The position numbers and the translations under genes were made by a program. Shown one piece after another: positions 1 through 64,000 of a stretch of DNA of 64,000 bases. The stretch covers positions 1 to 64,000 of the forward strand of contig JAIEPE010000023.1 of assembly GCA_019749915.1 (NCBI GenBank), written 5' to 3'. The DNA comes from Alphaproteobacteria bacterium (GTDB lineage: Bacteria > Pseudomonadota > Alphaproteobacteria > UBA9655). The notes under the pieces were generated by a model. The model made no database searches. It saw nothing but the letters and a program-made list of their open reading frames with translations, and was not told the origin of the DNA. Position 1 is the first letter of the stretch. Every line of letters begins with the position of its first letter.

Positions 1-129
1 ACCCTTGCAGGGGTAGGATATGGCTATGTTTATCTAAAGAGTCAACGAATTGAATCTTCCATATTGCTTCATTTCTCTGTGAACCTTATTCACATTCTTG
101 CCTTCAGTTATCCAGCTTTGATCAGATAG
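1..129 (+). CDS. CPBP-family intramembrane metalloprotease, C-terminal end (partial)
   Basis: The reading frame is open from base 1 and stops with TAG at 127-129, leaving the last 42 residues. The segment reads LAGVGYGYVYLKSQRIE, then a hydrophobic stretch with HFSVNLIH. This matches the last two motifs of CPBP (Abi/CaaX-like) membrane proteases, where a conserved helix with H-x3-N/H residues contributes to the metal site. Members are multi-pass inner-membrane proteins of varied role. The start and the glutamate motif lie outside the window, so activity cannot be judged. The family call rests on this short tail only. Confidence 0.65.
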   Translation, partial: TLAGVGYGYVYLKSQRIESSILLHFSVNLIHILAFSYPALIR

Positions 130-186
130 CTTTACTCCTTGCTGGTCCTTTGAAGATAACAATTACAAAAAACTTAATATCTGTGT

Positions 187-420
187 TTATTTTAAGCAAA
201 AGCAACATGAGCTTCTTTTTTTAAAGGTTCGTTTCATTTTTAGCTTAGGGGGCGTTGATGGACGTTCTTCAGCATTTTTATTGACGACAGGGGGATTAGG
301 ATGTTTTTTTTCCCAATCCTCATCAATACATGACGAGACTTCGTCTTCCATTGAAAAAACGAGATCCATTTTTATAAAACTCAAAACAAAAACAAGAATG
401 TAACAACTTTTCTTTAACAT
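187..420 (-). CDS. small secreted hypothetical protein
   Basis: A 77-residue protein with a hydrophobic N-terminus (MLKKSCYILVFVLSFI) that looks like a signal peptide. It is followed by a charged, proline-rich body and a basic, cysteine-containing tail ending SSCCFCLK. The ATG at 420 has a GGAG eight bases upstream, which supports translation. I recognise no family. It lies alone between the CPBP gene and ubiE. A short exported protein of this kind could be an effector or envelope peptide in a host-associated bacterium, but nothing in the sequence fixes a role. Confidence 0.55.
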   Translation of the reverse strand: MLKKSCYILVFVLSFIKMDLVFSMEDEVSSCIDEDWEKKHPNPPVVNKNAEERPSTPPKLKMKRTFKKRSSCCFCLK

Positions 421-530
421 TAATACTCTCCATACTTACTTATGATATTAAAAACAAAAAACTTTAGTCATCCATCATTTAATGAATATGATATTCTAAC
501 CATTTGATATGAAAAAGAAATATATTTATC

Positions 531-1280
531 TTAAAGTTTATATCCTGTATGGAGAGCGACAATTCCTCCCGTATAAGTTTCGCATTTTTCCCTTGAAAAC
601 CCTGCTTTTTTTAACATATCCAAAAAGGCTTCTCGGGTGAGAAAGGTTCTGATGCTTTCGCTAAGATATTGATAAGCTTCCTTGTCCCGGGCAATCCACT
701 CTCCCAAAATTGGAATGATACGAAAGGTGTAAAAATCATAAAATTTTTCGAGAGAAGGCGCAACTTGGGAAAATTCAAGGCAACAAAACTTTCCTCCCGG
801 TTTTAAAACCCGATAAGCTTCCCGAAGGGCCTTTTCGCGGTGAGTGACATTTCTAAAGCCAAAGGCAATGGTGTAGACATCAATAGAGTTATCCTCTAGG
901 GAGAGATCTTCTGCATTCGAGCAAAGCCAATTTAACTCAGGATAACGCTTTTGCCCCATTCCAATCATGGCAGGATTAATATCTGAGACAATCACTTCAG
1001 CTTTCATATGAAAGCGCTTCAGGCGTACGGCAATAGCATGAGCAATGTCTCCCGTGCCTCCCGCCATATCCAAATACACCCCCTGTTGATGCAGGGGTAA
1101 AGAGTCAACAAACCAAGCCTTCCATAAGCGGTGGATACCCAGACTCATCACATCGTTCATCACATCATAACGGGAGGCAACGCTCTCAAAAACATGGGTT
1201 ACCTTTTCCGTCTTTTCCTGGGCTGAGACCTTCTCAAACCCAAAATCAAACTTTCGCAATTCTGCTTTCTTATCTTTCAT
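531..1280 (-). CDS. ubiE: ubiquinone/menaquinone biosynthesis C-methyltransferase UbiE
   Basis: A class I SAM-dependent methyltransferase that C-methylates the demethylated benzoquinol/naphthoquinol ring in ubiquinone (and menaquinone) synthesis. The SAM-binding motif I is visible as LDMAGGTGDIA, and the UbiE signature appears as AFGFRNVT followed by LREAYRVLKPGG. From the ATG at 1280 the protein is 249 residues, the usual UbiE length. A TTG 39 bases upstream would also be in frame but lacks a ribosome site, whereas AGGAGAG lies 11 bases before the ATG. It is divergent from the ATPase zeta gene at 1352. Confidence 0.95.
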   Translation of the reverse strand: MKDKKAELRKFDFGFEKVSAQEKTEKVTHVFESVASRYDVMNDVMSLGIHRLWKAWFVDSLPLHQQGVYLDMAGGTGDIAHAIAVRLKRFHMKAEVIVSDINPAMIGMGQKRYPELNWLCSNAEDLSLEDNSIDVYTIAFGFRNVTHREKALREAYRVLKPGGKFCCLEFSQVAPSLEKFYDFYTFRIIPILGEWIARDKEAYQYLSESIRTFLTREAFLDMLKKAGFSREKCETYTGGIVALHTGYKL

Positions 1281-1351
1281 TACCTTTGTTTCTCTCCTGA
1301 ACTCATGTAGAATGTACAAGAAAAAAATGACAATGATAAGCAGGGATATCC

Positions 1352-1681
1352 ATGAATGGCTTTCATGATCGAGAAAAAGCCTTTGAGGCCAAATACCTTC
1401 ACGATGAAGAGCTTGCCTTTAAAATTAAGATCAAGCGAAACCGCCTTTTTGCCGCATGGGCAGCTGCTCTTTTAGGCCATGAAGGTCAAAAAGCTGCCGA
1501 CTACATTGATAAAATTATTCTTATTGATCTTCAAAACAAGAAGGGGGAAACTGTTCTTGAGACAATCATTATTCATTTGAAAGAGGCCAAGGTTGACATG
1601 AGTGAGCATCGTATTCAACAGGAATATGAAAAGTGTCATGAGTTGGCCTCCAAGGCCATCATGGAAAAGGAAGAAGTATGA
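1352..1681 (+). CDS. F1-ATPase zeta subunit / DUF1476 ATPase inhibitor
   Basis: A 109-residue protein of the DUF1476 family. In alphaproteobacteria (Paracoccus) this family is the zeta subunit, which inhibits ATP hydrolysis by the F1 motor. The family hallmark is the N-terminal FHDREKAFEAKYLHDEELAFK, then RNRLFAAWAAALLG, a helical protein ending in a charged helix. The N-terminal stretch is the part that acts as the inhibitory segment in characterised members. The stop overlaps the start of the next gene by four bases, so the two are likely co-translated. The family is almost confined to alphaproteobacteria and so helps place the organism. Confidence 0.9.
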   Translation: MNGFHDREKAFEAKYLHDEELAFKIKIKRNRLFAAWAAALLGHEGQKAADYIDKIILIDLQNKKGETVLETIIIHLKEAKVDMSEHRIQQEYEKCHELASKAIMEKEEV

Positions 1682-1956
1682 TCATGGATAAGGAAAAGGC
1701 GGAAACAATTGCTCTTCAGGCTCTCTCATTTATTGTCAGAGATGACGGTTTATTGGAGCGTTTTTTGGTAAACTCAGGCCTCACGCCCGATGAACTTAAG
1801 GAACGCGTGCGCGAGCCGGCTTTCTTAGGAGGAATTTTGGATGAAATTCTGTGTGATGATAAGGATCTTTTAAACTTTTGTAACCTCTGCTCCCTTAGTC
1901 CCGAAACCATTATTCTTGCCCGCAGAGCCCTTCCGGGCGGATTTACCCTTGAATAA
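1678..1956 (+). CDS. DUF3572 family protein
   Basis: A 92-residue protein with the DUF3572 pattern: an N-terminal AETIALQALSFIVRDDGLLERFLVNSGL, a middle 'PAFLGGILDEIL', and the ending LARRALPGG. The family is small, alphaproteobacterial and of unknown function. The ATG overlaps the previous stop by four bases, making a two-gene unit with the ATPase zeta subunit. A second ATG at codon 3 is possible. No catalytic motif is visible. Confidence 0.85.
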   Translation: MIMDKEKAETIALQALSFIVRDDGLLERFLVNSGLTPDELKERVREPAFLGGILDEILCDDKDLLNFCNLCSLSPETIILARRALPGGFTLE

Positions 1957-2022
1957 GTTAACACTTGCTCAAACCTTTAAAGAGTGACATAAAAGTCACG
2001 AAATGAGAAAGAGTTTCCTCCC

Positions 2023-3132
2023 ATGAATAGTCTTGGTTTTGAAGGCAATCCTAAAGATATCCGCATCGTTGTTGCCATGTCTGGCGGCGTTGATAGCTCA
2101 GTTGCAGCCGCCCTTATGGTTGAAGAAGGTTTTGACGTCATTGGCATGACGTTGCAGCTTTATGACCATGGGATGGCTGTAGGAAAAAAGGGTGCCTGTT
2201 GTGCCGGCCAAGACATTTATGATGCCCGCCAAGTATGTGATAAACTGGATATTCCTCATTATGTTTTGGATTATGAGTCTCGCTTTAGCCAAGCGGTCAT
2301 TGAAGATTTTGCTGACAGTTACATGAAAGGGGAAACGCCTATTCCTTGCGTGCGCTGCAACCAGCAAGTCAAATTCAAGGACATGCTCTCAACGGCCCGC
2401 GACTTGGGAGCCAAAGCTCTTGTTACGGGACATTATGTGCAGCGCATCGTTGGCGAAAAGGGCGCTGAGCTCCATCGAGCCGTGGACTCAACACGGGATC
2501 AAAGTTATTTCCTTTTTACTACCACCCAAGACCAGCTGGACTTTCTGCGTTTTCCTTTAGGCGGTATGCCAAAGGCAGAAACCCGCAAACATGCCGAGCG
2601 CCATGGTCTTGAAGTGGCTGACAAACCAGACAGCCAAGATATCTGTTTTGTTCCTAATGGCTCTTACGTCAGTGTTCTGGAAAAACTTCGCCCCGGTGCT
2701 CTGGAAGAGGGAGATATTGTCCATATAGATGGTCAGGTTTTGGGGCGCCATAAGGGTATCATCACCTTTACGGTAGGGCAGCGAAAAGGCCTTGGCATTG
2801 GGGGAGGGGAACCCCTTTATGTGATTCGTTTAGAGCCCGAAACTCATCGGGTTATTGTGGGCCCTTATGAAGCCTTGGCCTGCCATGAAATTTATGTGAA
2901 GGAAGTAAATTGGCTGGGCGAGACAACCCAAAATCCTATTCGCTGTGATGTCAAAGTTCGCTCAACACGGCCCCCCATCCCTGCAGAAGTCTTTCTTGAA
3001 GAAAATAACAAAGCTCGGGTTGTTTTCCTGAATCCCGAATACGGGGTTGCGGCAGGTCAGGCTTGTGTCTTTTATGATAAAAGCCGCGTTTTAGGTGGTG
3101 GCTGGATTGTGCGGGAGAGGGCGCTTAAATAA
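2023..3132 (+). CDS. mnmA: tRNA-specific 2-thiouridylase MnmA
   Basis: An ATP-dependent enzyme that thiolates U34 of tRNA-Lys/Glu/Gln, taking sulfur from a cysteine desulfurase relay. The N-type PP-loop SGGVDSS is near residue 20. The two catalytic cysteines lie in [11 protein letters not shown] and in SQDICFVP. The central and C-terminal beta-barrel domains follow ([22 protein letters not shown]). At 369 residues it has the usual length. The gene stands alone, with a 66-base gap from DUF3572, and is housekeeping in nature. Confidence 0.97.
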
Positions 3133-3141
3133 GCTCTTTTA

Positions 3142-3206
3142 CTTACAAGAAGCCCTCTAAAGGATTACAAATGTTAAGAAAATGGAGGAAGACGCGCGAT
3201 TGATGA
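3142..3206 (+). repeat. leader repeat, copy A
   Basis: The core 3142-3180 is about 85% identical to 7648-7686, and weaker similarity continues to the TTGATGA at 3200-3206. The invariant core is CTAAAGGATTACAAATGTTA. It contains a Shine-Dalgarno AAAGGA six bases before an ATG. Both copies sit directly upstream of an operon of small-molecule-modifying enzymes. Confidence 0.7.
3171..3203 (+). CDS. putative 10-residue leader peptide before the GNAT operon
   Basis: The ATG at 3171 has AAAGGA six bases upstream and opens a frame encoding MLRKWRKTRD. It ends in a TGA whose last base is the A of the ATG at 3203 (TGATG). The position suggests translational coupling to the acetyltransferase. The start region is shared with a second leader at 7677. 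The peptide is very basic. Whether it is translated cannot be shown from sequence, and it could simply be relic sequence. Confidence 0.35.
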   Translation: MLRKWRKTRD

Positions 3207-3730
3207 GACTTACTTTTATTCCCCTTGAAGAGAGCCATTTTCCACTCCTTCTTAAATGGCTTGAAACACCCCATGTGAAAGCATGGTGGGATCAGGATAT
3301 TCATTGGACATCAGAGCTGATCAAAAAAAGATTTGAAACCTATGTTCAAGGTTACAAAGTTCTGAAAAATATTAAAAAGCCCATGCATTCGTTTATCATT
3401 TGTAGGGATGGAAAAAAGATTGGATATATCCAATATTACAACGCCTATGATTTTCCACGAGAGCAGGGCTACGTGATTGAAGAACTTCCAAAAAATATGG
3501 CCTCTCTTGATGTCTTTATTGGGGAAGAAGATGAGGTAAGAAAAGGTTTAGGACCTTTGCTTTTGATGCAATTTCTGAAAGAGCACATTGACCCGTTTTA
3601 CGACACATGCTTTGTCGATCCGGATACAGCAAATGTTCAAGCCATTTGCGCCTATGAAAAAGTCGGATTTAAAGCGGTTAAAACCATAAATGAGGGAGCA
3701 ATCACTTGGATGATTAGGAAAGGCCGATGA
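3203..3730 (+). CDS. GNAT acetyltransferase, AAC(6')-like
   Basis: A GCN5-family N-acetyltransferase of the aminoglycoside 6'-N-acetyltransferase/RimJ-like type. It begins MRLTFIPL and carries LLLKWLETPHVKAWW, a conserved beta strand ASLDVFIG, an acetyl-CoA loop region around RKGLGPLLLMQF, and CFVDPDTANVQAICAYEKVGF. I chose the ATG at 3203 because family members start close to the first strand and it is coupled to the leader stop. An ATG at 3182 would add seven residues. Its 3' end overlaps the next gene by four bases. It is a paralogue of the GNAT at 10597. The substrate is unknown: aminoglycoside, another amine, or a protein. Confidence 0.8.
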   Translation: MRLTFIPLEESHFPLLLKWLETPHVKAWWDQDIHWTSELIKKRFETYVQGYKVLKNIKKPMHSFIICRDGKKIGYIQYYNAYDFPREQGYVIEELPKNMASLDVFIGEEDEVRKGLGPLLLMQFLKEHIDPFYDTCFVDPDTANVQAICAYEKVGFKAVKTINEGAITWMIRKGR

Positions 3731-4767
3731 CTCTTAAAGCTCAAGTAAATGTTGCCTTTGTGGGGTTTGGATTTTCGGGGAGTACCTTTCATGCGCCTTT
3801 TTTAAATGTACTTGAAGAGTATAATTTAAGGTACGTTGTTTCCTCAAATTCCGAAAAGGTTCACAAGAGTCTCCCAAATGTCCGGGTTGAATCAGATCTC
3901 ACCAAGGTTCTTAAAGATTCAACCATAGACTTGGTTGTAATTGCGACTCCTAATACGACCCATTATGAATTGGCTAAAGCTTCTCTTAAAGCAGGGAAAC
4001 ACGTCGTTGTTGATAAGCCTTTTACACTGCATTCGAGGGAAGCCCAAGATCTTATTGAAATAGCTAATCGTCAGAGACGAATTGTAACCGTCTATCACAA
4101 TAGACGATGGGATGGAGATTTCTTAACCCTTAAAAAGCTTTTCTCCGAAAAAACATTAGGAGAGGTCTATTTATATGAGGCTCACTTTCATAGGTATAGG
4201 CCTCTTCCTAACCCTAAACGATGGAAAGAAGACTCTGCCCTAGGATCAGGAATTTTATACGATCTGGGAGCTCATTTGATCGATCAAGCTTTGCAGCTCT
4301 TTGGTCTGCCGGATACCGTTGATGCTGATATCCTCGCCCAAAGACCTGGTGCCATTGCCGATGATTACTTCCATTTAACTTTAAAATATGGAACAAAGCG
4401 TGTGCTTCTAAAGGCCAGTAATCTCGTTTGTAGCCCAGGGCCGCGCTACCAAATTCATGGGACTCAAGGGAGCTTCTTAAAAAATGGAGTGGATCCTCAA
4501 GAGCAAGATTTAATTGCAGGGAGAAATCCACTTGATAAGAGTTGGGGACAAAGTAGAGAAGAGGATGAAGGCATCTTGAATATAAATCAACAGCACATGC
4601 GACTCCCCTCAATTCCAGGCAATTACGCAACCTTTTATAAATCCTTAGCGGAAGCTATTTACAATAACTCCCTGCCCCCTGTTCTTGCAGAGGAGGCCTA
4701 TCAGGTCATACAGCTCATTGAAAAGAGTTGGGAAGAATCCCAGAGAAGAAAGAAGAAAATCCTTTGA
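3727..4767 (+). CDS. Gfo/Idh/MocA family NAD(P)-dependent oxidoreductase
   Basis: A 346-residue oxidoreductase with an N-terminal Rossmann fold (VAFVGFGFSGSTFHAPFL), the family's nucleotide-binding continuation VVIATPNTTHYELAKASLKAGKHV, and the catalytic-lysine motif VVDKPFT. The C-terminal GFO_IDH_MocA domain carries GSGILYDLGAHLIDQAL, where the histidine is typical of sugar dehydrogenases. Relatives act on inositols, glucose-type sugars or amino sugars. The closest overall shape is the YdgJ-type group. It overlaps the GNAT gene by four bases and the next gene, so it belongs to that operon. The substrate cannot be set. Confidence 0.88.
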   Translation: MTLKAQVNVAFVGFGFSGSTFHAPFLNVLEEYNLRYVVSSNSEKVHKSLPNVRVESDLTKVLKDSTIDLVVIATPNTTHYELAKASLKAGKHVVVDKPFTLHSREAQDLIEIANRQRRIVTVYHNRRWDGDFLTLKKLFSEKTLGEVYLYEAHFHRYRPLPNPKRWKEDSALGSGILYDLGAHLIDQALQLFGLPDTVDADILAQRPGAIADDYFHLTLKYGTKRVLLKASNLVCSPGPRYQIHGTQGSFLKNGVDPQEQDLIAGRNPLDKSWGQSREEDEGILNINQQHMRLPSIPGNYATFYKSLAEAIYNNSLPPVLAEEAYQVIQLIEKSWEESQRRKKKIL

Positions 4768-5102
4768 GAAATAAAATCTACGAACTTGAATTGTCACATT
4801 TGAATCCAGAGACGAGACATTCTGTGAAGAAGCTAGAGAATTTATTGGCTGATGAATTCATGGAAATTGGGAGCTCAGGGAAAATATATCATAAAAATGA
4901 TATTTTTAAGTGGTTACCCTTGGAATCTCCACGGCAGTTTATTGTCGAAGATTTCTCTGTTTTAACTCTGTCAGAAGACATCATTCTAGCAACCTATAAA
5001 CTTACGAGTGAGGCTGTTTCTTCTTTACGATCTTCCCTATGGAAGTTTAATGAAAATAAATGGAAAATGGTCTTTCACCAGGGAACAAAGTGTGAAAAAT
5101 AA
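4764..5102 (+). CDS. DUF4440 / NTF2-like small protein
   Basis: About 112 residues with the DUF4440 signature: YELELSHLNPETRHSV, then LLADEFMEIGSSGKIYHK, and a C-terminal WKFNENKWKMVFHQGT. This is the SnoaL/NTF2-like alpha+beta cone fold, used for small-molecule binding or isomerase-type chemistry, here without a known substrate. I prefer the TTG at 4764, which overlaps the previous stop (TTGA) and matches the family N-terminus. An upstream ATG at 4728 would give a 124-residue version overlapping the oxidoreductase by 40 bases. Confidence 0.75.
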   Translation: MRNKIYELELSHLNPETRHSVKKLENLLADEFMEIGSSGKIYHKNDIFKWLPLESPRQFIVEDFSVLTLSEDIILATYKLTSEAVSSLRSSLWKFNENKWKMVFHQGTKCEK

Positions 5103-5130
5103 TAAGTAGAAGATGATTGAGAAAGAACTT

Positions 5131-5814
5131 ATGAAAAAATTGATTATTTTTGATTGTGATGGCGTTTTAGTAGACAGTGAAATTATTGCTAATCGTATTG
5201 ATGCAGAACTTTTAACCCAACATGGATACCCCCTTACAACCGAAGAGTGCATCAAACGTTTCACGGGAATGAATGATCAATCTGTTAAGCGAATGATCCT
5301 TGAAGAATCTGGCCTGGAGATTTCTGAAAACTTTTCTGAGAATGCTATTTTACAGGCTTTTGAAAATGAATTAACCCCTCTTATGCTTCCTGTTTTACAC
5401 GCTGTTTCTGAACATAATATTGATAGATGTGTGGCGAGCAATAGCTTAAAAAAGCGCGTTATCCACGCTCTTGAATTAACAGAACAAATTCAATTTTTCA
5501 AACAAGAGCACATTTTTACATCTGCTCAAGTCCAAAGAGGTAAGCCCGCGCCGGACTTATTTTTATTTGCAGCTGATCAAATGGGATACACGCCCAAGGA
5601 CTGCCTTGTCATTGAGGATAGTGTCGCTGGTATTCAAGCAGCTTGTGAAGCAGGGATAGACGCTATCGCTTTCTTAGGAGGAGGCCATGCTGGCTTTGAA
5701 TGGTATAAAGAGCGCATTAAAAACCACAACGTTCCGATTGCACATAATGTTATGGAAATATGGACCATGATTAAGGAATACATAAAACCAATGTCTACGA
5801 AGCTTTCGTTCTAA
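5131..5814 (+). CDS. HAD-superfamily hydrolase (beta-phosphoglucomutase/YieH-like)
   Basis: A HAD phosphatase/phosphomutase of subclass I. Motif I is IIFDCDGVLVDSE, with the nucleophile and acid aspartates. Motif II is the SN in VASNSLKKRV, motif III the lysine in RGKPAPDLF, and motif IV VIEDSVAGIQAA. The cap between motifs I and II is helical, as in beta-PGM and 6-phosphogluconate phosphatase YieH. The ATG at 5131 has GAGAAAG five bases before it, and an in-frame ATG lies at 5113. It ends the first GNAT operon. The exact sugar phosphate is unknown. Confidence 0.88.
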   Translation: MKKLIIFDCDGVLVDSEIIANRIDAELLTQHGYPLTTEECIKRFTGMNDQSVKRMILEESGLEISENFSENAILQAFENELTPLMLPVLHAVSEHNIDRCVASNSLKKRVIHALELTEQIQFFKQEHIFTSAQVQRGKPAPDLFLFAADQMGYTPKDCLVIEDSVAGIQAACEAGIDAIAFLGGGHAGFEWYKERIKNHNVPIAHNVMEIWTMIKEYIKPMSTKLSF

Positions 5815-5988
5815 ATAAGTAGAAACCTCAGGATAACTTTTATCTCTACTGAGCTTTCCGCATTCCCTTCTTGACAAAGGTGATAGGTACTTACATTTTA
5901 ACTTTTTCAGTTTATTTTTTGAAAAAATCATGTAATATAAATCATTCATTTGTTTAGCATAGAAAAATTTAAAACAGGGGCTTTTCTA

Positions 5989-7275
5989 ATGAAATTTATC
6001 TTTTTACTCATCACTTTCATCTTTCTTGTAAGCTCTGTAACTCATTCAGCTATGAGTTTTTCGGATGAAGAGAATGAACAAATTCTCCATGCTACTCTTT
6101 ATAAGTTAGATTCAGAGTCAGATTCTGATGAAAGCTCAAAAGATACAAGCTGTGATGCATCATCTGATGATGAAGAAATAACCAAACTTGTTATGGCTCA
6201 ACCTTGGGCACCAACTGCTCAAAAAATTATTTCTACACGAGGTCCACTTGATCCTGTGCAATATGCTGATGATTTTGCTCTTCTGATAGAGGCTTCGAAA
6301 CAAGAAACTACCCCTCTTGTAATTCGCTCCCAGCTAGCCACGGTACTGCAGTTATGTGCAACTCAGGAAACTATAGAGGCTTCAAACAAACTGAATCATG
6401 CTGTTGCTCTCGATCCCACATTTCCTTCAGAAGAAAGGATTGATGCCCTTAAGGAATTAGAAACAACTAAATTCCCCGGAAATAAAGAACTCGCTTATGA
6501 ACTACGTACAACCCTAGCAAGGGATAAATCGTTCTCTATTGCAGATAGATGTGAGCTTTCTGGAGGTTTTCTTTATTCAAATACTCTTGAGGAGTTAAAA
6601 CACGCTATAACGCTGTTTAAGGAAATATTATCGGATGCTAACTATAGTGACGAAACCGCTAATAAGATATTGGATGCATTTCGTTGGGTCTATTTTCCAG
6701 ATTGGCCTGAACTTTACACCTATTCACAAACAAAAATCTTTAAGATTCTAGGATGCAGAAAAACTGCTAGTATTAATGAACGGTTTATTTATATGGATAA
6801 ATTACTTAAACTTGCTAAGTTAGGTTATCATAGTAAGGATAATCATGAGTCTGATATTGAAATAGAAGCTTTAAATGGAATAAAATATAACTTTTTAGAA
6901 GGAGAACTTAAAGGACAACTTCAGTTGAAGCTTAATCCTCTTGGTATGGATAGGTTGCAAGGAAGTTTTTCTATTATAGAGAGTTTTTGCAGAACACCAG
7001 ATAATGAATTGCCGCCGCTAAGAGGAAATCTTATGTCATTATTGAATTTAATAGGAGTTGATTTTCTTAAGGAATACCAAGAGGCTGAAAAACGTGTGGC
7101 ACTTAAAAATCAAATAGAGTTTCTAAATGCAACGAAAACTTATAAACCCACGAAAAGTATTTGGGACTCTATGATAGAACAGGCAAAAGCTGATCCACTT
7201 TTTATGGAAGAGTTAAAAACTTACTTTCAAACTTATTTCCCCAACAATGAAGGAGTGCTAGATCTGTTGAGCTAA
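5989..7275 (+). CDS. secreted hypothetical protein with acidic N-terminal segment
   Basis: From the ATG at 5989 (CAGGGG upstream) the product is 428 residues. The signal peptide MKFIFLLITFIFLVSSVTHS is followed by an acidic, serine-rich low-complexity stretch (SESDSDESSKDT...SSDDEE). The rest is mainly helical and resembles degenerate alpha-helical repeats (LDPTFPSEERIDALKELE, TLEELKHAITLFKEIL), but no family is recognisable. An in-frame TTG at 5950 has no ribosome site. A TTGACA at 5871 could be a -35 box. It looks like an exported protein, possibly host-directed; this is inference only. Confidence 0.6.
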   Translation: MKFIFLLITFIFLVSSVTHSAMSFSDEENEQILHATLYKLDSESDSDESSKDTSCDASSDDEEITKLVMAQPWAPTAQKIISTRGPLDPVQYADDFALLIEASKQETTPLVIRSQLATVLQLCATQETIEASNKLNHAVALDPTFPSEERIDALKELETTKFPGNKELAYELRTTLARDKSFSIADRCELSGGFLYSNTLEELKHAITLFKEILSDANYSDETANKILDAFRWVYFPDWPELYTYSQTKIFKILGCRKTASINERFIYMDKLLKLAKLGYHSKDNHESDIEIEALNGIKYNFLEGELKGQLQLKLNPLGMDRLQGSFSIIESFCRTPDNELPPLRGNLMSLLNLIGVDFLKEYQEAEKRVALKNQIEFLNATKTYKPTKSIWDSMIEQAKADPLFMEELKTYFQTYFPNNEGVLDLLS

Positions 7276-7299
7276 ATTTTCTTATAAGAGGACAATTGA

Positions 7300-7605
7300 A
7301 TGTCTCTAAACCATTATGTGTATATTTTTCGAAGCAAGGGTATAGATCCCGCGAAAAATCGAGCGGAAATAAAAAGTGATAAAATGCTTTTTGTTGCTAT
7401 AGCTGTGGACGAATTAGAACAAGCAATTCAATTTGCAAAAGAAGAGGTTCAAAAAGGCGCTCAATTAATAGAGTTATGTGGTGCCTTTGGAGTATCAGGA
7501 ACTCAGAAAGTCATTGAAGCAGTTGATAATGCCGTCCCTGTTGGAAACGTATCTTATTCCTTAACTGATATACATAAACTTCTTAATTTATTGAAAGATC
7601 ACTAA
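7300..7605 (+). CDS. DUF6506 family protein
   Basis: A 101-residue protein starting at ATG 7300 with AAGAGGAC upstream. The pattern is [19 protein letters not shown], then [32 protein letters not shown] and VGNVSYSL. It matches the DUF6506 family of small alpha/beta proteins, which have no established function. The LCGAFG cysteine is conserved in relatives I recall. It lies 24 bases after the secreted protein and may be read with it. Confidence 0.65.
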
Positions 7606-7647
7606 GAGTCCAACTTTGTAATATGAGTTAGATTTTTTCACATCATG

Positions 7648-7713
7648 CTTACAAAAAGCATTCTAAAGGATTACAAATGTTAGGAAGAAAGTTGAAGAAG
7701 GTAAAAGTTGATG
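7648..7713 (+). repeat. leader repeat, copy B
   Basis: The second copy of the element at 3142. It has the same CTAAAGGATTACAAATGTTA core, with an upstream CTTACAA(A/G)AAGC and a trailing GTTGATGA. Only about five mismatches occur over the first 39 bases. It lies about 100 bases before vanX. The duplication of an untranslated leader in front of two functionally similar operons is the notable point. Confidence 0.7.
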
Positions 7714-7724
7714 ACAATTTGTAG
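7677..7724 (+). CDS. putative 15-residue leader peptide of the vanX operon
   Basis: The ATG at 7677 is preceded by AAAGGA at ideal spacing and encodes MLGRKLKKVKVDDNL before TAG. It is followed after nine bases by a hairpin that overlaps the vanX ribosome site. This arrangement (short ORF, then a hairpin on the SD of an enzyme gene) is that of translational attenuators such as the erm and cat leaders. Translation of the peptide is not proven. Confidence 0.4.
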   Translation: MLGRKLKKVKVDDNL

Positions 7725-7732
7725 GCAAATCG

Positions 7733-7747
7733 CCCTTTATTAAAGGG
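7733..7747 (+). promoter_or_regulatory. hairpin overlapping the vanX Shine-Dalgarno
   Basis: CCCTTTATTAAAGGG is a perfect inverted repeat (six-base stem with a three-base loop). Its right arm is part of the AAAGGGGGA ribosome-binding sequence seven bases or less before the ATG at 7754. Folding would mask the site. It sits just after the leader ORF. A regulatory role is inferred. Confidence 0.45.
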
Positions 7748-7753
7748 GGACTC

Positions 7754-8446
7754 ATGCTTCAGAGATACACGGAACAAAACGTAATGTTGCTTGCGGATCC
7801 ACAGGTTATTTCTATTCCGATTGTTGAAAATCATGAGCCATTAGTTGATCTCAAAAACCAAACAGTGATTGCTTATGGCCCTTCTCCAGAAGTTCCCAAT
7901 AATACGGATTACACCAATGTGCGTCAAACGGTGTATGAGAAGCTTATTAAAGCTCAGTCGTCATTGCCAGAGGGCCTTAAGTTTTGCCTTTATGAAGGCT
8001 ACAGAAGTCTCTCTTTGCAAGAGAAACTCTTTAAAGCTCGTTATTTGAAAGTACAAAATCTGCACCCTGAATGGCCTCACGATCAAATTTTTGAAGAAAC
8101 GACGAAACTTGTTTCACCTGTAATAAATAGAGATGGGTCACAAAATATCCCTCCCCATGCTACAGGTGGTGCAATTGATATTTATCTTATTAATGAAATG
8201 GGAAAGCTGGTTGATATGGGAATTCAAATCAAAGATTGGATGGAGGATACGGATGGATCCCTCTCTCAAACCGATTCCCATCACATTTTTGCCAAAGCAC
8301 AACTCTACAGAAATATCATGAGCAAGGCTTTATCAACCGTAGGGTTTATTAACTATCCCACCGAATACTGGCATTGGTCCTATGGCGATCGTTATTGGGC
8401 TTATCAAACAGGTCGATCACACGCGATTTATGGAGCGGCCGAATGA
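7754..8446 (+). CDS. D-alanyl-D-alanine dipeptidase, VanX/DdpX family
   Basis: A zinc dipeptidase of family M15D that hydrolyses D-Ala-D-Ala. The zinc and catalytic motifs are visible: FCLYEGYRSL (with the stabilising arginine), the metal-binding HATGGAIDIY (H-x6-D), and the C-terminal EYWHWSYGDRYWA, with the base glutamate and third ligand histidine. At 230 residues it is slightly longer than VanX (about 202). There is no obvious signal peptide, so it should act in the cytosol on recycled or antibiotic-relevant D-Ala-D-Ala. No vanH/vanA partner is present. It heads a chain of six genes that overlap by 1-4 bases. Confidence 0.9.
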   Translation: MLQRYTEQNVMLLADPQVISIPIVENHEPLVDLKNQTVIAYGPSPEVPNNTDYTNVRQTVYEKLIKAQSSLPEGLKFCLYEGYRSLSLQEKLFKARYLKVQNLHPEWPHDQIFEETTKLVSPVINRDGSQNIPPHATGGAIDIYLINEMGKLVDMGIQIKDWMEDTDGSLSQTDSHHIFAKAQLYRNIMSKALSTVGFINYPTEYWHWSYGDRYWAYQTGRSHAIYGAAE

Positions 8447-9456
8447 TGAGAAACAAGGATTTGACTCGTCCCATTACTATTTATCTCATTGGATTTGCAG
8501 GAAGTGGCAAATACACAATTGCGAAGGAAATTGCCAAGTCGGGTTATAAAGTTGTCGATAACCATTTGATTAACAATCCTATTTTCTCATTGCTCGACTT
8601 AGATGGCAAAACGTTAATTGCGGAGAATGCTTGGATTTCTGTAAGAAAAATTCGCCACATTATTTTAGATTTTATTGTGCAAGATCAAAAATCTAATTTC
8701 ATTTTTACCAATGTGCTTTTAGAGGAAGAAGGTGATTGGAAGATATACAATCTCATTAAAGAAACAGCTGAAAAAAGGGGTTCATTATTTGTTCCTCTAA
8801 AGCTTATCTTATCTCCTGAAGAGCACAATAAGCGCATTGCAAATCCTGACCGCAAAACCCGTTTTAAAACGACAAACCCAGCTGAAGTTCACATGAAAAA
8901 GGAAATGATTAAAATTGATCACCCCCATTTAATGGAAGTCGATGTGACGGATTTAAGTGCGGGAGAAGCTTCAGAGAAAATCCTTTCTTTTGTTAAGTCT
9001 CTTGAAAGTAGTTTTCCAGCAAATGAGGGTAGACACTCACTGGGCGAGATTATTCTTGATGAAACGAATACTTCAGAGATTCGAGAGGTGTTTTGGCAAG
9101 GGGTTAAGGCCTTCAACCAGCCTTATACAGGGGACATAACAACTCAGCCATTTGCTCTCTCAATTCGTGATGAAAATTCAAAAATTATCGCGGGCATTTA
9201 TGGATTTACTTTTTATAACCATGCCCGCGTGGAGTATACATGGGTTGAGGAGTCTTATCGTAAACAGGGATTGGGACGAAAATTATTTCAAAAACTTGAG
9301 GAATATTGCCGTTCCAAAGGATGCAGCGTTATTCAGTTGGATACCCTTGATTTTCAATCACCCATCTTTTATGAGAAGATGGGATATGAATACATTGGAA
9401 CCGTCTCCGAGTGGATCAACGGTCATGACTGTTATTTTATGAGGAAAATGTTGTGA
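8443..9456 (+). CDS. fusion of P-loop kinase-like NTPase and GNAT acetyltransferase
   Basis: 337 residues from the ATG at 8443, which overlaps the vanX stop. Residues ~10-190 form a small-molecule kinase-type P-loop domain: IYLIGFAGSGKYTIAKEIA (Walker A with Y-T after the lysine, as in a subgroup of AAA_33-like kinases), VVDNHLINNP, NFIFTNVLL, and a lid-like NPDRKTRFKTT. Residues ~200-337 form a GNAT domain with YTWVEESYRKQGLGRKLF as the acetyl-CoA loop and FYEKMGYEYIG. A phosphotransferase joined to an acetyltransferase recalls bifunctional antibiotic-modifying enzymes, but the substrate is unknown. It continues into a GTG start with a four-base overlap. Confidence 0.8.
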   Translation: MMRNKDLTRPITIYLIGFAGSGKYTIAKEIAKSGYKVVDNHLINNPIFSLLDLDGKTLIAENAWISVRKIRHIILDFIVQDQKSNFIFTNVLLEEEGDWKIYNLIKETAEKRGSLFVPLKLILSPEEHNKRIANPDRKTRFKTTNPAEVHMKKEMIKIDHPHLMEVDVTDLSAGEASEKILSFVKSLESSFPANEGRHSLGEIILDETNTSEIREVFWQGVKAFNQPYTGDITTQPFALSIRDENSKIIAGIYGFTFYNHARVEYTWVEESYRKQGLGRKLFQKLEEYCRSKGCSVIQLDTLDFQSPIFYEKMGYEYIGTVSEWINGHDCYFMRKML

Positions 9457-10028
9457 GCTCTTTAACTCTCCCTCCCAATCCCTTTTATTTCACTCGTCAT
9501 GGGGAGACGGAGTGGAATCGGCGTAACATCGTTATGGGAAGCCAAGATATCCCTTTGAATGAACTTGGGCTCTTACAAGCCCAGGAAGTTTCACGGATTT
9601 TGGAGAATGAAAGTTTTGATATTATTGTTTCAAGCACGAAGCTAAGAGCTCAGCAAACAGCTGAGATCATTGCACAAAGAACAAATAAACCAATCGTACT
9701 CGAAGAAGGTCTTGTCGAAATCACCTGGGGAGAGGCAGAAGGAACACTTTGTGATCCAATATTATCTCTCTTGGATGATACCTGTAAGCCAAAGGGAGCT
9801 GAAACGTTTTTCGCCTTTCAAAAGCGTGTGGTTGACACGATTACTTCCATACTCCTTATGAAGAAATTTCCCCTCATTGTTTCTCATGGGGGTGTTTTTA
9901 AGGCATTAACTCACCATATGGGCTATAAAAATTTAAGTTCTTCCAACTGCGAGCCTTTCTTTTTTAAACCACCTGGTAGGACCACTTATCCATGGATGGT
10001 TTGTAGCTTAAAGGGGGAAGAACTCTGA
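9453..10028 (+). CDS. histidine phosphatase family protein
   Basis: A phosphoglycerate-mutase-like phosphatase of 191 residues. The catalytic motif FTRHGETEWN gives the phosphohistidine. The second histidine is in IVSHGGVFKAL, the proton donor region is VEITWGEAEG, and SSTKLRAQQTAEII is conserved. The start is GTG at 9453, overlapping the kinase-GNAT stop (GTGA). Relatives act on sugar phosphates, alpha-ribazole-P or nucleotides. The C-terminal portion is short. It sits inside the vanX-fosA operon. The substrate is not assignable. Confidence 0.88.
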   Translation: MSSLTLPPNPFYFTRHGETEWNRRNIVMGSQDIPLNELGLLQAQEVSRILENESFDIIVSSTKLRAQQTAEIIAQRTNKPIVLEEGLVEITWGEAEGTLCDPILSLLDDTCKPKGAETFFAFQKRVVDTITSILLMKKFPLIVSHGGVFKALTHHMGYKNLSSSNCEPFFFKPPGRTTYPWMVCSLKGEEL

Positions 10029-10600
10029 TGACTTTTGCTCTCGTCAAAAATTTCGTCTCTGAAAAAAGCATTGTGGATATTATTTCAACGATCATTCCTT
10101 TTGATGATCTTGAATCCCAACACATTCAGAAAACCCTCGCGTGGATCAGCAGTGGAGCCCAGATCTTTCGCCTCAAGAAACCAGACATTCCGCCAAAGCA
10201 TCTGGTGTCCTATTTTATTCTGTTTGATGAAAGAGCTCAAAAAATTCTTCTCGTCGATCATATAAAGTCCCAGCTTTGGTTGCCGGCAGGTGGACATGTG
10301 GAACCGGGTGAGCATCCCCAGGATACGGTTTCAAGAGAATGCCTTGAAGAGCTGGGGATAGACACAGATTTCTGGTGTGAATCTCCCTTTTTTTTAACTT
10401 CAACGGTGACGGTAGGTTTTACACCCGGACATACAGACGTCAGTCTTTGGTATATTTTGAAAGGTGATAAGGATGTCTCCTACTCATTTGATCGAGGGGA
10501 GTTTAATGCTATCCAGTGGTTTGGCTGGGATGAGATTCCCTTTGAAAGATCCGACCCTCATATGGAACGTTTCATTCAAAAGTTGAAAGAGTCGCTATGA
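10028..10600 (+). CDS. Nudix hydrolase
   Basis: 190 residues with a complete Nudix box, GGHVEPGEHP...SRECLEELGID (G-x5-E-x7-REUxEExGU), at roughly residues 90-115. It has an N-terminal helical extension of about 60 residues and FILFDERAQKILLVDH before the box. It hydrolyses a nucleoside diphosphate linked to some moiety; the exact substrate is open. The ATG shares one base with the previous stop (TGATG), which points to translational coupling. Such enzymes often clean up damaged or activated nucleotides and occur next to resistance-type genes. Confidence 0.9.
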   Translation: MTFALVKNFVSEKSIVDIISTIIPFDDLESQHIQKTLAWISSGAQIFRLKKPDIPPKHLVSYFILFDERAQKILLVDHIKSQLWLPAGGHVEPGEHPQDTVSRECLEELGIDTDFWCESPFFLTSTVTVGFTPGHTDVSLWYILKGDKDVSYSFDRGEFNAIQWFGWDEIPFERSDPHMERFIQKLKESL

Positions 10601-11145
10601 ACATCCACTTTGAAAAAGCCACCCTTACCCACAAAGACATCATTTTTAAATGGCTTGAAGAGCCTCATATGAAAGAGTTCTGGGATAATAGCCAAGAGCA
10701 TAAAGATGACATTCTGAATTTCATTAATGGTCGCAAGCAACATTATTTTTATGGGACTACAAAATACTGGATTGGGTTTATTAACCTTAAACCCTTTTGT
10801 TTTCTATTATCTGATGAACTTCTTGCTGATCAAAAAGATCTCACAAAACTCCATAAAACTTATTTATCAAAGACGGGCAGAACAATTTCTTTAGATTTTG
10901 GTATAGGAAATAAAACATTTTTAGGGAAAGGACTGGCCGCTTCAACGCTTATGGCCTTCACTGAGTTTTACCAAGGAAAAATTGATCCAAAAGCCGATAC
11001 TTTTTTCATTGATCCTGCTGAAAATAATCCCCGTGCAAAGCATGTTTATGAAAAGGCTGGGTTTAAACCTATCGGTAAAGCAGTTGCTAAAAAGGGAGGT
11101 TTTATTGGGAGTGAAAGCATTATCATGGTTAAGAAATTAAAATGA
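10597..11145 (+). CDS. GNAT acetyltransferase, AAC(6')-like (second copy)
   Basis: A 182-residue GNAT related to the one at 3203. Shared blocks are KWLEEPHMKEFWD (vs PHVKAWWD), the beta strand SLDFGIG, the acetyl-CoA loop region LGKGLAASTLMAF, and TFFIDPAENNPRAKHVYEKAGF. This is the AAC(6')/RimJ-like architecture. Substrates could be aminoglycosides or other amines. The gene overlaps both neighbours by four bases (ATGA). The presence of one paralogue in each leader-headed operon suggests operon duplication followed by divergence. Confidence 0.8.
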   Translation: MNIHFEKATLTHKDIIFKWLEEPHMKEFWDNSQEHKDDILNFINGRKQHYFYGTTKYWIGFINLKPFCFLLSDELLADQKDLTKLHKTYLSKTGRTISLDFGIGNKTFLGKGLAASTLMAFTEFYQGKIDPKADTFFIDPAENNPRAKHVYEKAGFKPIGKAVAKKGGFIGSESIIMVKKLK

Positions 11146-11570
11146 TCACTGGCCTGAATCACATCACCCTTGCAGTCAAAGACATTGAAGTCTCTTTCTC
11201 TTTTTACCGCACGGTAATGGGCTTTACCCCCCTTTGTAAATGGAAAGGGAGTGCCTATTTCCTTGTTGGAAATCCAAATCAGCTGGGCTGTTTATGGTTT
11301 TGTCTTGATCGAGATGTATCTCGTGAGAAGACGAGCTGCAATACCCATTACGCTTTTTCCGTCTCAACCGAAGATTTTAGAGCTATGTCGAAGCGGATTA
11401 TCAGCTCAGGTACTATCATTTTTAAAGAAAACAGCTCACCTGGTGACTCCCTTTATTTCCTTGATCCCGATGGGCATAAACTTGAAATTCATGTGGGAAG
11501 CTGGCAAACACGCGTGCAAGCCAAGAAGAAAAATCCTGGAAATTGGAAAAATATGGAGTGGTTTGTGTGA
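11142..11570 (+). CDS. FosA-like VOC-family fosfomycin thiol transferase
   Basis: A 142-residue vicinal-oxygen-chelate protein closely following the FosA/FosX layout: GLNHITLAVKDIEVSFSFY, YFLVGNPNQLGCLW, THYAFSVS, then KENSSPGDSLYFLDPDGH and KLEIHVGSW. Expected metal ligands are His at residue 7 (GLNH), the His in CNTHYAF, and the Glu in LEIH. The family adds glutathione, another thiol or water to fosfomycin. Many chromosomal homologues act on other epoxides or are uncharacterised. It is the last gene of the six-gene overlapping operon that starts with vanX. Confidence 0.87.
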   Translation: MITGLNHITLAVKDIEVSFSFYRTVMGFTPLCKWKGSAYFLVGNPNQLGCLWFCLDRDVSREKTSCNTHYAFSVSTEDFRAMSKRIISSGTIIFKENSSPGDSLYFLDPDGHKLEIHVGSWQTRVQAKKKNPGNWKNMEWFV

Positions 11571-11895
11571 GGTTCAGGATTTGACTAAACTTGCCATTGG
11601 CTCCTCAACATCACAAAAATACTTGATTCATTGATTGCAAAATATAAACTATTTCTTCTTATTTCTCAATCAACTACACAAAAGTGACGGGTGGTGTGGA
11701 TTTAACCTTTAATTTTTTCATAAAATGAAGTCATCTGTTTAAACTCTCTTGATTTTCCTCTTGAAGAGAGAATCAAAAGGTGGTTTAAGATGCTGCTTAT
11801 TAAAAGAGGATTCATTTTCCTTGTTAAGGAATTGTTAAGGAATATTAATTATTCTTGTTTTTTGATAATTAACAACTGACGGATAAAGGATAGAT
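11571..11895. other. intergenic region before the polysaccharide operon
   Basis: 325 bases of AT-rich sequence without a credible gene. They separate the fosA-like gene from manC. The only clear structure is the tandem 11-base repeat TTGTTAAGGAA at 11821-11842, which forms a CtrA-type box. An imperfect inverted repeat CTCTCTT...AAGAGAG lies near 11743-11770. I see no strong terminator. Confidence 0.6.
11824..11838. promoter_or_regulatory. CtrA-type box TTAA-N7-TTAA upstream of manC
   Basis: TTAAGGAATTGTTAA lies 58 bases before the manC ATG, inside two perfect copies of TTGTTAAGGAA (11821-11842). TTAA-N7-TTAA is the established recognition sequence of the alphaproteobacterial response regulator CtrA. 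Chance matches are not rare at this base composition, so position and the tandem repeat carry the weight. Confidence 0.45.
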
Positions 11896-13323
11896 ATGCA
11901 TGTAGTCATTTTATCAGGTGGAGTCGGCAGTCGACTATGGCCTGTTTCTCGAGATCTTAATCCTAAACCATTCATGAAACTGTCAGATGGTGAAAGTTTC
12001 TTACAGAAGGTGTATTTAAGAAGCGCTGTAATTCCGTTTGTGAAGAGCATTACAACAGTAACAGGAAAAGAGCTTTTTTTTAGAACGAAAGAAGAATACG
12101 AAGAAATTAAAAAAAATTCTAATAATATTGACAACAACTATATTATAGAACCTTTTGGAAGAAACACGGCAGCAGCGATTGCTTTAGCTGCTCAAGAAAT
12201 ATTGGATTTATATGGAAAGAATTCAATTTTACTCGTTCTTCCTTCTGATCACCTTATTTTGGATGAAAGTGCTTTTCTTAATGCAGTTGGAGAGGCAAAA
12301 AATTTAGCAAAAGAGGGAAGGGTTGTTACTTTTGGTATTAAACCAAGTGCACCCGAGACAGGATATGGTTACATTGAAGCAAATGGCAATGAAGTCATTC
12401 GTTTTATTGAAAAACCTTCTTTTGAAAAAGCTGAGATATATCTTAAAGAAAATAATTTCTTCTGGAATTCAGGAATGTTTTGTTTTTCTGTAGAAACTCT
12501 TCTTCATGAGATGGAGACGCATTGCTCTGATATTTTAATGGCAACGCAAGCGTGTATACGAAAATCAAAAATAACTACAAATATAAACTCCCGCACTCTT
12601 GAAATTGATCCCACTACCTTTGCTGAAGTTCCGTCAAATTCCATTGACTATGCTATTATGGAAAAAACGAAGAAAGCAGCGATAGTCCCCTGTGATATTG
12701 GCTGGAGCGATATAGGCACATGGAGTGCCATTAGCGAACTATCGAGTTCAGATTCCAATGGTAACAGTATAAAAGGTGACGCTTTTATTCATGATATAAA
12801 AAACTGCTATATTGAAAGTAATGATCGAATAATTGGTGCTGTTGGCTTGGAAAATCTAATTATTGTTGATACGCCTGATGCCCTGTTAATTACAAACAAA
12901 AGAAACACACAAGATGTAAAAAATATTTATTCTCAACTAAAAGATAATGGGCACGAAGCGCATAAATTACATAAAACTGTTCAAAGACCTTGGGGGACAT
13001 ACACTATTTTAGAGGAAGGGCCCGGTTTTAAGGTAAAACGCATCGAAGTCAATCCAAAAGCGAGTTTGAGCTTACAGCTGCATCATCGTCGAGCAGAACA
13101 CTGGGTTGTTGTTAGCGGGAAAGCTTTGGTTGTTAACGGTGATGATGAGTTCGTCCTAGAGATTAATCAATCAACTTATATTCCTATTAATAACAAACAT
13201 CGTTTGACAAATCTAGGTGATACAACTCTTGTGTTAATCGAAGTTCAAACGGGAGATTATTTGGGAGAAGATGATATCGTCCGTTTTGATGACATATACG
13301 GAAGAGTCGCCGATGCAGCCTAA
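11896..13323 (+). CDS. manC: mannose-1-phosphate guanylyltransferase / mannose-6-phosphate isomerase
   Basis: A 475-residue bifunctional type II PMI-GMP that makes mannose-6-P from fructose-6-P and GDP-mannose from mannose-1-P. The nucleotidyltransferase half shows GGVGSRLWPVSRDLNPKPF and FIEKPS. The C-terminal cupin isomerase half shows VNPKASLSLQLHHRRAEHW and WVVVSGKA. Length and layout match ManC/AlgA/WbpW. It opens the GDP-D-rhamnose polysaccharide locus, and its 3' end overlaps the mutase gene. A CtrA-type box lies upstream. Confidence 0.95.
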   Translation: MHVVILSGGVGSRLWPVSRDLNPKPFMKLSDGESFLQKVYLRSAVIPFVKSITTVTGKELFFRTKEEYEEIKKNSNNIDNNYIIEPFGRNTAAAIALAAQEILDLYGKNSILLVLPSDHLILDESAFLNAVGEAKNLAKEGRVVTFGIKPSAPETGYGYIEANGNEVIRFIEKPSFEKAEIYLKENNFFWNSGMFCFSVETLLHEMETHCSDILMATQACIRKSKITTNINSRTLEIDPTTFAEVPSNSIDYAIMEKTKKAAIVPCDIGWSDIGTWSAISELSSSDSNGNSIKGDAFIHDIKNCYIESNDRIIGAVGLENLIIVDTPDALLITNKRNTQDVKNIYSQLKDNGHEAHKLHKTVQRPWGTYTILEEGPGFKVKRIEVNPKASLSLQLHHRRAEHWVVVSGKALVVNGDDEFVLEINQSTYIPINNKHRLTNLGDTTLVLIEVQTGDYLGEDDIVRFDDIYGRVADAA

Positions 13324-14716
13324 AATACCCTGTTTTAAAGCCTATGATATACGTGGTAAGGTCCCTAGTGAGCTCAATAATGAATTGGCCTATAATATAG
13401 GCAGAGCTTTTTCAAAAACAATTGATCCTCACACTGTCGTTGTTGGATATGACATCCGTCTAGAGAGCCCAGAGCTTGCAAATTATTTAATAAAAGGTCT
13501 GAATGATGCAGGTGTAAACGTTATTAATATTGGCCTATGTGGGACTGAAGAAGTTTACTTTCATACCTTTGACAGACAAGCTCAGAATGTTGGAGGTGGC
13601 ATTATGATTACAGCAAGCCACAATCCAAAGGGTAATAATGGGATGAAGCTTGTTCGCGAACAGGGTATACCTATTTCGGGCGATTCAGGTTTATTTGAGA
13701 TTTGTAACCAAGTTGAGGAAATGCAAAGTTCAAAATCATCCTCCCTTCTTTTAAATTCTGGGTGGGTATCCGAGCAACTTGATAAAACAAACTACATTTC
13801 CCATCTTCTGAAATATATTAATACTGACTCTCTTAAGCCCTTAAAAATCGTTGTTAATCCTGGAAATGGTGGTGCGGGATTAATTATAAAATTACTTGAG
13901 AAACATCTGCCGTTTGAATTTATTTACGTAAATGAAGAGCCTGATGGAAATTTTCCGAATGGTGTTCCAAACCCTCTCCTGCCTGAAAACCGTTCATTGA
14001 CCTCAGAGGCTGTCAAGTTTCATAAAGCAGACATGGGAATTGCCTGGGATGGTGATTTTGATCGATGCTTTCTGTTTTGTGAAAATGGGGAATTTATCGA
14101 GGGATACTACATCGTTGGGCTTCTCGCAGAAGCGTTTTTAAAGAAAAATCCCCACGAAAAAATCATTCATGATCCAAGGTTGCTTTGGAATACGGTTGAT
14201 ATCGTGAAGAATTCCGGCGGCGAACCCATTCAAAGTAAGACAGGCCATGCATTTATCAAAGAACGAATGAGACTCGAAAATGCGATATATGGGGGTGAGA
14301 TGAGTGCTCATCACTATTTTCGAAATTTTGCCTATTGTGATAGCGGGATGATCCCTTGGTTATTGGTTGTCGAGCTTATGAGTCGCACAGGCAAAACCCT
14401 TTCTCATATGGTGACAGAGAGAATTGAAGCCTATCCTTGCAGTGGAGAAATTAATTACAAAGTCGGTAATGCCACTTTCGTTACTGAAGCCATCTTAAAA
14501 CACTTTTCTCCTCTGAATCCATCAATTGATTACACAGATGGCCTAAGCCTTGAATTTTCAGACTGGCGGTTTAACCTTAGATCCTCTAATACAGAACCAC
14601 TCTTGCGCCTTAATGTTGAAACCCGCGCGAATAAGGCGTTACTAACTGAACGTGTCGCTGAGATTGAAGGAGTGATAAATGGACTCCGAGATATGATGAT
14701 GGAGAAAGTGGCATAG
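13313..14716 (+). CDS. manB: phosphomannomutase / phosphoglucomutase
   Basis: 467 residues from the ATG at 13313, which overlaps the manC stop by 11 bases. It interconverts hexose-6- and hexose-1-phosphate to supply mannose-1-P. Evidence is the start motif CFKAYDIRG, the phosphoserine loop ITASHNPKGNNGMK, the metal loop IAWDGDFDRCF, the sugar-binding GGEMSAHHYF, and the C-terminal phosphate loop RSSNTEPLLRLNVE. An upstream in-frame ATG at 13271 would create a 53-base overlap and adds non-conserved residues. Confidence 0.95.
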   Translation: MQPKIPCFKAYDIRGKVPSELNNELAYNIGRAFSKTIDPHTVVVGYDIRLESPELANYLIKGLNDAGVNVINIGLCGTEEVYFHTFDRQAQNVGGGIMITASHNPKGNNGMKLVREQGIPISGDSGLFEICNQVEEMQSSKSSSLLLNSGWVSEQLDKTNYISHLLKYINTDSLKPLKIVVNPGNGGAGLIIKLLEKHLPFEFIYVNEEPDGNFPNGVPNPLLPENRSLTSEAVKFHKADMGIAWDGDFDRCFLFCENGEFIEGYYIVGLLAEAFLKKNPHEKIIHDPRLLWNTVDIVKNSGGEPIQSKTGHAFIKERMRLENAIYGGEMSAHHYFRNFAYCDSGMIPWLLVVELMSRTGKTLSHMVTERIEAYPCSGEINYKVGNATFVTEAILKHFSPLNPSIDYTDGLSLEFSDWRFNLRSSNTEPLLRLNVETRANKALLTERVAEIEGVINGLRDMMMEKVA

Positions 14717-14975
14717 ATGAAGGATTGTGGATATTGATTTAGATCAAATTTATGAAGTTTATTCTATTTTTTCATATCTTACTGTTTAAGTCTTTGTATT
14801 CTTTAAGCTCTCATTACTTTTGGTGTTAACTCAGAAGTAACCAGATATTATCAGGCATCGTGTATATTTTTACTTCTTTTAAAATAGTCCTGAGCACTGA
14901 ACTCATACAATAAATTAAAATTGTTCTGTACAAATGCATGATATTTGTTTAGATATCAAAACCTAAAGGAAAAAC

Positions 14976-15140
14976 GTGAGAGAAAAAAGTAATATGATTT
15001 CTGAATCTATTGGAAATGATGAGATCTCTTTAGCTAAATTTCTTCTAGCAAAGGATTATATTGTTAACAGCAGTAAAAGCCATTACGTAATTTTTCTTAC
15101 AAAAAAGAATGGATTCTTCATGATGTGTTTTAAGGATTAA
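14976..15140 (+). CDS. small hypothetical protein upstream of wzm
   Basis: A 54-residue frame from GTG at 14976, with AAAGGA five bases upstream, to TAA three bases before the wzm ATG. The product begins VREKSNMISESIG, has a mixed helical middle (EISLAKFLLAKDYIV) and ends KKNGFFMMCFKD. An internal ATG at codon 7 is an alternative. The good ribosome site and tight spacing to wzm make translation plausible. No family is recognised. It could act in translational coupling to the transporter gene. Confidence 0.45.
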   Translation: MREKSNMISESIGNDEISLAKFLLAKDYIVNSSKSHYVIFLTKKNGFFMMCFKD

Positions 15141-15143
15141 ATC

Positions 15144-15929
15144 ATGTTTAAAAGTCTTTGGAATTATCGCTATTTTATTTTTTCTTCCATCAGGAACGAA
15201 CTGAGAACACGTTTTATTCATTCTAAACTTGGAGCGTTATGGATGATTTTTAACCCCCTAGCCCAAGTGATGATTTATGCATTTATTTTATCAAATGTTT
15301 TAGCTGCAAAACTGCCAGGCATTGAAAATAAATACGCTTTTTCTATTTATTTAATGGCAGGTATACTAGGGTGGGCTTTGTTTTTTGATGTGATTTCTCG
15401 CTCTATTAACCTCTTTGTCGATAATGCAAATTTAATGAAAAAAATTAATTTCCCGCGTATGGCCCTTGCCAGTATTATGTTAGGCTCATGTTTGTTGAAT
15501 AATCTCATTTTATTAGGCTCAATTTTGGTTGTTTTTATCTTTTTGGGTCATTCCTTTAATTTTACCATTTTATGGTTGATCCCACTAATGGGAACGGTCA
15601 CTCTTTTTGCTTTTGGTATTGGCTTGATTCTTGGAGTGATTAACGTTTTTATTCGGGATGTTGCCCAAGGAATGCCAATTGTATTACAAGTCCTTTTTTG
15701 GTTTACACCAATTGTTTATCCAGTGACTATTGTTCCCACAGAATATTTAGGTTTTTTAAAAATGAATCCCTTGTTTCCAATTATTGAGGCTTATCATGCC
15801 GTTTTATTATATGGAGAATCCCCAGATATGACGTCTATTGTTCAGTTAAATATTATCGGTTTTTTAATTGTGTTATTTGGTCTCTTTATGTTCAGAAAAG
15901 CAAGTCCTGAAATGGTGGATGTATTATGA
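15144..15929 (+). CDS. wzm: polysaccharide ABC transporter permease Wzm
   Basis: A 261-residue ABC-2 type permease with six predicted membrane helices. The hallmarks are the cytoplasmic N-terminus RNELRTRFIHSKLGALWMIFNPLAQV, the cytosolic INFPRMALAS segment, and FWFTPIVYP before the last helices. With Wzt it flips undecaprenyl-linked O-polysaccharide across the inner membrane. It overlaps wzt by four bases, so the two subunits are coupled. Confidence 0.93.
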   Translation: MFKSLWNYRYFIFSSIRNELRTRFIHSKLGALWMIFNPLAQVMIYAFILSNVLAAKLPGIENKYAFSIYLMAGILGWALFFDVISRSINLFVDNANLMKKINFPRMALASIMLGSCLLNNLILLGSILVVFIFLGHSFNFTILWLIPLMGTVTLFAFGIGLILGVINVFIRDVAQGMPIVLQVLFWFTPIVYPVTIVPTEYLGFLKMNPLFPIIEAYHAVLLYGESPDMTSIVQLNIIGFLIVLFGLFMFRKASPEMVDVL

Positions 15930-17146
15930 CCGTTTTAGGGGTTAGTAATTTAGGAAAATCCTATCGGCAGTATGCCTCTGAATTCAACCGTTTTGGCAGA
16001 TGGTTTAATTTACCTGTCAAACCAACAGCAGAACATTGGGTTTTACAAAATGTTACATTTGACGTCCGAAGAGGCGAATCCCTTGGAATTGTCGGTAAAA
16101 ATGGAGCAGGAAAAAGCACACTGTTAAAAATGATCACAGGTGTTTTACAACCAACAGAAGGTTCTATCCATGTTAATGGAAAAATTGCTGCTATCTTAGA
16201 ATTAGGGATGGGTTTTAGTCCAGATTTAACGGCTCGAGCAAATGTACTTCAGTCTCTTGGCCTTATGGGGTATGGACATGATGAAATCACAGGCATACTC
16301 TCAGAAATTGAAGCTTTTGCCGAAATTGGTGAATATTTTGATGAACCCATGCGCACCTACTCAAGCGGCATGCAAGTGCGTGTGGCATTTTCTGTTGCAA
16401 CTGCTTTTAGGCCAGATATTTTAATCGTCGACGAAGCATTATCTGTGGGAGACGCTTATTTTCAGCATAAAAGCTTTGATCGTATTCGAGAATTTAAAAA
16501 TCAGGGGACGTCTCTTCTCATAGTATCTCATGATGCAGGCTCCATCCAAGCTATATGTGATAAAGTTATTTTATTACAAGATGGTGGCCTTCTCATGGAG
16601 GGTGCACCTGAAACTGTAATAGATTACTATAATGCTTCTCTTGCTGAACATCAAAATCAAACCCTGCGTCAAATAGACTGTGGTGAGCAAAAAGTTCAAA
16701 CAATTTCTGGTACAGGCGAAGCAACTATTGAAAAAGTAGAGTTGTTGGATGAAGATGGACAGTTGATTGAAGTTGCCGCTGTTGGACACAAGGTAACTCT
16801 TGCAGTTCATGTAAAAACACATTTCGATATTGAAAAACTCGTATTAGGTTTTTCCATCAAAAATCACCTAGGACAAGCTATTTTTGGAACAAATACGTAC
16901 CATACAAAACAAATTCAGTATGATGTTAAGAGTGGTACGGAGTTGTTATTTAATGTGCAATTCCCGGCTAATTTTGGTGAAGGATCATATTCTGTACAAT
17001 TGGCCTTGGTAAGTACTGATACACATTTAGTAAACAATTACGAATGGCGTGATTTAGCTTATGTCTTTAAAATTGCAAATTTAGCTAAGGATTATTTTAT
17101 TGGAATGTCTTGGTTAGATTCAATCATAGAGATTAAATCAAAATGA
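15926..17146 (+). CDS. wzt: polysaccharide ABC transporter ATPase Wzt with C-terminal binding domain
   Basis: 406 residues. Residues ~1-240 are the ATPase: Walker A GIVGKNGAGKST, an export-type signature YSSGMQVRVAF, Walker B ILIVDEALSVGD, and the switch histidine in IVSHD. Residues ~250-406 are a Wzt_C beta-sandwich domain (KVTLAVHVKT, FSIKNHLGQAIFGTN). In characterised O8/O9a systems this domain binds the modified non-reducing end of the finished glycan and so couples chain termination to export. That makes the FkbM methyltransferase encoded next a likely partner. It overlaps both neighbours by four bases. Confidence 0.94.
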   Translation: MTVLGVSNLGKSYRQYASEFNRFGRWFNLPVKPTAEHWVLQNVTFDVRRGESLGIVGKNGAGKSTLLKMITGVLQPTEGSIHVNGKIAAILELGMGFSPDLTARANVLQSLGLMGYGHDEITGILSEIEAFAEIGEYFDEPMRTYSSGMQVRVAFSVATAFRPDILIVDEALSVGDAYFQHKSFDRIREFKNQGTSLLIVSHDAGSIQAICDKVILLQDGGLLMEGAPETVIDYYNASLAEHQNQTLRQIDCGEQKVQTISGTGEATIEKVELLDEDGQLIEVAAVGHKVTLAVHVKTHFDIEKLVLGFSIKNHLGQAIFGTNTYHTKQIQYDVKSGTELLFNVQFPANFGEGSYSVQLALVSTDTHLVNNYEWRDLAYVFKIANLAKDYFIGMSWLDSIIEIKSK

Positions 17147-20100
17147 CTTCTATTATATCCTATGCTCAAAATTTTGAAGATATTATTTTATGGCGTGCCC
17201 TGAAAGATGTAAAAAATGGATATTATGTAGATATTGGCTCTGAAGATCCTATTACTTATTCTGTAAGCTATCTCTTTAGTCAAAATTATTGGAAGGGACT
17301 TAGTGTTGAACCTACAGATCAACACTTCAATAGCTTTAAACAACAACGTCCCCAAGATGATATCATCAAAGCGTTTGTTTCCGACACATCAGAACTAGTA
17401 GATTTTTATGTTTTTGCAGATACGGGGCTATCGACGGCTGATTTGAAAATAGCGGAAAAGCATAAAAAATTAGGATTTAATTATTCAATTGACAAAATAA
17501 AAACTATCACCCTTCAAGATATTTGGAATTTAACTAAAACAAAAGATATCCATTGGTTAAAGATTGATGTGGAAGGATATGAACAACAAATCCTAAAAGG
17601 GTGGAATAATGATGTTCGTCCTTGGGTTTTGCTTATTGAAAGCTGTTTCCCCATATCTGGTCCTCGTAATACTAAAGAATGGAAAAGAATAGAAGTCCAT
17701 GAAGAATGGGAGCATTTGATTTTATCGAAAGGCTACGAGTTTGTTTATGCTGATGGTCTTAATCGTTTTTATTTACATAAAGACCACCTAAGACTAAAGC
17801 CATTTTTTCAGTATCCCCCTAATGTAATTGAAGATGATTTTGTTATACATGAGACACTCATCAAGTTTGATAAACGTGCTAAAGACGCAGAAGCTGCGAA
17901 ACATCAATTAGAGGAACTTACAAATTCTCAGAACACTTTACTAAATGAAAAAGTGCAAGCTCTTGCCGCTCATGAAACAATTGTAAAAGAACAACAAGTT
18001 CACGTAGATACATTACAAGCTGCTCTTAATGAAGCTACAGAATCTCATAATGCTCTGCTAAATGAAAAAGCACAAACTCTTACCGCTCATGAAACAATTG
18101 TAAAAGAACAACAAGTTCACATAGATACATTGCAAGCTGCTCTTAATGAAGCTGCTCAATCTCAGAACGCTCTACTCAATGAAAAAGCACAAGCTCTTGC
18201 CGCACACGAAGCGATCATAAAAGAGAAACAAGCCCACGTAGATACATTACAAGCTGCTCTCAAGGAAACTGCTCAATCTCAGAACGCTCTGCTAAGCGAG
18301 AAAGTACAAGCTCTTGCTGCTCACGAAGCGATCATAAAAGAGCAGCAAGCTCACGTAGATACATTACAAGCTGCTCTCAAGGAAGCTGCTCAATCTCAGA
18401 AAAATCTTCTAAATGAAAAAGTGCAAGACCTTGCTACTCATGAAACAATTGTAAAAGAGCAACAAGCTCATGTAGATACATTACAAGTTGCTCTCAAGGA
18501 AGCTGCTCAATCTCAGAAAACTCTACTCAATGAAAAAGCACAAGCTCTTGCTGCCCACGAAGCGATCATAAAAGAGCAGCAAGCTCACGTAGATACATTA
18601 CGAGCTGCTCTCAAGGAAGCTGCTCAATCTCAGAAAACTCTGTTAAATGAAAAAGTGCAAGACCTTGCTACTCATGAAGCAATTGTAAAAGAACAACAAG
18701 CTCACGTAGATACATTACAAGTTGCTCTTAAGGAAGCTGCTCAATCTCAGAAAAATCTTCTAAATGAAAAAGCACAAGCTCTTGCTGCCCACGAAGCGAT
18801 CATAAAAGAGCAACAAGCTCATGTAGATACATTACAAACTACTCTCAAGGAAGCTGCTCAATCTCAGAAAAATCTTCTAAATGAAAAAGTGCATGCTCTT
18901 GCCACCCATAAAGCGATCATAAAAGAGAAACAAACTCATGTAGATATTTTGCAAGCTGCTGTTAAGGAAGCTGCAAAATCTCACAAAGCTTTGCTCAATG
19001 AAAAAGCACAAGCTCTTGCCTCTCACGAAGTGACCATAAAAGAGCAACAAGCTCATGTAGATACTTTGCAAACTGCCCTTAAGGTATCTAACAGACATAT
19101 CGACGAGTTAGTGGGTCAGATAACACTCACTAAATCCTATGCAGAAGCACTGGATGAACAATTCAAAAAAAAGGTTCAAGCTCTTTCGGATAATGAAGCC
19201 GCACTCGTTGAACAGCAAATACAATCTCAAAAATTACAAAATGAATACGAAGCTGCAGAGACAAAAATTGCTGAACTCAATGCTTCTTCACATCACTGGT
19301 GGACAATTGCAGACCAACTCACTCGCGAGCTTCAAACAGCAGAAACAAAAATCGCTGAACTCAATGCTTCTTCACATCACTGGTGGACAGTTGCCGACCA
19401 ACTCACTCGTGAGGTTCAAACAGCAGAGACAAAAATCGCTGAACTCAATGCTTGTTCATATCACTGGTGGACAGTTGCCGATCAACTCACTCGTGAGGTT
19501 CAAGCCGTCTATAATAGCATATCGTGGAAATTAACCTGGCCCATACGAGAATTTGATAGAATTGTTAAAGAAGGTATTTATAGAATTAAGGGTGAGTGGG
19601 GATCATTTCTACGGATCCTTAAAGATTTTCTTGCAAACAAGAATTTTACCCAAGAAGAACTTAAATATATAGACAATTGGTGTAATAACCAAATTAAAAA
19701 AAATAGAGAGCTTAATATAAGGCGGAAAGTATTTGATCATGGCGTTGGAAAAAAACTGAGAATAGTATTAGATTTACAAGGGGTTCAAACGTCTTCAGGG
19801 ACACGAGGAATTGGAAGATATAGCCTTAGTTTAGCCAAAGCCCTACTACGTAATCCCCGCCAACATGAATTTATTATTGCTCTGAATGGTGTTTATCCAG
19901 AATCTATTGATCAGGTTAAGATGGAATTTGATGGTTTAATAGATCCTAAGAATATTTTCATTTGGCAGGGAATTCCAAGTACAGCCTGGTGTAATGTAGA
20001 AAGTCATGCTAGAGCTGAAGTATCAGAAATAATGCGTGAATATAGTTTACAAACTCTTCAACCTGATATAATTCACATTTCAAGTTTGTTTGAGGGACTA

Positions 20101-21426
20101 CACGAAGATGCAAGCGTTTCTGTTAAAAATTTATATGATAACGTGCCAACGGCTGTTACTGTTTATGATTTAATTCCTTATCTAAAGCCAGATGACTACT
20201 TAAAAACTCCACAATCAAAACATTTATATATGAGGCAGATTAATAATCTGAAGCGAAGTGATTTATTATTAGCAATCTCACAATCAACCAGTCAGGAGAT
20301 TATTGATAATTTACTTGTACCAGCGAACAAAGTTGTGACCATATCCTCAGACACTAACGAGATTTTTAAGAAAATTCCTATTTCTACTGAGACATCTTCT
20401 ACAATAAGAGCAAAACACCAAATTAAACACAAGTTTATACTAACTGTTGGGGTAATCTCACCAGACGATAATAGAAAAAATTTAAAAACATTGGTTCAAG
20501 CATTTGCATTATTACCAAAAAACTTACAGCAAGAATATCAACTTGTCGTAGTTGGGCATGGTGATTCTGCAGGTAGAGAAGGCCTTCAAAATTTAACTAA
20601 AGAATTAAGTATACAAGAGGAAAACATTATTATTGCTGGACATATTCCAGATAATGATTTAATCGTTCTATATAATCTGACTGATTTATTAGTTTTACCT
20701 TCCTTACATGAGGGTTTTGGATTGCCTTTGCTAGAAGCAATGCGGTGTGGTGCTGCTGTTATTGGTTCTAACTGCAGTAGTATTCCCGAAGTTATTGGCT
20801 TTGATCAAGCGCTCTTTGACCCCCTCTCAAGTCAGTCAATCGCTGAAAAAATGGTGGAGGCATTAACGAACATTCCCTTTAGGGAAAAATTGATAGATCA
20901 CGGAACAAGGCAACATCTAAACTTTTCCTGGGAGAGAGTAGCTAACATAACTCTTGATTCTTTTGAGGCTCTATCAGCAAAGTGCCAACCTATTCAACCA
21001 AGTGCCCAAAAAATTACTCAAGCCTTTTATAGAGCGCTGATAAATTTTAAAACCAACCCAATTTATCCTGAGAATAAAAACAATAAATTACTAAAATGTT
21101 TAAGTGTCATTTTAAAACCCTTAATACAAAATTCTAAAGTTAGGTCTTTAGGGTCAAAGTATATTAATAGGTTTCCTTCAATAAAGTCTTTTATAAGAAA
21201 GGTTGATATTCCTGCCTATAGTTTAAAACAAAACTTAACTCTTGAAAATGAGGCTCCTGTTATAAATGAGGTTCCTGTTACAAACGAGATTCATGTTATA
21301 AATGAGGCTCCTGTTGTACTTCAAGATAATAACAATTTAAAAAACAGGGATTTATCTCTTAAAGTTTTGAAAATTTATTCACAACTTAATAATTCCATAA
21401 AAAGCAAAAGAAGAAAAGTCAGTTAA
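17143..21426 (+). CDS. FkbM methyltransferase - repetitive coiled coil - GT4 glycosyltransferase fusion
   Basis: A 1427-residue three-part protein. Residues ~1-230 are an FkbM-type SAM methyltransferase (YYVDIGSEDP, HWLKIDVEGYE). Residues ~245-800 are a long coiled coil. It contains ten tandem 39-residue repeats (LLNEKAQALAAHEAIIKEQQ...) at residues 265-654, then three 28-residue repeats with HHWWT.ADQLTRE, ending in YNSISWKLTWPIREFDR. Residues ~872-1290 are a GT4 glycosyltransferase (LDLQGVQTSSGTRGIGRY; LPSLHEGFGLPLLEAM). A six-residue NEAPVI-like repeat follows near residue 1370. Methyltransferase plus coiled coil next to a Wzt with a binding domain parallels WbdD, the O9a terminator and ruler. 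That function is inferred here. It overlaps wzt by four bases. Confidence 0.88.
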   Translation: MTSIISYAQNFEDIILWRALKDVKNGYYVDIGSEDPITYSVSYLFSQNYWKGLSVEPTDQHFNSFKQQRPQDDIIKAFVSDTSELVDFYVFADTGLSTADLKIAEKHKKLGFNYSIDKIKTITLQDIWNLTKTKDIHWLKIDVEGYEQQILKGWNNDVRPWVLLIESCFPISGPRNTKEWKRIEVHEEWEHLILSKGYEFVYADGLNRFYLHKDHLRLKPFFQYPPNVIEDDFVIHETLIKFDKRAKDAEAAKHQLEELTNSQNTLLNEKVQALAAHETIVKEQQVHVDTLQAALNEATESHNALLNEKAQTLTAHETIVKEQQVHIDTLQAALNEAAQSQNALLNEKAQALAAHEAIIKEKQAHVDTLQAALKETAQSQNALLSEKVQALAAHEAIIKEQQAHVDTLQAALKEAAQSQKNLLNEKVQDLATHETIVKEQQAHVDTLQVALKEAAQSQKTLLNEKAQALAAHEAIIKEQQAHVDTLRAALKEAAQSQKTLLNEKVQDLATHEAIVKEQQAHVDTLQVALKEAAQSQKNLLNEKAQALAAHEAIIKEQQAHVDTLQTTLKEAAQSQKNLLNEKVHALATHKAIIKEKQTHVDILQAAVKEAAKSHKALLNEKAQALASHEVTIKEQQAHVDTLQTALKVSNRHIDELVGQITLTKSYAEALDEQFKKKVQALSDNEAALVEQQIQSQKLQNEYEAAETKIAELNASSHHWWTIADQLTRELQTAETKIAELNASSHHWWTVADQLTREVQTAETKIAELNACSYHWWTVADQLTREVQAVYNSISWKLTWPIREFDRIVKEGIYRIKGEWGSFLRILKDFLANKNFTQEELKYIDNWCNNQIKKNRELNIRRKVFDHGVGKKLRIVLDLQGVQTSSGTRGIGRYSLSLAKALLRNPRQHEFIIALNGVYPESIDQVKMEFDGLIDPKNIFIWQGIPSTAWCNVESHARAEVSEIMREYSLQTLQPDIIHISSLFEGLHEDASVSVKNLYDNVPTAVTVYDLIPYLKPDDYLKTPQSKHLYMRQINNLKRSDLLLAISQSTSQEIIDNLLVPANKVVTISSDTNEIFKKIPISTETSSTIRAKHQIKHKFILTVGVISPDDNRKNLKTLVQAFALLPKNLQQEYQLVVVGHGDSAGREGLQNLTKELSIQEENIIIAGHIPDNDLIVLYNLTDLLVLPSLHEGFGLPLLEAMRCGAAVIGSNCSSIPEVIGFDQALFDPLSSQSIAEKMVEALTNIPFREKLIDHGTRQHLNFSWERVANITLDSFEALSAKCQPIQPSAQKITQAFYRALINFKTNPIYPENKNNKLLKCLSVILKPLIQNSKVRSLGSKYINRFPSIKSFIRKVDIPAYSLKQNLTLENEAPVINEVPVTNEIHVINEAPVVLQDNNNLKNRDLSLKVLKIYSQLNNSIKSKRRKVS
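17935..19104 (+). repeat. ten 117-bp tandem repeats (39 residues each) in the coiled coil
   Basis: Ten in-frame units of exactly 117 bases run without a gap. Units 5 and 7 (VQDLATHE...LQVALKE) and units 4, 6 and 8 (VQ/AQALAAHEAIIKEQQ) alternate, so the array shows a 234-base higher-order period from recent duplication of pairs. 39 residues equal four heptads plus one hendecad, compatible with a continuous coiled coil. Such an array should change copy number easily. Confidence 0.95.
19255..19506 (+). repeat. three 84-bp tandem repeats (28 residues each)
   Basis: Three in-frame copies of AETKIAELNASSHHWWT followed by (I/V)ADQLTRE(L/V)Q. At 28 residues each unit equals four heptads, so the coiled coil continues. 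The WW-ADQLTRE element followed by a SWKLTWPIR segment is a linker type often seen next to GT domains in envelope polysaccharide enzymes. Confidence 0.93.
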
Positions 21427-21428
21427 AG

Positions 21429-24400
21429 ATGAAGATTGTTATTGATCTACAAGGACTTCAAGCTAATCCGTGGGATAATCAAATTGCCCAAAATAGCTTT
21501 TTGATAACTCGATCTTTGATTCAAAAGTCAAATAATCATGACATTTACATAGCCCTGAATCATAATTTAGCATCTACAATAGATCGCATTTTTTACAGTT
21601 TTTCAGATATTTTACCCAGAGAAAAGATATTATTGTGGCAGGGGTTAAGTAATGTATCAAACAATAATAGTGAAAATAATTCTCGTTCTGTAATTTCACA
21701 ATTAATTTATGAAAACTATATTAAAAGTCAACTGCCAGATGTGGTGCTTACGACTAATCTTTGGCAAGGGTGGGATGATGATGCGACTACGGGGCTTTTA
21801 AATTCTGAAGGTATCTATATTTCTGCGGTGATATATTATCCAAAGGATCATAAGGATATACCAGAAAATCATAAATGGTATTTAGAAAAAGTATCTCAGC
21901 TTAAAACTGCAGATTTAATATTTACAACTGATAATAAAACTAACGATAAAGTATTAAAATCCTTAAAAATATCTAAGGAGAAAATAACTCCATTATCCTG
22001 TCATGATTTATCCATGTCTAGAGAAGCTGATATAATTCTCTCCGCTTTCGAATCACAGTATAAAGAAAGGTTATTATCTAAGAATATTACATCTGATAAG
22101 AAGAAATTAAAGAAGTTAGCTTATTTCTCCCCTTTTCCACCAGAACAATCCGGTATTGCTGAATATAGCTCAGGAATATTACCCGAATTAGCAAAATACT
22201 TTGATATCGAGCTGATAACAAATCTTGTAAAAATAGACAAAATTGATGATATAGATCTTGAAAAAGATTTCCCAAAAAAAACCGTAGATCAATTTTATGA
22301 ATCTGCAAAGTCCTACGACCATATCTTATATCATTTCGGCAATTCTCCCTTCCATTCTCATATGATCTCCTTACTAGCCAAATATCCTGGTACCGTAGTG
22401 ATGCATGATTTTTATTATAGTGCATTGCTACGTTATCTTGAAACATATCCTACAGACGAGAAGATCGACCAAAAAATATTTCAAAGAAGTCTTTATGAAT
22501 CCCACGGTTATGAAGCTTTGAAATTTTACACGGTGAATGGAGAAGATCAGGCAGTAAGGCATTATCCCGCTAATCACCAATTTATCTCTAATGCAGCAGG
22601 TATTATTGTTCACTCTCAACATGCTAAAGATTTAGCTAGTTATTGGTATAATTCAACAGTAAATCAAACTTGGTTTGAGACTAAATTACCAAGACATGAA
22701 CCAAAAAATAAAGATAAAATACATTCGCGTAAATTACTAGGAATCGATCCAGATGCCTTTGTTGTTTGTAGTTTTGGTAGAGTTGACATAACCAAACAAA
22801 ATAATAAAATATTAATGGCATGGCTTAATTCAAAAATGGTAACAAATAAAAACTGCTATTTGTTTTTTGTCGGTCCATATCCTCCTCCTGATTACTTTGA
22901 TGAAATGAAAACAAATATTAATTCATTTCCTGATAATAAAAGAATGATTTTAACTGATTTTGTTGACTCAGAAACATATCAACATTATCTTGCGGCTGCT
23001 GATATTGGAATTCAATTAAGACAATTTTCAAGGGGAGAAAGTTCAATCAGCGTTTTAGATTGTTTGGCTAATAAATTAGCAACAATTGTCAATGCATGTG
23101 GTTCATTTGATGAAATAGATGACAAATCAGTTTATAAGTTGCCAGATGATTTTACACAAGAACAACTCATTGAAGCCATAGAAGTTTTGTATGATGATAC
23201 CCGTTTAAGAAATAGACTACAGTGTGATGGTTATAAGTATTATAAGAATTTCCATACCCCAAAAGTGATAGCTCCGCAATATGCTTCTGCTATAAACCAA
23301 TCTATAAAAAGGGCTTTGATAACAGATAATAATAATATTCTGCGTGAGATAGAACAACGTGATGATTTATCATTTTCTGATGAAGATATTTTACAAATTG
23401 CTGTAGCTCTGAGTGAGAATACCCCATCTGTTTTTAAGAATTTTTTTATAGATATTTCTATTCTAGTAAACTTTGACTCCAAAACTGGCATCGAAAGAGT
23501 AACTCGAAGTATTTTGTTAAATTTATTATCTTCTAAAATTCCAGAATATAAAATTGAGCCCGTTTATTGGAAAGATGGTCAATATTATTATGCAAGAATG
23601 TTTACAGTGGATTTTCTAGGAATTCATAATTTTGGACTTGTTGATGAGCCAATAGATATTGGGTGTAAGGATATTTTATTAGTGCTAGAATTGGACATGG
23701 GAAGATCTTATGATGTTGTAGCTCAAGATTTCTTAAAACACCATTCACAACGAGGACTAAAAATATATTATCTTGTATATGATTTATTGCCAATATTAAA
23801 TCCGGAGTGGTTTTTCGAAGAATATTATGCATGGTTTGATAACTGGTTAAACAAAGTGTCTCTGGTCGCTGATGGTTTAATTGGCATATCTCAGTCTACT
23901 GCTAATCAATTGAATAAGTGGTTAAATAATAATCCCCATTCAAGATTAAGTCCACTAAACATAGGTTATGCCCATTTAGGTGCAGATATTGACAATAGTA
24001 AGCCAACCATCGGCATTAATGCAGACGAGAAGGAGAAATTACAGCAATTAAAAGACCATCAAATCATTCTTATGGTTGGCACAGTTGAACCCCGAAAGGG
24101 TTACGACCAGGCGATAGAAGCCATGGATGAATTGTGGGCTAAAGATGAGAAAAAGACCTTAGTTATTGTGGGTAAGAAGGGTTGGATGATTGATGACTTG
24201 GCCCAAAAATTGAACAATCACGAACAAATGAATAAAAGGCTCTTTTGGTTTGATAATGCAAGCGATGAGTTGCTGAGTGAACTTTACAAAATTTCTACTG
24301 TTTTTCTAATGGCTTCACGTGGTGAAGGTTTTGGGTTACCAATTATTGAAGCTGCCCAAAATGGGATACCAATTATTGCTCGTGATTTACCCGTTTTTCG

Positions 24401-25838
24401 AGAAATAGCGGGACACCATGCCTATTATTTTTCGGGAACTACGGGGTTAGAACTCACGAATGCTATTATAGACTGGTTTAATTTATTTGCGAGCGGCTCT
24501 CACCCTCAAAATCATGACATGCCTTATTTAACTTGGGAAAAAACCGCTACTAATTTGTTAAAATGTATTTTTGAAAATGATTGGTTAATAACATGGCAAC
24601 CAATTTTGGAATCGCCCTTCGTTAAACTAGAACAGAAAAATTTAAAGCAAATTTTTACAGATATTTCAAATATTGTAAAATTTGATCTCAAAACCGGGAT
24701 TGAACGTGTAACACGAAGTATTTTGTTGAAATTATTGGCCTCTAATATACCAGGCTATAAGATTGAGCCAGTGTATCGAAAAGATGGTCAGTATTTTTAC
24801 GCTCGTGATTTTACAATGAAATTTTTGGAGGTTGATAATTTTGGATTAGTTGATGAACCCATAGATATTGGACCTCAAGATATCTTTTTGGGGTTAGATT
24901 TGGATCTAGAAAATGCTTCTGACATAGAAGTTCAAGAATTCTTACAGCACCATTCCCAACGAGGACTAAAAATATATTTCATTGTATATGATTTGCTCCC
25001 CATATTAAATCCTCAATGGTTTCCTGAATATAATGTATTAGTCTACAAAGATTGGATAACTAAAATAACAAAGAATGCCGATGGTCTCATTGGCATATCT
25101 CAATCGACTGCTAATCAAATAGGTGAATGGATTGATAGTAATCCTCCCGAAAGATTTAGTTCTTTAAATATAGGTTATGCCCATTTAGGTGCAGATATTA
25201 ACGATAGCAAACCAACTGTCGGCATTAATGTAGATGAGAAGGAGAAATTACAGCAGTTAAAAGATCATCAAATTATCCTTATGGTTGGTACAGTTGAACC
25301 TCGAAAGGGTCATGACCAAGCAATAGAAGCAATGGATGAGCTGTGGAGCAGAGGGGAGCAAAAAACTTTACTTATTGTGGGTAAGAAGGGTTGGATGATT
25401 GATGACTTGGCCCAAAAATTGAATAATCACGAACAAATGAATAAAAGACTCTTTTGGTTTGATAATGCAAGTGATGAGTTACTCAGTGAACTTTACAAAA
25501 TTTCTACTGTTTTTCTAATGGCTTCACGCGGTGAAGGTTTTGGGCTGCCAATTATCGAAGCCGCACAAAATGGATTGCCGATCATCTCCCGTGATTTGCC
25601 CGTTTTTAAAGAAGTAGCAGGCCATCATGCTTATTACTTCTCGGGTAAGACAGGGTCACAACTTGCAACAGACATTTTAAAATGGTTTGATTTATTGGCT
25701 AAAGGTACGTACCCTCGAAGTCATGACATGCCTTATTTGACTTGGCAACAAAGCACTGATGATTTATTAAAATGTATTTTCGAAAATGAATGGACGATAA
25801 ATTGGGAACCGACCGTAGAAAACCTCAAAGCGAGTTAG
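21429..25838 (+). CDS. giant multi-domain GT4 glycosyltransferase
   Basis: 1469 residues. Residues ~1-200 resemble only the N-terminal Rossmann half of a GT4 enzyme (MKIVIDLQGLQANPW), similar to the GT of the preceding gene, without its C-terminal half. Residues ~225-640 form a complete GT4 module (LAYFSPFPPEQSGIAEYS; FGRVDITKQNNKIL). Residues 672-1074 and 1075-1469 are a tandem duplication of one GT4 module (DISxxVxFDxKTGIERVTRS; MVGTVEPRKG; ASRGEGFGLPIIEAAQNG). Multi-GT polymerases such as WbdA build O-polysaccharides in ABC-dependent systems, so this is the likely D-rhamnan polymerase. It starts two bases after the previous stop. Confidence 0.9.
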   Translation: MKIVIDLQGLQANPWDNQIAQNSFLITRSLIQKSNNHDIYIALNHNLASTIDRIFYSFSDILPREKILLWQGLSNVSNNNSENNSRSVISQLIYENYIKSQLPDVVLTTNLWQGWDDDATTGLLNSEGIYISAVIYYPKDHKDIPENHKWYLEKVSQLKTADLIFTTDNKTNDKVLKSLKISKEKITPLSCHDLSMSREADIILSAFESQYKERLLSKNITSDKKKLKKLAYFSPFPPEQSGIAEYSSGILPELAKYFDIELITNLVKIDKIDDIDLEKDFPKKTVDQFYESAKSYDHILYHFGNSPFHSHMISLLAKYPGTVVMHDFYYSALLRYLETYPTDEKIDQKIFQRSLYESHGYEALKFYTVNGEDQAVRHYPANHQFISNAAGIIVHSQHAKDLASYWYNSTVNQTWFETKLPRHEPKNKDKIHSRKLLGIDPDAFVVCSFGRVDITKQNNKILMAWLNSKMVTNKNCYLFFVGPYPPPDYFDEMKTNINSFPDNKRMILTDFVDSETYQHYLAAADIGIQLRQFSRGESSISVLDCLANKLATIVNACGSFDEIDDKSVYKLPDDFTQEQLIEAIEVLYDDTRLRNRLQCDGYKYYKNFHTPKVIAPQYASAINQSIKRALITDNNNILREIEQRDDLSFSDEDILQIAVALSENTPSVFKNFFIDISILVNFDSKTGIERVTRSILLNLLSSKIPEYKIEPVYWKDGQYYYARMFTVDFLGIHNFGLVDEPIDIGCKDILLVLELDMGRSYDVVAQDFLKHHSQRGLKIYYLVYDLLPILNPEWFFEEYYAWFDNWLNKVSLVADGLIGISQSTANQLNKWLNNNPHSRLSPLNIGYAHLGADIDNSKPTIGINADEKEKLQQLKDHQIILMVGTVEPRKGYDQAIEAMDELWAKDEKKTLVIVGKKGWMIDDLAQKLNNHEQMNKRLFWFDNASDELLSELYKISTVFLMASRGEGFGLPIIEAAQNGIPIIARDLPVFREIAGHHAYYFSGTTGLELTNAIIDWFNLFASGSHPQNHDMPYLTWEKTATNLLKCIFENDWLITWQPILESPFVKLEQKNLKQIFTDISNIVKFDLKTGIERVTRSILLKLLASNIPGYKIEPVYRKDGQYFYARDFTMKFLEVDNFGLVDEPIDIGPQDIFLGLDLDLENASDIEVQEFLQHHSQRGLKIYFIVYDLLPILNPQWFPEYNVLVYKDWITKITKNADGLIGISQSTANQIGEWIDSNPPERFSSLNIGYAHLGADINDSKPTVGINVDEKEKLQQLKDHQIILMVGTVEPRKGHDQAIEAMDELWSRGEQKTLLIVGKKGWMIDDLAQKLNNHEQMNKRLFWFDNASDELLSELYKISTVFLMASRGEGFGLPIIEAAQNGLPIISRDLPVFKEVAGHHAYYFSGKTGSQLATDILKWFDLLAKGTYPRSHDMPYLTWQQSTDDLLKCIFENEWTINWEPTVENLKAS
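23442..25838 (+). repeat. tandem duplication of a 1.2-kb glycosyltransferase module
   Basis: Unit 1 (23442-24650) and unit 2 (24651-25838) encode the same GT4 module with an offset of 1209 bases. Long stretches are near-identical at DNA level, for example the region coding KGWMIDDLAQKLNNHEQMNK and the E-x7-E loop. The N-terminal parts have drifted more, as expected if the acceptor-binding halves specialise. Confidence 0.93.
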
Positions 25839-25860
25839 GGTTTAAAATAAACTGTGTTAA

Positions 25861-27813
<1,953 letters not shown>

Positions 27814-27817
<4 letters not shown>

Positions 27818-28941
27818 AAATCGGAGTAGATGCAAGGTTATTATCTCGACCCATAACCGGAATTGGGAGATATACTTTGGAAATGTGCCGCGCTTTATCT
27901 CACATCAAAGAAATATCTCTCTATCTCTATGCTCCCTCTCCTATCAGTCCTGAATTTATAAGCAGTTTAGAACCATCAACTGTCAGATCAGCTCATTTCA
28001 ATAATCGATTACTCAGACAGATTTGGTCAGAAGTCTGCCTTCCTTTCTGGGCAAGGCAAGATAGAGTGGATGTATTTTGGGGGCCAACCCATCGAATTCC
28101 TAATTGGCTTCCTTCTAGAACAGCTCGCGTCTTAACAATCCATGATTTGGTTTGGAAATTTGCGGGAGAGACTATGCGTCCTTTTTCCAAAACTTTGGAA
28201 CAGTATCAGATGCCTTTAGCTATTAAAAAAGCAGATCATATTGTTGTTGATTCAAAAGCCATAGCAAATTCCCTTTTAGAAGAGTTTCCTCTATGTAAAA
28301 ACAAAATAACTATTATATCACTTGGTTCTAATCATTTAAGCCATAAGGTAGATCTTCAAATCCTAAAGGATATGAATATTATAAAACCCTATTGCCTTTT
28401 TGTTGGAACCCTTGAACCTCGAAAGAATCTAGCAAATCTATTAATGGCTTATTCAAAACTCCCAGAGTCATCCAAATCAAAGATCATGCTTTTGATTGCA
28501 GGAGGCACTGGTTGGGGAGATGTTAATCTCGAGAGTCTGATTAAGAACCTAAATTTGAGTTCTTATGTAAAGCTTCTTGGGTTTGTGGACGAACCAACTC
28601 TGGCAACTTTGTATGCCTATGCCCGATTTCTTGTTTTACCGTCTCTATATGAAGGTTTTGGTCTTCCTTTAGTTGAAGCTATGACTTATAGCCTTCCGGT
28701 TCTGACCTCAAACAACTCAGCTATGATTGAAATTGCTGGCAATGCTGGGGTTTTAGTTGATCCTTTGGATAAAGAATCCATAAAACAAGGTTTGATCCAA
28801 CTCATAAATGATGATAAGCTTTATAATGTACTTTCTCAGAACGCTAAAGAAAATGTTCGTCGTTTTAATTGGCAATTTTCCGCTAATCAGTTACTAACTG
28901 TATTTAAAGAAGCCATCCTCCATAGGAAATCTGTAACCTAA
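27814..28941 (+). CDS. GT4 glycosyltransferase, WbpY-like rhamnosyltransferase
   Basis: 375 residues from a TTG start that overlaps the rmd stop. The GT-B fold shows MKIGVDARLLSRPITGIGRYT, the WSEVCLPFW and TIHDLVW segments, FVGTLEPRKNL, and the donor-binding LPSLYEGFGLPLVEAM (E-x7-E). In content and order it matches the WbpY position of the Pseudomonas common polysaccharide antigen locus, where it adds alpha-1,3 D-rhamnose. The linkage here is inferred. Confidence 0.87.
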
Positions 28942-30059
28942 TGAAAGTCCTTCATTTTTATAAAACTTTTTTTGGTGAGACTAGAGGGGGAGTTGAAAAG
29001 GTTATTGATCAAATATCATTAAGTACGGCTGCCCTAGGTGTTAACTCCAAAGTGCTGTGCCTAACCCCTGCGAAAAAAGAATCCTTGACAGAAATGAATG
29101 GGTACAAAGTTCATTGTGTTCCTCAGTTATTTGAAGTTGCCTCAACTCCTTTTTCAATTTCTGTATTTCATCGCTTTCGTGAATTAGCAAGACAAGCTGA
29201 CATTATTCATTATCATTTTCCCTATCCATTTGCAGATATCCTTCATTTTGCCTCAAGGATTGAAAAACCTACAATATTGACATACCATTCTGATATCATT
29301 AAACAAAAAGTTTTACTTAAATTGTATAGACCTCTAAAACGTCTTTTCTTGCAAGATATTGGCCATATTGTTGCAACGTCACCTAACTATTTAGAAACGA
29401 GTGAAGCCTTAGGCATTTTTAAAGAAAAGACGAGTGTTATTCCCATTGGCCTTGATAAGAATGCATATCCATCCCCTCCAAATGACAATTTGGACTACTG
29501 GCGTCAAAGATTTGGCAAAAAGTTTTTCCTATTTGTTGGGGTTTTTAGATATTATAAGGGCTTACATATTCTTATTGAGGCAGCAAGTACACTGGACTGT
29601 CAGATAGTTATCGTAGGAGCTGGCCCTATTGAAAAAGAGCTAAAAGAACAGGTTGTAAAGCTAGGAATTAACAATATCCATTTCATCGGCCCTCTCCCAG
29701 AGGAAGACAAGATTGCTTTATTGCAGCTTTGTTATGCTGTAGTTTTTCCTTCTCACCTACGTTCAGAAGCTTTCGGTGTTTCTTTACTTGAAGGAGCCAT
29801 GTTCGGTAAGCCTATGATATCTTGCGAAATTGGGACGGGCACTACATATATTAACATTAACAAGGAAACAGGGATTGTTGTTCCTCCTGCAGATCCTTTG
29901 GCCCTGCGATTCGCTTTACAATTTCTTTTAGACAGAATAGATATTGCTCTTGAAATGGGAGTACAAGCAGAAAAGCGATATTGGACTCACTTTACGGCAG
30001 AGAAAATGGCTAAATCATATTTAGGGGTTTATAAAGACTTATTGACAAAAAGGCCATAG
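28941..30059 (+). CDS. GT4 glycosyltransferase, WbpZ-like
   Basis: 372 residues sharing one base with the previous stop. It opens MKVLHFYKTFFGETRGGVEKVI, typical of WbpZ-type transferases that place the first D-rhamnose on the lipid-linked primer. It also has TILTYHSDIIKQK, FVGVFRYYKGLHIL, and the E-x7-E loop SEAFGVSLLEGAMFGKP. It is the last gene of the polysaccharide locus and is followed by a terminator-like hairpin. The assignment as first transferase is by similarity. Confidence 0.87.
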   Translation: MKVLHFYKTFFGETRGGVEKVIDQISLSTAALGVNSKVLCLTPAKKESLTEMNGYKVHCVPQLFEVASTPFSISVFHRFRELARQADIIHYHFPYPFADILHFASRIEKPTILTYHSDIIKQKVLLKLYRPLKRLFLQDIGHIVATSPNYLETSEALGIFKEKTSVIPIGLDKNAYPSPPNDNLDYWRQRFGKKFFLFVGVFRYYKGLHILIEAASTLDCQIVIVGAGPIEKELKEQVVKLGINNIHFIGPLPEEDKIALLQLCYAVVFPSHLRSEAFGVSLLEGAMFGKPMISCEIGTGTTYININKETGIVVPPADPLALRFALQFLLDRIDIALEMGVQAEKRYWTHFTAEKMAKSYLGVYKDLLTKRP

Positions 30060-30087
30060 CAAAAAATGCTTTTCATGAGGCCTTTTG
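30046..30087 (+). terminator. possible terminator of the polysaccharide operon
   Basis: CAAAAAGGCC (30046-30055) pairs with GGCCTTTTG (30079-30087), overlapping the WbpZ-like stop codon. The loop is long (about 23 bases) and has its own weak GCA/TGC pairing. The T-run is short, so efficiency is uncertain. Confidence 0.35.
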
Positions 30088-30297
30088 CCCTTTGAACCTT
30101 TTATTCCTTCTGTTAGCTTGAACGGTAAATTGAAATCTTGGACATTCATATTCAAAGTAAAACTACTATAGATGTTTTAAGATTAAGGATATTGTTGGGT
30201 GGAGTAAAAATGGCAAAAAGCTGAGAACCTCGAAAAACCCATAGATAGGTTTTAAGGAGAAATGGTATAGTTTTCCAAAGAAACAGTTGGAGGATAT

Positions 30298-30675
30298 ATG
30301 CTACAGCCAGGCTTATTTGATATGGAAAATCGCTTAGAGAGTCTGTCGAAGTTTGGTGATCCTTTGGAGAAGTTGAAGGAAGTTGTGGACTTCGAGATAT
30401 TTCGAACAGAGATTGAAGACGCATTGGAGTTTAAGGATCGCTCTAAGGGAGGCAGGCCTCCATACGATAGTATCCTTATTTTTAAGATCCTCACGCTCCA
30501 GACTCTTTATACCCTATCGGACGATCAGACCGAATACCAAATTAAGGACCGGTTGAGTTTCATGAGATTTCTGCATTTGAGTCTTTCGAAAAATGTTCCT
30601 GATGCGAAGACTATTTGGCTTTATCGAGAGAGATTGGCTCAAAAGGGTCTTAGAAAAGCTCTTTGCAACCTTTGA
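30298..30675 (+). CDS. IS5-family transposase, N-terminal part
   Basis: 125 residues beginning MLQPGLFDMENRLESLSKFG. The family's DUF772-like N-terminal domain is clear: RSKGGRPPYDSILIFKIL, LYTLSDDQTEYQIKDRLSF, VPDAKTIWLYRERL. The frame leaves homology at AQKG and ends in LRKALCNL, while homology continues one frame on. This is either a mutational frameshift or the two-ORF layout of some IS5 subgroups. Confidence 0.85.
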   Translation: MLQPGLFDMENRLESLSKFGDPLEKLKEVVDFEIFRTEIEDALEFKDRSKGGRPPYDSILIFKILTLQTLYTLSDDQTEYQIKDRLSFMRFLHLSLSKNVPDAKTIWLYRERLAQKGLRKALCNL

Positions 30676-31378
30676 CCAGGCCTTAAAAGATCGAGGGTAT
30701 TTAGCCATGAGTGGCCAGATTATTGATGCGACAATTGTTTCAGCGCCTCGTCAGCGGATGACGAAGAAAGAGAAGGAAACCATTAAAAAAGGAGATATTC
30801 CTGAGGAGTGGAAAGAACATCCTTCAAAATTATCTCAAAAAGATAGAGAAGCCAGATGGGTTGTTAAATACAGCAAGGCTAAGGTTAAAAATGGAGAAAA
30901 AGCCATTGACCTTGCAACATCTTATTTTGGGTATAAAAATCACATTTCCACGGATAAGCGGTATGGGTTTGTACGTAAATTTCATACAAGTGATGCCAGT
31001 CGTTACGATGGTAAAGTCTTACCCCTCCTCTTGGATAAGGAGAATACAGCCAGTAATGTTTGGGGAGATACGGCTTATCGATCGGAGGAAAATGAAACCC
31101 TTTTAAAAGACAATGGTTTTGCCTCTCAACTTCACCGGAAAAAACCAAAGGGAAAGGCAATGCCTCAGCATATCCAAAGGGCGAATGGAAAAAAATCTAA
31201 AGTCCGTTCTAAGGTGGAGCATATTTTTGCTGTTCAGAAAGATAAAATGGCCTTGTTTATCAGAACTATTGACCTCAAAAGAGCCCATGTAAAAATCGGT
31301 CTTGCCAATATCGTCTACAATATGAAAAGACTCATCTTCTGGGAAAACCGAAGGGTTTTACATCTTAGGTATCTCTAA
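30593..31378 (+). CDS. IS5-family transposase, C-terminal catalytic part
   Basis: Homologous sequence begins about base 30662 (VLEKLFATFDQALKDRGYLAMSG); the frame itself is open from an upstream ATG at 30593. The DDE residues are in SGQIIDATIV, VWGDTAYRSEEN and SKVEHIFAVQKDKM, with an R-x-K context in the last. It lies in the +1 frame relative to the N-terminal part, so a full transposase needs a shift near the AAAAGGG at about 30641. Confidence 0.83.
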   Translation: MFLMRRLFGFIERDWLKRVLEKLFATFDQALKDRGYLAMSGQIIDATIVSAPRQRMTKKEKETIKKGDIPEEWKEHPSKLSQKDREARWVVKYSKAKVKNGEKAIDLATSYFGYKNHISTDKRYGFVRKFHTSDASRYDGKVLPLLLDKENTASNVWGDTAYRSEENETLLKDNGFASQLHRKKPKGKAMPQHIQRANGKKSKVRSKVEHIFAVQKDKMALFIRTIDLKRAHVKIGLANIVYNMKRLIFWENRRVLHLRYL

Positions 31379-31522
31379 ATCACCCCAAGATACCCCAATT
31401 TAAGGCAATTGTTAAAATTGAACGATATTGACTCCTTATTCCTAGAAGTTCTTCTTTTAACTCTCTTTCATCATCCTTTTAAAAATCGCTCCCATTGAAA
31501 AAGCAGTTATTCGAGGTTCTCA

Positions 31523-31714
31523 TTTTTAAAAGCCGAGATCATGGTTAATCGTAGGCCTTACTTGCAGACGGAGAGGTATGATTTTTAAAAATCACATTTC
31601 TAACTGTATGCAATGCTGAAAGCTTAGATAAAAAAATGGATGCAGCTATATCATCAAAAACTGACTAATTAGGCTAATTAATTAATTTCTAAAGAAAATT
31701 TTTAATTTTGGGGA
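31523..31714. other. non-coding stretch between the IS and the STAND gene
   Basis: This short AT-rich interval joins the right end of the IS to the 3' end of the STAND gene. With the IS tail it makes 336 bases without a gene. It holds TAATTA-rich inverted fragments near 31665-31690 but no convincing promoter, terminator or ORF. Confidence 0.5.
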
Positions 31715-34700
31715 TCATAATTGAATTCCTTGAAGCTTTATTTCAATTTTCTTCCTTTGAGGGGAGTCTTTTGGAAAATGAGTTTTTACTGTTTCCAAAG
31801 CTTGGGACAGATAAAGAACAGATTTATCTTTAAATGTTAGAGATAATTGAGTATTTCCTTCTTTTGCTGCTTGTGTAGATCTCTTTAAGAATAATTCTGC
31901 CAAAATTTCGAGAGTCTTATAGCTTTCTGGGTGTTGAGTTTCTTGGAAAATTTTTAAAACTTTACTCAAAAGAGTCTCTGCAACCTCAAAATGACTCTCT
32001 AAAATATAAGTTTGCCCTAGGTCTCTTAGAATTCGGGCTGTTTCAATATGATCTTTAGCAAATTCTTTTTCATAGATGACCAAACCTTGGTTTAGAAAAT
32101 CTTTAGCTTTTTCATATTGACCTAGATCTCTATTAACGCTTCCTAAAGCAGCTAAAACAGAAGCTGTTCTTATATTTTCTTTTCCACAGGTTTCTTTATG
32201 GACAATGAGAGTTTCCTCAAGAGTAATCTTAGCCTTTTCAAGTTGTCCAAGTTCTCTGTAAATATTACCTAAAAATACAGTGATCCAGCCAATATCTATA
32301 TGATTTTCAGGTAGGTATTGTTTGGCGATGAGAATGGCTTCTTCAAGAAGTAATTTAGCTTTTGCATAATAACCTAACTTTTCATAGGTATTAGCAAGGA
32401 ATGTTGATTGCCAAGCAATATCGAGACGATTTTTTAAAACATGGGTTTTATGAATGAGAAGAGCCTTTTCCTGTAAGCTTTTCGCTTTTTCGTACTCTCC
32501 CAATTCAACGTAGGTATTGCCCAGAAAAGCAGACGTTCGCGCAAGCCAAAAATAGTGAGTAGGAAAATGTTCTTGATAGAGCTTATAGCTTTGTTCGAGA
32601 AAACTTTTAGCTTGTTCATAATTTCCTAGGACTGTACAGGCATCTCCTAAATAGGTTAAAGCCCTTGCAATATGAGGGTGAACTTCAACAAAATACTCTT
32701 TATAAGGCATAATCCTGTTCTCAATTACATTTTGAGCTTCTTCATGATTCCCAAGTTCCATGTAAATAGTCGTGAGATAGGCTAAGGCATTAATAATATG
32801 GAGATGATTAGATGCAGGATTTTTTTCCAGCTCCTCGAAGCTCTTTTCGAGGATTTTCTGCCCTTTAGCGTAATGCCGAAGAGAATAGTACATCGCTCCA
32901 AGCTTTCCTTCTACGAGGCTTCTCATATCATTAGGAAGCAAGTTGTGATGGTGTAAGAATGTTTCATAATGAACAAGCAAGGCTTTTATTGATGAGAGAT
33001 CCTCTTCATCGGTGATAGAAGTCATGTAATCGGTCAAAGTTTGCGAGATTGAGGTAAGAAGCTCATTTCTCTTCTCTAAATCTAACCTCGAGATAAGGTA
33101 AGTTAAAATAATTTCTTGCGTGCTACGGTGAATCGAAAAAGCTGCCATGGAATCAGAAGGAATGGGTGCTTCATTGGTAATAAGAGAATGTTTCTTGAGA
33201 TAATAAACGAAGTTATCAACAACTCCTCCATTTTTATAAGCTTCTAAAAGATTCCTAGGGATATTTTGGGAATCTAATAAACTAATGAGAAATAATAAGC
33301 TTTCAAAGTCTTTATGCGCCTCTATAAGATGTTTTAGGGAAAACGTGATGATATTATATCGTGTTTTTGGATATCCTCCTACTTCTGTTAAAATAGCTTT
33401 TTGGATTGAGTTAAAATCTTTGCCGCTTTCCTTAAGGCGTTCTAAATACTTATCGTAGGAAATATTCACTGATTTTAAGTAGTAGGCAGCTATGGAAATA
33501 TCTAAAGGGAAAGAGGGAAGCTTACTTAGAAATTCCATGGTTTTATCAATTTGATGGGGATCAGATTGGAAAGAATTTTCATGGCTCATAATTTTTGTAA
33601 AAAGAGTCAGACTCTCCTGAGGAGTTAGTTCTCCAACTTGAAGCGTTTGGGATACTGAATAACTATTTTTAATATGATTATCTCTTGTTGTTATAAGCAC
33701 CCGTCCTTTTCCCCAGCTGTTCATGTCATAAGGAAAATATTTTTTTATGGTCGCAAAATTTTCAACGTTATCATAAATAAGAAGCCAATCAGAATAAGAT
33801 ATAAGCTTATCTCGAACAAATTGAAGTAACTTGATTTCTCTTTCAACCGGATCTGTAATCGCTTGTATATCTTCTAAAACCTTTTGTTTACTCCATGCCT
33901 TAGCTAAAGCAACTGCGAGCGTCTCAAAAGAAGAGATAAGACTTTCTATCGTCTCAGCGTTAATTTCCCAGATGGCAGGAGCCACTTGTTGGCTTCCATA
34001 TTGTCGGGCAAGAGTGGTTTTTCCTGAGCCCCCTGGCCCTACAAGAGCAATTATTGGAATATCTTGTTGTTTCTCAAATTTATGACGAATATCAGCAATA
34101 AGCTCTGGGCGATCAAGAAAGGAAGATTTGGCTGGCATCACAAAAGCTGAACGAATGGGACGCTGTTTAAGATTTTGTACTTGCACTTGCTTTTTTTCTA
34201 GTGTGAACCACATTTCCTGCCTCAAGATAAATTGGTGTGTTATGAAATAAACTATACCTACGAGAAAAATTAAAAAAATTCCCTTTTTATTTTTGAGGAA
34301 GGTGATAGCTTTATGAGGTACCTTCTTTTTATGCGCGGCTACCTCTTCTTCAGAATTTATTGGAAACTTTAACTCAAAAAAACCGTGTAACCCCTCATAC
34401 TGTTCTTTAAAATTAGTTATGATTTTACTAAGATTAGCAGCGGGGAGAAGTTTTTGAAGAATTTCAAAAACGGATAAATAATAGCTTGATTGCTCAGAAA
34501 TATCTAAAAAATCTACCTCGAAATGTTCCCTAAAGATACCATTGGAATCTTTTTTACTTAAGAAAAGTCGGAGGTTAGGCTTCTTTTGGTTTAGAGTCTC
34601 TATCTCATCATTTGCCTCTGCGCCTAAAATTTCAGCAGAAATACCAACTTGTTTTAAATGATCTTTAAGATGGCTGATAAATATATCCTTGCCATTTTGA

Positions 34701-35071
34701 TCTTCTCCATAAATGGAGAGACAAACTTGTTTGCCTGTGCGGTTTAATTGTGAGATTTCTTTTAAGCTTTTTTCAAAAGCTGCATAAATGGTTAGATTTG
34801 CATAGTGTTGCTTTATAAAGGGAAACTTATGCGATTTTTCAATAAAATCAATGACTCCCTCACGAGAATTACATCCAAGCTTTATGATAATGTTATGAAT
34901 GTGTGTTAATACAGTGTTAGGAGCGATAGACAAAAGAGAAGCAATCTTGTTGGTGCCTCTCATGTTTAAGAGACAGGAAATAATATCAATTTCTCTGGGA
35001 GTAAAATTAACGTTGTTAATAACGGCTAATTGTCCCACATGCATGTTTTGTAAAAATGAAAGATCGTGCAT
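31715..35071 (-). CDS. membrane-anchored STAND protein: LuxR-type HTH, one TM helix, NB-ARC, TPR
   Basis: 1118 residues. Residues ~23-80 are a LuxR/GerE-type helix-turn-helix (FTPREIDIISCLLNMRGTNK, then IASLLSIAPNTVLTHIHNII). Residues ~85-250 are an unknown charged region. Residues 264-283 are one hydrophobic helix (GIFLIFLVGIVYFITHQFIL) after a lysine-rich stretch. Residues ~335-600 are an NB-ARC ATPase: Walker A VGPGGSGKTTLA, Walker B WLLIYDN, sensor GRVLITTRD. Residues ~700-1110 are TPR/kinesin-light-chain repeats (YLGDACTVLGNYEQAKSFLEQSY). STAND proteins are signal-triggered oligomerising switches. Here the HTH is N-terminal, unlike MalT, and a TM segment separates it from the ATPase. Confidence 0.85.
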   Translation of the reverse strand: MHDLSFLQNMHVGQLAVINNVNFTPREIDIISCLLNMRGTNKIASLLSIAPNTVLTHIHNIIIKLGCNSREGVIDFIEKSHKFPFIKQHYANLTIYAAFEKSLKEISQLNRTGKQVCLSIYGEDQNGKDIFISHLKDHLKQVGISAEILGAEANDEIETLNQKKPNLRLFLSKKDSNGIFREHFEVDFLDISEQSSYYLSVFEILQKLLPAANLSKIITNFKEQYEGLHGFFELKFPINSEEEVAAHKKKVPHKAITFLKNKKGIFLIFLVGIVYFITHQFILRQEMWFTLEKKQVQVQNLKQRPIRSAFVMPAKSSFLDRPELIADIRHKFEKQQDIPIIALVGPGGSGKTTLARQYGSQQVAPAIWEINAETIESLISSFETLAVALAKAWSKQKVLEDIQAITDPVEREIKLLQFVRDKLISYSDWLLIYDNVENFATIKKYFPYDMNSWGKGRVLITTRDNHIKNSYSVSQTLQVGELTPQESLTLFTKIMSHENSFQSDPHQIDKTMEFLSKLPSFPLDISIAAYYLKSVNISYDKYLERLKESGKDFNSIQKAILTEVGGYPKTRYNIITFSLKHLIEAHKDFESLLFLISLLDSQNIPRNLLEAYKNGGVVDNFVYYLKKHSLITNEAPIPSDSMAAFSIHRSTQEIILTYLISRLDLEKRNELLTSISQTLTDYMTSITDEEDLSSIKALLVHYETFLHHHNLLPNDMRSLVEGKLGAMYYSLRHYAKGQKILEKSFEELEKNPASNHLHIINALAYLTTIYMELGNHEEAQNVIENRIMPYKEYFVEVHPHIARALTYLGDACTVLGNYEQAKSFLEQSYKLYQEHFPTHYFWLARTSAFLGNTYVELGEYEKAKSLQEKALLIHKTHVLKNRLDIAWQSTFLANTYEKLGYYAKAKLLLEEAILIAKQYLPENHIDIGWITVFLGNIYRELGQLEKAKITLEETLIVHKETCGKENIRTASVLAALGSVNRDLGQYEKAKDFLNQGLVIYEKEFAKDHIETARILRDLGQTYILESHFEVAETLLSKVLKIFQETQHPESYKTLEILAELFLKRSTQAAKEGNTQLSLTFKDKSVLYLSQALETVKTHFPKDSPQRKKIEIKLQGIQL

Positions 35072-35257
35072 AAATCACGCTTTCCTTATGTCTTATTTTA
35101 AGGTTCTCTGCTTGTAAAAGCTTGTAAATTGATTGAATTCAATATTTTTTATAAGTAACGTATTAAAATTTTCCTTTTTTGTAAAGAAAGGTTGTTTTTT
35201 CTTGTTAAATTAAGCTGGAGGCAACAAGATTTGAGATAGATACAAGAGGTAAAAAAT

Positions 35258-35668
35258 ATGAATGATTCCGTTTGGTTAAAAACTGTCGGCATTGAAAACA
35301 ATGGTGACTTTATCAGTATTCAGGCTTACTCAGGCTATGATTCTATTATGGTGGACCCTACAACCGTCGAATATTTCTTTGTAGCTGATGTTTCAAATGA
35401 GGTACTGGGCACAGCCGTGCTTGAGTCTTTTAAACAATGCCGGCTGTTATCTTATGAAGAGGCGCATACTATAGCCCAACAGGCAGGTCAATTTTACCTT
35501 GACTGGATTCAAAGGGTTATAAATCGTTATGGTTATAAAACGAGAGAAGAGTTATTCATGAATATGAAAAGCTGCCTTATTGAGTATCATAAAGATGTCC
35601 TTATTTTTCCCCCCAGCCATCATGAGGAACTTGAAGTTTGGGTAGGCCGGAGAGACTCGCGAAAATAA
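35258..35668 (+). CDS. CdiI-family (DUF1436) contact-dependent inhibition immunity protein, orphan
   Basis: 136 residues with the pattern of CdiI/DUF1436 proteins: VWLKTVGIENNGDFISI, DVSNEVLGTAVLESFKQCRLL, RYGYKTREELFMNMKSC, and FPPSHHEELEVWVG. These bind and neutralise the toxin tip of a CdiA-type exoprotein in the cytosol. AGAGGT precedes the ATG. No cdiA or cdiB lies in the window, so it is either an orphan immunity gene or a repurposed homologue. It is divergent from the STAND gene and close to a tRNA. Confidence 0.7.
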   Translation: MNDSVWLKTVGIENNGDFISIQAYSGYDSIMVDPTTVEYFFVADVSNEVLGTAVLESFKQCRLLSYEEAHTIAQQAGQFYLDWIQRVINRYGYKTREELFMNMKSCLIEYHKDVLIFPPSHHEELEVWVGRRDSRK

Positions 35669-35825
35669 TCTTAAGATTTCAGTCCATAGCTCTGCTGCTG
35701 ACATTGGTGCAATGCTACGACTTGCATTTAATCGGTGCACTGGCTAAGGAAGTCGCTGTGCTTAATAGAAAAAACAGAGAAAATATTTAAATAGCCTGCT
35801 CGGGAAAAGAAAGGCTCGACTTTTT

Positions 35826-35857
35826 CAAATTTGCTCCCCATGTGCTCCCCCAAATTT
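35826..35857. repeat. tandem TGCTCCCC motif framed by CAAATTT
   Basis: The sequence CAAATTTGCTCCCC is followed by ATGTGCTCCCCCAAATTT, so an eight-base motif is repeated directly and framed by CAAATTT on both sides. It lies 41 bases from the 3' end of tRNA-Arg, where integrases often act. It may be an integration-site relic. No integrase gene is seen. Confidence 0.3.
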
Positions 35858-35897
35858 TTTCTTTTGACATCTGCTTTTAAAAATCCAAGCGTTTTCT

Positions 35898-35974
35898 TGG
35901 CGTGCCCGAGAGGATTCGAACCTCCGACCCCAAGATTAGGAATCTTGTGCTCTATCCTGCTGAGCTACGGGCAC
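35898..35974 (-). tRNA. tRNA-Arg (anticodon CCT)
   Basis: On the minus strand the gene runs from GTGCCCGTAGCTCAG to GGGCACGCCA, 77 bases including an encoded CCA. The acceptor stem GTGCCCG/CGGGCAC is perfect. The anticodon arm is CAAGA-TTCCTAA-TCTTG, giving CCT (reads AGG, arginine). The T arm GGTTCGAATCC is standard. Confidence 0.95.
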
Positions 35975-36141
35975 CCCTTCTTTTTATACAGAGGCTATTG
36001 AAAAGGTGCAAGCTCAGGGGAAGTGATTTGCAATGACATTTTAAGTAAAATATAAAAACAAAAAACTCCATTTTTAAAAAAAATGATGTATAATTATAAT
36101 ATAATAAAAAAATTAATTAAAAATAATTAATGGAGAAAAAA

Positions 36142-36528
36142 ATGATATTATCTATTTTTTTGGCCAAAACAATCGGGCTTTACCTTGTCATCATCAGTGC
36201 TGCATTTATGCTTAAAGCTGACGAATTCAAACTCATGATATTAGATATGCTTAAAAATCCAAGTCTTGTATCGTTTAGCGGCATTCTAGCTCTCGTTTTT
36301 GGGATACTTATCGTCGTGAGTCACAATGTCTGGGTTATGGATTGGAGAGTCATCATTACATTATTGGGATGGCTTACTCTCTTAAAAGGAGTTGTGCGGC
36401 TATTTTATCCTCAATTTGTCATGAAAAAAGCAACAAAGTGCGTAGAAAGTAAAACGTCATACAACACAATGATGCTTATAACGCTACTTATTGGTTTAGT
36501 TTTACTCTATTTTGGCTATGTATCTTAG
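36142..36528 (+). CDS. small integral membrane protein
   Basis: 128 residues from the ATG at 36142, which has GGAG at correct spacing. An ATG at 36130 is the alternative. Four hydrophobic segments are visible: around IFLAKTIGLYLVIISAAFML, SGILALVFGILIVV, WRVIITLLGWLTLLKG, and the C-terminal MMLITLLIGLVLLYFG. It resembles small DUF308/YccF-like four-helix membrane proteins, but I cannot name a family. A TATAAT with a TG extension lies at 36089. It converges on the ABC-F gene with a four-base overlap. Confidence 0.65.
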   Translation: MILSIFLAKTIGLYLVIISAAFMLKADEFKLMILDMLKNPSLVSFSGILALVFGILIVVSHNVWVMDWRVIITLLGWLTLLKGVVRLFYPQFVMKKATKCVESKTSYNTMMLITLLIGLVLLYFGYVS

Positions 36529-38357
36529 CCAACAGATTCTAAATCTTCCTCAGCCTTTAGCCAAGCTTCTTCGGCAAGGGATAAATCATGTTCAAGTTGA
36601 TGCTGGGTTTTCATGAGCTGACCCAGGGATTCAGAGTGATGAGTGTAAAGGTCCGGATTATTTAACTCTTCTTTGATTTTTTCAAGGGAAGCAGTCAAAG
36701 CTTCCACCTTAAGTTTGGCTTCATAAGCCTTTTTTTTCAAATCAACATTGATTTGAGGAGCTTGTTTTTTCTTTTGAAGCTTGGAAGCTCCCGCATCCCC
36801 CTTTAAAATTATGCGTCGATAATCCTCTAAATCTCCTTCAAAGGTTGTAACTTTATGATCCGCTACAAGCCATAATTGATCCATGGTAGAAGCCAGCAAA
36901 TCCCAATCATGGGTAATTAAAATAACCGCCCCTTGAAATTCATTGAGAGCCATCATGAGGGCTTGCCGAGAGTCCATATCAAGGTGGTTTGTGGGTTCAT
37001 CTAAAACAAGAATATTTGGCTTTTCCAAACAAATCAGGGTGAGATTTAATCTGGCCTTTTCTCCCCCTGAAAGATTTCTCACTTTAATGTCTGCCTTTTG
37101 CCCCATAAGTCCAAAGCCGGCCAAAAGAGACCGCGCTTGCGTTGGTGATAGGCTTGGTGACTTACGGAGCACGTGTTCAAAGCCTGTCGCTTCAAGATCA
37201 AACTCCTCAACTTGATGTTGGGCAAAATAACCCACCTTTAATTTTTTCGAGTGGGAGATCTCCCCTTGCTGTGGAGAAAGCCTCCCAGAGATAAGTTTTG
37301 CAAAAGTTGATTTTCCATTTCCATTGGCTCCCAAAAGAGCAATGCGATCTTCTACATCAATACGTTGGGACAAACCCTTGAGAATGCTAATTTCAGGAGA
37401 ATATCCCACGTTAACGTGATCTAAAGCAATCAATGGAGGTGCCAATTTTTCCGGCTGAGGGAAATCAAAGCGAACCTCAGGATCATGCATGATATCAGGA
37501 AGTGACTCCATCTTTTCAATTGCCTTCAGACGACTTTGGGCTTGCTTGGCCTTGGTTGCTTTTGCTTTGAAACGATTGACAAAAGCCATCATGTGCTTAC
37601 GCTGGGCTTCTTGTTTCGCATGTTGGGCTTTTAAGGATTCTTGTTGAGCTTTCCATGTTCGTTCAAAGGTATCAAAATTACCTCCATAGGACTGAATTTT
37701 TTCTCCTTGCAAAAAAAGAATTCGGTCACAAACTGCATTCAGTAAATGGCGATCGTGACTGATAATCAAAAGACTCTTAGGATAATGCTTGAGATAATCT
37801 TCAAGCCATAAGGTGGCCTCAAGATCCAAATGGTTTGTGGGCTCGTCAAGCAATAACCAATCGGGTTTTGAGAAAAGGAGAGATGCTAAAGATACACGCA
37901 TACGCCATCCCCCTGAGAAAGCAGAAAGAGGCTCTTTCTGCATTTCTTGAGAAAATCCTAGGCCCGCCAAAATTTCCGAAGCCCTACTCTCGGCTGTAAA
38001 GGCATCAATAGCAATCAGGCGCTCATAAATGTCAGCCATATTTTCAGGAGAATTCCCTTCTTCCAGCTGCTCCAACAACTCTAATCGCTCCTGATCAGTG
38101 GCCATGACAACTTCAAGGGGAGTTGCCGATCCAGAAGGGGCTTCTTGAGCGATATGACCTAAACGAACCCTTGCAGGAATTTCTAAATGACCCGTGTCTG
38201 GATGGAGCATTTTAAGAAGAATTTTAAAAAAGGTCGATTTTCCCGTACCATTGCGACCAATAAGTCCATAACGATGGCCTTCATTAAGTGTTAAAGAAAG
38301 GCTCTCAATCAATGTTCGCCCAGCCATTCGAATGGTAATATTTTCAAATTTAATCAT
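36525..38357 (-). CDS. ABC-F family ATPase (YheS-like)
   Basis: A 610-residue soluble protein with two ABC domains and no membrane segment. Domain 1 has GLIGRNGTGKST, FSGGWRMRVSLA and LLLDEPTNHLD. Domain 2 has ALLGANGNGKST, LSGGEKARLNL and LVLDEPTNHLD. Between them is the charged linker (arm) rich in K, A and Q (KHMMAFVNRFKAKATKAKQAQ), and there is a C-terminal coiled coil. ABC-F proteins bind the ribosomal E site and relieve stalls; some give antibiotic resistance. The layout matches the housekeeping YheS group. Confidence 0.92.
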   Translation of the reverse strand: MIKFENITIRMAGRTLIESLSLTLNEGHRYGLIGRNGTGKSTFFKILLKMLHPDTGHLEIPARVRLGHIAQEAPSGSATPLEVVMATDQERLELLEQLEEGNSPENMADIYERLIAIDAFTAESRASEILAGLGFSQEMQKEPLSAFSGGWRMRVSLASLLFSKPDWLLLDEPTNHLDLEATLWLEDYLKHYPKSLLIISHDRHLLNAVCDRILFLQGEKIQSYGGNFDTFERTWKAQQESLKAQHAKQEAQRKHMMAFVNRFKAKATKAKQAQSRLKAIEKMESLPDIMHDPEVRFDFPQPEKLAPPLIALDHVNVGYSPEISILKGLSQRIDVEDRIALLGANGNGKSTFAKLISGRLSPQQGEISHSKKLKVGYFAQHQVEEFDLEATGFEHVLRKSPSLSPTQARSLLAGFGLMGQKADIKVRNLSGGEKARLNLTLICLEKPNILVLDEPTNHLDMDSRQALMMALNEFQGAVILITHDWDLLASTMDQLWLVADHKVTTFEGDLEDYRRIILKGDAGASKLQKKKQAPQINVDLKKKAYEAKLKVEALTASLEKIKEELNNPDLYTHHSESLGQLMKTQHQLEHDLSLAEEAWLKAEEDLESVG

Positions 38358-38496
38358 GGAAAAAAGATACTTTCATATTTTTTTGATCTTTTAGCGGTCA
38401 ACAAAAGCTTTTGTAAAGTTTTTCTTTTCGTCTATCCCAACTCAATGATACACTTATTTTTAGATCTTATTTAAAAATGAACAGGCGACAACTCAA

Positions 38497-39918
38497 ATGA
38501 ACTTTTTAAAATCATCATTTTTTCTTCTTTCTCTTTGCATTGTATTAACTGCATGCAAAGAAACGGCCCCTAAAAGTAACGAGGAAAGTAAAGCTATTCC
38601 ACACGACCGGAAAGAAGTTACTTTGAGCTATGCATCCGTTGTAAAAAAAGTAGCCCCTGCTGTTGTTAACATATATGCTTTCCAGGAAGCAAAAGCTCAT
38701 TATCCCAACTCACCATTCATGGATGATCCTTTTTTTAAACAATTTTTTGACAACCTTAATCCAAGCGAAAGTAATGCGCAGAATTCTTTGGGTTCAGGAG
38801 TTATTGTAAGTAAAGATGGACTTATTTTAACAAACTACCACGTTATTGAAAATGCCGACGTCATCCGCATCGTTCTTTCAAATAAACAAGAATATGTAGC
38901 AAAATTAGTGGCCACTGATAAAAAAACAGATCTTGCCCTCCTCCAAATTGAGGACGGAGAAGAGTTTCCTTTTCTAACGGTGGGTCCTCAAGACGACTTA
39001 GAAGTTGGTGATATTGTTTTGGCCATTGGAAATCCTTTTGGGGTTGGACAGACAGTTACCTCAGGCATCATTTCAGCTCTCTCCCGTAGTCAGGAAGGTA
39101 TTAACGATTATCGCTCTTTTATTCAAACCGATGCGGCTATTAATCCTGGAAATTCTGGGGGACCACTTGTCACGACTGATGGACAACTTGTTGGCATTAA
39201 TACGGCCATTTATTCTAAAACAGGTGGCTCTATGGGTATCGGTTTTGCGATCCCCACAAGCCTCGCTCTTCCAATCATGAAGAGTATTGAGAGGGGGGGG
39301 AAAATAACACGCCCATGGTTGGGTATTGAGGTCGTTCCTGTAGATAATGAGCTCGCCCATAAACTCGGTTTATCTCACCCTTATGGTGTTATTGTTAAAG
39401 GTGTTTATCCTAATGGTCCTGCTGATCAGGCAGGACTTAAGATGGGCGATTTTATTTCCTCCTTTGATGGAAAAGAGGTAGAGGATGATGCAGATTTAGA
39501 TTACCGCGTAGCAACGGCCTCTTTAGGAAAGAAAGCGGATCTTGTCATATTTCGCAAGGGGATGGAGCAAAAACTATCTCTCTCCTTACAAGAACCTTAT
39601 GAAGCCAAAGATCCATCTCCTCTTCTCATTAATAGAAAAAGCCCCTTTCAAGGGGCAAGCATAATAGACCTTTCTCCAGCGCTTGCTCTTGAAATCGGTA
39701 TGAGTCCGATGAGTCAGGGGGTGATTATCACAAGTGTCTCAGAGAAAAGTCCTGCAGCTCAATTGGGAATTAAACCTGGAGACATTCTCCTCACAATAAA
39801 TAAAACAAAAATTCGAACCAAAGATGAAGTTGTTTCTATTCTAAAAGAAACAGCGCCTGAATGGACAGTTCACCTTCTTCGTGGACGTGAGGTTGTCGCC
39901 TTTCGAGTCAGAGAATAG
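38497..39918 (+). CDS. periplasmic serine protease, HtrA/DegP family
   Basis: 473 residues with a lipoprotein-type signal (FFLLSLCIVLTAC, lipobox LTAC). It has the trypsin-like triad: His in TNYHVIENAD, Asp in KKTDLALLQI, Ser in INPGNSGGPLV. Two PDZ domains follow (GVIVKGVYPNGPADQAGLKMG and GVIITSVSEKSPAAQLGIKPG). Do-type proteases degrade misfolded envelope proteins. The lipobox would anchor this one to a membrane, which is less usual for DegP/DegQ. Its stop shares bases with the rarA start. Confidence 0.92.
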   Translation: MNFLKSSFFLLSLCIVLTACKETAPKSNEESKAIPHDRKEVTLSYASVVKKVAPAVVNIYAFQEAKAHYPNSPFMDDPFFKQFFDNLNPSESNAQNSLGSGVIVSKDGLILTNYHVIENADVIRIVLSNKQEYVAKLVATDKKTDLALLQIEDGEEFPFLTVGPQDDLEVGDIVLAIGNPFGVGQTVTSGIISALSRSQEGINDYRSFIQTDAAINPGNSGGPLVTTDGQLVGINTAIYSKTGGSMGIGFAIPTSLALPIMKSIERGGKITRPWLGIEVVPVDNELAHKLGLSHPYGVIVKGVYPNGPADQAGLKMGDFISSFDGKEVEDDADLDYRVATASLGKKADLVIFRKGMEQKLSLSLQEPYEAKDPSPLLINRKSPFQGASIIDLSPALALEIGMSPMSQGVIITSVSEKSPAAQLGIKPGDILLTINKTKIRTKDEVVSILKETAPEWTVHLLRGREVVAFRVRE

Positions 39919-41195
39919 TGGTTAAAAAACCGACTCCTCTTGCAGAGAGGCTGCGCCCTCAAACCTTAGAAGACGTTGTGGGGCAACATCACCTTATTGG
40001 ACCCAATAAACCTTTGACTCGGATGCTTGAAAAAAAGCAGTTGTATTCTATGATTTTTTGGGGTCCACCAGGTTCGGGAAAAACATCCCTTGCTCATATA
40101 CTTGCTCAATCTTGTCATCTTCCTTTTGTCTCGCTTTCGGCTATTTTTTCTGGTGTGGCCGATCTGAGAAAGATTTTTGAGGGAGCTCAAAAAACTTTTG
40201 ACATGGGCCAATCAACTCTTCTTTTTGTGGATGAAATTCACCGCTTTAATAAATCTCAGCAAGACAGCTTTTTGCCGTATGTGGAAAAGGGAATCATAAC
40301 CCTCGTCGGTGCAACAACAGAAAATCCTTCCTTTGAATTGAATGGAGCTCTGCTCTCGCGATGTCAAGTCTTTACCCTACATCGTTTATCAGAAGAGGAC
40401 CTAGAAGAAATCATAAGACGCGCTGAAAAATATTTAGCCCATTCCCTTCCCCTTACAATGGAGGCTAAAAAACTTCTTATTGATATGGCTGATGGGGATG
40501 GACGTACACTTTTAAATCTTGTGGAAATCATCTCCGAAGAAAATCCAAAAAATCCTTTTGATCCTCAAGAAATTTCTGAAATTGTAAACAAACGGGCTCC
40601 CCTTTATGATAAGGCCCAAGAAGGCCATTATAACCTCATTAGCGCCCTTCATAAATCCCTACGAGGATCGGATCCAGATGCGGCTCTTTATTGGTTTGCC
40701 CGCATGCTGGAAGGAGGAGAAGATCCTCTTTACATTGGTCGTAGATTAATACGTTTTGCCTCAGAAGATATAGGCCTTGCTGATCCCCAAGCTTTGACTC
40801 AAGCCTTGGCAGGTGTAGAAGCCTTTGAGCGCCTCGGATCCCCAGAGGGAGAACTGGCTCTTGTTCAATCGCTGGTATATTTAGCCACGGCACCAAAATC
40901 AAATGCACTCTACCGCGCTTTTCCAAAAGCACTTAAAGAAGCCCGTTCTTCAGGTTCTTTAATGCCTCCCAAATATATTCTCAATGCCCCTACAAAATTG
41001 ATGAAAACAGAAGGATATGGGGAGGGGTATGTTTATGATCACGATACGCTGGAAGGCTTTTCAGGACAAAACTATTTTCCTGAAGAAATTTCTCGTAAGA
41101 TTTTTTATCAACCCGTAGAAAGAGGATTCGAGAGAGAAGTGCAAAAAAGGCTTACCTATTGGAAAAAATTAAGGGACGTTCTTCAAAAAAGGTAA
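39918..41195 (+). CDS. rarA: replication-associated recombination protein RarA (MgsA)
   Basis: A 425-residue clamp-loader-like AAA+ ATPase acting at stalled replication forks. It starts with GTG at 39918, sharing one base with the protease stop. Motifs are Walker [15 protein letters not shown], Walker [21 protein letters not shown], sensor 1 [14 protein letters not shown], and the C-terminal MgsA domain [17 protein letters not shown] and [10 protein letters not shown]. Length and order are standard. It is commonly encoded directly after a DegP-type gene in alphaproteobacteria. Confidence 0.95.
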
Positions 41196-41198
41196 TTT

Positions 41199-42422
41199 TT
41201 AAACTGTTTTTTTATGAATGAAGGGTAAGATAAAAGAGGAGGCTACAGCAGCAACCGCACTAAAATAAAACATGATGGAAGACCCCATTTCGCTCCAAAT
41301 CCACCCAGAGATAATGTTTGCGACAATAAGGCACAACCCATTGATAAGATGAAAAAGCCCAAATCCTGTCCCTCTCAAATCTTGAGGACAGGCATCAGCT
41401 AAAAATATAGCCAAAAGGCTTTGCGTAATTCCCATTTGAGCTCCCCAAAGAAACACCCCAAAAAAAATAAAATAAATGGTTTGCCCAGTCCCTAAAAAAA
41501 GATCAGAGATCACGACAAGGGAGATACCCAATGCCATCATGGAACGGCGCCCAATTTTGTCAGAAAGGTATCCTACAGGGTAAGCTGTCGAGGCTGTAGC
41601 TATATTTTGAATCATCATCACAAGGGGAATAAGATAAATATCCAGCCCGGTACTTTCGGCTTTTAAAATTAAAAATGCTCCAGAAAAATTTGAAAGCATA
41701 AAAAGCCCACTCAAACAAATTGTCAGCCAGAATCTTAAGGGAAGAGCAAGGATATCATTTAATTTTAAATGTTTTTTAGTTTTTTTCTTTTGAAATGTTT
41801 CACTTAAAGGATCTTTGACAAAAGCCATCAGAAGAAAAAGGGCAAGGACCGTAGGAATCGAGGCTATCCAAAAAATAAGAGGATAGTTATTTTGCGTTAC
41901 TAACAGAAGTCCAGCAGCAACCAATGACCCCACAGATGCACCCGCTCGTGATAAAGACTCTCTTAAACCATAACAAGCCCCTTTTATTTCAGAAGGTGCA
42001 AGATCTCCTACCAAGGCATCCCTGGGAGTTGCTTCAAGCCCATTTCCCACGCGATCAAAAGCTTTTCCCAGAAAAACGCCCCCCATTGTTGTTGCTAGAG
42101 CAAGGAGGGGTCGAGAAATAAAAGCGAGAACGTATCCAAAGGCAATTATTCCTTTTCTCTTATGAATCCAATCACTCAAAATACCTGAAAATATTTTGCT
42201 CGAAAGAGCAATTGCCTCCACAAATCCTTCTAAAAACCCTATAACAAGGGTACTTGCTCCCAAAATTTGGGTTACAAATAAAGGAGTGAGGATATAAATA
42301 ATTACGGCAGAAATTTTCATTAAATGAGAAACGCATCCTAAGACCCAAATGCTTGGCGGAATAGAGGGAGGTGGCTTCGATGCCTTTGATGTTATCTTTG
42401 GAAACATTTTTGTATTTCTCAT
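41199..42422 (-). CDS. major facilitator superfamily transporter
   Basis: 407 residues with about twelve hydrophobic helices. The typical MFS loop-2 motif appears as KIFSGILSDWIHKRKG, and its repeat between helices 8 and 9 as YPVGYLSDKIGRRSMM. FDRVGNGLEATPRDALVGD is a conserved feature of a bacterial MFS subgroup of unknown substrate. It converges on rarA with a three-base gap. A C-terminal KK follows the last helix. The substrate is unknown. Confidence 0.85.
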   Translation of the reverse strand: MRNTKMFPKITSKASKPPPSIPPSIWVLGCVSHLMKISAVIIYILTPLFVTQILGASTLVIGFLEGFVEAIALSSKIFSGILSDWIHKRKGIIAFGYVLAFISRPLLALATTMGGVFLGKAFDRVGNGLEATPRDALVGDLAPSEIKGACYGLRESLSRAGASVGSLVAAGLLLVTQNNYPLIFWIASIPTVLALFLLMAFVKDPLSETFQKKKTKKHLKLNDILALPLRFWLTICLSGLFMLSNFSGAFLILKAESTGLDIYLIPLVMMIQNIATASTAYPVGYLSDKIGRRSMMALGISLVVISDLFLGTGQTIYFIFFGVFLWGAQMGITQSLLAIFLADACPQDLRGTGFGLFHLINGLCLIVANIISGWIWSEMGSSIMFYFSAVAAVASSFILPFIHKKTV

Positions 42423-42519
42423 AAATTATGAGTCGCTGTCCAGTAATTTATCTTAAGTCTTAACCTCTCTATTCAGGAACCTGAAAAAATTTAGTCCTAG
42501 GGTTTTAAAAAAATTTATG

Positions 42520-42534
42520 TTAATTTTTTGTTAA
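42520..42534. promoter_or_regulatory. CtrA-type box TTAA-N7-TTAA upstream of the Tad operon
   Basis: TTAATTTTTTGTTAA lies 29 bases before the tadD start. In Caulobacter, CtrA drives pilus genes at such boxes. This is the only perfect match I see in the intergenic space near the pilus genes. Confidence 0.45.
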
Positions 42535-42562
42535 CTTTAATCTAAGTAGGGGTTTTTTTAAC

Positions 42563-43399
42563 GTGAAATGTCTAAGGGCATTATTTACAATGGGTTTTTT
42601 GGGGCTCTTATCGGGATGTGCGACAGATTTTATCTCGCCCCCTCAAGAGGATTGTCCTGATTTAGCGGCCGCTCAAATGGCGAGGGCTCGGGGGGATCTC
42701 CCTCAGGCTATTCATGATTATAGAAACATAATTAGAGAAAGCGCTGTGTGTGAAGTTAGGGGAAGTCCTTCATGTGAAGCGGCTTACATGGGATTGGGAC
42801 TTTCTCTTTTAGATGCTAATGCTATACCAGAAGCAAAGGAAACTTTTGATAAAGCCATCACTATGTTTCCAAAGTTTTCTGGTCCTTATACCGGACTTGG
42901 CCTAGTCTTTCTTGTCATGGATCAACCTGAAAATGCTTTGGAAGCTTTTGAAAAAGCTCTTTGCCTGAATCCACGCTGCCCCAAAGCTCTGAATGGTTAT
43001 GGTATTGCACAAGATATGCTAGGAAATCACACAGACGCACAAGCAAATTATCGAGCAGCGATGGAAGTAGATCCTTTAGCTATCTCTTATGAAAGTAATC
43101 TTGCCCTTTCTATGGCTCTTGCAGGAAATGAGGGAGAGGCAATTCATATTCTCGAAAGGCTTACTCGTTCACCCAATGCAACCTCGCGCATACGGCAAAA
43201 TCTTTCTCTAGCTTATGGACTTGCTGGAGATAGAGCTATGGCGAAAAAAATAGGGCGTGTTGATTTATCCGACGATATGGTCACAAACAATTTATCGTAT
43301 ATAGATGCTATTCGTGAAACCAAGGATTATGTGGGCATTATTCCTAAAAATAACACTCCTCCCTTAGATCAAACCCGCAAGTGGCAAGAAAGAAATTAG
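42563..43399 (+). CDS. tadD: TadD-like TPR lipoprotein of the Tad pilus
   Basis: 278 residues starting with GTG or the nearby ATG, with a lipoprotein signal (MGFLGLLSGC, lipobox LSGC). TPR units follow (AYMGLGLSLLDANAIPEAKE, YTGLGLVFLVMDQPENALEAFEKAL, ALNGYGIAQDMLGNHTDAQANYRAAM). TadD proteins are outer-membrane pilotins for the Tad secretin. It is placed first in the Tad operon, ten bases before cpaA, which fits. The C-terminus ends in a short polar tail. Confidence 0.83.
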   Translation: MKCLRALFTMGFLGLLSGCATDFISPPQEDCPDLAAAQMARARGDLPQAIHDYRNIIRESAVCEVRGSPSCEAAYMGLGLSLLDANAIPEAKETFDKAITMFPKFSGPYTGLGLVFLVMDQPENALEAFEKALCLNPRCPKALNGYGIAQDMLGNHTDAQANYRAAMEVDPLAISYESNLALSMALAGNEGEAIHILERLTRSPNATSRIRQNLSLAYGLAGDRAMAKKIGRVDLSDDMVTNNLSYIDAIRETKDYVGIIPKNNTPPLDQTRKWQERN

Positions 43400-43408
43400 A
43401 GGAGAAAG

Positions 43409-43960
43409 ATGATTATCTTAATCATAAAAATACTTTTTATCTTTATAAATGTGCTTATTGGTATTTATGATTTTAGTTTTTATCGCATACCCAATCTCTT
43501 TTTAATGGCGCTATTGGTACTTTTTGGTCTTACAGCTCCTTTTACCTTGGGGTTAAATGAGATCATTAATTCTTTTATCATATTTGGAGTCGTTTTTTTT
43601 GTGTGCCTTATTCTCTTTCTAACAAAGATTTTTGGGGCTGGAGATGCCAAATACTTGGCTGCCATTGCCCTATGGATGGGTTACCCGGATGTTATTCCGT
43701 TTATCCTATATACATCGATCGCAGGAGCAGGACTGGCTCTTATATATCTTATTGCGCAATATCCTTTCTCAAGGTTTTCTGATCTGACCTGGACGTTTAT
43801 TCAAAAAATTGAAGCTCATCTCCCTCTCTTAGAATTTATCTGGATAGGAAGTGGCACCGGACCTGAAAAAGGAAAACGTGAACATATAAAGCCTAAAACA
43901 ATTCCGTATGGAGTTGCGATTGCAACTGGAGCAATCATTATGATGATCTCTGGTTTATAG
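43409..43960 (+). CDS. cpaA: Flp prepilin peptidase CpaA/TadV
   Basis: A 183-residue A24-family aspartic peptidase with about five membrane helices. It cleaves the leader of Flp pilin and of TadE/F pseudopilins. The two catalytic aspartates are in IYDFSFYRIPN and in FGAGDAKYLAAI (the GxGD motif). GGAGAAAG precedes the ATG. The loop with GTGPEKGKREHIKPKTIPYG ends in the usual 'PYG' before the last helix. Confidence 0.9.
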   Translation: MIILIIKILFIFINVLIGIYDFSFYRIPNLFLMALLVLFGLTAPFTLGLNEIINSFIIFGVVFFVCLILFLTKIFGAGDAKYLAAIALWMGYPDVIPFILYTSIAGAGLALIYLIAQYPFSRFSDLTWTFIQKIEAHLPLLEFIWIGSGTGPEKGKREHIKPKTIPYGVAIATGAIIMMISGL

Positions 43961-43979
43961 TGGGTGGAGAGATAGTTAA

Positions 43980-44765
43980 ATGAAATTTAAGGATGTCATA
44001 GGGTTAATGGTTGCTTTAATTCTGGCGATTATTGTTGCCTTTGTAACTAGATATTTTCTAGTTGCAAAAGAAAGTACAAAAGGCGCGCCAGTGGCCCAGG
44101 AAGTTAACACTTTAAAAATTCTTGTTGCCAGCAAACCTCTAGATATGGGAGTTAAAATTCAACCCGGAGACTTAGTGTGGCAACCCTGGCCAAATAGTTC
44201 ACTTAATGACAGTTACATTCAAGAAGGATCTATTCAACTAGACAGTTTAACTGGATCCGTTATTCTTGAGCGTATTGACAAGGGAGAGCCAGTTGTTATT
44301 ACAAATTTAGTCCAGCCGGGTGAAAAGAGTGTTTTGGCAGCTCTTCTCCCTCCGGGAAAGCGAGCTATCTCTATTGATGTAACGCCACAAGCTATAAGTA
44401 GTGGGTTAATTCAACCTGGAGATTATGTTGATGTGCTTTTATCAAAAGTTGTCACGTCAGGACCCTCAAATTCGTATGGACAAACGACAACAGTTGTTAG
44501 CAATATAAAAGTACTTGCCCTCGATACGGTTATGAATGAGTCTGCTCCAAAATCTGCAAATACTAACACCATTCCAAAGGTAACCACTCTTGAGGTAACT
44601 CCTGGTCAGGCACAACTTATTACAGCCGCAGCGAAGGAAGGGTCTCTAAGCTTAAGTTTACATAGCATTGCAAACAATAAAGTTGCAGAGGCGGAAGACA
44701 TTTTCACAGGTATTGTGACTCTCATGCGGGGAAAAGAAAAAGTTGAAATTCAAGTAAACAAATAA
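43980..44765 (+). CDS. cpaB: Flp pilus assembly protein CpaB/RcpC
   Basis: 261 residues with an N-terminal membrane anchor (VIGLMVALILAIIVAFV). A SAF/beta-clip domain follows (ILVASKPLDMGVKIQPGDLVWQPWP), then the RcpC domain with LLPPGKRAISIDVTP and LIQPGDYVDVLLSKV. CpaB is the periplasmic partner of the CpaC secretin. It lies 19 bases after cpaA and 35 before cpaC in a co-directional operon. Confidence 0.93.
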   Translation: MKFKDVIGLMVALILAIIVAFVTRYFLVAKESTKGAPVAQEVNTLKILVASKPLDMGVKIQPGDLVWQPWPNSSLNDSYIQEGSIQLDSLTGSVILERIDKGEPVVITNLVQPGEKSVLAALLPPGKRAISIDVTPQAISSGLIQPGDYVDVLLSKVVTSGPSNSYGQTTTVVSNIKVLALDTVMNESAPKSANTNTIPKVTTLEVTPGQAQLITAAAKEGSLSLSLHSIANNKVAEAEDIFTGIVTLMRGKEKVEIQVNK

Positions 44766-44800
44766 AAACGGCGAATTTATATTAATAAGGCAAGCAATAA

Positions 44801-46297
44801 ATGATAAAAGAAGTTATGAAAAATTTAAAGATACTAGAAAAAAATATTTTTTTTTCTATTATCTTCACTATAGCTTTCTTATCATCTCTTAGTGCTAAGA
44901 ATATTGACGTTAACGTTGATGGAGCTGAGCTTATCAAGTTTGATGCGGAAGTTTCAGAGATTTTTATTGCTAATCCAGATATTGCTGATGTTCAACTAAG
45001 CAATAAAACAACAGCTTACGTTTTTGGAAAAAGTGCGGGTTCTACAAAGCTTTTTGCTATGAATAGTAAAGGAAAAGAAATTCTCAATGCAGAGATCATT
45101 GTTAACACTAATCTTACCAGCTTAAGAAGATTGATCGCACCTTATGATCCTCGCGAACTTATTGAAGTTACAGCGATACCTGGAGGTGTTCTTTTAGAAG
45201 GACCTGTAGATTCGCCAAAAATCGCTGATGATATAAGGTCTCTTGCTCAAAATTACCTTAATAATTATCAAGGAGGTCCACAGGAAAATACACAAGGAGG
45301 CACACAAGGGAGCTCACAAACAACAAATACCGCAGTCGTGATTAATCGACTTACTATTAAACCTCCGGTTCAGGTTAATCTTCGGGTTAAAGTTGCAGAA
45401 GTTGAACGAAATGTTGTTAATCAGCTCGGTTTTAATTGGCAAGATGTCATTGGAAATACAGGAAATTTTAAATTTGGAGCTCTCGGAAACAGAGCCCCTT
45501 TTACAGCCACTCCCATCGCAACAAACAATGTAACTTCCATATTTCAAAAAACAACTCCACGAGGTATTGATAATATCAGCGCCATAGGTTTTGGTTATCA
45601 AAATGCTAACGTTGATATTAATGGTGCTATTGATTTGCTCGCTCATGAGGGCCTAATAACCATTTTAGCTGAACCCAATCTTGTCGCTGTATCTGGAGAA
45701 ACAGCAAGTTTCCTTGCAGGTGGTGAATTTCCTTATCCTGTTCCACAAGGCAATTTTGGAAATATAACCATCGAATTTAAGCAATATGGGGTGAGCTTGG
45801 CTTTTACTCCCACTGTTCTTGATGGAAATCTAATCAGTATGCGCGTTCGTCCTGAAGTCAGTGAATTAGATCCTCTTTCAGGTGTTACCTTAGTTGGCCA
45901 AAAAATCCCTGGCATTCTAACGCGGAGGGCTGAAACAACTATCCAACTGGGAAGTGGCCAAACCTTTGCTATAGCCGGACTTTTAAAGAATACGGTTCGC
46001 TCTCAAATTGAAGGTCTACCCGGTTTGGCTGATCTTCCCGTCTTAGGCGCTTTATTCAGATCTAATGCCTTCGATAGAGGAGACACGGAACTCGTCATTT
46101 TAGTCACCCCTTACCTTGTTGAACCTAGTTCAGGAAAAGAAATGGCCCTCCCAACAGATGGTTTGAATTATGCCACTTTTGTAGAACAAATCTTTGAGCG
46201 TCGTCTTGTTAAACAAACGCCACACAAAGGTCAAGCTCCCGCCTTCGGTCCAGGTGGAGTGCGCTTGATAGGTCCAGCAGGTTTTAGTGTCGAATAG
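44801..46297 (+). CDS. cpaC: Tad pilus secretin CpaC/RcpA
   Basis: A 498-residue outer-membrane secretin. It has a signal peptide and an N-terminal BON/pilus-assembly domain (VSEIFIANPDIADVQLSNKT, VFGKSAGSTKLFAM). A Q/T/G-rich linker lies near residues 155-175 (ENTQGGTQGSSQTTN). The secretin domain follows with RVKVAEVERNVVNQLGFNW, VAVSGETASFLAGGEFPYPV and IPGILTRRAETTIQLGSGQTFAIAGL. The multimer forms the channel for the Flp fibre. Confidence 0.95.
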   Translation: MIKEVMKNLKILEKNIFFSIIFTIAFLSSLSAKNIDVNVDGAELIKFDAEVSEIFIANPDIADVQLSNKTTAYVFGKSAGSTKLFAMNSKGKEILNAEIIVNTNLTSLRRLIAPYDPRELIEVTAIPGGVLLEGPVDSPKIADDIRSLAQNYLNNYQGGPQENTQGGTQGSSQTTNTAVVINRLTIKPPVQVNLRVKVAEVERNVVNQLGFNWQDVIGNTGNFKFGALGNRAPFTATPIATNNVTSIFQKTTPRGIDNISAIGFGYQNANVDINGAIDLLAHEGLITILAEPNLVAVSGETASFLAGGEFPYPVPQGNFGNITIEFKQYGVSLAFTPTVLDGNLISMRVRPEVSELDPLSGVTLVGQKIPGILTRRAETTIQLGSGQTFAIAGLLKNTVRSQIEGLPGLADLPVLGALFRSNAFDRGDTELVILVTPYLVEPSSGKEMALPTDGLNYATFVEQIFERRLVKQTPHKGQAPAFGPGGVRLIGPAGFSVE

Positions 46298-46308
46298 AGA
46301 GAAGACAA

Positions 46309-47025
46309 ATGAAGTTTATTAAATATAGCCCCCTATTATTTATTGCGATGCTTTCAGGATGTGCTCCAGAAATAGTAGACTGGACACCCGCTGAAAGCCC
46401 CAAAGAAAATAAAGTGGAGAGGACCATATCTTACCATATGATTCATTACCCTTCAAAAAACAATTCTTTTCCAGAAACAGAAGCTAATTCACTTATTAGA
46501 TTTCTCAAAACCAATGCTGAAAATCCTTCATCCGTTTCTATTATACTCGAAGAATGTGATGGACATTCAAAAAAGAGGATTAAGGATATCCAACGTGTGC
46601 TCGTTAAATATGGAGTTTCCTATGATATGATCACTGTTGAACCCGCAGAAAAAGGACACAAGAGTATGAGTTCCTGTTCATCAGGAGTAAACCTTGTTCT
46701 TGAGAAGTATCTTGTTATTCCTCCGTCATGTGCAGATTTTTCGCAACCTATTGGGGATGCAAGACAAGCTCATGCACCTAGTAACTTCGGATGTGCAACG
46801 GTGGCAAATTTAGGGATGATGGTGGCCAATCCTCGCGACCTTATTAAAGGCCGTTCTTTGGGAGCGTCTGATGGAACTGTTATGGCCGCTGGCGTTGATC
46901 GTTATCGTAAAGATAAAGTCAAAGAACTCATAGATACTTCAACTACTGTTGATCCAGGGAGTTTGAATTCAACAAATTCTTCATCATCCTCAACCAGCTC
47001 AACCGGTGGCATGGGAAGTTACTAA
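46309..47025 (+). CDS. cpaD: CpaD-family pilus assembly lipoprotein
   Basis: 238 residues with the lipobox LSGC near residue 18. The CpaD domain includes LIRFLKTNAENPSSVSIILE, a central segment KDIQRVLVKYGVSYDMITVEP, and the family hallmark FGCATVANLGMMVANPRDL. A serine-rich C-terminal tail ends SSSSTSSTGGMGSY. CpaD is an outer-membrane component of alphaproteobacterial Tad systems. Its stop overlaps the cpaE start by one base. Confidence 0.9.
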   Translation: MKFIKYSPLLFIAMLSGCAPEIVDWTPAESPKENKVERTISYHMIHYPSKNNSFPETEANSLIRFLKTNAENPSSVSIILEECDGHSKKRIKDIQRVLVKYGVSYDMITVEPAEKGHKSMSSCSSGVNLVLEKYLVIPPSCADFSQPIGDARQAHAPSNFGCATVANLGMMVANPRDLIKGRSLGASDGTVMAAGVDRYRKDKVKELIDTSTTVDPGSLNSTNSSSSSTSSTGGMGSY

Positions 47026-48215
47026 TGGCCTCATCTAAGAAGAAAGAAAAACCTAAAAAGCTCATCGCATTTCTTGAAGATCAAAAAGATTTGGATGTTG
47101 TAAAAGAGGGTTTAAAAGAGATTAATATAGAAAGCGGTGAACTTCTTCAAGGTGGCATCAAGGAAGCTATTGAATTTTTTTCTCATAGCAGGTCACCTGA
47201 GTATCTTATTATTGATATTTCTAAATCAGATCTCCCTATTTCTGATCTTTCAAAACTATCTGAAGTTTGTGAACCCGGGGTGAGTGTTCTTGCTATCGGA
47301 GTACGAAATGACGTAGGCCTTTATCGTGATCTCATAAAATTAGGAATTATGGAATATCTCGTTAAACCTCTATTCCCAGAAATTATCAGTCGAGCTCTAA
47401 AAAATATGATATTTGGAGATGAATGGGACAAAGCAAGCAAGATTAAATCAGGAAAAATTATTACAGTACAAGGAGCTCGAGGAGGGGTAGGTGCATCTTT
47501 TTTAACCACAAACCTAGCAACAATTCTTGCAAACGAGAGGTCTCGTCGCGTTATTGTGGTCGATATGGATATTCATTTTGGAACAGTAACATTATATTTT
47601 AATTTAAAGTCGAATGATGGTTTGAATGCTGCTCTCGAAGATCCTGAACGAGTTGATCAATTATTTCTTGAAAGGCTTTTTATTGCGGTTAATGAACGCC
47701 TGAATGTTTTAAGCTCAGAGGTACCTATAAATGAAGTTAAGAAATATAGTCAAAATAGCATAGAGCAACTTTTAAGTTATCTTTCAAAACTCTTTCACTA
47801 TGTTATTGTTGATATTCCTCATAATTTCGATGAGGCTGCCGGATTTATTCTTCAACGTTCAAACATTCGTATTTTGGTTACAGAGGCTTCTCTTGCTGGT
47901 CTTAGAGACTCAGGACGTATTATTCGTTATTTTGGTGGGGATCAATTAGACTACCGTCTTATTTTAGTTCTCAATAAATTTGTAAAAGAAGGAAAACTGT
48001 CTCCTGAAGATTTTGAAAAAACTCTGAAACGTAAAGTTGATCATCTCATTCCTTATGAGGCCTCAATAGGCAATGAATTAATTGATGCCGGCAAAACAGT
48101 CCTTGAGGTAGACACACCTTTGACAAGACCAATTCAAGAACTTGCGAATAATATACAAGGTATTAAGAATGAAGAAAAAGCAAATCATTCTATTTGGAGT
48201 TTCTTTAAGAGATAA
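47025..48215 (+). CDS. cpaE: CpaE/TadZ pilus localisation ATPase
   Basis: 396 residues: an N-terminal receiver-like domain without a clear phosphorylation site (ISKSDLPISDLSKL), then a MinD/ParA-type ATPase with the deviant Walker A VQGARGGVGASFLTTNLA, VVDMDIHFGTVTLYFN and VIVDIPHNFDEA. TadZ marks the pole where the pilus is built. It shares a base with cpaD and precedes the motor gene by 64 bases. Confidence 0.92.
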   Translation: MASSKKKEKPKKLIAFLEDQKDLDVVKEGLKEINIESGELLQGGIKEAIEFFSHSRSPEYLIIDISKSDLPISDLSKLSEVCEPGVSVLAIGVRNDVGLYRDLIKLGIMEYLVKPLFPEIISRALKNMIFGDEWDKASKIKSGKIITVQGARGGVGASFLTTNLATILANERSRRVIVVDMDIHFGTVTLYFNLKSNDGLNAALEDPERVDQLFLERLFIAVNERLNVLSSEVPINEVKKYSQNSIEQLLSYLSKLFHYVIVDIPHNFDEAAGFILQRSNIRILVTEASLAGLRDSGRIIRYFGGDQLDYRLILVLNKFVKEGKLSPEDFEKTLKRKVDHLIPYEASIGNELIDAGKTVLEVDTPLTRPIQELANNIQGIKNEEKANHSIWSFFKR

Positions 48216-48279
48216 ATCTTTAAGGAATTTTAATTTTTATATCCTATAGTTACATAAGAAATCAAAAAATGAGCATGAT

Positions 48280-49683
48280 ATGGCTGGATTTGGTCGAAAA
48301 TCAGGGGATGAGATTGAAAAAAAGCCTCCTTTAGTTACAAGTTCAGCTAAAGATGGGTCAATTTCCCTTGGAAGTTTCAAAAGTCCAACCTCACAAGAAG
48401 ATTTATTGAAACAATTTAAACTTGCAGCCTATGAATCTCTTATGGAGAGGATTGATTTGGTTGCAGCTAATCAAATGGCACCAGAGAGACTTTTAAAAGA
48501 AATTGAGAGCTTTATAAGCGAATTCACCGCTAGTAATGATCTTCAAATAAATCTTAAAGAACAAAAGCAACTCGCGGCTTCCTTGGTCGATGATATGATT
48601 GGTCTTGGGCCGCTTGAAGTCCTGGTTCATGATGATACAATTACGGATATATTAATTAACGGTCCCTATAATATTTATGTAGAACGTAAGGGGAAGCTAC
48701 AAAAAGCAAGCGAAGTAAAATTTCTTGATGAAGCTCATCTTCAGCAAATTGCAAGACGTATCGCAAGTAGAATTGGAAGGCGTGTAGACGAGTCAAGTCC
48801 AATGGTTGATGCCCGTCTTGCTGATGGTAGCCGCGTTAATATTATCATGCCTCCGCTTGCCATCGATGGAACAGCTATCTCTATTAGAAAGTTTTCCCGC
48901 ATCAACATAACTCTTGATAGAATGGTGGAAACTTCGAATATTTCTCAAGATATGGCTGACTTATTAAAAATTATTTCAAAATGTCGCCTAAATGTTCTTA
49001 TCTCTGGAGGAACAGGTTCAGGCAAAACAACACTCTTAAATGCAATGTCTCAAATTATTGATCCAGCAGAGCGTATTGTAACTATTGAGGATTCAGCAGA
49101 ACTTCGCCTTCAACAGCCTCATGTCGTTCGTCTTGAAAGTCGTCCTCCTAACATAGAAGGGGAAGGAGAAATCAAGATTCGTGACTTAGTACGAAATGCC
49201 TTACGTATGCGTCCCGATCGGATTATTGTAGGTGAGGTTCGTGGAGAAGAAACCATAGACATGCTTCAAGCTATGAATACGGGACATGATGGCTCTATGT
49301 CAACGATCCATGCAAATCGTCCTCGAGAAGCGCTCATAAGGCTTGAGAATATGATGTCCATGGCGGGATATGAGCTATCTTTACGTGTTCTTCGTTCTCT
49401 TGTAGCGGGTGCAGTTCAACTTATTATTCAAACTGAAAGGATGAGAGACGGAATTCGCAGAGTTACTGAGATAACTGAACTTGCTGGAATTGAAGGAGAT
49501 GTAATTGTGACTCACGACCTCTTTAAATTTGAATATAAAGAAGATGTTGTGGATGTTGAAACGAAACAAACTTTTATTCGTGGTGAATTTAAGTCTTGCG
49601 GCGTAACTCCTCGATTTATCGACAAGGCTAAATTTTATGGTCTTGATAATGAGATCAAAAAATTGGTGAGTAAAAATCAATGA
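48280..49683 (+). CDS. cpaF: Tad pilus motor ATPase CpaF/TadA
   Basis: A 467-residue hexameric secretion ATPase that powers pilus extension and, in Tad systems, retraction. Visible are the N-terminal helical domain ([22 protein letters not shown]), Walker [18 protein letters not shown], the Asp box [14 protein letters not shown], Walker [14 protein letters not shown], and the His box [15 protein letters not shown]. It overlaps tadB by four bases. Confidence 0.96.
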
Positions 49684-50654
49684 TTTTAGATTCTTATTTC
49701 TATCCATTATTAACGATAATATTAATATTAATATGTTTTTCATATTATTTGTACATCAATAAAAGAAAAAAAGCAGAAAAAGAGAATTGGAATAATCGAT
49801 TAAATCAGCTTTTTAAACCTGTAGAAGTGGAAAAAGGAGAGGCGGTTTCCCTAATTAAGAAAGTTGATTCCTCCGAATTTTATTTTCAAAGTAAACTTCA
49901 AAGAATAGAAGGGCTTAATATATGGTTACAACAGGCAGGCTTAAAATTATCTTCGAGACAATTTTTTGAATACTGCACAGGACTTGGACTAGCTATTTTT
50001 TTCATTTTTTTTGTGTACTTTAAATTAACAATTTTGAATTCTTTTTTAATTTGTACGGTGTTGACTTTCTTAGTTTCTTGGGGAGGAATTTCCTATCTTA
50101 AGAACCGTAATAAAGAGCTTTTTTTACAGGAATTTCCCATCGCTTTAGATATTATTCGTCGTGCCCTACGTGCAGGATTTTCTACTGAAAAAGCGCTTGA
50201 AATAGTTGCAGAACAGCAAAAAGGACGTATAGGAATAGCTTTTAAAGCTATAAGTGATAGAATGCGTCTTGGAGAAAACACAGAAGCAATTCTTGCGGAT
50301 ATGTCTAATCGTATCGGAATTAATGAATTTCGTTTGCTAGCAATTGTCTTTGTTTTACAAAGAGAAACGGGAGGAAGTTTGGCAGATTCCGCCGAAAATT
50401 TATCGAAAGTTATTCGTGCACGAGAAAATCTTCGAAAAAAAGTGAAGGCCTTAACTGGTGAGGTCCGAGCAACTGCTGCCATTTTAACTTGTCTTCCTAT
50501 TGTCACTGTAGGGCTTATTTATTTTACGACACCTTCATATCTAGATCCTTTATTTACAACTGAAGCCGGACATTATCTGCTTATTATCGGTGGGACTTTA
50601 CTAACTCTAGGAGTTGCCACCATTATTCGAATGACACACAAGGATTTATATTAA
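49680..50654 (+). CDS. tadB: Tad inner-membrane platform protein TadB
   Basis: 324 residues with an N-terminal helix (TIILILICFSYYLYI). Two more helices sit around residues 100-140. The T2SSF domain reads FPIALDIIRRALRAGFSTEKALEIVAEQQKG, and two helices close the C-terminus. It forms the platform with TadC and couples to CpaF. The ATG overlaps cpaF by four bases and tadC follows after one base. Confidence 0.92.
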   Translation: MILDSYFYPLLTIILILICFSYYLYINKRKKAEKENWNNRLNQLFKPVEVEKGEAVSLIKKVDSSEFYFQSKLQRIEGLNIWLQQAGLKLSSRQFFEYCTGLGLAIFFIFFVYFKLTILNSFLICTVLTFLVSWGGISYLKNRNKELFLQEFPIALDIIRRALRAGFSTEKALEIVAEQQKGRIGIAFKAISDRMRLGENTEAILADMSNRIGINEFRLLAIVFVLQRETGGSLADSAENLSKVIRARENLRKKVKALTGEVRATAAILTCLPIVTVGLIYFTTPSYLDPLFTTEAGHYLLIIGGTLLTLGVATIIRMTHKDLY

Positions 50655-50655
50655 G

Positions 50656-51603
50656 ATGCTCAGCACAATAGATCTTCTTACTTTTCTCCTTGCGTTTATA
50701 GCAGTAACTTTCATCTTCTCAATTTTAATAAAATTACGAGAAGGAAATATTTTTAAAAGGCGTTTAAAAGAGTTAATAAATTATAAAGAAACTCTTCTTC
50801 ATGAAGAAGAAAGTGATGTTAAAAAGATTTACAAAGGTTTTCAAAAAAGTAGATTTCAGTTTTTAAGAAACTTTATTTATAAAATTCAAAGTTCAGGAAA
50901 AAATGAACAAAACTCTATCCGCAAACAATTTCTTAAAGCAGGATTTTCTAAGGAAAATGCTGTTTTTATTTATGGAATTTCTAAGCTTGGGCTGACTTTA
51001 ATATTAGGAGGGGGAGCTACATTCATTGTTTTTACCTATACACAGTGGAACCTTTTATACAAAATCATAAGTATATTGGGAGGCGCCTTGATGGGATCTT
51101 ATCTCATCGACTTCATTTTACAAAAACTTGTAGAACAACGACAAGCACGGATCAGCAGAGCTTTTCCAGATGCCCTGGACCTTATGGTACTTTGTACAGA
51201 ATCAGGGTTGAGCCTACCCGTAACGGTTCAAAGGGTTGCTCAAGAACTTGCTCAAATATCACCCGACTTAGCCTATGAACTTGCCCTCTTATCCATTGAG
51301 TTAAATATGTTATCCGATCGTCAAAAAGCCTTACAAAATTTTAGTGACCGTTTAGATTCTCCCTATTTTAAATCAATCATTTCAAATATCCAACAGTCTG
51401 AACAATATGGAACACCTATTGCCCAAACCATGCGTGCCTTATCAGAACAATTTCGAGAAGATCGACTTGTCATGGCTGAAGAAAGAGCCGCCAAACTACC
51501 TGTCCTCTTAACCCTCCCGATGATGATATTTATTTTTCCTTGTATTTATATATTTATTTTAGGGCCTGCTATAATACACATCATAGGCGTTGTAGGGCAT
51601 TAA
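50656..51603 (+). CDS. tadC: Tad inner-membrane platform protein TadC
   Basis: 315 residues with an N-terminal helix, a cytosolic region, two central helices, and the T2SSF domain AFPDALDLMVLCTESGLSLPVTVQRVAQELAQ. Also visible are ERAAKLPVLLTLPMMIFIFPC and a last helix. TadC is the partner of TadB. It is the last gene of the + strand Tad operon and converges on the pseudopilin genes with a four-base overlap. Confidence 0.92.
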   Translation: MLSTIDLLTFLLAFIAVTFIFSILIKLREGNIFKRRLKELINYKETLLHEEESDVKKIYKGFQKSRFQFLRNFIYKIQSSGKNEQNSIRKQFLKAGFSKENAVFIYGISKLGLTLILGGGATFIVFTYTQWNLLYKIISILGGALMGSYLIDFILQKLVEQRQARISRAFPDALDLMVLCTESGLSLPVTVQRVAQELAQISPDLAYELALLSIELNMLSDRQKALQNFSDRLDSPYFKSIISNIQQSEQYGTPIAQTMRALSEQFREDRLVMAEERAAKLPVLLTLPMMIFIFPCIYIFILGPAIIHIIGVVGH

Positions 51604-51980
51604 GAAGTGGGAAGCACTTGATGAACATTTGCTGTAATTGTAATTGGGTTCATTGGTAAATAAAAAGGAGTAAAAGAAAAGGTCCCCGTAATATCAGCGG
51701 ACACAGAACTAATGCTCGCACTAAAAGTAATGGCAGATCCCAAATCAATCGTCGATGCAGCATAGTTTTTAAGCTGCGAGCTCGTGCTTGTGGGATGTAC
51801 AAAAGCATATCGAGCTGTATAAGAAAGAGCATACTCAAGCGAAATATAGCCCCACATGATGTATCCTAATTGAAGAATACCCAAAATAAAAAGAAGAAAT
51901 AGAGGCAAAACAATAGCCGATTCAATAGCGGTATTCCCCATTCCATCTTTTAGATAATATTTTAACCTGTTAAGGTTCAT
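51600..51980 (-). CDS. TadE-like pseudopilin
   Basis: 126 residues with the TadE signature: a short basic leader (LKYYLKDGMGNTAIESAIVLP) ending in G-x3-IE, and a hydrophobic helix LFLLFILGILQLGYIMW. The glycine before N-T-A-I-E is the likely prepilin peptidase cut site. The rest is a small serine/threonine-rich beta domain. It is the last of three co-directional pseudopilin genes. Pseudopilins of this type are needed for Flp assembly. Confidence 0.82.
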   Translation of the reverse strand: MNLNRLKYYLKDGMGNTAIESAIVLPLFLLFILGILQLGYIMWGYISLEYALSYTARYAFVHPTSTSSQLKNYAASTIDLGSAITFSASISSVSADITGTFSFTPFYLPMNPITITANVHQVLPTS

Positions 51981-51992
51981 ATTGACTTCTCG

Positions 51993-52433
51993 CTAATTCG
52001 TCCGGACTGTACCGGTCGCACTTGTGGTAAAGGGGTTATTAATAATGAAATCAGGCGCTATAAGTGTCACACTGCTCTGTGCCGTCATTGTAATGTAAGT
52101 TCTAGGAACACTTCCATCTGAACAAGTACTTGTGCACGTTGCCCCAGCTCCTGCGCACTGACAAAATGAAGAAGTTGTAATGGTTAATGGTGTCATGCTT
52201 GAGGCACCTTGCATAACTGTCTGAACCTTCGCAGGTGTCATCGTAGCTCCTGCTCCTGCGGCATAAAGCATGCCCGCATTGAGAACGCTATAAAGCTGAT
52301 TTTGATTCGCAAGGATCAACCCAAAATTCGTAATTCCCGATAAAAGTAGAACAAAGAATGGCGTTAGAAGAGCCATTTCAATAGCAACGCTCCCTCGCAC
52401 ATTCTTAAAATATAATTCCTTTAACCACATCAT
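51993..52433 (-). CDS. TadE/TadF-like pseudopilin
   Basis: 146 residues with a leader FKNVRGSVAIEMALLTPFF, cut after the glycine by analogy, a helix FFVLLLSGITNFGLILA, and a C-terminal domain with a cysteine cluster (FCQCAGAGATCTSTC). The four or five cysteines suggest disulfides in the periplasm or on the surface. It lies 12 bases upstream of the first pseudopilin gene and 9 downstream of the TadG-like gene. Confidence 0.8.
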   Translation of the reverse strand: MMWLKELYFKNVRGSVAIEMALLTPFFVLLLSGITNFGLILANQNQLYSVLNAGMLYAAGAGATMTPAKVQTVMQGASSMTPLTITTSSFCQCAGAGATCTSTCSDGSVPRTYITMTAQSSVTLIAPDFIINNPFTTSATGTVRTN

Positions 52434-52442
52434 CTCCCTACC

Positions 52443-53735
52443 TTATTCTATAAACTTTAATTTGCCTCCTCCAGCTCCTGGAATTACACAACCATTTTGA
52501 AATGAACTTGTTCCTTTCATCGTAAGACTATTAACAACGATTTGAGTACATGGATTCCCAGTTCCCCCTGCGTTTCCATTAAAACTAAGGTTTCCTTTTG
52601 GAAAATAGATTGCCCCTTGAAGGTTCATTGTCCCTCCCCCTCCAAAACTTTCATTAAGAATCGAGGATGAGTTTCTATCTCCATAGAATAATATTCCGGC
52701 ATATGTACCCGTGGTTGGAGCGATTAAATTCACACTACTGTTAGCTCCAATGCTTACAGCCCCAAAAGTATTTGACGTCGCAGTGTTTGTGGTTAGAACA
52801 ATGGTCACACCACCTGTGCCGGTAACGGTTCCACCACTAACAGTAAAATTACCAGCAGAACCCGTTTTTCCACTACTTCCTACAAGGTAGTAGGTCCCGG
52901 GAGTCATCGTAAGATTTCCTTTTGTTGTGATGCCACCACAATATGTGCCAGGACCAATTGTTTGAGCTTTATTAGACCCCAGATTAAAATTTGTTTGGGT
53001 GCATGTGTTTAATGAAGTAGGAGCTGGCGCTGAAAGTGAACTGTAAGGATCTGCAAGTACAGGAGCCCCCGTTGTCACATTTCCCGTGATACTCGATGCA
53101 CCACTAAGGTTGGTATTACCCACAACAGTTAAGGCACTCACATTAATTGAGGGATTCCCACCCAAATTTACCGCATTACTGCTACTTGAATCCACATAAA
53201 AGCCGCAAGAAGGAGAATTAATTGTTGGATTTCCTTGCATGGTTAGACCTTGGCCAGTTCCTTGCAAACTAATATTACAATATACTACCGGATTCTGTGT
53301 TGCAACAGAACGAGCATGAAGAGTTGGCGCAGTAGCCATGGTGATCCCTGATAAAAAAATATTGGCTGGTTTTGAAAGAATGACTTCAACAGCGTTATTA
53401 TCACCCGTATTAGGACCACTTGTGGGGGGATTATGAATACCAACAATAGTGCATTTCGCGGAGCCCGTACATTGATTCAATGTAAGATCATAAGTCGCAT
53501 AAGTGGACACGGGTAATCCTTTAGATTTAGCAATCGCCCCTCCCATAGCGCCTGCGTCTGCTGCAAGTTGTAATTGACGTTTCTGATGATACCAAACGCC
53601 AACATCCATAGTTAAGGCGCCAAAACCCATGAGGACAACAAGCAAAAGAGCTGCCATAATCGCTATAGCTCCTTTATCTTGTACAATAGCCTTATGAAAG
53701 GCAGGCTTATTAAGCCACCTAAATAAAAAATTCAT
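52443..53735 (-). CDS. TadG-like pilus-associated protein
   Basis: 430 residues. The N-terminal DKGAIAIMAALLLVVLMGFGALTMDV followed by YHQKRQLQLAADAGAMGGA is typical of TadG/TadE-like (DUF2134-type) proteins that span the membrane once. The long C-terminal part is rich in G, N, S and T with repeating short beta-strand patterns (GGTVTGTGGVTIVL). It resembles a polymer-like beta solenoid exposed outside the membrane. It starts a three-gene unit behind a palindromic promoter region. Confidence 0.82.
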   Translation of the reverse strand: MNFLFRWLNKPAFHKAIVQDKGAIAIMAALLLVVLMGFGALTMDVGVWYHQKRQLQLAADAGAMGGAIAKSKGLPVSTYATYDLTLNQCTGSAKCTIVGIHNPPTSGPNTGDNNAVEVILSKPANIFLSGITMATAPTLHARSVATQNPVVYCNISLQGTGQGLTMQGNPTINSPSCGFYVDSSSSNAVNLGGNPSINVSALTVVGNTNLSGASSITGNVTTGAPVLADPYSSLSAPAPTSLNTCTQTNFNLGSNKAQTIGPGTYCGGITTKGNLTMTPGTYYLVGSSGKTGSAGNFTVSGGTVTGTGGVTIVLTTNTATSNTFGAVSIGANSSVNLIAPTTGTYAGILFYGDRNSSSILNESFGGGGTMNLQGAIYFPKGNLSFNGNAGGTGNPCTQIVVNSLTMKGTSSFQNGCVIPGAGGGKLKFIE

Positions 53736-53769
53736 GCCCCTGTACCGTATTAATTAAAATTTTTTCTTT

Positions 53770-53785
53770 TATACTATATAGTATA
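53770..53785. promoter_or_regulatory. 16-bp palindrome upstream of the TadG-like operon
   Basis: TATACTATATAGTATA is a perfect palindrome 35 bases before the TadG-like start. It is followed by a further TACTAT, and TATA-type -10 boxes overlap it on both strands. It may be an operator-promoter. It also lies just past the 3' end of sspB. Confidence 0.4.
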
Positions 53786-53808
53786 CTATGAATTTTGTCT
53801 TAAATCAA

Positions 53809-54255
53809 TTATTTCTTCCGGAATTTATCAAGGGTAACAACGTTATCCTTACTCTTCGAGGAGGGGTGGTCTTCCTGTGTAAAGGGCTCTTCCTTTTCAA
53901 TAAAGGGCGGCGGTGTAAATTGAAGGCCAAACTTAGCATAAGGATCCATAAAACTAATCAAAGCATGGAACGGAACATAGATCTTCTCTTGAGAATCACT
54001 GAAACTGAGGGTGATATAAAATCCTTGATCATCTACCTCAAGGCCCCAATATTGGTGCTGAATGACGATAGTCATTTCCTCAGGATGACGTTCTCTTAAA
54101 TAATCCGCCAGCTGAACTCCAGGGTAATCCGTCTTAAAAGCAATATAGAAATGATGAGCTCCGGGGAGCCCTTCTACAGCTGTAGTCTTCAAAGCCTCAC
54201 GAACAACGCCGCGCAGACCTTCTTGTACCATCTCTTCGTAATCAAAGCCGTCCAC
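53809..54255 (-). CDS. sspB: ClpXP adaptor SspB (alpha type)
   Basis: 148 residues from a GTG with GAGGGG seven bases upstream. It opens MDGFDYEEMVQEGLRGVVREAL and has the SspB core GLPGAHHFYIAFKT, VIQHQYWGLEV and FYITLSFS, with VPFHALISFMDPYAKFGLQF. The C-terminal tail ends VVTLDKFRKK, the ClpX-docking module. SspB tethers ssrA-tagged proteins to ClpXP. It lies directly downstream of the tmRNA gene on the same strand. Confidence 0.93.
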   Translation of the reverse strand: MDGFDYEEMVQEGLRGVVREALKTTAVEGLPGAHHFYIAFKTDYPGVQLADYLRERHPEEMTIVIQHQYWGLEVDDQGFYITLSFSDSQEKIYVPFHALISFMDPYAKFGLQFTPPPFIEKEEPFTQEDHPSSKSKDNVVTLDKFRKK

Positions 54256-54284
54256 AGAATCACCCCTCGCTAATCTTGCTCATT

Positions 54285-54590
54285 AATCAATGAGGGGCTT
54301 CTGTTGCCCGGCGCCCCTCGAACCGCGATCGCAAACCAAAATTAAGCAGCGTTAGCCACTTTGATTCCAGTTATGTTGCTAGCATTTAAGTTAGCAGGCA
54401 TACGACCAAATGCATTCATATTTTTTGCATTTATATGTTTAGTCCGATAACGGTGGTACCATACCGAGTGAAAATCCAACCTTTATTACGCTCGTCGATC
54501 CTAATTCACCCCCATAATTAAACCTTAATGGTGGAGGTGCCGGGTTCCGCCCCCGGGTCCGAAACGCCTATTTCGTAAGACGTTTATCAC
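54285..54590 (-). ncRNA. ssrA: circularly permuted two-piece tmRNA
   Basis: Read on the minus strand. The acceptor piece comes first (about 54590-54529), with a stem AAACGTCT/AGGCGTTT and a T-arm-like hairpin, ending CACCTCCACCA. After 15 bases of intervening sequence the coding piece begins at 54513 with GGGGGTGAATTAGGATCGACG. The two ends pair in a seven-base acceptor stem (GGGGGTG/CACCTCC). The tag frame (54395-54342) encodes ANLNASNITGIKVANAA then TAA. A GAGGGGC/GCCCCTC hairpin ends the coding piece. This permuted layout is characteristic of alphaproteobacteria. Confidence 0.92.
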
Positions 54591-54734
54591 TATAGTCAAG
54601 TTTCCCTGACAACTTAAATATAAGCCTTTTTTCATGAGATTTAAAGAGGGTTTATACTTTTATTTTGCATAATTTTATGATGTTAACTTTTTTTAAATGA
54701 ACGTAAGATAAAAACAAGAGAATAGGAGGCACAT

Positions 54735-57700
54735 GTGACTCTCAGAGATGTTCAATTGGATGATAAATATACCCTTGAAGAAGGGGAAATTTATATCACC
54801 GGGGTTCAAGCCCTGGCACGTCTGCCTTTGATGCAAAGAAAACGGGACCTGGCACAAGGCCTAGATACGGCCGGCTTTATCTCGGGTTATAGAGGCTCCC
54901 CTCTAGGCGGATTTGATCAAACTCTTTGGAAAGCCCAAAAATTTCTCGATGACAATAGAATCACTTTTACACCCAGCATTAATGAAGATTTAGGCGTAAC
55001 AGCCGTTTGGGGAAGCCAACAGTTGCCTCTTTTTAAAGGCGGTCGCGTTCAGGGAGTCTTCTCCATGTGGTATGGCAAAGGTCCAGGGGTCGACCGAAGT
55101 GGGGATGCCTTCAAACATGCTAATATGGCAGGTTCTAGCGCCTTTGGAGGCGTATTAGCTCTTACTGGGGATGATCACGCCTGCAAATCCTCAACTCTGC
55201 CCCATCAAAGCGAATATGCGTTTATGGACGCCTCCATTCCTATACTTGTTCCTTCCAATGTGCAAGATATCCTAGACTTAGGGCTTTATGGATGGGCTCT
55301 TTCCCGCTATTCTGGGTGTTGGGTGTGTTTTAAAGTTATTGCTGACACGGTAGATACGTCTGCAGTTGTCACCGTTTCACCTCAAAGGACGCCCATCGGA
55401 CTTCCCCAAGACTTTTTTATGCCAGAGAGTGGGCTCAATATTCGCTGGCCTGATGCACCCCTTGAGCAAGAAAAAAGGCTACGTCTTTATAAACTTGAAG
55501 CTGCAAAGGCTTTCGTCAAATCCAATCACCTCGATAAAACCCTTTTTAAGGGGCAAAAAGCCCGCTTTGGAATTATCACTTGTGGTAAAACTTTCCAAGA
55601 TGTACGCCAAGCCCTTGAAGACTTGGGCCTCGGTGAAAAGGAGACCGCCGATTTAGGGGTAGCTGTTTATAAAGTTGCTATGAGTTGGCCTTTGGAGCCC
55701 TCTCGTTTTAAGGAGTTTGCAGCAGGGCTTGAAGAAATTCTTATTGTTGAGGAAAAGCGACCTTTGATTGAAGGACAAGTTAAAGACATCCTTTATGAAC
55801 TTCCTGAAGGGAGGCGTCCTCGGATTGTGGGCAAGAAAGATGAGCAAGGAAACCCTTTGCTCCCTGAAATTTATGAGCTCTTGGTACCAGAAGTGGCCCA
55901 TGCGATTGGTCAGCGCATCCTGCGCTTTGATAAGTCTTCCAAAATAAAAGAAGGCTTGAAGCGCTTGGATCAACTCTTTCAAAACCAACTCCAGAAAGCG
56001 CCAGATCTCGTACGCCTTCCTTATTATTGTTCTGGCTGCCCTCATAATACCTCCACAACCCAACTTCCGAAAGGAAGCAGAGCTGTTGCGGGCATTGGGT
56101 GCCATTACATGGCCACCTGGATTGCCAATGATACGGCTACTTTCACCCAAATGGGGGGAGAAGGGGTTCCATGGATCGGCCAATCGCCCTTTACGGACGA
56201 AAATCATATCTTTGCCAATATTGGGGATGGAACTTATTACCACTCTGGTATCCTTGCTATTCGTGCTTCGATTGCGGCGAAAGTCAATATTACTTATAAA
56301 ATCCTTTATAATGATGCAGTGGCCATGACGGGAGGACAGTCTGTTGATGGGCCCCTCGATGTGGCCATGGTCTCAAATCAAGTTTACGCAGAAGGGGTTC
56401 GAAAAATTGTTGTTCTCAGCGATGATCCCCATAAATATCCAGTAAATTCTGGCTTTGCGCCAGGTGTTCACATTGGCCACCGTGATGAACTTCAACAAGT
56501 CCAAGAAGACTTGAAAAAATGGCCTGGCGTGTCCGTTCTGATCTATGATCAAACCTGTGCGGCTGAAAAGCGCCGCCGCCGAAAAAGAGGCCTTATGGAA
56601 GAGCCGGACAAACGGATCTTTATTAATGAGCGAGTTTGTGAAGGATGTGGAGATTGCAGCATTAAGTCAAATTGCCTTTCTGTCCAGCCTATTGAAACCC
56701 CTTTGGGAAGAAAACGAAAAATTGATCAGTCCAGCTGCAATAAGGACTATTCCTGTGTCAACGGCTTTTGCCCTAGTTTTGTAAGCGTTCATGGTGGCAA
56801 GCTGCGAAATCTCACTCCTACAGCTAAACTTGAAGATCTCCTGGGGCACTTTCCTGATCCTAAAATTCCTGTCCTCAATACACCTTACCGTATCTTTATA
56901 ACAGGCGTAGGCGGTACAGGGGTGGTTACAATTGGGGCAATTTTGGGGATGGCCTCCCACCTGGAAGGCAAAGGATGCTCCATTGTGGATATGACGGGGC
57001 TGGCTCAAAAGGGAGGAGCCGTTGTATCCCATGTTTGTATTGCCAAAGCGCCAGAGAATATTCATGCAACCCGCGTCTATATGGGTGAGGCGAATCTCAT
57101 TTTAGGATGCGATATTGTAGTAACGGGAAATCCTGATACCCTTAATAAAGCACAGCCAGGAAAAACGAAAGCTCTAGTCAATGAGGATCAAACCATTACA
57201 GGCCACTTCATTCATGATTCCGACTATAATTTTCACCATGAAACTTTGAAAAAAAATATCACCTCAACGCTGGGGAAGGATCATGTTGATTTTATTGATG
57301 CCGCTCATATTGCAAGGCGGCTTTTAGGGGATTCTATTGCGACCAACATGTTCATGATAGGATATGCTTATCAGAAAGGTCTAATCCCCCTGTCCCACGA
57401 GTCTATTGAAAAAACTATTGAAATGAACGGGGTTGCTGTTCCCATGAACATTCAAGCTTTTCGTTGGGGGCGCTATGCAGCTATTGACCTCAAAGCTGTT
57501 GAAAAAGCAGCCGGTCTTGATAAAGAAGAAAAAATCTTTGCCGTTCCTAAAACCCTTGAGGAGATCATTACTTTCCAAAAAAAATTTTTAACTGGTTATC
57601 AAAACAAAGCCTATGCAGAACGCTACGAAAAATTTGTAAATCAGGTCGTCACTCATGACAGAAAACTCAAGCGGGATGAGCTTTCCAAGGCGGTGGCAAA

Positions 57701-58202
57701 ATATTATGCCAAGCTTCTTGCCATTAAAGATGAATATGAAGTGGGCCGGCTTTTTGCTGATGGAACATTTATAAAGGAGCTCTCCCTTCAATTTGAAGGA
57801 CCAGTGAAGCTTAAATATTACCTAGCACCACCGCTAATTGCCCGCCGCAATCCAGCAACGGGTGAGCTTCAAAAGAAAGAATATGGCGCCTGGATGATGC
57901 ATGGATTCCGTCTTTTGTCCAAACTCAAAGGGCTGCGTGGCACCGTGTTTGATATTTTCGGCTATACCAAGGACCGTAAAAAGGAGAGAGCTCTCATTAA
58001 AGAATATGAGGTCCTGATAAAGTCTCTCTTGAAGAATTTAAAACCTGAAAATTATGAGATTGTCGTTGAGCTCGCCAGCCTCCCCGAGCATATTCGCGGC
58101 TACGGACATGTCAAAGACCGCCATCTTGCGGATGTAAAGATTAACAAAGAAGTGCTTCTGTTGCGATTCTTTAATGTAGAGAAGGATAATAAAACGCCCT
58201 AG
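54735..58202 (+). CDS. indolepyruvate ferredoxin oxidoreductase (fused alpha-gamma)
   Basis: 1155 residues from GTG with AGGAGG five bases upstream. It oxidatively decarboxylates indolepyruvate and other aryl pyruvates to acyl-CoA using thiamine diphosphate and ferredoxin. The N-terminal half is the IorA-like part (GFISGYRGSPLGGFDQTLW; TPP region ANIGDGTYYHSG). A cysteine cluster, CEGCGDCSIKSNC with a later SSCNKDYSCVNGFCP, replaces the usual ferredoxin domain. The C-terminal IorB-like gamma domain has ITGVGGTGVVTIGAILGMAS. The fused form is common in proteobacteria. It converges on the deformylase gene with a four-base overlap. Confidence 0.92.
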   Translation: MTLRDVQLDDKYTLEEGEIYITGVQALARLPLMQRKRDLAQGLDTAGFISGYRGSPLGGFDQTLWKAQKFLDDNRITFTPSINEDLGVTAVWGSQQLPLFKGGRVQGVFSMWYGKGPGVDRSGDAFKHANMAGSSAFGGVLALTGDDHACKSSTLPHQSEYAFMDASIPILVPSNVQDILDLGLYGWALSRYSGCWVCFKVIADTVDTSAVVTVSPQRTPIGLPQDFFMPESGLNIRWPDAPLEQEKRLRLYKLEAAKAFVKSNHLDKTLFKGQKARFGIITCGKTFQDVRQALEDLGLGEKETADLGVAVYKVAMSWPLEPSRFKEFAAGLEEILIVEEKRPLIEGQVKDILYELPEGRRPRIVGKKDEQGNPLLPEIYELLVPEVAHAIGQRILRFDKSSKIKEGLKRLDQLFQNQLQKAPDLVRLPYYCSGCPHNTSTTQLPKGSRAVAGIGCHYMATWIANDTATFTQMGGEGVPWIGQSPFTDENHIFANIGDGTYYHSGILAIRASIAAKVNITYKILYNDAVAMTGGQSVDGPLDVAMVSNQVYAEGVRKIVVLSDDPHKYPVNSGFAPGVHIGHRDELQQVQEDLKKWPGVSVLIYDQTCAAEKRRRRKRGLMEEPDKRIFINERVCEGCGDCSIKSNCLSVQPIETPLGRKRKIDQSSCNKDYSCVNGFCPSFVSVHGGKLRNLTPTAKLEDLLGHFPDPKIPVLNTPYRIFITGVGGTGVVTIGAILGMASHLEGKGCSIVDMTGLAQKGGAVVSHVCIAKAPENIHATRVYMGEANLILGCDIVVTGNPDTLNKAQPGKTKALVNEDQTITGHFIHDSDYNFHHETLKKNITSTLGKDHVDFIDAAHIARRLLGDSIATNMFMIGYAYQKGLIPLSHESIEKTIEMNGVAVPMNIQAFRWGRYAAIDLKAVEKAAGLDKEEKIFAVPKTLEEIITFQKKFLTGYQNKAYAERYEKFVNQVVTHDRKLKRDELSKAVAKYYAKLLAIKDEYEVGRLFADGTFIKELSLQFEGPVKLKYYLAPPLIARRNPATGELQKKEYGAWMMHGFRLLSKLKGLRGTVFDIFGYTKDRKKERALIKEYEVLIKSLLKNLKPENYEIVVELASLPEHIRGYGHVKDRHLADVKINKEVLLLRFFNVEKDNKTP

Positions 58203-58837
58203 TCACTTTTCATCGCAGCTTGGCGTTTTTTACGGTACTCTTCTATAGAAAAAAGTTCAGATTCAGGAACAAGATCGACAAAGCAACGCCCATTTAAATG
58301 GTCAACTTCATGTTGAATCACGCGAGCTAAAAATCCGTGAGCTGTCCCTTCAACCTTTTTCCCTTCAGGTGTAAAGGCCACATATCGAACTGTTGTATAA
58401 CGGGCGACAGGACCGGCTAAATCATCAACAGAAAAGCACCCTTCATAATCTGTTGTTTTTTCCTCGCCAACAGGTTCATAAGAAGGATTCAACCACACAG
58501 TTTTTGGCATCGTTTGATTGAGATCTGGACGCCATTTTTTAAGCTCTTCTTCGCCTTCTACCTCAAACACGATAACTTTTTTCCCAAACCCAATTTGAGG
58601 GGCTGCTAGGCCTGCACAATTTTCCTCTTGATCAAATTTATCAATTAAGATTTGCACCAGTTCTTTATCTTTCTCTGAAAGAGGGAAGGTAAAGGGTTGG
58701 GCAGGTTCACGTAACACAGCTGTATCACTGGACTTTGGATTGTTGATGACAACATAATCGGGCAAGTCTTTCATGGGTGTGCATCCAATTGTAAGAGTGA
58801 TAAGAGAAAATAAAAGTGTGGCTTTCTTATACATCAT
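58199..58837 (-). CDS. peptide deformylase family protein with lipoprotein-like signal
   Basis: 212 residues. All three deformylase motifs are intact: [10 protein letters not shown] (motif 1), YEGCFSV (motif 2, metal cysteine) and QHEVDHLNG (motif 3, metal histidines). The N-terminus [19 protein letters not shown] looks like a lipoprotein signal with a cysteine at residue 19, followed by about 35 extra residues. Ordinary Def is cytosolic, about 170 residues. An exported copy would have no nascent chains to act on, so the true substrate or the start is uncertain. It overlaps proS by four bases. Confidence 0.82.
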
Positions 58838-60114
58838 GAAACCATTCGTAAAGCATCTTCAAAGGAAAGCTCAAACTTTTCACCCGTCTTGCGGTTTTTA
58901 AGCTCACATTGGTCGGAAGATGTACTCCGAGGGCCGATGATAATTTGCCAAGGAAGACCAATCAGGTCCATATCGGCAAATTTAGCGCCACTTCCTAAAT
59001 CCCGATCATCATAAAGGACTTCAACATCCGCATTAAGGAGTTTCCCATAAAGATCCTCACATAGGCGGGTGCAGGCTTCATCTTTTATCTTGAGGTTTAA
59101 AAGACCAACTTTAAAGGGCGCCACACTTTCTGGCCATTTTATGCCTTCCTCATCATGGTGAGCTTCAATAATTGCCGCCACAAGGCGAGAAATACCGATG
59201 CCATAAGATCCCATTTCAGCAGGAATTTGTTTGCCATCAGGCCCCATCACATAAGCCCCTAAGGGAATGGAATATTTTGTTCCAAAATAAAACACATGGC
59301 CCACTTCGATGCCGCGTGCCGTCTTAAGGCGTTCTGAAGGAACGGGACAGGTCTTGGGATCATGAAGCTCATCCGCCATCGCATAAAGACTTTGGAGGCG
59401 CTTAAGGGTCAGAGAATTGACATCCAGACCCTCGTAGTCTGCATCATAAAAAATCTCGCTCTCCCCCGTTTCTGCCAGGATTTGGAACTCATGGCTTAGA
59501 TTTCCTCCAATAGCACCAGAATCAGCCCTCACGGGAATAGCGGTCAAATCCATACGGGCAAAAGTCTTAACATAAGCCTCAAGCATAGCTTGATAGGACG
59601 CTTTGGCTCCTTCCATAGTCAAATCAAAAGAATAGTTATCTTTCATCAAAAACTCTCGACCCCTCATCACGCCAAAGCGGGGACGAATTTCATCGCGAAA
59701 CTTCCATTGAATATTATAAAACCGCTTCGGAAGATCACGGTAGCTTTTAACAAAGCGAGCAAAAATTTCTGTAATAACTTCTTCCGCTGTGGGACCATAA
59801 AGCATTTCTCTCTCATGACGATCGGTAATACGTAACATTTCTTTGCCATAATCATGATATCGTCCACTTCTTTCCCAAAGCTCGGCCGGCTGGATGGTCG
59901 GCATCAAAATCTCAAGGCTACCCGCCTTATCCTGTTCTTCTCTGACAATTTGAGAAATTTTTTGGAGAACCTTTAGTCCCAAGGGAAGCCATGTGTAAAT
60001 ACCAGAAGTCACCTGTGAAATCATGCCCGAGCGTAGCATCAGCCGATGGGAGGCAATCTGAGCCTCTTGTGGCGTTTCTCTTAAGGTGGGATAGAAAAAA
60101 AGTGAGGAACGCAT
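58834..60114 (-). CDS. proS: prolyl-tRNA synthetase (short type)
   Basis: A 426-residue class II synthetase. Motif 1 lies around [22 protein letters not shown], motif 2 around [24 protein letters not shown], and motif 3 at [19 protein letters not shown]. An anticodon-binding domain follows. It lacks the inserted editing domain of E. coli ProRS, as is usual in alphaproteobacteria. It is encoded between lptB and the deformylase and probably co-transcribed with both. Confidence 0.95.
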
Positions 60115-60126
60115 TCTTATTTCTCC

Positions 60127-60882
60127 TTAAAGCTTAAATTTTTCTCCGAGATAAACTTGGCGTACTCGCTTATCAGCAACGATTTCCTCAGGCGTGCCTT
60201 CTTTTAATACAAGACCTTCATTAATAATATAGGCTCGATCAACGATCCCAAGGGTATCGCGCACATTATGGTCTGTAATCAAAACACCAATGTTCTTATC
60301 CTTTAAGTGCGCTATAAGATCTCGAATTTCTCCAACAGCTATAGGATCAATGCCTGCTAATGGCTCATCCAGCAACATAAAATGAGGGTTACTGGCCAGA
60401 GCACGAGCAATTTCTGTTCGGCGTCTTTCCCCTCCTGATAAAGCCAGGGCGGATGATTTGCGAATATGTTTGATCGAAAATTCATCCAAAAGACTCTCTA
60501 ATCTTTCCTCTCGTTGATCATAATCAGGCTCTACAAGCTCCAGAACGGCTTTGATGTTATTTTCAACAGTCAATCCTCGAAAAATCGAGGTTTCTTGAGG
60601 AAGATATCCAATGCCAAGACGTGCCCTTCGATACATAGGAAGATAGGTGATATCATAATTGTCTAGAAGAACAGATCCTCCATCAGCTTTTATTAATCCT
60701 GTAACAATTGAAAAACAGGTTGTTTTTCCAGCCCCATTAGGACCCAAAAGTCCAACAGCTTCTCCTCGAACAACATTGAGATTGACATCATCAACGACAA
60801 TACGCCGTGCGTATGACTTTCGCAACTTTACTGCAGAAAGACCTTCTAATGAGACATGAGTTTTTTTGGAAAGTGCGGCCAT
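60127..60882 (-). CDS. lptB: LPS export ABC transporter ATPase LptB
   Basis: 251 residues: Walker [16 protein letters not shown]-loop [19 protein letters not shown], signature [17 protein letters not shown], Walker [14 protein letters not shown], and switch [11 protein letters not shown]. The PQE-SIFR segment is typical of LptB. It drives extraction of LPS from the inner membrane with LptFG and LptC. It lies 18 bases after lptA. The protein has a short extra N-terminus ([14 protein letters not shown]). Confidence 0.96.
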
Positions 60883-60900
60883 ATTTAAATAACTTTATAT

Positions 60901-61842
60901 TTATTGAGAGCGTGTTTCGGATCTCTTTTTAGCAGAGATAGGGAAGAGCTGTCTATCATTATGGTTTGAAGAAGCGTCTTTAGAAGAAGCTTCCTCCTTT
61001 TTTTTCATTTTCTTTGCATCCTTTGGAATGATAATTCCAGAGATACGCTTCTTAGAACCAGATCGAGAGACATGTGGCGGCTCAGTGAACATTTCTGCTA
61101 CATCTGTTTCAAGGTTATGACGCGCATAACCGCCTTCAATAACATTCTCTCCCTGCATTATCTTCACGTTATTAAAGACTTCAACGAGATGATCTTTTGT
61201 AGAGTAAATTCCTCGATCTCCCGTAATGACACTTTTAGGGCTAGACGCTAGCATGTGACCTTCTGCTTCCACTTTATCAATAGAAAGTTTTTCCTTGCTT
61301 CCTTCTGTCCCTTCAGAAGAAGGCTTAAAGTAGGCGACAAGGGTATCCGCTTGGATAAGTTCTTCTTTCTCAGGAAATAGGGCTGTGGCCTGACCTCGGG
61401 CAATTCCTTTGTTATCCGTATGCCAATATTCAATTGAATCTCGAGCAGTGATGCTTTCCTTAGGAGTGAGAATTTTTAAATTTCCACCGGTCAGAAGAAT
61501 ACGATCAAGAGCCACATCATAATGAGCATGATCCCCATAAGCTTTCTCTGTTGGTGTTTCCATGCGCACATGACCATCGGCTGTCATGGCAGTAATATCG
61601 CGTTCCTTGCCTTCTGTAAAAAAAACCGTTAAGATGTCTCCATAAACCGTATTTGTACCTTTTTTTGCAGAAGCATTTCCAGTGGCAATACACTTATTAA
61701 CTGTTTCATCACATACAACGGAATTTTCTGCTTCAATGATAATGGGATCGTTTCCCTTGCTCTCACTGAAACGGTCCAGAATTTGAGCATGGCACAGGAC
61801 AGGATTTATTAACATAAGAAAAAAAAGCTTGTTGAAACTCAT
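60901..61842 (-). CDS. lptA: LPS periplasmic bridge protein LptA, extended
   Basis: 313 residues with a signal peptide (LFFLMLINPVLCHA) and an OstA/LptA beta-jellyroll: IIIEAENSVVCDETVNKCIATGNASA, YGDILTVFF, IEGGYARHNLETDVAEMF. LptA filaments carry LPS across the periplasm. Typical members are about 180 residues. This one seems to hold more than one OstA repeat and a basic, low-complexity C-terminus (KKMKKKEEASSKDASS). It overlaps lptC by four bases. Confidence 0.87.
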   Translation of the reverse strand: MSFNKLFFLMLINPVLCHAQILDRFSESKGNDPIIIEAENSVVCDETVNKCIATGNASAKKGTNTVYGDILTVFFTEGKERDITAMTADGHVRMETPTEKAYGDHAHYDVALDRILLTGGNLKILTPKESITARDSIEYWHTDNKGIARGQATALFPEKEELIQADTLVAYFKPSSEGTEGSKEKLSIDKVEAEGHMLASSPKSVITGDRGIYSTKDHLVEVFNNVKIMQGENVIEGGYARHNLETDVAEMFTEPPHVSRSGSKKRISGIIIPKDAKKMKKKEEASSKDASSNHNDRQLFPISAKKRSETRSQ

Positions 61843-62465
61843 GAGTCTCTCTTCTTCGCTTTCAAAGAGGTTTTATTAATCTCTATGCGAGAAGGTCCTT
61901 TTAAGGTGAGAATTTTTTTGCCTCCAGATTTACTTTCGATTCTAAACCCATTTTGCCCCCTTAATTTTCCAGCAGGCCCCTCTCCTTCAACCAAAGAATC
62001 TCCTTCAACAACGTTATTGTCAAAGGTGACATGCGCTTTTTCTGTCTGTACACGGTATCCATCCGTGCTTGTCAACGTGACCTTTCCTTCTAAATCTAAG
62101 TATTTGCTTTCACTATTATAATGCCCTTCTTTTGCTTGAAGATTAAGCGTTTCTCCCTCTTCGGTTTCCAGAGTCCCGGAAGGATTTATAAGATCTGTGG
62201 AGGCTTGTGTATTTTGCTTGGCCCACTCAGCATCTACGTGAAAAGGTTGGCCCTTCCCATCGGTTGAAACATAGTGAGGACGAATCATTCTATTTTCTTG
62301 AATTTCTGGTTGAGAGGAATCAATCAAAATAAGCTCTTCTTTATCATAAGAGGTAATATATGGCCAAGCAAAAGTAAATCCTATTGTGGCAATAATACCC
62401 ATAGGAAGAATTATCTTCATTAAGCTAACATAGTGCGAATAACTCTTTGGAAGAGATAGTCCCAT
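61839..62465 (-). CDS. lptC: LPS export protein LptC
   Basis: A 208-residue bitopic membrane protein with one N-terminal helix (MKIILPMGIIATIGFTFAWPYI) and the LptC periplasmic jellyroll (MIRPHYVSTDGKGQPFHVDAEWAKQ; EEGETLNLQAKEGHYNSESKYLDLEGKVTL). It passes LPS from LptBFG to LptA. The start follows the kdsD stop directly and the gene overlaps lptA, so the kdsD-lptC-lptA-lptB block forms one operon. Confidence 0.9.
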   Translation of the reverse strand: MGLSLPKSYSHYVSLMKIILPMGIIATIGFTFAWPYITSYDKEELILIDSSQPEIQENRMIRPHYVSTDGKGQPFHVDAEWAKQNTQASTDLINPSGTLETEEGETLNLQAKEGHYNSESKYLDLEGKVTLTSTDGYRVQTEKAHVTFDNNVVEGDSLVEGEGPAGKLRGQNGFRIESKSGGKKILTLKGPSRIEINKTSLKAKKRDS

Positions 62466-63455
62466 CTACACCAACCCCTCCCTTAAGCAATCATGAAGTT
62501 GTAAGAGACCAACAAGCTTGTCCGTGCTTTCTTCTAAGACGAAAAGATTCGTAATTGCATTGCGGTTCATAAAACCAACAGCTTCACCTGCAAAAGATGA
62601 AGAAAAAATCGTCTTCGGTGCAGAGGTCATAATATCTTCAACTTTTTTGTTTAAAAGGTCAGAACTCATATGACGACGAAGATCCCCATCGGTAATAATT
62701 CCCATAAGCTGACCATCCTCATTTAAAACCCCAATACATCCAAAACCTTTTTCCGTCATGGTAACGAGCGCCTCGCTCATTAAAGTTTCTTGAGAGACAA
62801 GGGGTAACTCTTCATACGAACGCATAAGATCCGCAACATGGAGTAATTTTTTTCCAAGGCGTCCGCCGGGATGAAGGTTTTTAAAATCATTTTCAGAGAA
62901 ACCTTTTCTCTTTAATAAAGAAACCGCCATAGCATCTCCTAAGCTTAGCATAAGAGTTGTCGACGTCGTTGGCGCAAGACCCAAAGGGCAAGCTTCTACA
63001 AAGGGTGGCAAAAGAAGCGTACATTCAGCCGCTTTTGAAAGGAGGCTATTCTTTTTGCATGTTATAGCAATGATAGGAATATTAAACCGCTTTGCATAGG
63101 CAATTATATCCGAAAGCTCTGCCGTTTCCCCTGAAAGGGAAAGGATTAGTAGAGTATCTTTAGGAGTAATCATCCCTAGATCCCCATGGCTCGCCTCACT
63201 AGGGTGAATAAAAAAAGCAGGCGTTCCTGTGGAGGAAAACGTCGCCGCAATTTTATGGGCAACATGACCACTTTTCCCAATGCCAGCAAGGATAAGGCGA
63301 CCTTCGGTTTCCATGATAATGTTTAAGGCCTTTTGAAAGGACTCATCCAAACCTTGTGCGAGGGTGAGAAGGGCTTCGGCTTCAAGACGTAAAACACGAT
63401 AAGCTTCTTCGAGATCATCATGGAGAGAAATAGAATTTAAGTTTGCTTGTTTCAT
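62466..63455 (-). CDS. kdsD: arabinose-5-phosphate isomerase KdsD/KpsF
   Basis: 329 residues with an N-terminal SIS domain (LILAGIGKSGHVAHKIAATFSSTGTPAFFIHPSEASHGDLG) and two C-terminal CBS domains (VADLMRSYEELPLV; VEDIMTSAPKTIF). It converts ribulose-5-P to arabinose-5-P, the first step of Kdo synthesis for LPS. I prefer the ATG at 63455 over the TTG one codon upstream. It is followed immediately by lptC. The GDLG and HPGGRLGKKLL motifs are standard. Confidence 0.95.
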   Translation of the reverse strand: MKQANLNSISLHDDLEEAYRVLRLEAEALLTLAQGLDESFQKALNIIMETEGRLILAGIGKSGHVAHKIAATFSSTGTPAFFIHPSEASHGDLGMITPKDTLLILSLSGETAELSDIIAYAKRFNIPIIAITCKKNSLLSKAAECTLLLPPFVEACPLGLAPTTSTTLMLSLGDAMAVSLLKRKGFSENDFKNLHPGGRLGKKLLHVADLMRSYEELPLVSQETLMSEALVTMTEKGFGCIGVLNEDGQLMGIITDGDLRRHMSSDLLNKKVEDIMTSAPKTIFSSSFAGEAVGFMNRNAITNLFVLEESTDKLVGLLQLHDCLREGLV

Positions 63456-63498
63456 CAAATATTACACCTTAAAATTAATATATTGTTTCTGTTTATAC

Positions 63499-64000
63499 TT
63501 AATGCTGAAAAATATCAACTTCATTCCATCCTTGAATGTCTAATTCACATCTTGCCGGAATAAATTTAAAACATGCCTTTGCAATTGACTCTCGTCCTTC
63601 CCGCTTCAAAAGCTCTTGTAAAGCTACTTTTAAGCGATGAAGGTAGATAACATCATTGGCTGCATATTCCATTTGTTTATCTGAAAGTTGTTCTGACCCC
63701 CAGTCAGAGGTTTGCTCAGTTTTTGAGATTTCAACGCCCAAAAGTTGTTTGCACAGGTCTTTTAATCCATGTTTATCTGTATAGGTGCGGGAAAGCCGAG
63801 AGGCTATTTTTGTACAAAAAAGAGGAGTTGCATCAACTTGCAAATAATATTTTAAGATCGCGTAATCAAAACGAGCGAAATGAAAGATCTTTTCAACATT
63901 TTTATCATTAAGAAGAGCCCTTAAGTGAGGAGCCTCATAGGATGATTTCAGAGGAAAATGAACGAGATGACAGTCTCCCTCGGCCGAAGTTAGTTGTACG
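63499..64000 (-). CDS. rnd: ribonuclease D-type 3'-5' exonuclease (5' end outside window)
   Basis: The frame is open to the window edge: codons start at 63999 and run VQLTSAEGDCHLVHFPL to a stop at 63499. About 166 residues are visible. Exonuclease motifs are KIFHFARFDYAILK (Exo II) and QMEYAANDVIYLHRL (Exo III), with TDKHGLKDLCKQLLGVEISK between them. The single exonuclease domain without a long HRDC tail is the compact alphaproteobacterial RNase D form, which trims tRNA and other RNA 3' ends. It lies upstream of kdsD. Confidence 0.9.
   Translation of the reverse strand, partial: VQLTSAEGDCHLVHFPLKSSYEAPHLRALLNDKNVEKIFHFARFDYAILKYYLQVDATPLFCTKIASRLSRTYTDKHGLKDLCKQLLGVEISKTEQTSDWGSEQLSDKQMEYAANDVIYLHRLKVALQELLKREGRESIAKACFKFIPARCELDIQGWNEVDIFQH

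Follow-up and report, generated by a model that had tools for sequence, protein, structure and literature searches.

The window, a 64,000-nucleotide stretch of an alphaproteobacterial contig, carries an O-polysaccharide locus whose genes, from manC to the WbdC-like GT4 gene, lie on the + strand. The locus contains manC (11896–13323; TIGR01479, 539 bits), for GDP-mannose synthesis, and a phosphomannomutase gene, pmm (13271–14716; Pfam PGM_PMM I–IV), followed by wzm (15144–15929; ABC2_membrane), which encodes the ABC permease, and wzt (15926–17146), which encodes an ATPase with a C-terminal cap-binding-type module (CBM; about residues 252–397). The gene under study (17143–21426) has an ATG start and encodes a putative terminator-ruler protein of 1427 aa with no internal stop. 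As the sequence-only reading had stated, it comes directly after wzm and wzt, and the C-terminal domain of Wzt is of the glycan-binding type (Pfam Wzt_C). Start and stop codons of the successive genes overlap. Further downstream are a 1469-aa multi-module GT4 polymerase gene (21429–25838), gmd, for a GDP-mannose 4,6-dehydratase (25873–26910; TIGR01472, 465 bits, above cut-off), an rmd-like reductase gene (26894–27817; Pfam GDP_Man_Dehyd/Epimerase) whose assignment to GDP-D-rhamnose synthesis is based on its position and its relatives, and two GT4 genes, one WbdB-like (27814–28941; 29% identity to WbdB) and one WbdC-like (28941–30059). A transposase is found at 30593–31378. The annotated E. coli HS O9 locus has the order manC, rfbK, wzm, wzt, wbdD, wbdA, wbdB, wbdC, and the functional order is the same here (manC-pmm-wzm-wzt-[terminator]-[WbdA-type polymerase]-GT-GT), with the gene under study in the place of wbdD. 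The O9 counterparts are all homologous (manC, 44%; pmm to RfbK, 57%; wzm, 38%; wzt, 40%; WbdA-type modules, 38–40%; WbdC, 46%). The gmd and rmd-like genes suggest a supply of GDP-D-rhamnose, and we therefore infer that the glycan is of the D-rhamnan type. No homologue of the gene under study was found among 14 congeners, as expected for an O-antigen locus, which is exchangeable.

Pfam and TRF analyses confirmed that a single ORF encodes an FkbM domain, a repeat region with ten units of 39 residues and three of 28 residues, and a GT4 module. Residues 1–235 (17143–17847) form the FkbM methyltransferase head, with a Pfam FkbM/Methyltransf_21 match at residues 30–200 (1.1e-18) and scores above the curated cut-offs (PF05050, 68.4 bits vs 22.7; TIGR01444, 41.3 vs 37.7). 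The invariant core residues of the FkbM family are intact, and the AlphaFold model of this block (pLDDT mostly 90–98) has a class I SAM-dependent methyltransferase fold, the top Foldseek match being MeT1 (6g80). By family search, the methyltransferase of WbdD is of the Methyltransf_31/25 type and is accompanied by a kinase; hhalign detected no similarity between the FkbM profile and the WbdD methyltransferase (probability 1.5%). The 1427-aa protein gave no kinase family match, and the helix that begins at residue 236 leaves no room for a kinase. Among the WbdD proteins, kinase activity is a property of O9a only, O8 WbdD being without it. The proposed analogy with the methyltransferase/kinase WbdD is thus borne out for a methyltransferase head but not for a WbdD-type methyltransferase-kinase, as the Pfam families are different and the kinase is absent.

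The head is followed by a predicted long helix or coiled-coil rod (residues 236–791; 17848–19515). The rod includes ten 39-residue repeats (117 bp; residues 262–651, 17926–19095; TRF, 9.9 copies at 17926–19084) and three 28-residue repeats (84 bp, 93%; TRF, 3.0 copies at 19255–19503), copy numbers that may be wrong since the source assembly is in 73 contigs. Register analysis resolved the 39-residue unit into four heptads and one hendecad. In the AlphaFold model, helix segments at residues 236–417, 434–791 and 793–829 (pLDDT 41–86) leave the stretch between 236 and 829 helical with hardly an interruption, and the sole break falls within a near-identical repeat at pLDDT below 50. A COILS-type scan, run with our own script and a manually entered matrix, was mostly positive over the rod; the 39-residue units scored modestly above column-permuted copies, at a level reached by 8.3% of the permutations. 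A hydrophobic period of 3.54 residues was rejected as proof of a coiled coil because any 39-residue repeat yields comparable power, so that the period is uninformative once this repetition is controlled for. The claim of a coil of about 550 residues therefore stands as a long, near-continuous helix by structure prediction, whereas a continuous coiled coil is probable only, the COILS support being modest. If fully coiled, the rod would be about 82 nm long (556 residues × 0.1485 nm). When the 39-residue units were compared among themselves, pS was 0.36 and pN 0.12 (pN/pS about 0.33); judged from these ratios, the repeats are under purifying selection.

A link with WbdD was found at the C-terminus. 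An HMM of the C-terminal sequences of 19 FkbM-coil proteins without a fused glycosyltransferase finds residues 587–688 of E. coli WbdD (E 2e-10 in a search space of 10,000; best of 200 shuffles, 0.45). The same HMM matches the 1427-aa protein in two pieces, residues 786–816 (VQAVYNSISWKLTWPIR; 19498–19590; profile positions 1–31) and residues 1313–1425 (21079–21417; profile positions 42–125), which lie on either side of the GT4 module (residues 872–1277; 19756–20973). This module, with Glyco_transf_4 at 888–1067 and Glycos_transf_1 at 1087–1255 (5.5e-33), is the counterpart of the WbdA N-terminal module: it is 38% identical to WbdA residues 1–404 (E 6.5e-94), bears the EX7E motif (EGFGLPLLE) and is modelled with pLDDT mostly 80–98, the tail of the protein being poorly predicted. 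In most relatives, its counterpart is the first part of a separate polymerase gene. Here, the 1469-aa polymerase starts with a truncated, diverged remnant of the WbdA N-terminal half (residues 1–215, 20% identity) without the EX7E motif, and also contains two modules resembling the WbdA C-terminal half (40%). In the other fused relatives the C-terminal region is contiguous and lies ahead of the glycosyltransferases; the insertion of GT4 within it is therefore unmatched among the fused proteins surveyed. The built-in glycosyltransferase, which the sequence-only reading regarded as an added twist, is thus present, but it is the WbdA-N-type module of the polymerase, and ruler-glycosyltransferase fusions were already known in K. 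pneumoniae O7 ORF6 and O12 WbbB (PMC11231755) and in WsaE (PMC2943079).

The C-terminal region of WbdD recruits WbdA (PMC3482155), and both this recruitment and the function of the WbdD coil as a length ruler are proven (PMC3482155, PMC5082667, PMC11231755). Like WbdD of E. coli O9/O9a/O8 (K. pneumoniae O3/O5), the protein is encoded after wzt and before a WbdA-type polymerase gene, and has an N-terminal methyltransferase, a predicted central coil and a homologous C-terminal region (a SWRxT motif plus helices). It differs from WbdD in its FkbM head, in the absence of a kinase, in a GT4 module that interrupts its C-terminal region, and in a predicted coil that is ~4 times longer and made of tandem repeats, the WbdD rod measuring about 20 nm (PMC5082667). 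The only tandem array in O9 wbdD is short, of 15 bp, and outside the coil.

The adjacent Wzt points to the kind of chain end that is exported. Its C-terminal domain matches the carbohydrate-binding domain (CBD) of Aquifex Wzt (8dky/6o14/7k2t; E 6e-13); 2r5o, which ranks next among the CBD structures, is at 0.85. According to PMC9445017, the Aquifex CBD binds 3-O-methyl-D-mannose/rhamnose and the O antigen is a D-rhamnose/mannose polymer with 3-O-methyl caps, with Trp362 stacking on the methyl group, Asn313 holding the ring oxygen in place and His355 in contact with the second sugar. These three residues (Aquifex numbering) are invariant in 26/26 CBM-type Wzts of FkbM-coil loci, ours included. 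The module is thus homologous to that of Aquifex aeolicus WzmWzt but differs in some contact residues: H350, T346 and L300 are V, Q and S in our Wzt, and the position of H350, which contacts the C2 hydroxyl, is V, T, C or A in relatives, so the cap chemistry may differ from that of Aquifex. Taken together, the residues of the module support a rhamnose-like chain end that bears a methyl cap, while leaving the position of the methyl group free.

We asked whether a similar domain order is found in other Wzm/Wzt loci. One FkbM-profile scan of species-representative genomes gave 80 loci, two of them from duplicate genomes (~78 distinct). The FkbM-coil gene is directly 3' of wzt in 27 of these ~78 loci, and the 27 Wzts comprise 24 full-length CBM-type proteins (one a contig-edge fragment), one NBD-only protein (L062) and two short CBM-only reading frames (L095, L103). 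FkbM-coil genes adjacent to wzt usually precede a polymerase gene whose first module matches our GT4. The taxa are Gamma-, Beta- and Alphaproteobacteria, one Nitrospirae MAG (L052) and one Firmicute (L048); in a Synechococcus locus (L054), wzt is two genes away from the FkbM gene. Azospirillum brasilense has the arrangement wzm-wzt-FkbM-coil-GT on a plasmid. Several Burkholderiales relatives have long coils and no CBM-type Wzt nearby, and a Regiella gene gave no match when compared with E. coli DNA. FkbM-coil proteins recur directly after CBM-type Wzts in several phyla, and independent FkbM-coil-GT fusions are present in other genomes.

The O9 gene order, the C-terminal homology with WbdD, the Aquifex-type CBM of Wzt and the recurrence after CBM-type Wzts all support the WbdD-like reading proposed at the outset. 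In our view the protein is likely to terminate and measure the chains of an ABC-exported D-rhamnan-type polysaccharide in the manner of WbdD, but with an FkbM head. The chain would grow at the membrane by the action of WbdA-type modules, one in the 1427-aa protein and the others in the product of the next gene. The FkbM domain would be held at the tip of the rod distant from the membrane, in whichever oligomeric state the rod may adopt, and the free chain end, on reaching it, would be O-methylated, most likely at O3 of the last rhamnose or mannose, which would stop growth. The CBM of Wzt would then recognise the methyl cap and license export. The GT4 module within the WbdD-type C-terminal region would provide a covalent link in place of the recruitment of WbdA by WbdD.

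Three other explanations were weighed. The best of them, which we nevertheless regard as unlikely, is that FkbM caps the chain and couples to Wzt while the rod acts solely as a tether or a scaffold, glycan length being set by the enzyme ratio or by export kinetics. It draws on the range of coil lengths, from almost none to ~555 residues, in loci that share one type of Wzt: two genes next to wzt (L079, L116) encode little or no coil, and a long rod is therefore not obligatory. However, a ruler function is proven for WbdD, whose C-terminal region is homologous and whose gene lies at the corresponding place in its operon, and the coils of the family bear an unusual load of tandem arrays. In the surveyed loci, DNA arrays cover 18.9% of the FkbM-coil spacer bases vs 0.25% of all other bases, and 1383/5361 coil residues of the FkbM proteins lie in arrays vs 0/1498 in other predicted-coil ORFs of the same loci, a small control set that includes some spurious ORFs. 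Unit lengths also stay compatible with a coiled coil: 22/26 in-frame units have a number of residues divisible by 7 (1/7 expected by chance; binomial probability about 2e-15, taking the arrays as independent), and the other four (11, 11, 18 as 7+11, and 39 as 28+11) all fit heptad/hendecad coils. A second explanation, that FkbM methylates internal residues as a decoration unrelated to termination, appears quite improbable: many O-methyltransferases do contain FkbM domains, but this one occupies the exact position of WbdD, has a WbdD-type C-terminus and lies beside a Wzt with a methyl-cap-type CBM. That the gene is decaying, or is an artefact of assembly or of fusion, has hardly any credibility, since, despite a 73-contig assembly, tandem repeats that assemble poorly and the transposase downstream, the 1427-aa frame is open, pN/pS in the repeats is about 0.33, the FkbM and GT motifs are intact and independent fusions of the same kind exist in other genomes, which leaves only the copy number in doubt.

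If the protein is a WbdD-like terminator and ruler, the arrays may have a further role. Unit sequences of eleven loci differ widely, which suggests that the arrays arose repeatedly and independently. As almost all the units are whole heptads or sums of heptads and a hendecad, gain or loss of a unit would keep the coil in register. It is possible, and we put this forward tentatively, that FkbM-coil rulers are evolvable and perhaps switchable length scales: in their minisatellite-encoded rods, replication slippage or recombination would add or drop in-register units, so that O-chain length would change within the population. In a search for copy-number variants, the genus Limnohabitans returned the query genome only, Pseudomonas relatives (78% and ~45% identical) were too diverged for repeat-count comparison, and Sphingobium plasmids had equal gene lengths. 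Two loci (L095 and L103) that are identical over 11.2 kb except for two array indels were set aside, the indels being probable assembly errors because they break the frame and both genomes are MAGs.

The fused architecture has relatives among known systems. Like K. pneumoniae O7 ORF6, our protein joins a methyltransferase head, a (here predicted) coiled coil and C-terminal polymerase glycosyltransferase modules, but ORF6 has another methyltransferase, kinase, CBM and GT2 modules where ours has FkbM and one GT4 (PMC11231755). The combination proposed here, of terminator, coil ruler and polymerase glycosyltransferases in one chain, is also that of O12 WbbB, whose terminator is a Kdo transferase rather than a methyltransferase (PMC11231755). 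WsaE of Geobacillus stearothermophilus, encoded beside wzm/wzt, fuses a methyltransferase to rhamnosyltransferases and caps a rhamnan; in contrast, it serves an L-rhamnan S-layer glycan with a 2-O-methyl cap and acts independently of chain length in vitro (PMC2943079). The MT of E. coli O101/O162, a methyltransferase with a C-terminal coil and a proposed ruler that makes an O-methyl cap, acts on a different glycan; it was compared by description rather than by sequence (PMC13168486). Literature searches combining FkbM with ruler terms found no paper containing FkbM in the collection searched, although an earlier mention of FkbM terminators is possible, and one on tandem-repeat rulers gave none on the subject by title or abstract. 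The family of FkbM-coil proteins is widespread and apparently little described.

These results tie many genes labelled 'FkbM family methyltransferase', otherwise unassigned, to a known scheme in which a methyl group caps the chain, a coil measures it and the exporter reads the cap. They indicate that WbdD-type rulers may exchange their capping head and still retain the C-terminal docking region, and the finding of a polymerase module covalently fused to the ruler supports a physical coupling between the two. With tandem repeats that remain in register, glycan length, a key surface trait, could be compared with repeat number in natural variants, and chain length might be tuned by the gain or loss of repeats.

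The multi-module GT4 polymerase begins with a diverged half-module (residues 1-215, window 21429-22073) that shares 20% identity with WbdA-N, the first module of E. coli WbdA, and in which the GT4 motif EX7E is absent; it is probably what is left of a module that today resides in the ruler, the FkbM-coil protein. The tail of the ruler contains an 18-bp repeat present in 3.9 copies (window 21246-21315), which encodes a NEAPVI-like linker. The cluster ends with a DDE transposase ORF (window 30593-31378) and is adjoined by a gene on the minus strand (window 31715-35071) encoding an 1118-aa STAND-type regulator with LuxR-HTH, NB-ARC and TPR regions.

Other gene structures were observed among the surveyed FkbM-coil loci. 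In Nitrosospira (L070:2497-7797), a single 1767-aa chain encoded after wzm-wzt combines FkbM, a coil of 240 residues with 70-residue repeats, two GT4 modules and a GT2 module. In Candidatus Regiella insecticola (L113:10001-11332), the FkbM gene downstream of wzt is split into two frames by a frameshift, the cluster otherwise appearing complete.

We compared the FkbM coil array regions of two MAG loci (L095:557-1540 and L103:9998-10969). The loci share 11.2 kb without substitutions, and their sole differences, two indels of 11 and 23 nt, both fall inside the array. In both versions, the coil is read in a different frame from its SWRIT end. These indels reflect either an assembly error or genuine array instability.

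Five Burkholderiales loci (L047, L049, L050, L053 and L056) encode long FkbM-coil proteins of 823-944 aa, with gmd or manC adjoining the gene in most of them. No CBM-type Wzt was found in the flanks examined; this group possibly represents a ruler lacking a cap-reading Wzt.

Follow-up and report, generated by a model that had tools for sequence, protein, structure and literature searches.

A candidate single-pass membrane regulator with a LuxR-type helix-turn-helix and a putative periplasmic STAND sensor

Background

STAND NTPases, among them the plant and animal NLRs, MalT and Avs, are regarded as intracellular ATP machines. Could such an ATPase lie beyond the inner membrane and control transcription from there? 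This question is raised by a gene at positions 31715-35071 (minus strand) of the window, by which we mean the whole alphaproteobacterial stretch of 64,000 nucleotides that was analysed. A preliminary description of this stretch had pointed to a hydrophobic helix between an N-terminal LuxR-type helix-turn-helix (HTH) and an NB-ARC domain, an order of parts that would put the ATPase into an ATP-poor periplasm. Our own reading of the sequence, which we hold with moderate confidence, is that the gene encodes a single-pass transmembrane (TM) transcription regulator on the plan of ToxR and CadC, with a LuxR-type HTH and a periplasmic STAND sensor that consists of the NB-ARC domain, a winged helix and tetratricopeptide repeats (TPRs).

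Domain order of the protein

The gene is a real open reading frame with an ATG start and encodes 1118 aa; orthologues are found at L045 (92% identical), L047 (90%) and L046 (75%). Pfam models match at residues 22-75 (GerE, that is, LuxR HTH), 327-528 (NB-ARC) and about 770-1090 (several TPR models), and together with the hydrophobicity profile they confirm the order HTH, unknown domain, TM helix, NB-ARC and TPR that had been described before. All of these parts are encoded on the minus strand. The HTH region (residues 16-82, 34826..35026), which is supported by Pfam, residue conservation and a low dN/dS, is followed by a variable domain (residues 85-232, 34376..34819) for which low-confidence models suggest a long helix at 84-111 and then alpha/beta structure; residues 84-240 modelled alone with AlphaFold have a pLDDT of 48. 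Next come a lysine-rich flank (residues 248-263, 34283..34330), the hydrophobic helix (residues 264-283, 34223..34282) and the NB-ARC and winged-helix region (residues 319-699, 32975..34117), which is predicted to be exported. The assignment of this region to the NB-ARC/STAND NTPases is based on a Pfam score of 50.1 bits, with a cut-off of 23.5, and on the presence of both a Walker A motif (GPGGSGKTT, residues 345-353, 34013..34039) and a Walker B region (DWLLIYDN, residues 428-435, 33767..33790). There is also an MHD-like FSIHR near residues 645-649. The TPR region with the C-terminus (residues 721-1118, 31718..32911) contains kinesin-light-chain-like repeats and is seen both by Pfam and by AlphaFold, with pLDDT values mostly between 70 and 96 from residue ~770 on. 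For the whole protein, AlphaFold (run on an alignment of four close sequences) gave a pLDDT of 54, with good TPRs and a poor N-terminal half. Just downstream of the regulator gene, before a polysaccharide cluster, there is a DDE transposase gene (30593-31378).

Family size and distribution

The genome to which the window belongs (2.08 Mb in 73 contigs) contains 12 NB-ARC loci, 11 of them above the Pfam cut-off, and nearly all are ~1100 aa long with an identical domain order. Most genomes of the same genus carry between 1 and 16 copies. When the N-terminal 283 residues were used as a query, matches were found in 16 of 39 related genomes, with at most 16 per genome. The complete architecture occurs in 14 of 385 alphaproteobacterial genomes, which span nine GTDB families. 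Two further members, WPX99920.1 (1080 aa) and WPX99664.1, are encoded on plasmids of Ca. Megaera polyxenophila, a ciliate endosymbiont of the Rickettsiales; the latter is annotated as "HTH and tetratricopeptide repeat-containing protein", and both have a strong helix at the equivalent position with a basic flank before it. A search in Holosporales and in Legionella-like genomes had been suggested earlier. The context does fit an intracellular alphaproteobacterial lineage; on the other hand, in a sample of 299 genomes of the phylum that was not targeted at Legionella-like genomes, the architecture was found only in the genome of the window (E <= 1e-20). Some family members may be pseudogenes. 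Split and probably decaying copies were seen at L013:5991-9329 (L003/L013, contig C44 of the same genome as the window) and at L169:850-4190 (genome G087).

Membrane helix and topology

TM helices and signal peptides were judged by hydrophobicity and charge, and helix, charge and identity counts refer to 57 near-full-length members. In the protein of the window, the sole strongly hydrophobic stretch is GIFLIFLVGIVYFITHQFIL (residues 264-283), and the basic run HKKKVPHKAITFLKNKK precedes it. In all 57 members the hydrophobicity, averaged over 19 residues, peaks after the variable domain and before the NB-ARC domain, and by position the helix is also seen in other families; in L191 and L195, whose variable domain is shortened or missing, the TM helix is kept. 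The mean Kyte-Doolittle value of the helix ranges from 1.40 to 2.78 and is at least 1.6 in 55 members. Note that shuffled proteins of 1100 aa reach an average maximum of 1.8, so that a value of 1.6 is uninformative for a single protein and it is the constant position that counts. The mean pairwise identity of the helix is 0.19, the lowest of all regions, compared with 0.57 for the HTH and 0.51 for NB-ARC. That is, the sequence of the helix drifts freely and still it is hydrophobic in every member, so that the conserved properties are hydrophobicity and place.

The charges on the two sides of the helix are biased. The 15 residues on the N-terminal side contain on average 4.4 K+R and those on the C-terminal side 2.7; the N-terminal flank has more in 47 members, the two flanks are equal in 10, and it has fewer in none. 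The earlier expectation that the lysine-rich flank predicts an inside N-terminus thus holds for the family. By the positive-inside rule, we infer from this bias that the HTH is cytoplasmic and that the NB-ARC-TPR part lies outside the inner membrane. The cysteine content gives a mixed picture: 1.69% in the N-terminal part and 0.62% in the C-terminal part, the latter divided into 0.21% for NB-ARC and 0.96% for the TPRs, with 0.78% in the cytosolic enzymes of the window. We dropped cysteine depletion as decisive evidence for the topology, because the TPRs alone are not depleted.

Constraint on the helix-turn-helix

The profile of the HTH matches GerE, CviR, FixJ and NarL. Among 20 diverse members, P51, T53 and K64 are invariant and H57, R26 and E27 nearly so; in the same set the motif residues of NB-ARC are invariant (G345, G348, G350, K351 and T352 in Walker A, D434 and N435 in the Walker B region). 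In comparison with the two closest orthologues, L045 and L047, dN/dS is 0.02-0.05 for the HTH, 0.14-0.16 for NB-ARC and ~0.1 for the TPRs, 0.39-0.51 for the TM region, and the flank of the helix evolves fastest, with 0.25-0.51. No diversifying selection on the TPRs was found among the orthologues; rather, they are under purifying selection. As the HTH is the most tightly constrained part of the protein, it most likely works. A working HTH needs DNA and would therefore be cytoplasmic, and with a single spanning helix the NB-ARC domain would then be periplasmic. The preliminary description had named homologues without the helix, or an HTH that lacks its DNA-contact residues across the family, as observations against its reading. 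All of the 57 members have the helix, and no part of the protein is better conserved than the HTH. A conserved palindrome was sought upstream of the gene; ~150 bp are conserved among the orthologues, and we could see no convincing site in them.

Homologues without a helix-turn-helix

Is the ATPase truly exported? The homologues that contain the NB-ARC-TPR module without the HTH, which come from other families of the class, argue that it is. Two of them, L170 and L171 of genome G126, have signal-peptide-like starts (MCDSKIILSIISLITTNFLFA... in L170, MNRFVLLGAVSLIALTSLSG... in L171; L170 and L171 begin MCDSKIILSIISLITTNFLFASNN... and MNRFVLLGAVSLIALTSLSGTPS..., respectively), score 369 and 328 bits with the NB-ARC profile of the family, and align to the protein of the window from directly after its TM helix. 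No HTH is encoded in the in-frame region upstream of either gene. Likewise, a signal anchor or TM helix without a fused HTH is seen in L180:5224-6153 (307 bits) and in L168:340-3270. Genome G126 is one contig of 1,391,311 bp with ~40% GC in the loci that were read; for Ca. Bodocaedibacter vickermanii, a genome of 1.39 Mb with 40.6% GC is described, whose genes with a secretion signal include two that encode TPRs (PMC8163844).

A second, more distant group of NB-ARC proteins (~700-800 aa) in genomes with the ATP/ADP translocase Tlc has hydrophobic N-terminal leaders (L174:2231-4540, L139 on contig C69 of G028, and L177:3742-6096); the leaders of L177 and L174 belong to NB-ARC proteins of genomes G005 and G028. 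In NB-ARC proteins of larger, Tlc-negative genomes we found no TM helix before Walker A, nor in the presumably cytosolic fxsT/TPR proteins of Streptomyces, Acaryochloris and Prosthecochloris. One protein speaks against the idea that ATP parasites always export their NB-ARC proteins. Neochlamydia sp. S13, a chlamydial bacterium related to amoeba symbionts, encodes on a plasmid an NB-ARC protein with neither a TM helix nor a signal peptide (L205:2874-5633).

Possible ATP supply

The preliminary description had noted a paradox, namely an ATPase in a periplasm where ATP is scarce. One half of it stands, as the signal-peptide homologues argue for export. The other half, the objection that there is no ATP, is weakened by the fact that 13 of the 14 genomes with the architecture encode Tlc (PF03219, E < 1e-80), compared with 31 of the 371 others (Fisher P 1e-12, uncorrected for the kinship between genomes). 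Similarly, in the first sample, made of the genomes that match the N-terminal 283 residues, 15 of 16 have Tlc. G001 (83% complete) and G318 (76% complete) have no Tlc match; Tlc is also common in genomes without the architecture. The carriers of the family are apparently intracellular bacteria that take ATP from their hosts. Before Tlc can take it up, ATP has to pass through the periplasm, and we infer that a periplasmic NTPase there could have a substrate.

Neighbouring genes

A CdiI-like immunity gene (PF07262; 35258..35668, plus strand) lies head-to-head with the regulator, 186 bp from its start, and is a possible target or passenger of it. A 71% identical copy (L110:6071-6379) adjoins a different family member, and both are apparently orphan CdiI-like genes.

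In the genus, the one recurrent neighbour of the family is u176, a small genus-specific gene family of 176-230 aa with 2-9 copies per genome (for example, L045:10513-11040, L113:1836-2429, L114:2846-3424 and 50+ further copies). In 11 genomes, nine u176 copies stand head-to-head with a family gene at a distance of no more than 1.6 kb, where 0.14 are expected, and additional pairs are found in L113-L115 and L125. Regulators and their targets are commonly arranged in this way. The copy in the window has no adjacent u176; the CdiI-like gene faces the regulator instead. Searches with u176 gave no match in Pfam or PHROGs, none that was informative in NCBIfam and none that was credible in the PDB; a by-eye likeness to LuxI or GNAT enzymes found no support in these searches and was rejected. 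One u176 copy is in two frames and probably decaying (L105:6520-7150). Family members are also paired together, with two tandem copies at L109 and divergent pairs at L122 and L130.

Near family members, u176 is also the first gene of a conjugative tra operon (L045, L047, L110, L117 and L125). The integrative or conjugative element in question (L045:10513-15359, also in L047, L117, L125 and L110, the latter being contig C72 of the same genome as the window) contains u176, two Rep-like genes, SSB, TraA-like, TraL and TraE, with family members alongside. Another gene of the L045 locus (L045:1231-5295) encodes 1354 aa with a signal-peptide-like start and, by eye, an OTU-protease-like motif (GIPKDGDCGFSALGF) near the C-terminus; it has no Pfam match.

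Comparison with known regulators

ToxR and CadC combine a cytoplasmic DNA-binding domain, one TM helix and a periplasmic sensor. The protein matches this plan by sequence in having one helix between the DNA-binding and sensor parts, present in 57 of 57 members, and a positive-inside bias for an inside N-terminus; its sensor would be periplasmic as well. However, ToxR and CadC have an OmpR-type winged HTH and not a GerE/LuxR HTH, and here there is an extra domain between HTH and helix and a STAND NTPase with TPRs as the sensor. Because of the HTH type, the protein is no member of the ToxR family. MalT, of the LAL group, shares the STAND NTPase, a TPR-like sensor and a LuxR-type HTH in one chain, and its HTH is matched with E 1e-6; in MalT the HTH is C-terminal and the protein cytoplasmic (PMC10427625). 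LAL proteins are soluble with the HTH at the C-terminus, whereas here the HTH is at 22-75 and a TM helix at 264-283.

The SARP regulator AfsR, a soluble protein with an OmpR-type domain and a BTAD, likewise has an N-terminal DNA-binding domain, NB-ARC and C-terminal TPRs; the profile match to it is weak, and the AfsR chains 8k60 and 8jke are also matched. It lacks the TM helix, and Pfam found neither an OmpR-type DNA-binding domain nor a BTAD in the protein of the window, which has a GerE HTH and an unmatched domain instead. The closest curated NB-ARC-TPR model is FxsT (the FxSxx-COOH TPR protein, NF040586; best stretch residues 313-923), but with 225.2 bits the protein stays under the curated cut-off of 300 and is not FxsT; the fxsT proteins L207 and L208 have neither HTH nor TM helix. 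The closest earlier hint that we found is the target of DGR 3 in Thiohalocapsa PB-PSB1, a NACHT protein with a STAND domain that is predicted to be periplasmic (PMC10907252). Unlike our protein, it has a C-type lectin domain with no HTH mentioned, and it comes from a multicellular bacterium. In our searches of an open-access collection, with most subscription journals outside its coverage, we found no description of this family or of an HTH inside combined with a STAND domain outside.

Alternative explanations

A cytosolic STAND protein that is tethered to the membrane by a hairpin or surface-lying helix, with HTH, NB-ARC and TPRs using cellular ATP as in MalT and AfsR, is rather unlikely in our view. 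MalT, the best-studied STAND regulator, is cytoplasmic (PMC10427625), and the TPRs are as rich in cysteine as one would expect of cytosolic proteins; but length and charge bias of the helix suit a single spanning helix, and in the homologues with N-terminal signal peptides a hairpin would be neither needed nor natural. The earlier suggestions that the helix is not a true TM helix or that the topology is reversed now look less likely. Alternatively, the exported STAND part could sense and an intramembrane cleavage free an HTH fragment, so that cutting rather than clustering activates it. An HTH, one TM helix and a large exported domain make a layout that can be cut, and the flank of the helix evolves fastest; a conserved cleavage motif is absent, though, and the TM sequence drifts freely. 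We consider this improbable, and since it retains the periplasmic STAND domain, it is a variant of the reading that we prefer.

The exported module might instead be displayed on or secreted into the host, the HTH being self-regulatory or a relic. The kinesin-light-chain-like TPRs, the signal-peptide homologues, which could be secreted, and the expansion typical of effector families would fit; the strongly constrained HTH is no relic, however, and the TM anchor keeps the sensor at the inner membrane, which makes this very improbable. Lowest of all we rate a defence-type STAND, put forward in the preliminary description, in which the TPRs detect proteins of phages or rival elements, with the N-terminal part as effector. 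Here the resemblance is to Avs and bacterial NLRs, in NB-ARC plus repeats and in copy number, and certain copies adjoin a conjugative element. But what stands at the N-terminus is a conserved DNA-binding HTH and no toxic effector, PADLOC matched no known defence STAND model (a generic TPR model had E 6e-10, and nothing else was better than E 0.007), neither 50,697 phage records nor the viral contigs contain a relative, the TPRs are under purifying selection among orthologues, and an exported sensor would be blind to phage proteins in the cell. A phage or mobile-virus origin was rejected on the same phage and viral collections.

Implications

The best reading is that the sensor is in the periplasm, which the signal-peptide homologues support and on which the cysteine content is mixed. 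Architecture, charge bias and these homologues also favour the membrane-bound sensor-regulator that the preliminary description had proposed. In such a regulator, the TPRs would bind a periplasmic protein or other ligand and NB-ARC would swap ADP for ATP, which might be host ATP that passes through the periplasm before Tlc takes it up. The exported parts would then oligomerise, as in STAND proteins, the TM helices would bring the HTH domains together, and the clustered HTH would bind promoters, for example that of the head-to-head gene.

A wider idea is, at present, tentative and in our estimate somewhat doubtful. In ATP-parasitic intracellular bacteria, STAND (NLR-like) ATPases may have been transferred to the far side of the inner membrane, where host ATP would power them as TM one-component receptors. 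They would monitor the host compartment and switch genes of the bacterium in response, with 1-16 variants per genome. If this is true, they would be the first STAND-built one-component membrane receptors among those that we found in the literature, and the periplasm of ATP-parasitic symbionts would be an ATP-rich signalling compartment. The 11-12 paralogues in one small genome would then possibly be a sensory system in bacteria in which little is known of how the host is sensed.

Follow-up and report, generated by a model that had tools for sequence, protein, structure and literature searches.

Tags of about 27 amino acids are found in Mycoplasma and Mesoplasma, where they are read by the protease Lon; these organisms are not known to possess SspB, which is a dimer. 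The tag encoded at the locus described here is of similar length, but SspB and ClpX are conserved alongside it and copies of an A-N-x-N motif recur.

In the E. coli tag, SspB is bound by the N-terminal AANDENY, and ClpX takes up the C-terminal ALAA (PMC8512704). The same paper describes a synthetic AANDENYAANDENY tag, likewise with two adaptor-binding copies per tag, for which no significant change in the KD for SspB was found in E. coli and which was degraded with SspB despite lacking ALAA (PMC8512704), results that make a benefit by avidity doubtful and favour a role of reach. This degron is man-made, carries the gamma-type motif and has no alanine-rich end, whereas the natural long tags described below possess an alanine-rich end and linkers. 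The most frequent length of tags is 10 amino acids and extremely short tags exist (PMC11915505). Repeated modules are not mentioned in the accessible parts of PMC11915505 and PMC4131195, and a literature search by title and beginning of the abstract, with most subscription papers outside its scope, retrieved none in natural tags.

The permuted ssrA gene and the adjacent sspB

The window, the whole stretch of 64,000 nucleotides analysed (contig JAIEPE010000023.1 of the alphaproteobacterial assembly GCA_019749915.1, GTDB lineage UBA9655), contains the following features:

54617..54645, minus strand: promoter-like site of ssrA, TTTAAA-17-TATATT, a weak consensus match
54529..54591, minus strand: tmRNA acceptor piece with its CCACCA end at 54529 and a putative 5' end, from the RF01849 and RF04321 alignments
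54514..54528, minus strand: intervening sequence TTAAGGTTTAATTAT, 15 nt, between CCACCA and GGGGGTG, from the sequence and the covariance model alignment
54289..54513, minus strand: tmRNA coding piece, from GGGGGTG (starting at 54513) to the 3' hairpin with GGCAACAGAA, from the covariance model alignment
54342..54428, minus strand: tag frame AKNMNAFGRMPANLNASNITGIKVANAA plus TAA, from ARAGORN, the covariance model alignment and the order alignment
54396..54428, minus strand: N-terminal head AKNMNAFGRMP, corresponding in degenerate form to the ANDNxAxx with which ordinary tags begin, from the order alignment and the derived tags
54381..54395, minus strand: internal A-N-x-N module ANLNA, from the derived tags and the shuffle survey
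54369..54380, minus strand: SNIT, degenerate third module, from the xNxN of relatives at the corresponding place
54345..54359, minus strand: C-terminal VANAA, from the sequence
53809..54255, minus strand: sspB, alpha-type SspB adaptor of 148 amino acids with GTG start and C-terminal LDxFR, from PF04386, PDB matches and a 16-row alignment

The tmRNA and SspB themselves are of known kinds. The alpha_tmRNA model RF01849 matches 54649-54289 (minus strand) with 236.9 bits against a cut-off of 50 and over its full length (model positions 1-355 of 355), tmRNA_permuted RF04321 matches 54591-54342 (minus strand) with 154 bits, and ARAGORN predicts a permuted tmRNA at 54621-54251 (minus strand), so that the two-piece tmRNA proposed in the initial annotation is borne out by all three. 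As in other permuted tmRNAs of these models, the acceptor piece with its CCA precedes the coding piece, which carries the GGCAACAGAA 3' motif; the 15-base spacer that had been noted between the two is present at 54528-54514 and would be expected, from the class of the RNA, to be excised. Six promoter-like sites were found in the scanned region versus 3.2 expected in shuffles, and the TATATT of the listed site falls in a 5' stretch that is conserved both in RF01849 and in the alignment of the order.

The sspB product scores 137.2 bits against PF04386 (cut-off 27) and matches the PDB entries 2nys, 2qas and 2qaz, the latter two with an E-value of 2.2e-31 over residues 4-132. We take 2qas and 2qaz to be the alpha-type SspB of Caulobacter, to which the protein is alike in sequence; the ligand expected here, on the other hand, is a long tag with repeated modules. 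The C-terminal LDxFR is kept in 16/16 aligned members of the order and ClpX and SmpB were found in all 17 of its genomes, which is consistent with delivery to ClpXP.

Both genes lie on the minus strand with a gap of 33 nt between the end of the covariance model match (54289) and the start of sspB (54255), in agreement with the adjacency and common direction described previously. A strong terminator, which had been named as evidence against a joint unit, was searched for by consensus scan, and neither terminator-like nor promoter-like sites were found on the minus strand of the gap 54289-54255, which makes co-transcription of ssrA and sspB plausible; weak terminator-like sites of the same strand lie at 54361-54344, within the final part of the tag frame, and at 54171-54156, within sspB. 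The adjacency is not a notable feature of the locus, as it is usual in the class: a same-strand sspB was found at most 500 bp from the tmRNA match in 41 of 56 relatives having either gene or both, and directly 3' of ssrA (within 600 bp of the stop of the tag, same strand) in 102 of 148 alphaproteobacterial family representatives. Among the remaining 46, four possess a same-strand sspB further off, 39 show none by tblastn in the fetched stretch, a search by which a divergent sspB may be missed, and three stretches are incomplete. In one member of the order (G008; L037, 644-1017), the matches to the tmRNA and to SspB are 399 bp apart versus 46-70 in its relatives, and one SspB match (G023:C3:7383-7802) holds an in-frame TGA.

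Divergently from ssrA, a long fusion protein combining POR, TPP-enzyme and DUF6537 domains, an oxidoreductase presumably of the indolepyruvate ferredoxin oxidoreductase type, is encoded at 54735-58202 (plus strand). A peptide deformylase (PF01327, 132.1 bits) is encoded at 58199-58837 (minus strand). Tad-pilus-like genes follow 3' of sspB on the same strand (51600-53735), with the open reading frame 52443-53735 matching PF13400 and PF07811 and two smaller minus-strand frames before 52433 being similar to it by eye.

The 28-residue tag and its order

The tag of the window is AKNMNAFGRMPANLNASNITGIKVANAA, 28 amino acids read from the resume codon GCA at 54428, as placed by the covariance model alignment, ARAGORN and 16 aligned genomes of the order; the frame runs from this alanine codon to GCT GCT TAA, an arrangement kept in the 16 members. 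The initial annotation had proposed a tag of 17 amino acids, ANLNASNITGIKVANAA, which corresponds to residues 12-28 in the same frame. Its frame stands, also against the covariance model that had been suggested as a possible refutation, which shifted only the start; its beginning is rejected by the same three lines of evidence, an internal A-N-x-N copy having been mistaken for the first residues. Equally, the AN-N start ascribed to the tag does not hold, as the head reads AKNM and ANLN is internal, at residue 12. GCAAA occupies the resume position in 16/16 aligned members, followed by open frames of 27-40 codons; the alignment comprises 16 of 17 genomes, the tmRNA of the seventeenth (G010) being cut by the end of its contig.

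Within the order, the head has no intact AN.N in any of 16 members and carries K at position 2 in 15, AN[LF]x[AC] is found in 13/16, and xNxN lies 13-14 amino acids before the C-terminus in 12/16. In the window, ANLNA is situated 17 amino acids from the end and the last copy, SNIT, is degenerate. The C-terminal VANAA is expected to be the end that contacts ClpX. Previously regarded as unusual, this end has indeed an N at position -3 that occurs in 0/123 short and 3/25 long family representatives, but VANAA is common to 4/16 tags of the order. The absence of acidic residues was correctly noticed, with neither D nor E in the tag of the window or in those of three other order members.

Compared with an ordinary alphaproteobacterial permuted tmRNA, the tag of which has 9-15 amino acids (123/148 representatives) and an ANDN head, the window encodes 28 amino acids with an AK head and an internal A-N-x-N. 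The tag is thus atypical, as had been stated, by its length and repeated modules, which had escaped the first inspection. It conforms to a long repeated-module tag (at least 20 amino acids with an internal small residue-N-x-N) that is common to the order of the window and 24 further families; the position of its ANLNA, on the other hand, falls outside the 10-15 amino acids before the C-terminus where the last copy is mostly found.

Repeated modules among alphaproteobacterial tags

Tags were derived for 196 genomes from 148 of 163 numbered families, 38 of them set by hand from the DNA, and all were re-found in frame. Of the 15 families without a tag, 14 have no usable tmRNA match and one (f25) was left out although one of its genomes (G160) has a match; single rows were omitted because of a contig end (G010), an unresolved tag (G188), weak matches only (G073, G094, G265) or a partial match (G132). 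As the survey deliberately over-samples the order of the window, long-tag families and SspB-lacking genomes, counts of genomes are not frequencies. With one representative per family, tag lengths fall into 123 short (9-15 amino acids) and 25 long tags (at least 20), with none of 16-19; among all genomes, long tags span 20-44 amino acids. An ANDN head is present in 115/123 short representatives, and long tags that repeat the head motif are exemplified by ANDNVAFVAANDNNVVEVRAAA (f150), ANDNAQFVAANDNFVVEGDIAIAA (f127), ANSNKAPVANFNRAYAAVAA (f20) and ANSNVANGNSVGATGGFAAFAPANGNFAAVAA (f80). Outside the class, 30/30 proteobacterial tags have 10-15 amino acids and no repeat; these were picked by highest score, not at random, from the 97 genomes that exceeded the cut-off in a phylum sample of 150. 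In five families (f130, f148, f153, f102, f17; L250, L278, L279, L243, L246, L226, L260), the resume codon of tags read by hand is apparently GGC, GTC or GTG rather than one for alanine.

When the residues after the fifth were shuffled within each of the 25 long representatives, the motif proved to be repeated beyond chance: an internal [AVSCTGIM]N.N, a motif class picked after inspection of the tags, is present in 23/25 versus 4.8±1.9 in shuffles (0/5000 as high), a plain N.N in 23/25 versus 8.2±2.1 and AN.N in 16/25 versus 2.7±1.5. With unedited ARAGORN tags alone, an internal N.N is found in 18/20 versus 6.6±1.9. Enrichment of AN by itself was considered and rejected (18/25 tag bodies versus 16.5±2.2), only N-x-N being enriched. 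The internal copy is absent in two of the 25 representatives (f102, f123), and internal N-x-N is absent in 8/59 long tags overall, including 3/16 order members (G005, G013, G014).

The repeated motif also tends to keep its distance from the end of the tag. In 19/25 long tags, xNxN starts 10-15 amino acids before the C-terminus versus 3.2±1.6 in shuffles (0/3000), a window likewise chosen after inspection of the tags; no enrichment was found 4-9 or 16-21 amino acids before the C-terminus of these tags, and a smaller excess occurs at 22-24 (5 versus 0.9±0.9). Since ordinary short tags are themselves about 10-15 amino acids long, the C-terminal part of most long tags amounts to one full tag of ordinary length.

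Codon change, adaptor recognition and the role of the repeats

The start of the tag is doubly constrained, by the ribosomal resume site and by the protein, which makes the cause of ANDN retention there hard to separate. In the order head (codons 2-10, 10 members in register), pS is 0.23, and this low synonymous variation suggests a constraint on the RNA near the resume codon rather than on the protein; protein selection on the head is unsupported, with a pN/pS of 0.84 and a bootstrap interval of 0.32-1.92. For codons 11-19 of the same 10 members, pN/pS is 0.39 (0.15-0.76) with a pS of 0.64, and for the internal ANDN of three further families (f104, f127, f150) it is 0.056 among six tags. In these small samples, the internal copies thus vary mainly synonymously between genomes. 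That copies away from the resume codon keep A-N-x-N with mainly synonymous change points to protein-level recognition. Codon differences between the copies of one tag are weak as proof of such selection, as both Asn codons are identical between head and internal copy in 10/19 tags with both intact, where unchanged descent from a DNA duplication is possible.

By analogy with the E. coli tag, A-N-x-N would be the site of the alpha-type SspB and the copy nearest to the C-terminus the working one. The reading that we prefer, and consider rather probable, is that the long tag, encoded in one unit with sspB, holds modules for recognition by SspB as natural repeats, the working copy being C-terminal; co-transcription, SspB binding, the choice of the working copy and the use of ClpXP are what we infer. 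The two genes would form a single transcription unit of the kind that is ordinary in Alphaproteobacteria. Its precursor RNA would be cut into the two tmRNA pieces, and sspB would be translated from the same transcript. The tmRNA would then add a ‘tag within a tag’ of 28 residues (29 counting the charged alanine), in which an N-terminal extension with a decayed A-N-x-N head precedes another copy and an alanine-rich ClpX end of the ordinary type. SspB would most likely dock on the A-N-x-N nearest to the C-terminus and pass the C-terminal residues to ClpX, with the drifting upstream copies serving as spacer, spare docking sites or remnants. In the window itself, ANLNA would be the working copy, as the last copy, SNIT, is degenerate.

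Long tags are confined to families with genomes of at most 2.6 Mb (25/85 versus 0/63 with larger ones), a restriction that fits drift as well, and they cluster on a tree of SspB, where the long/short label needs 6 changes versus 27.5 in shuffles. The tree comprises 120 rows with SspB inside the fetched stretch and has 117 inner branches, 69 of which are open; many independent origins of long tags are not claimed, most branches being without support, and as a single origin may account for the clustering, the families are not independent. Together with the decayed heads of the order and the identical Asn codons in 10/19 tags, these observations are also what would be expected if small-genome lineages had the slack to put up with in-frame lengthening of their tags, with the repeats being functionless duplication fossils kept by descent. 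We consider this unlikely, as the last copy keeps its preferred distance from the C-terminus while the upstream length varies, the pN/pS of internal copies is well below 1 and only 2/25 family representatives have no internal copy. Less probable still is that the repeats, as bivalent or multivalent sites, occupy the two grooves of an SspB dimer or bind several adaptors at once and speed delivery to ClpXP: two intact ANDN copies occur in the tags of f104, f127 and f150 and SspB is dimeric, but not one of the 16 order members retains an intact AN.N head. The lack of a significant KD change with the synthetic AANDENY tandem in E. coli (PMC8512704) equally speaks against it. We regard it as very improbable that another protease reads the long tag, comparable to Lon in Mycoplasma, with SspB being of little relevance; the length of the tag and the VANAA end in 4/16 order tags would fit, but SspB with its conserved LDxFR and ClpX are present throughout the order and an SspB match was found in 58/59 long-tag genomes (exception G141, possibly through incompleteness of the genome).

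Beyond the preferred reading of the locus, we tentatively propose, as a possibility for the class, that the tags of at least 25 alphaproteobacterial families have become natural tandem degrons in which the SspB module has been duplicated or triplicated, with the working copy held at a fixed spacing from the C-terminus that contacts ClpX and the module lost in SspB-less lineages; tag and adaptor would co-evolve and the repeats would alter delivery. Internal copies and SspB-less lineages provide in this respect a natural experiment on tag-adaptor co-evolution as well as a collection of tandem degrons of natural origin. Short tags have N at positions 2 and 4 in 119/121 genomes with SspB and in 6/16 without (Fisher p ~1e-9 at genome level, ignoring kinship); for eight genomes (G250, G260, G286, G320, G329, G355, G385, G394) the absence of SspB is deduced from its not being among the matches listed, and in G018, G141, G201 and G385 it may be missing through genome incompleteness. 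Of the genomes with SspB, only G332 and G297 deviate, the SspB match of the latter being weak (1.3e-16). The association is carried chiefly by the families f48 and f93 as a whole, in which 5/5 and 4/4 genomes examined do not keep the N2/N4 pair, as is the case for 1/3 genomes of f30; both residues are kept despite the absence of SspB in f144 and in 2/3 genomes of f30. In the tags of f48 and f93 (L155, L265, L267-L269; L170, L271, L274, L275), of which AKSDYAEYALAA and ANESYAIAA are examples, the second N of ANDN is gone, and no SspB is detectable in these genomes.
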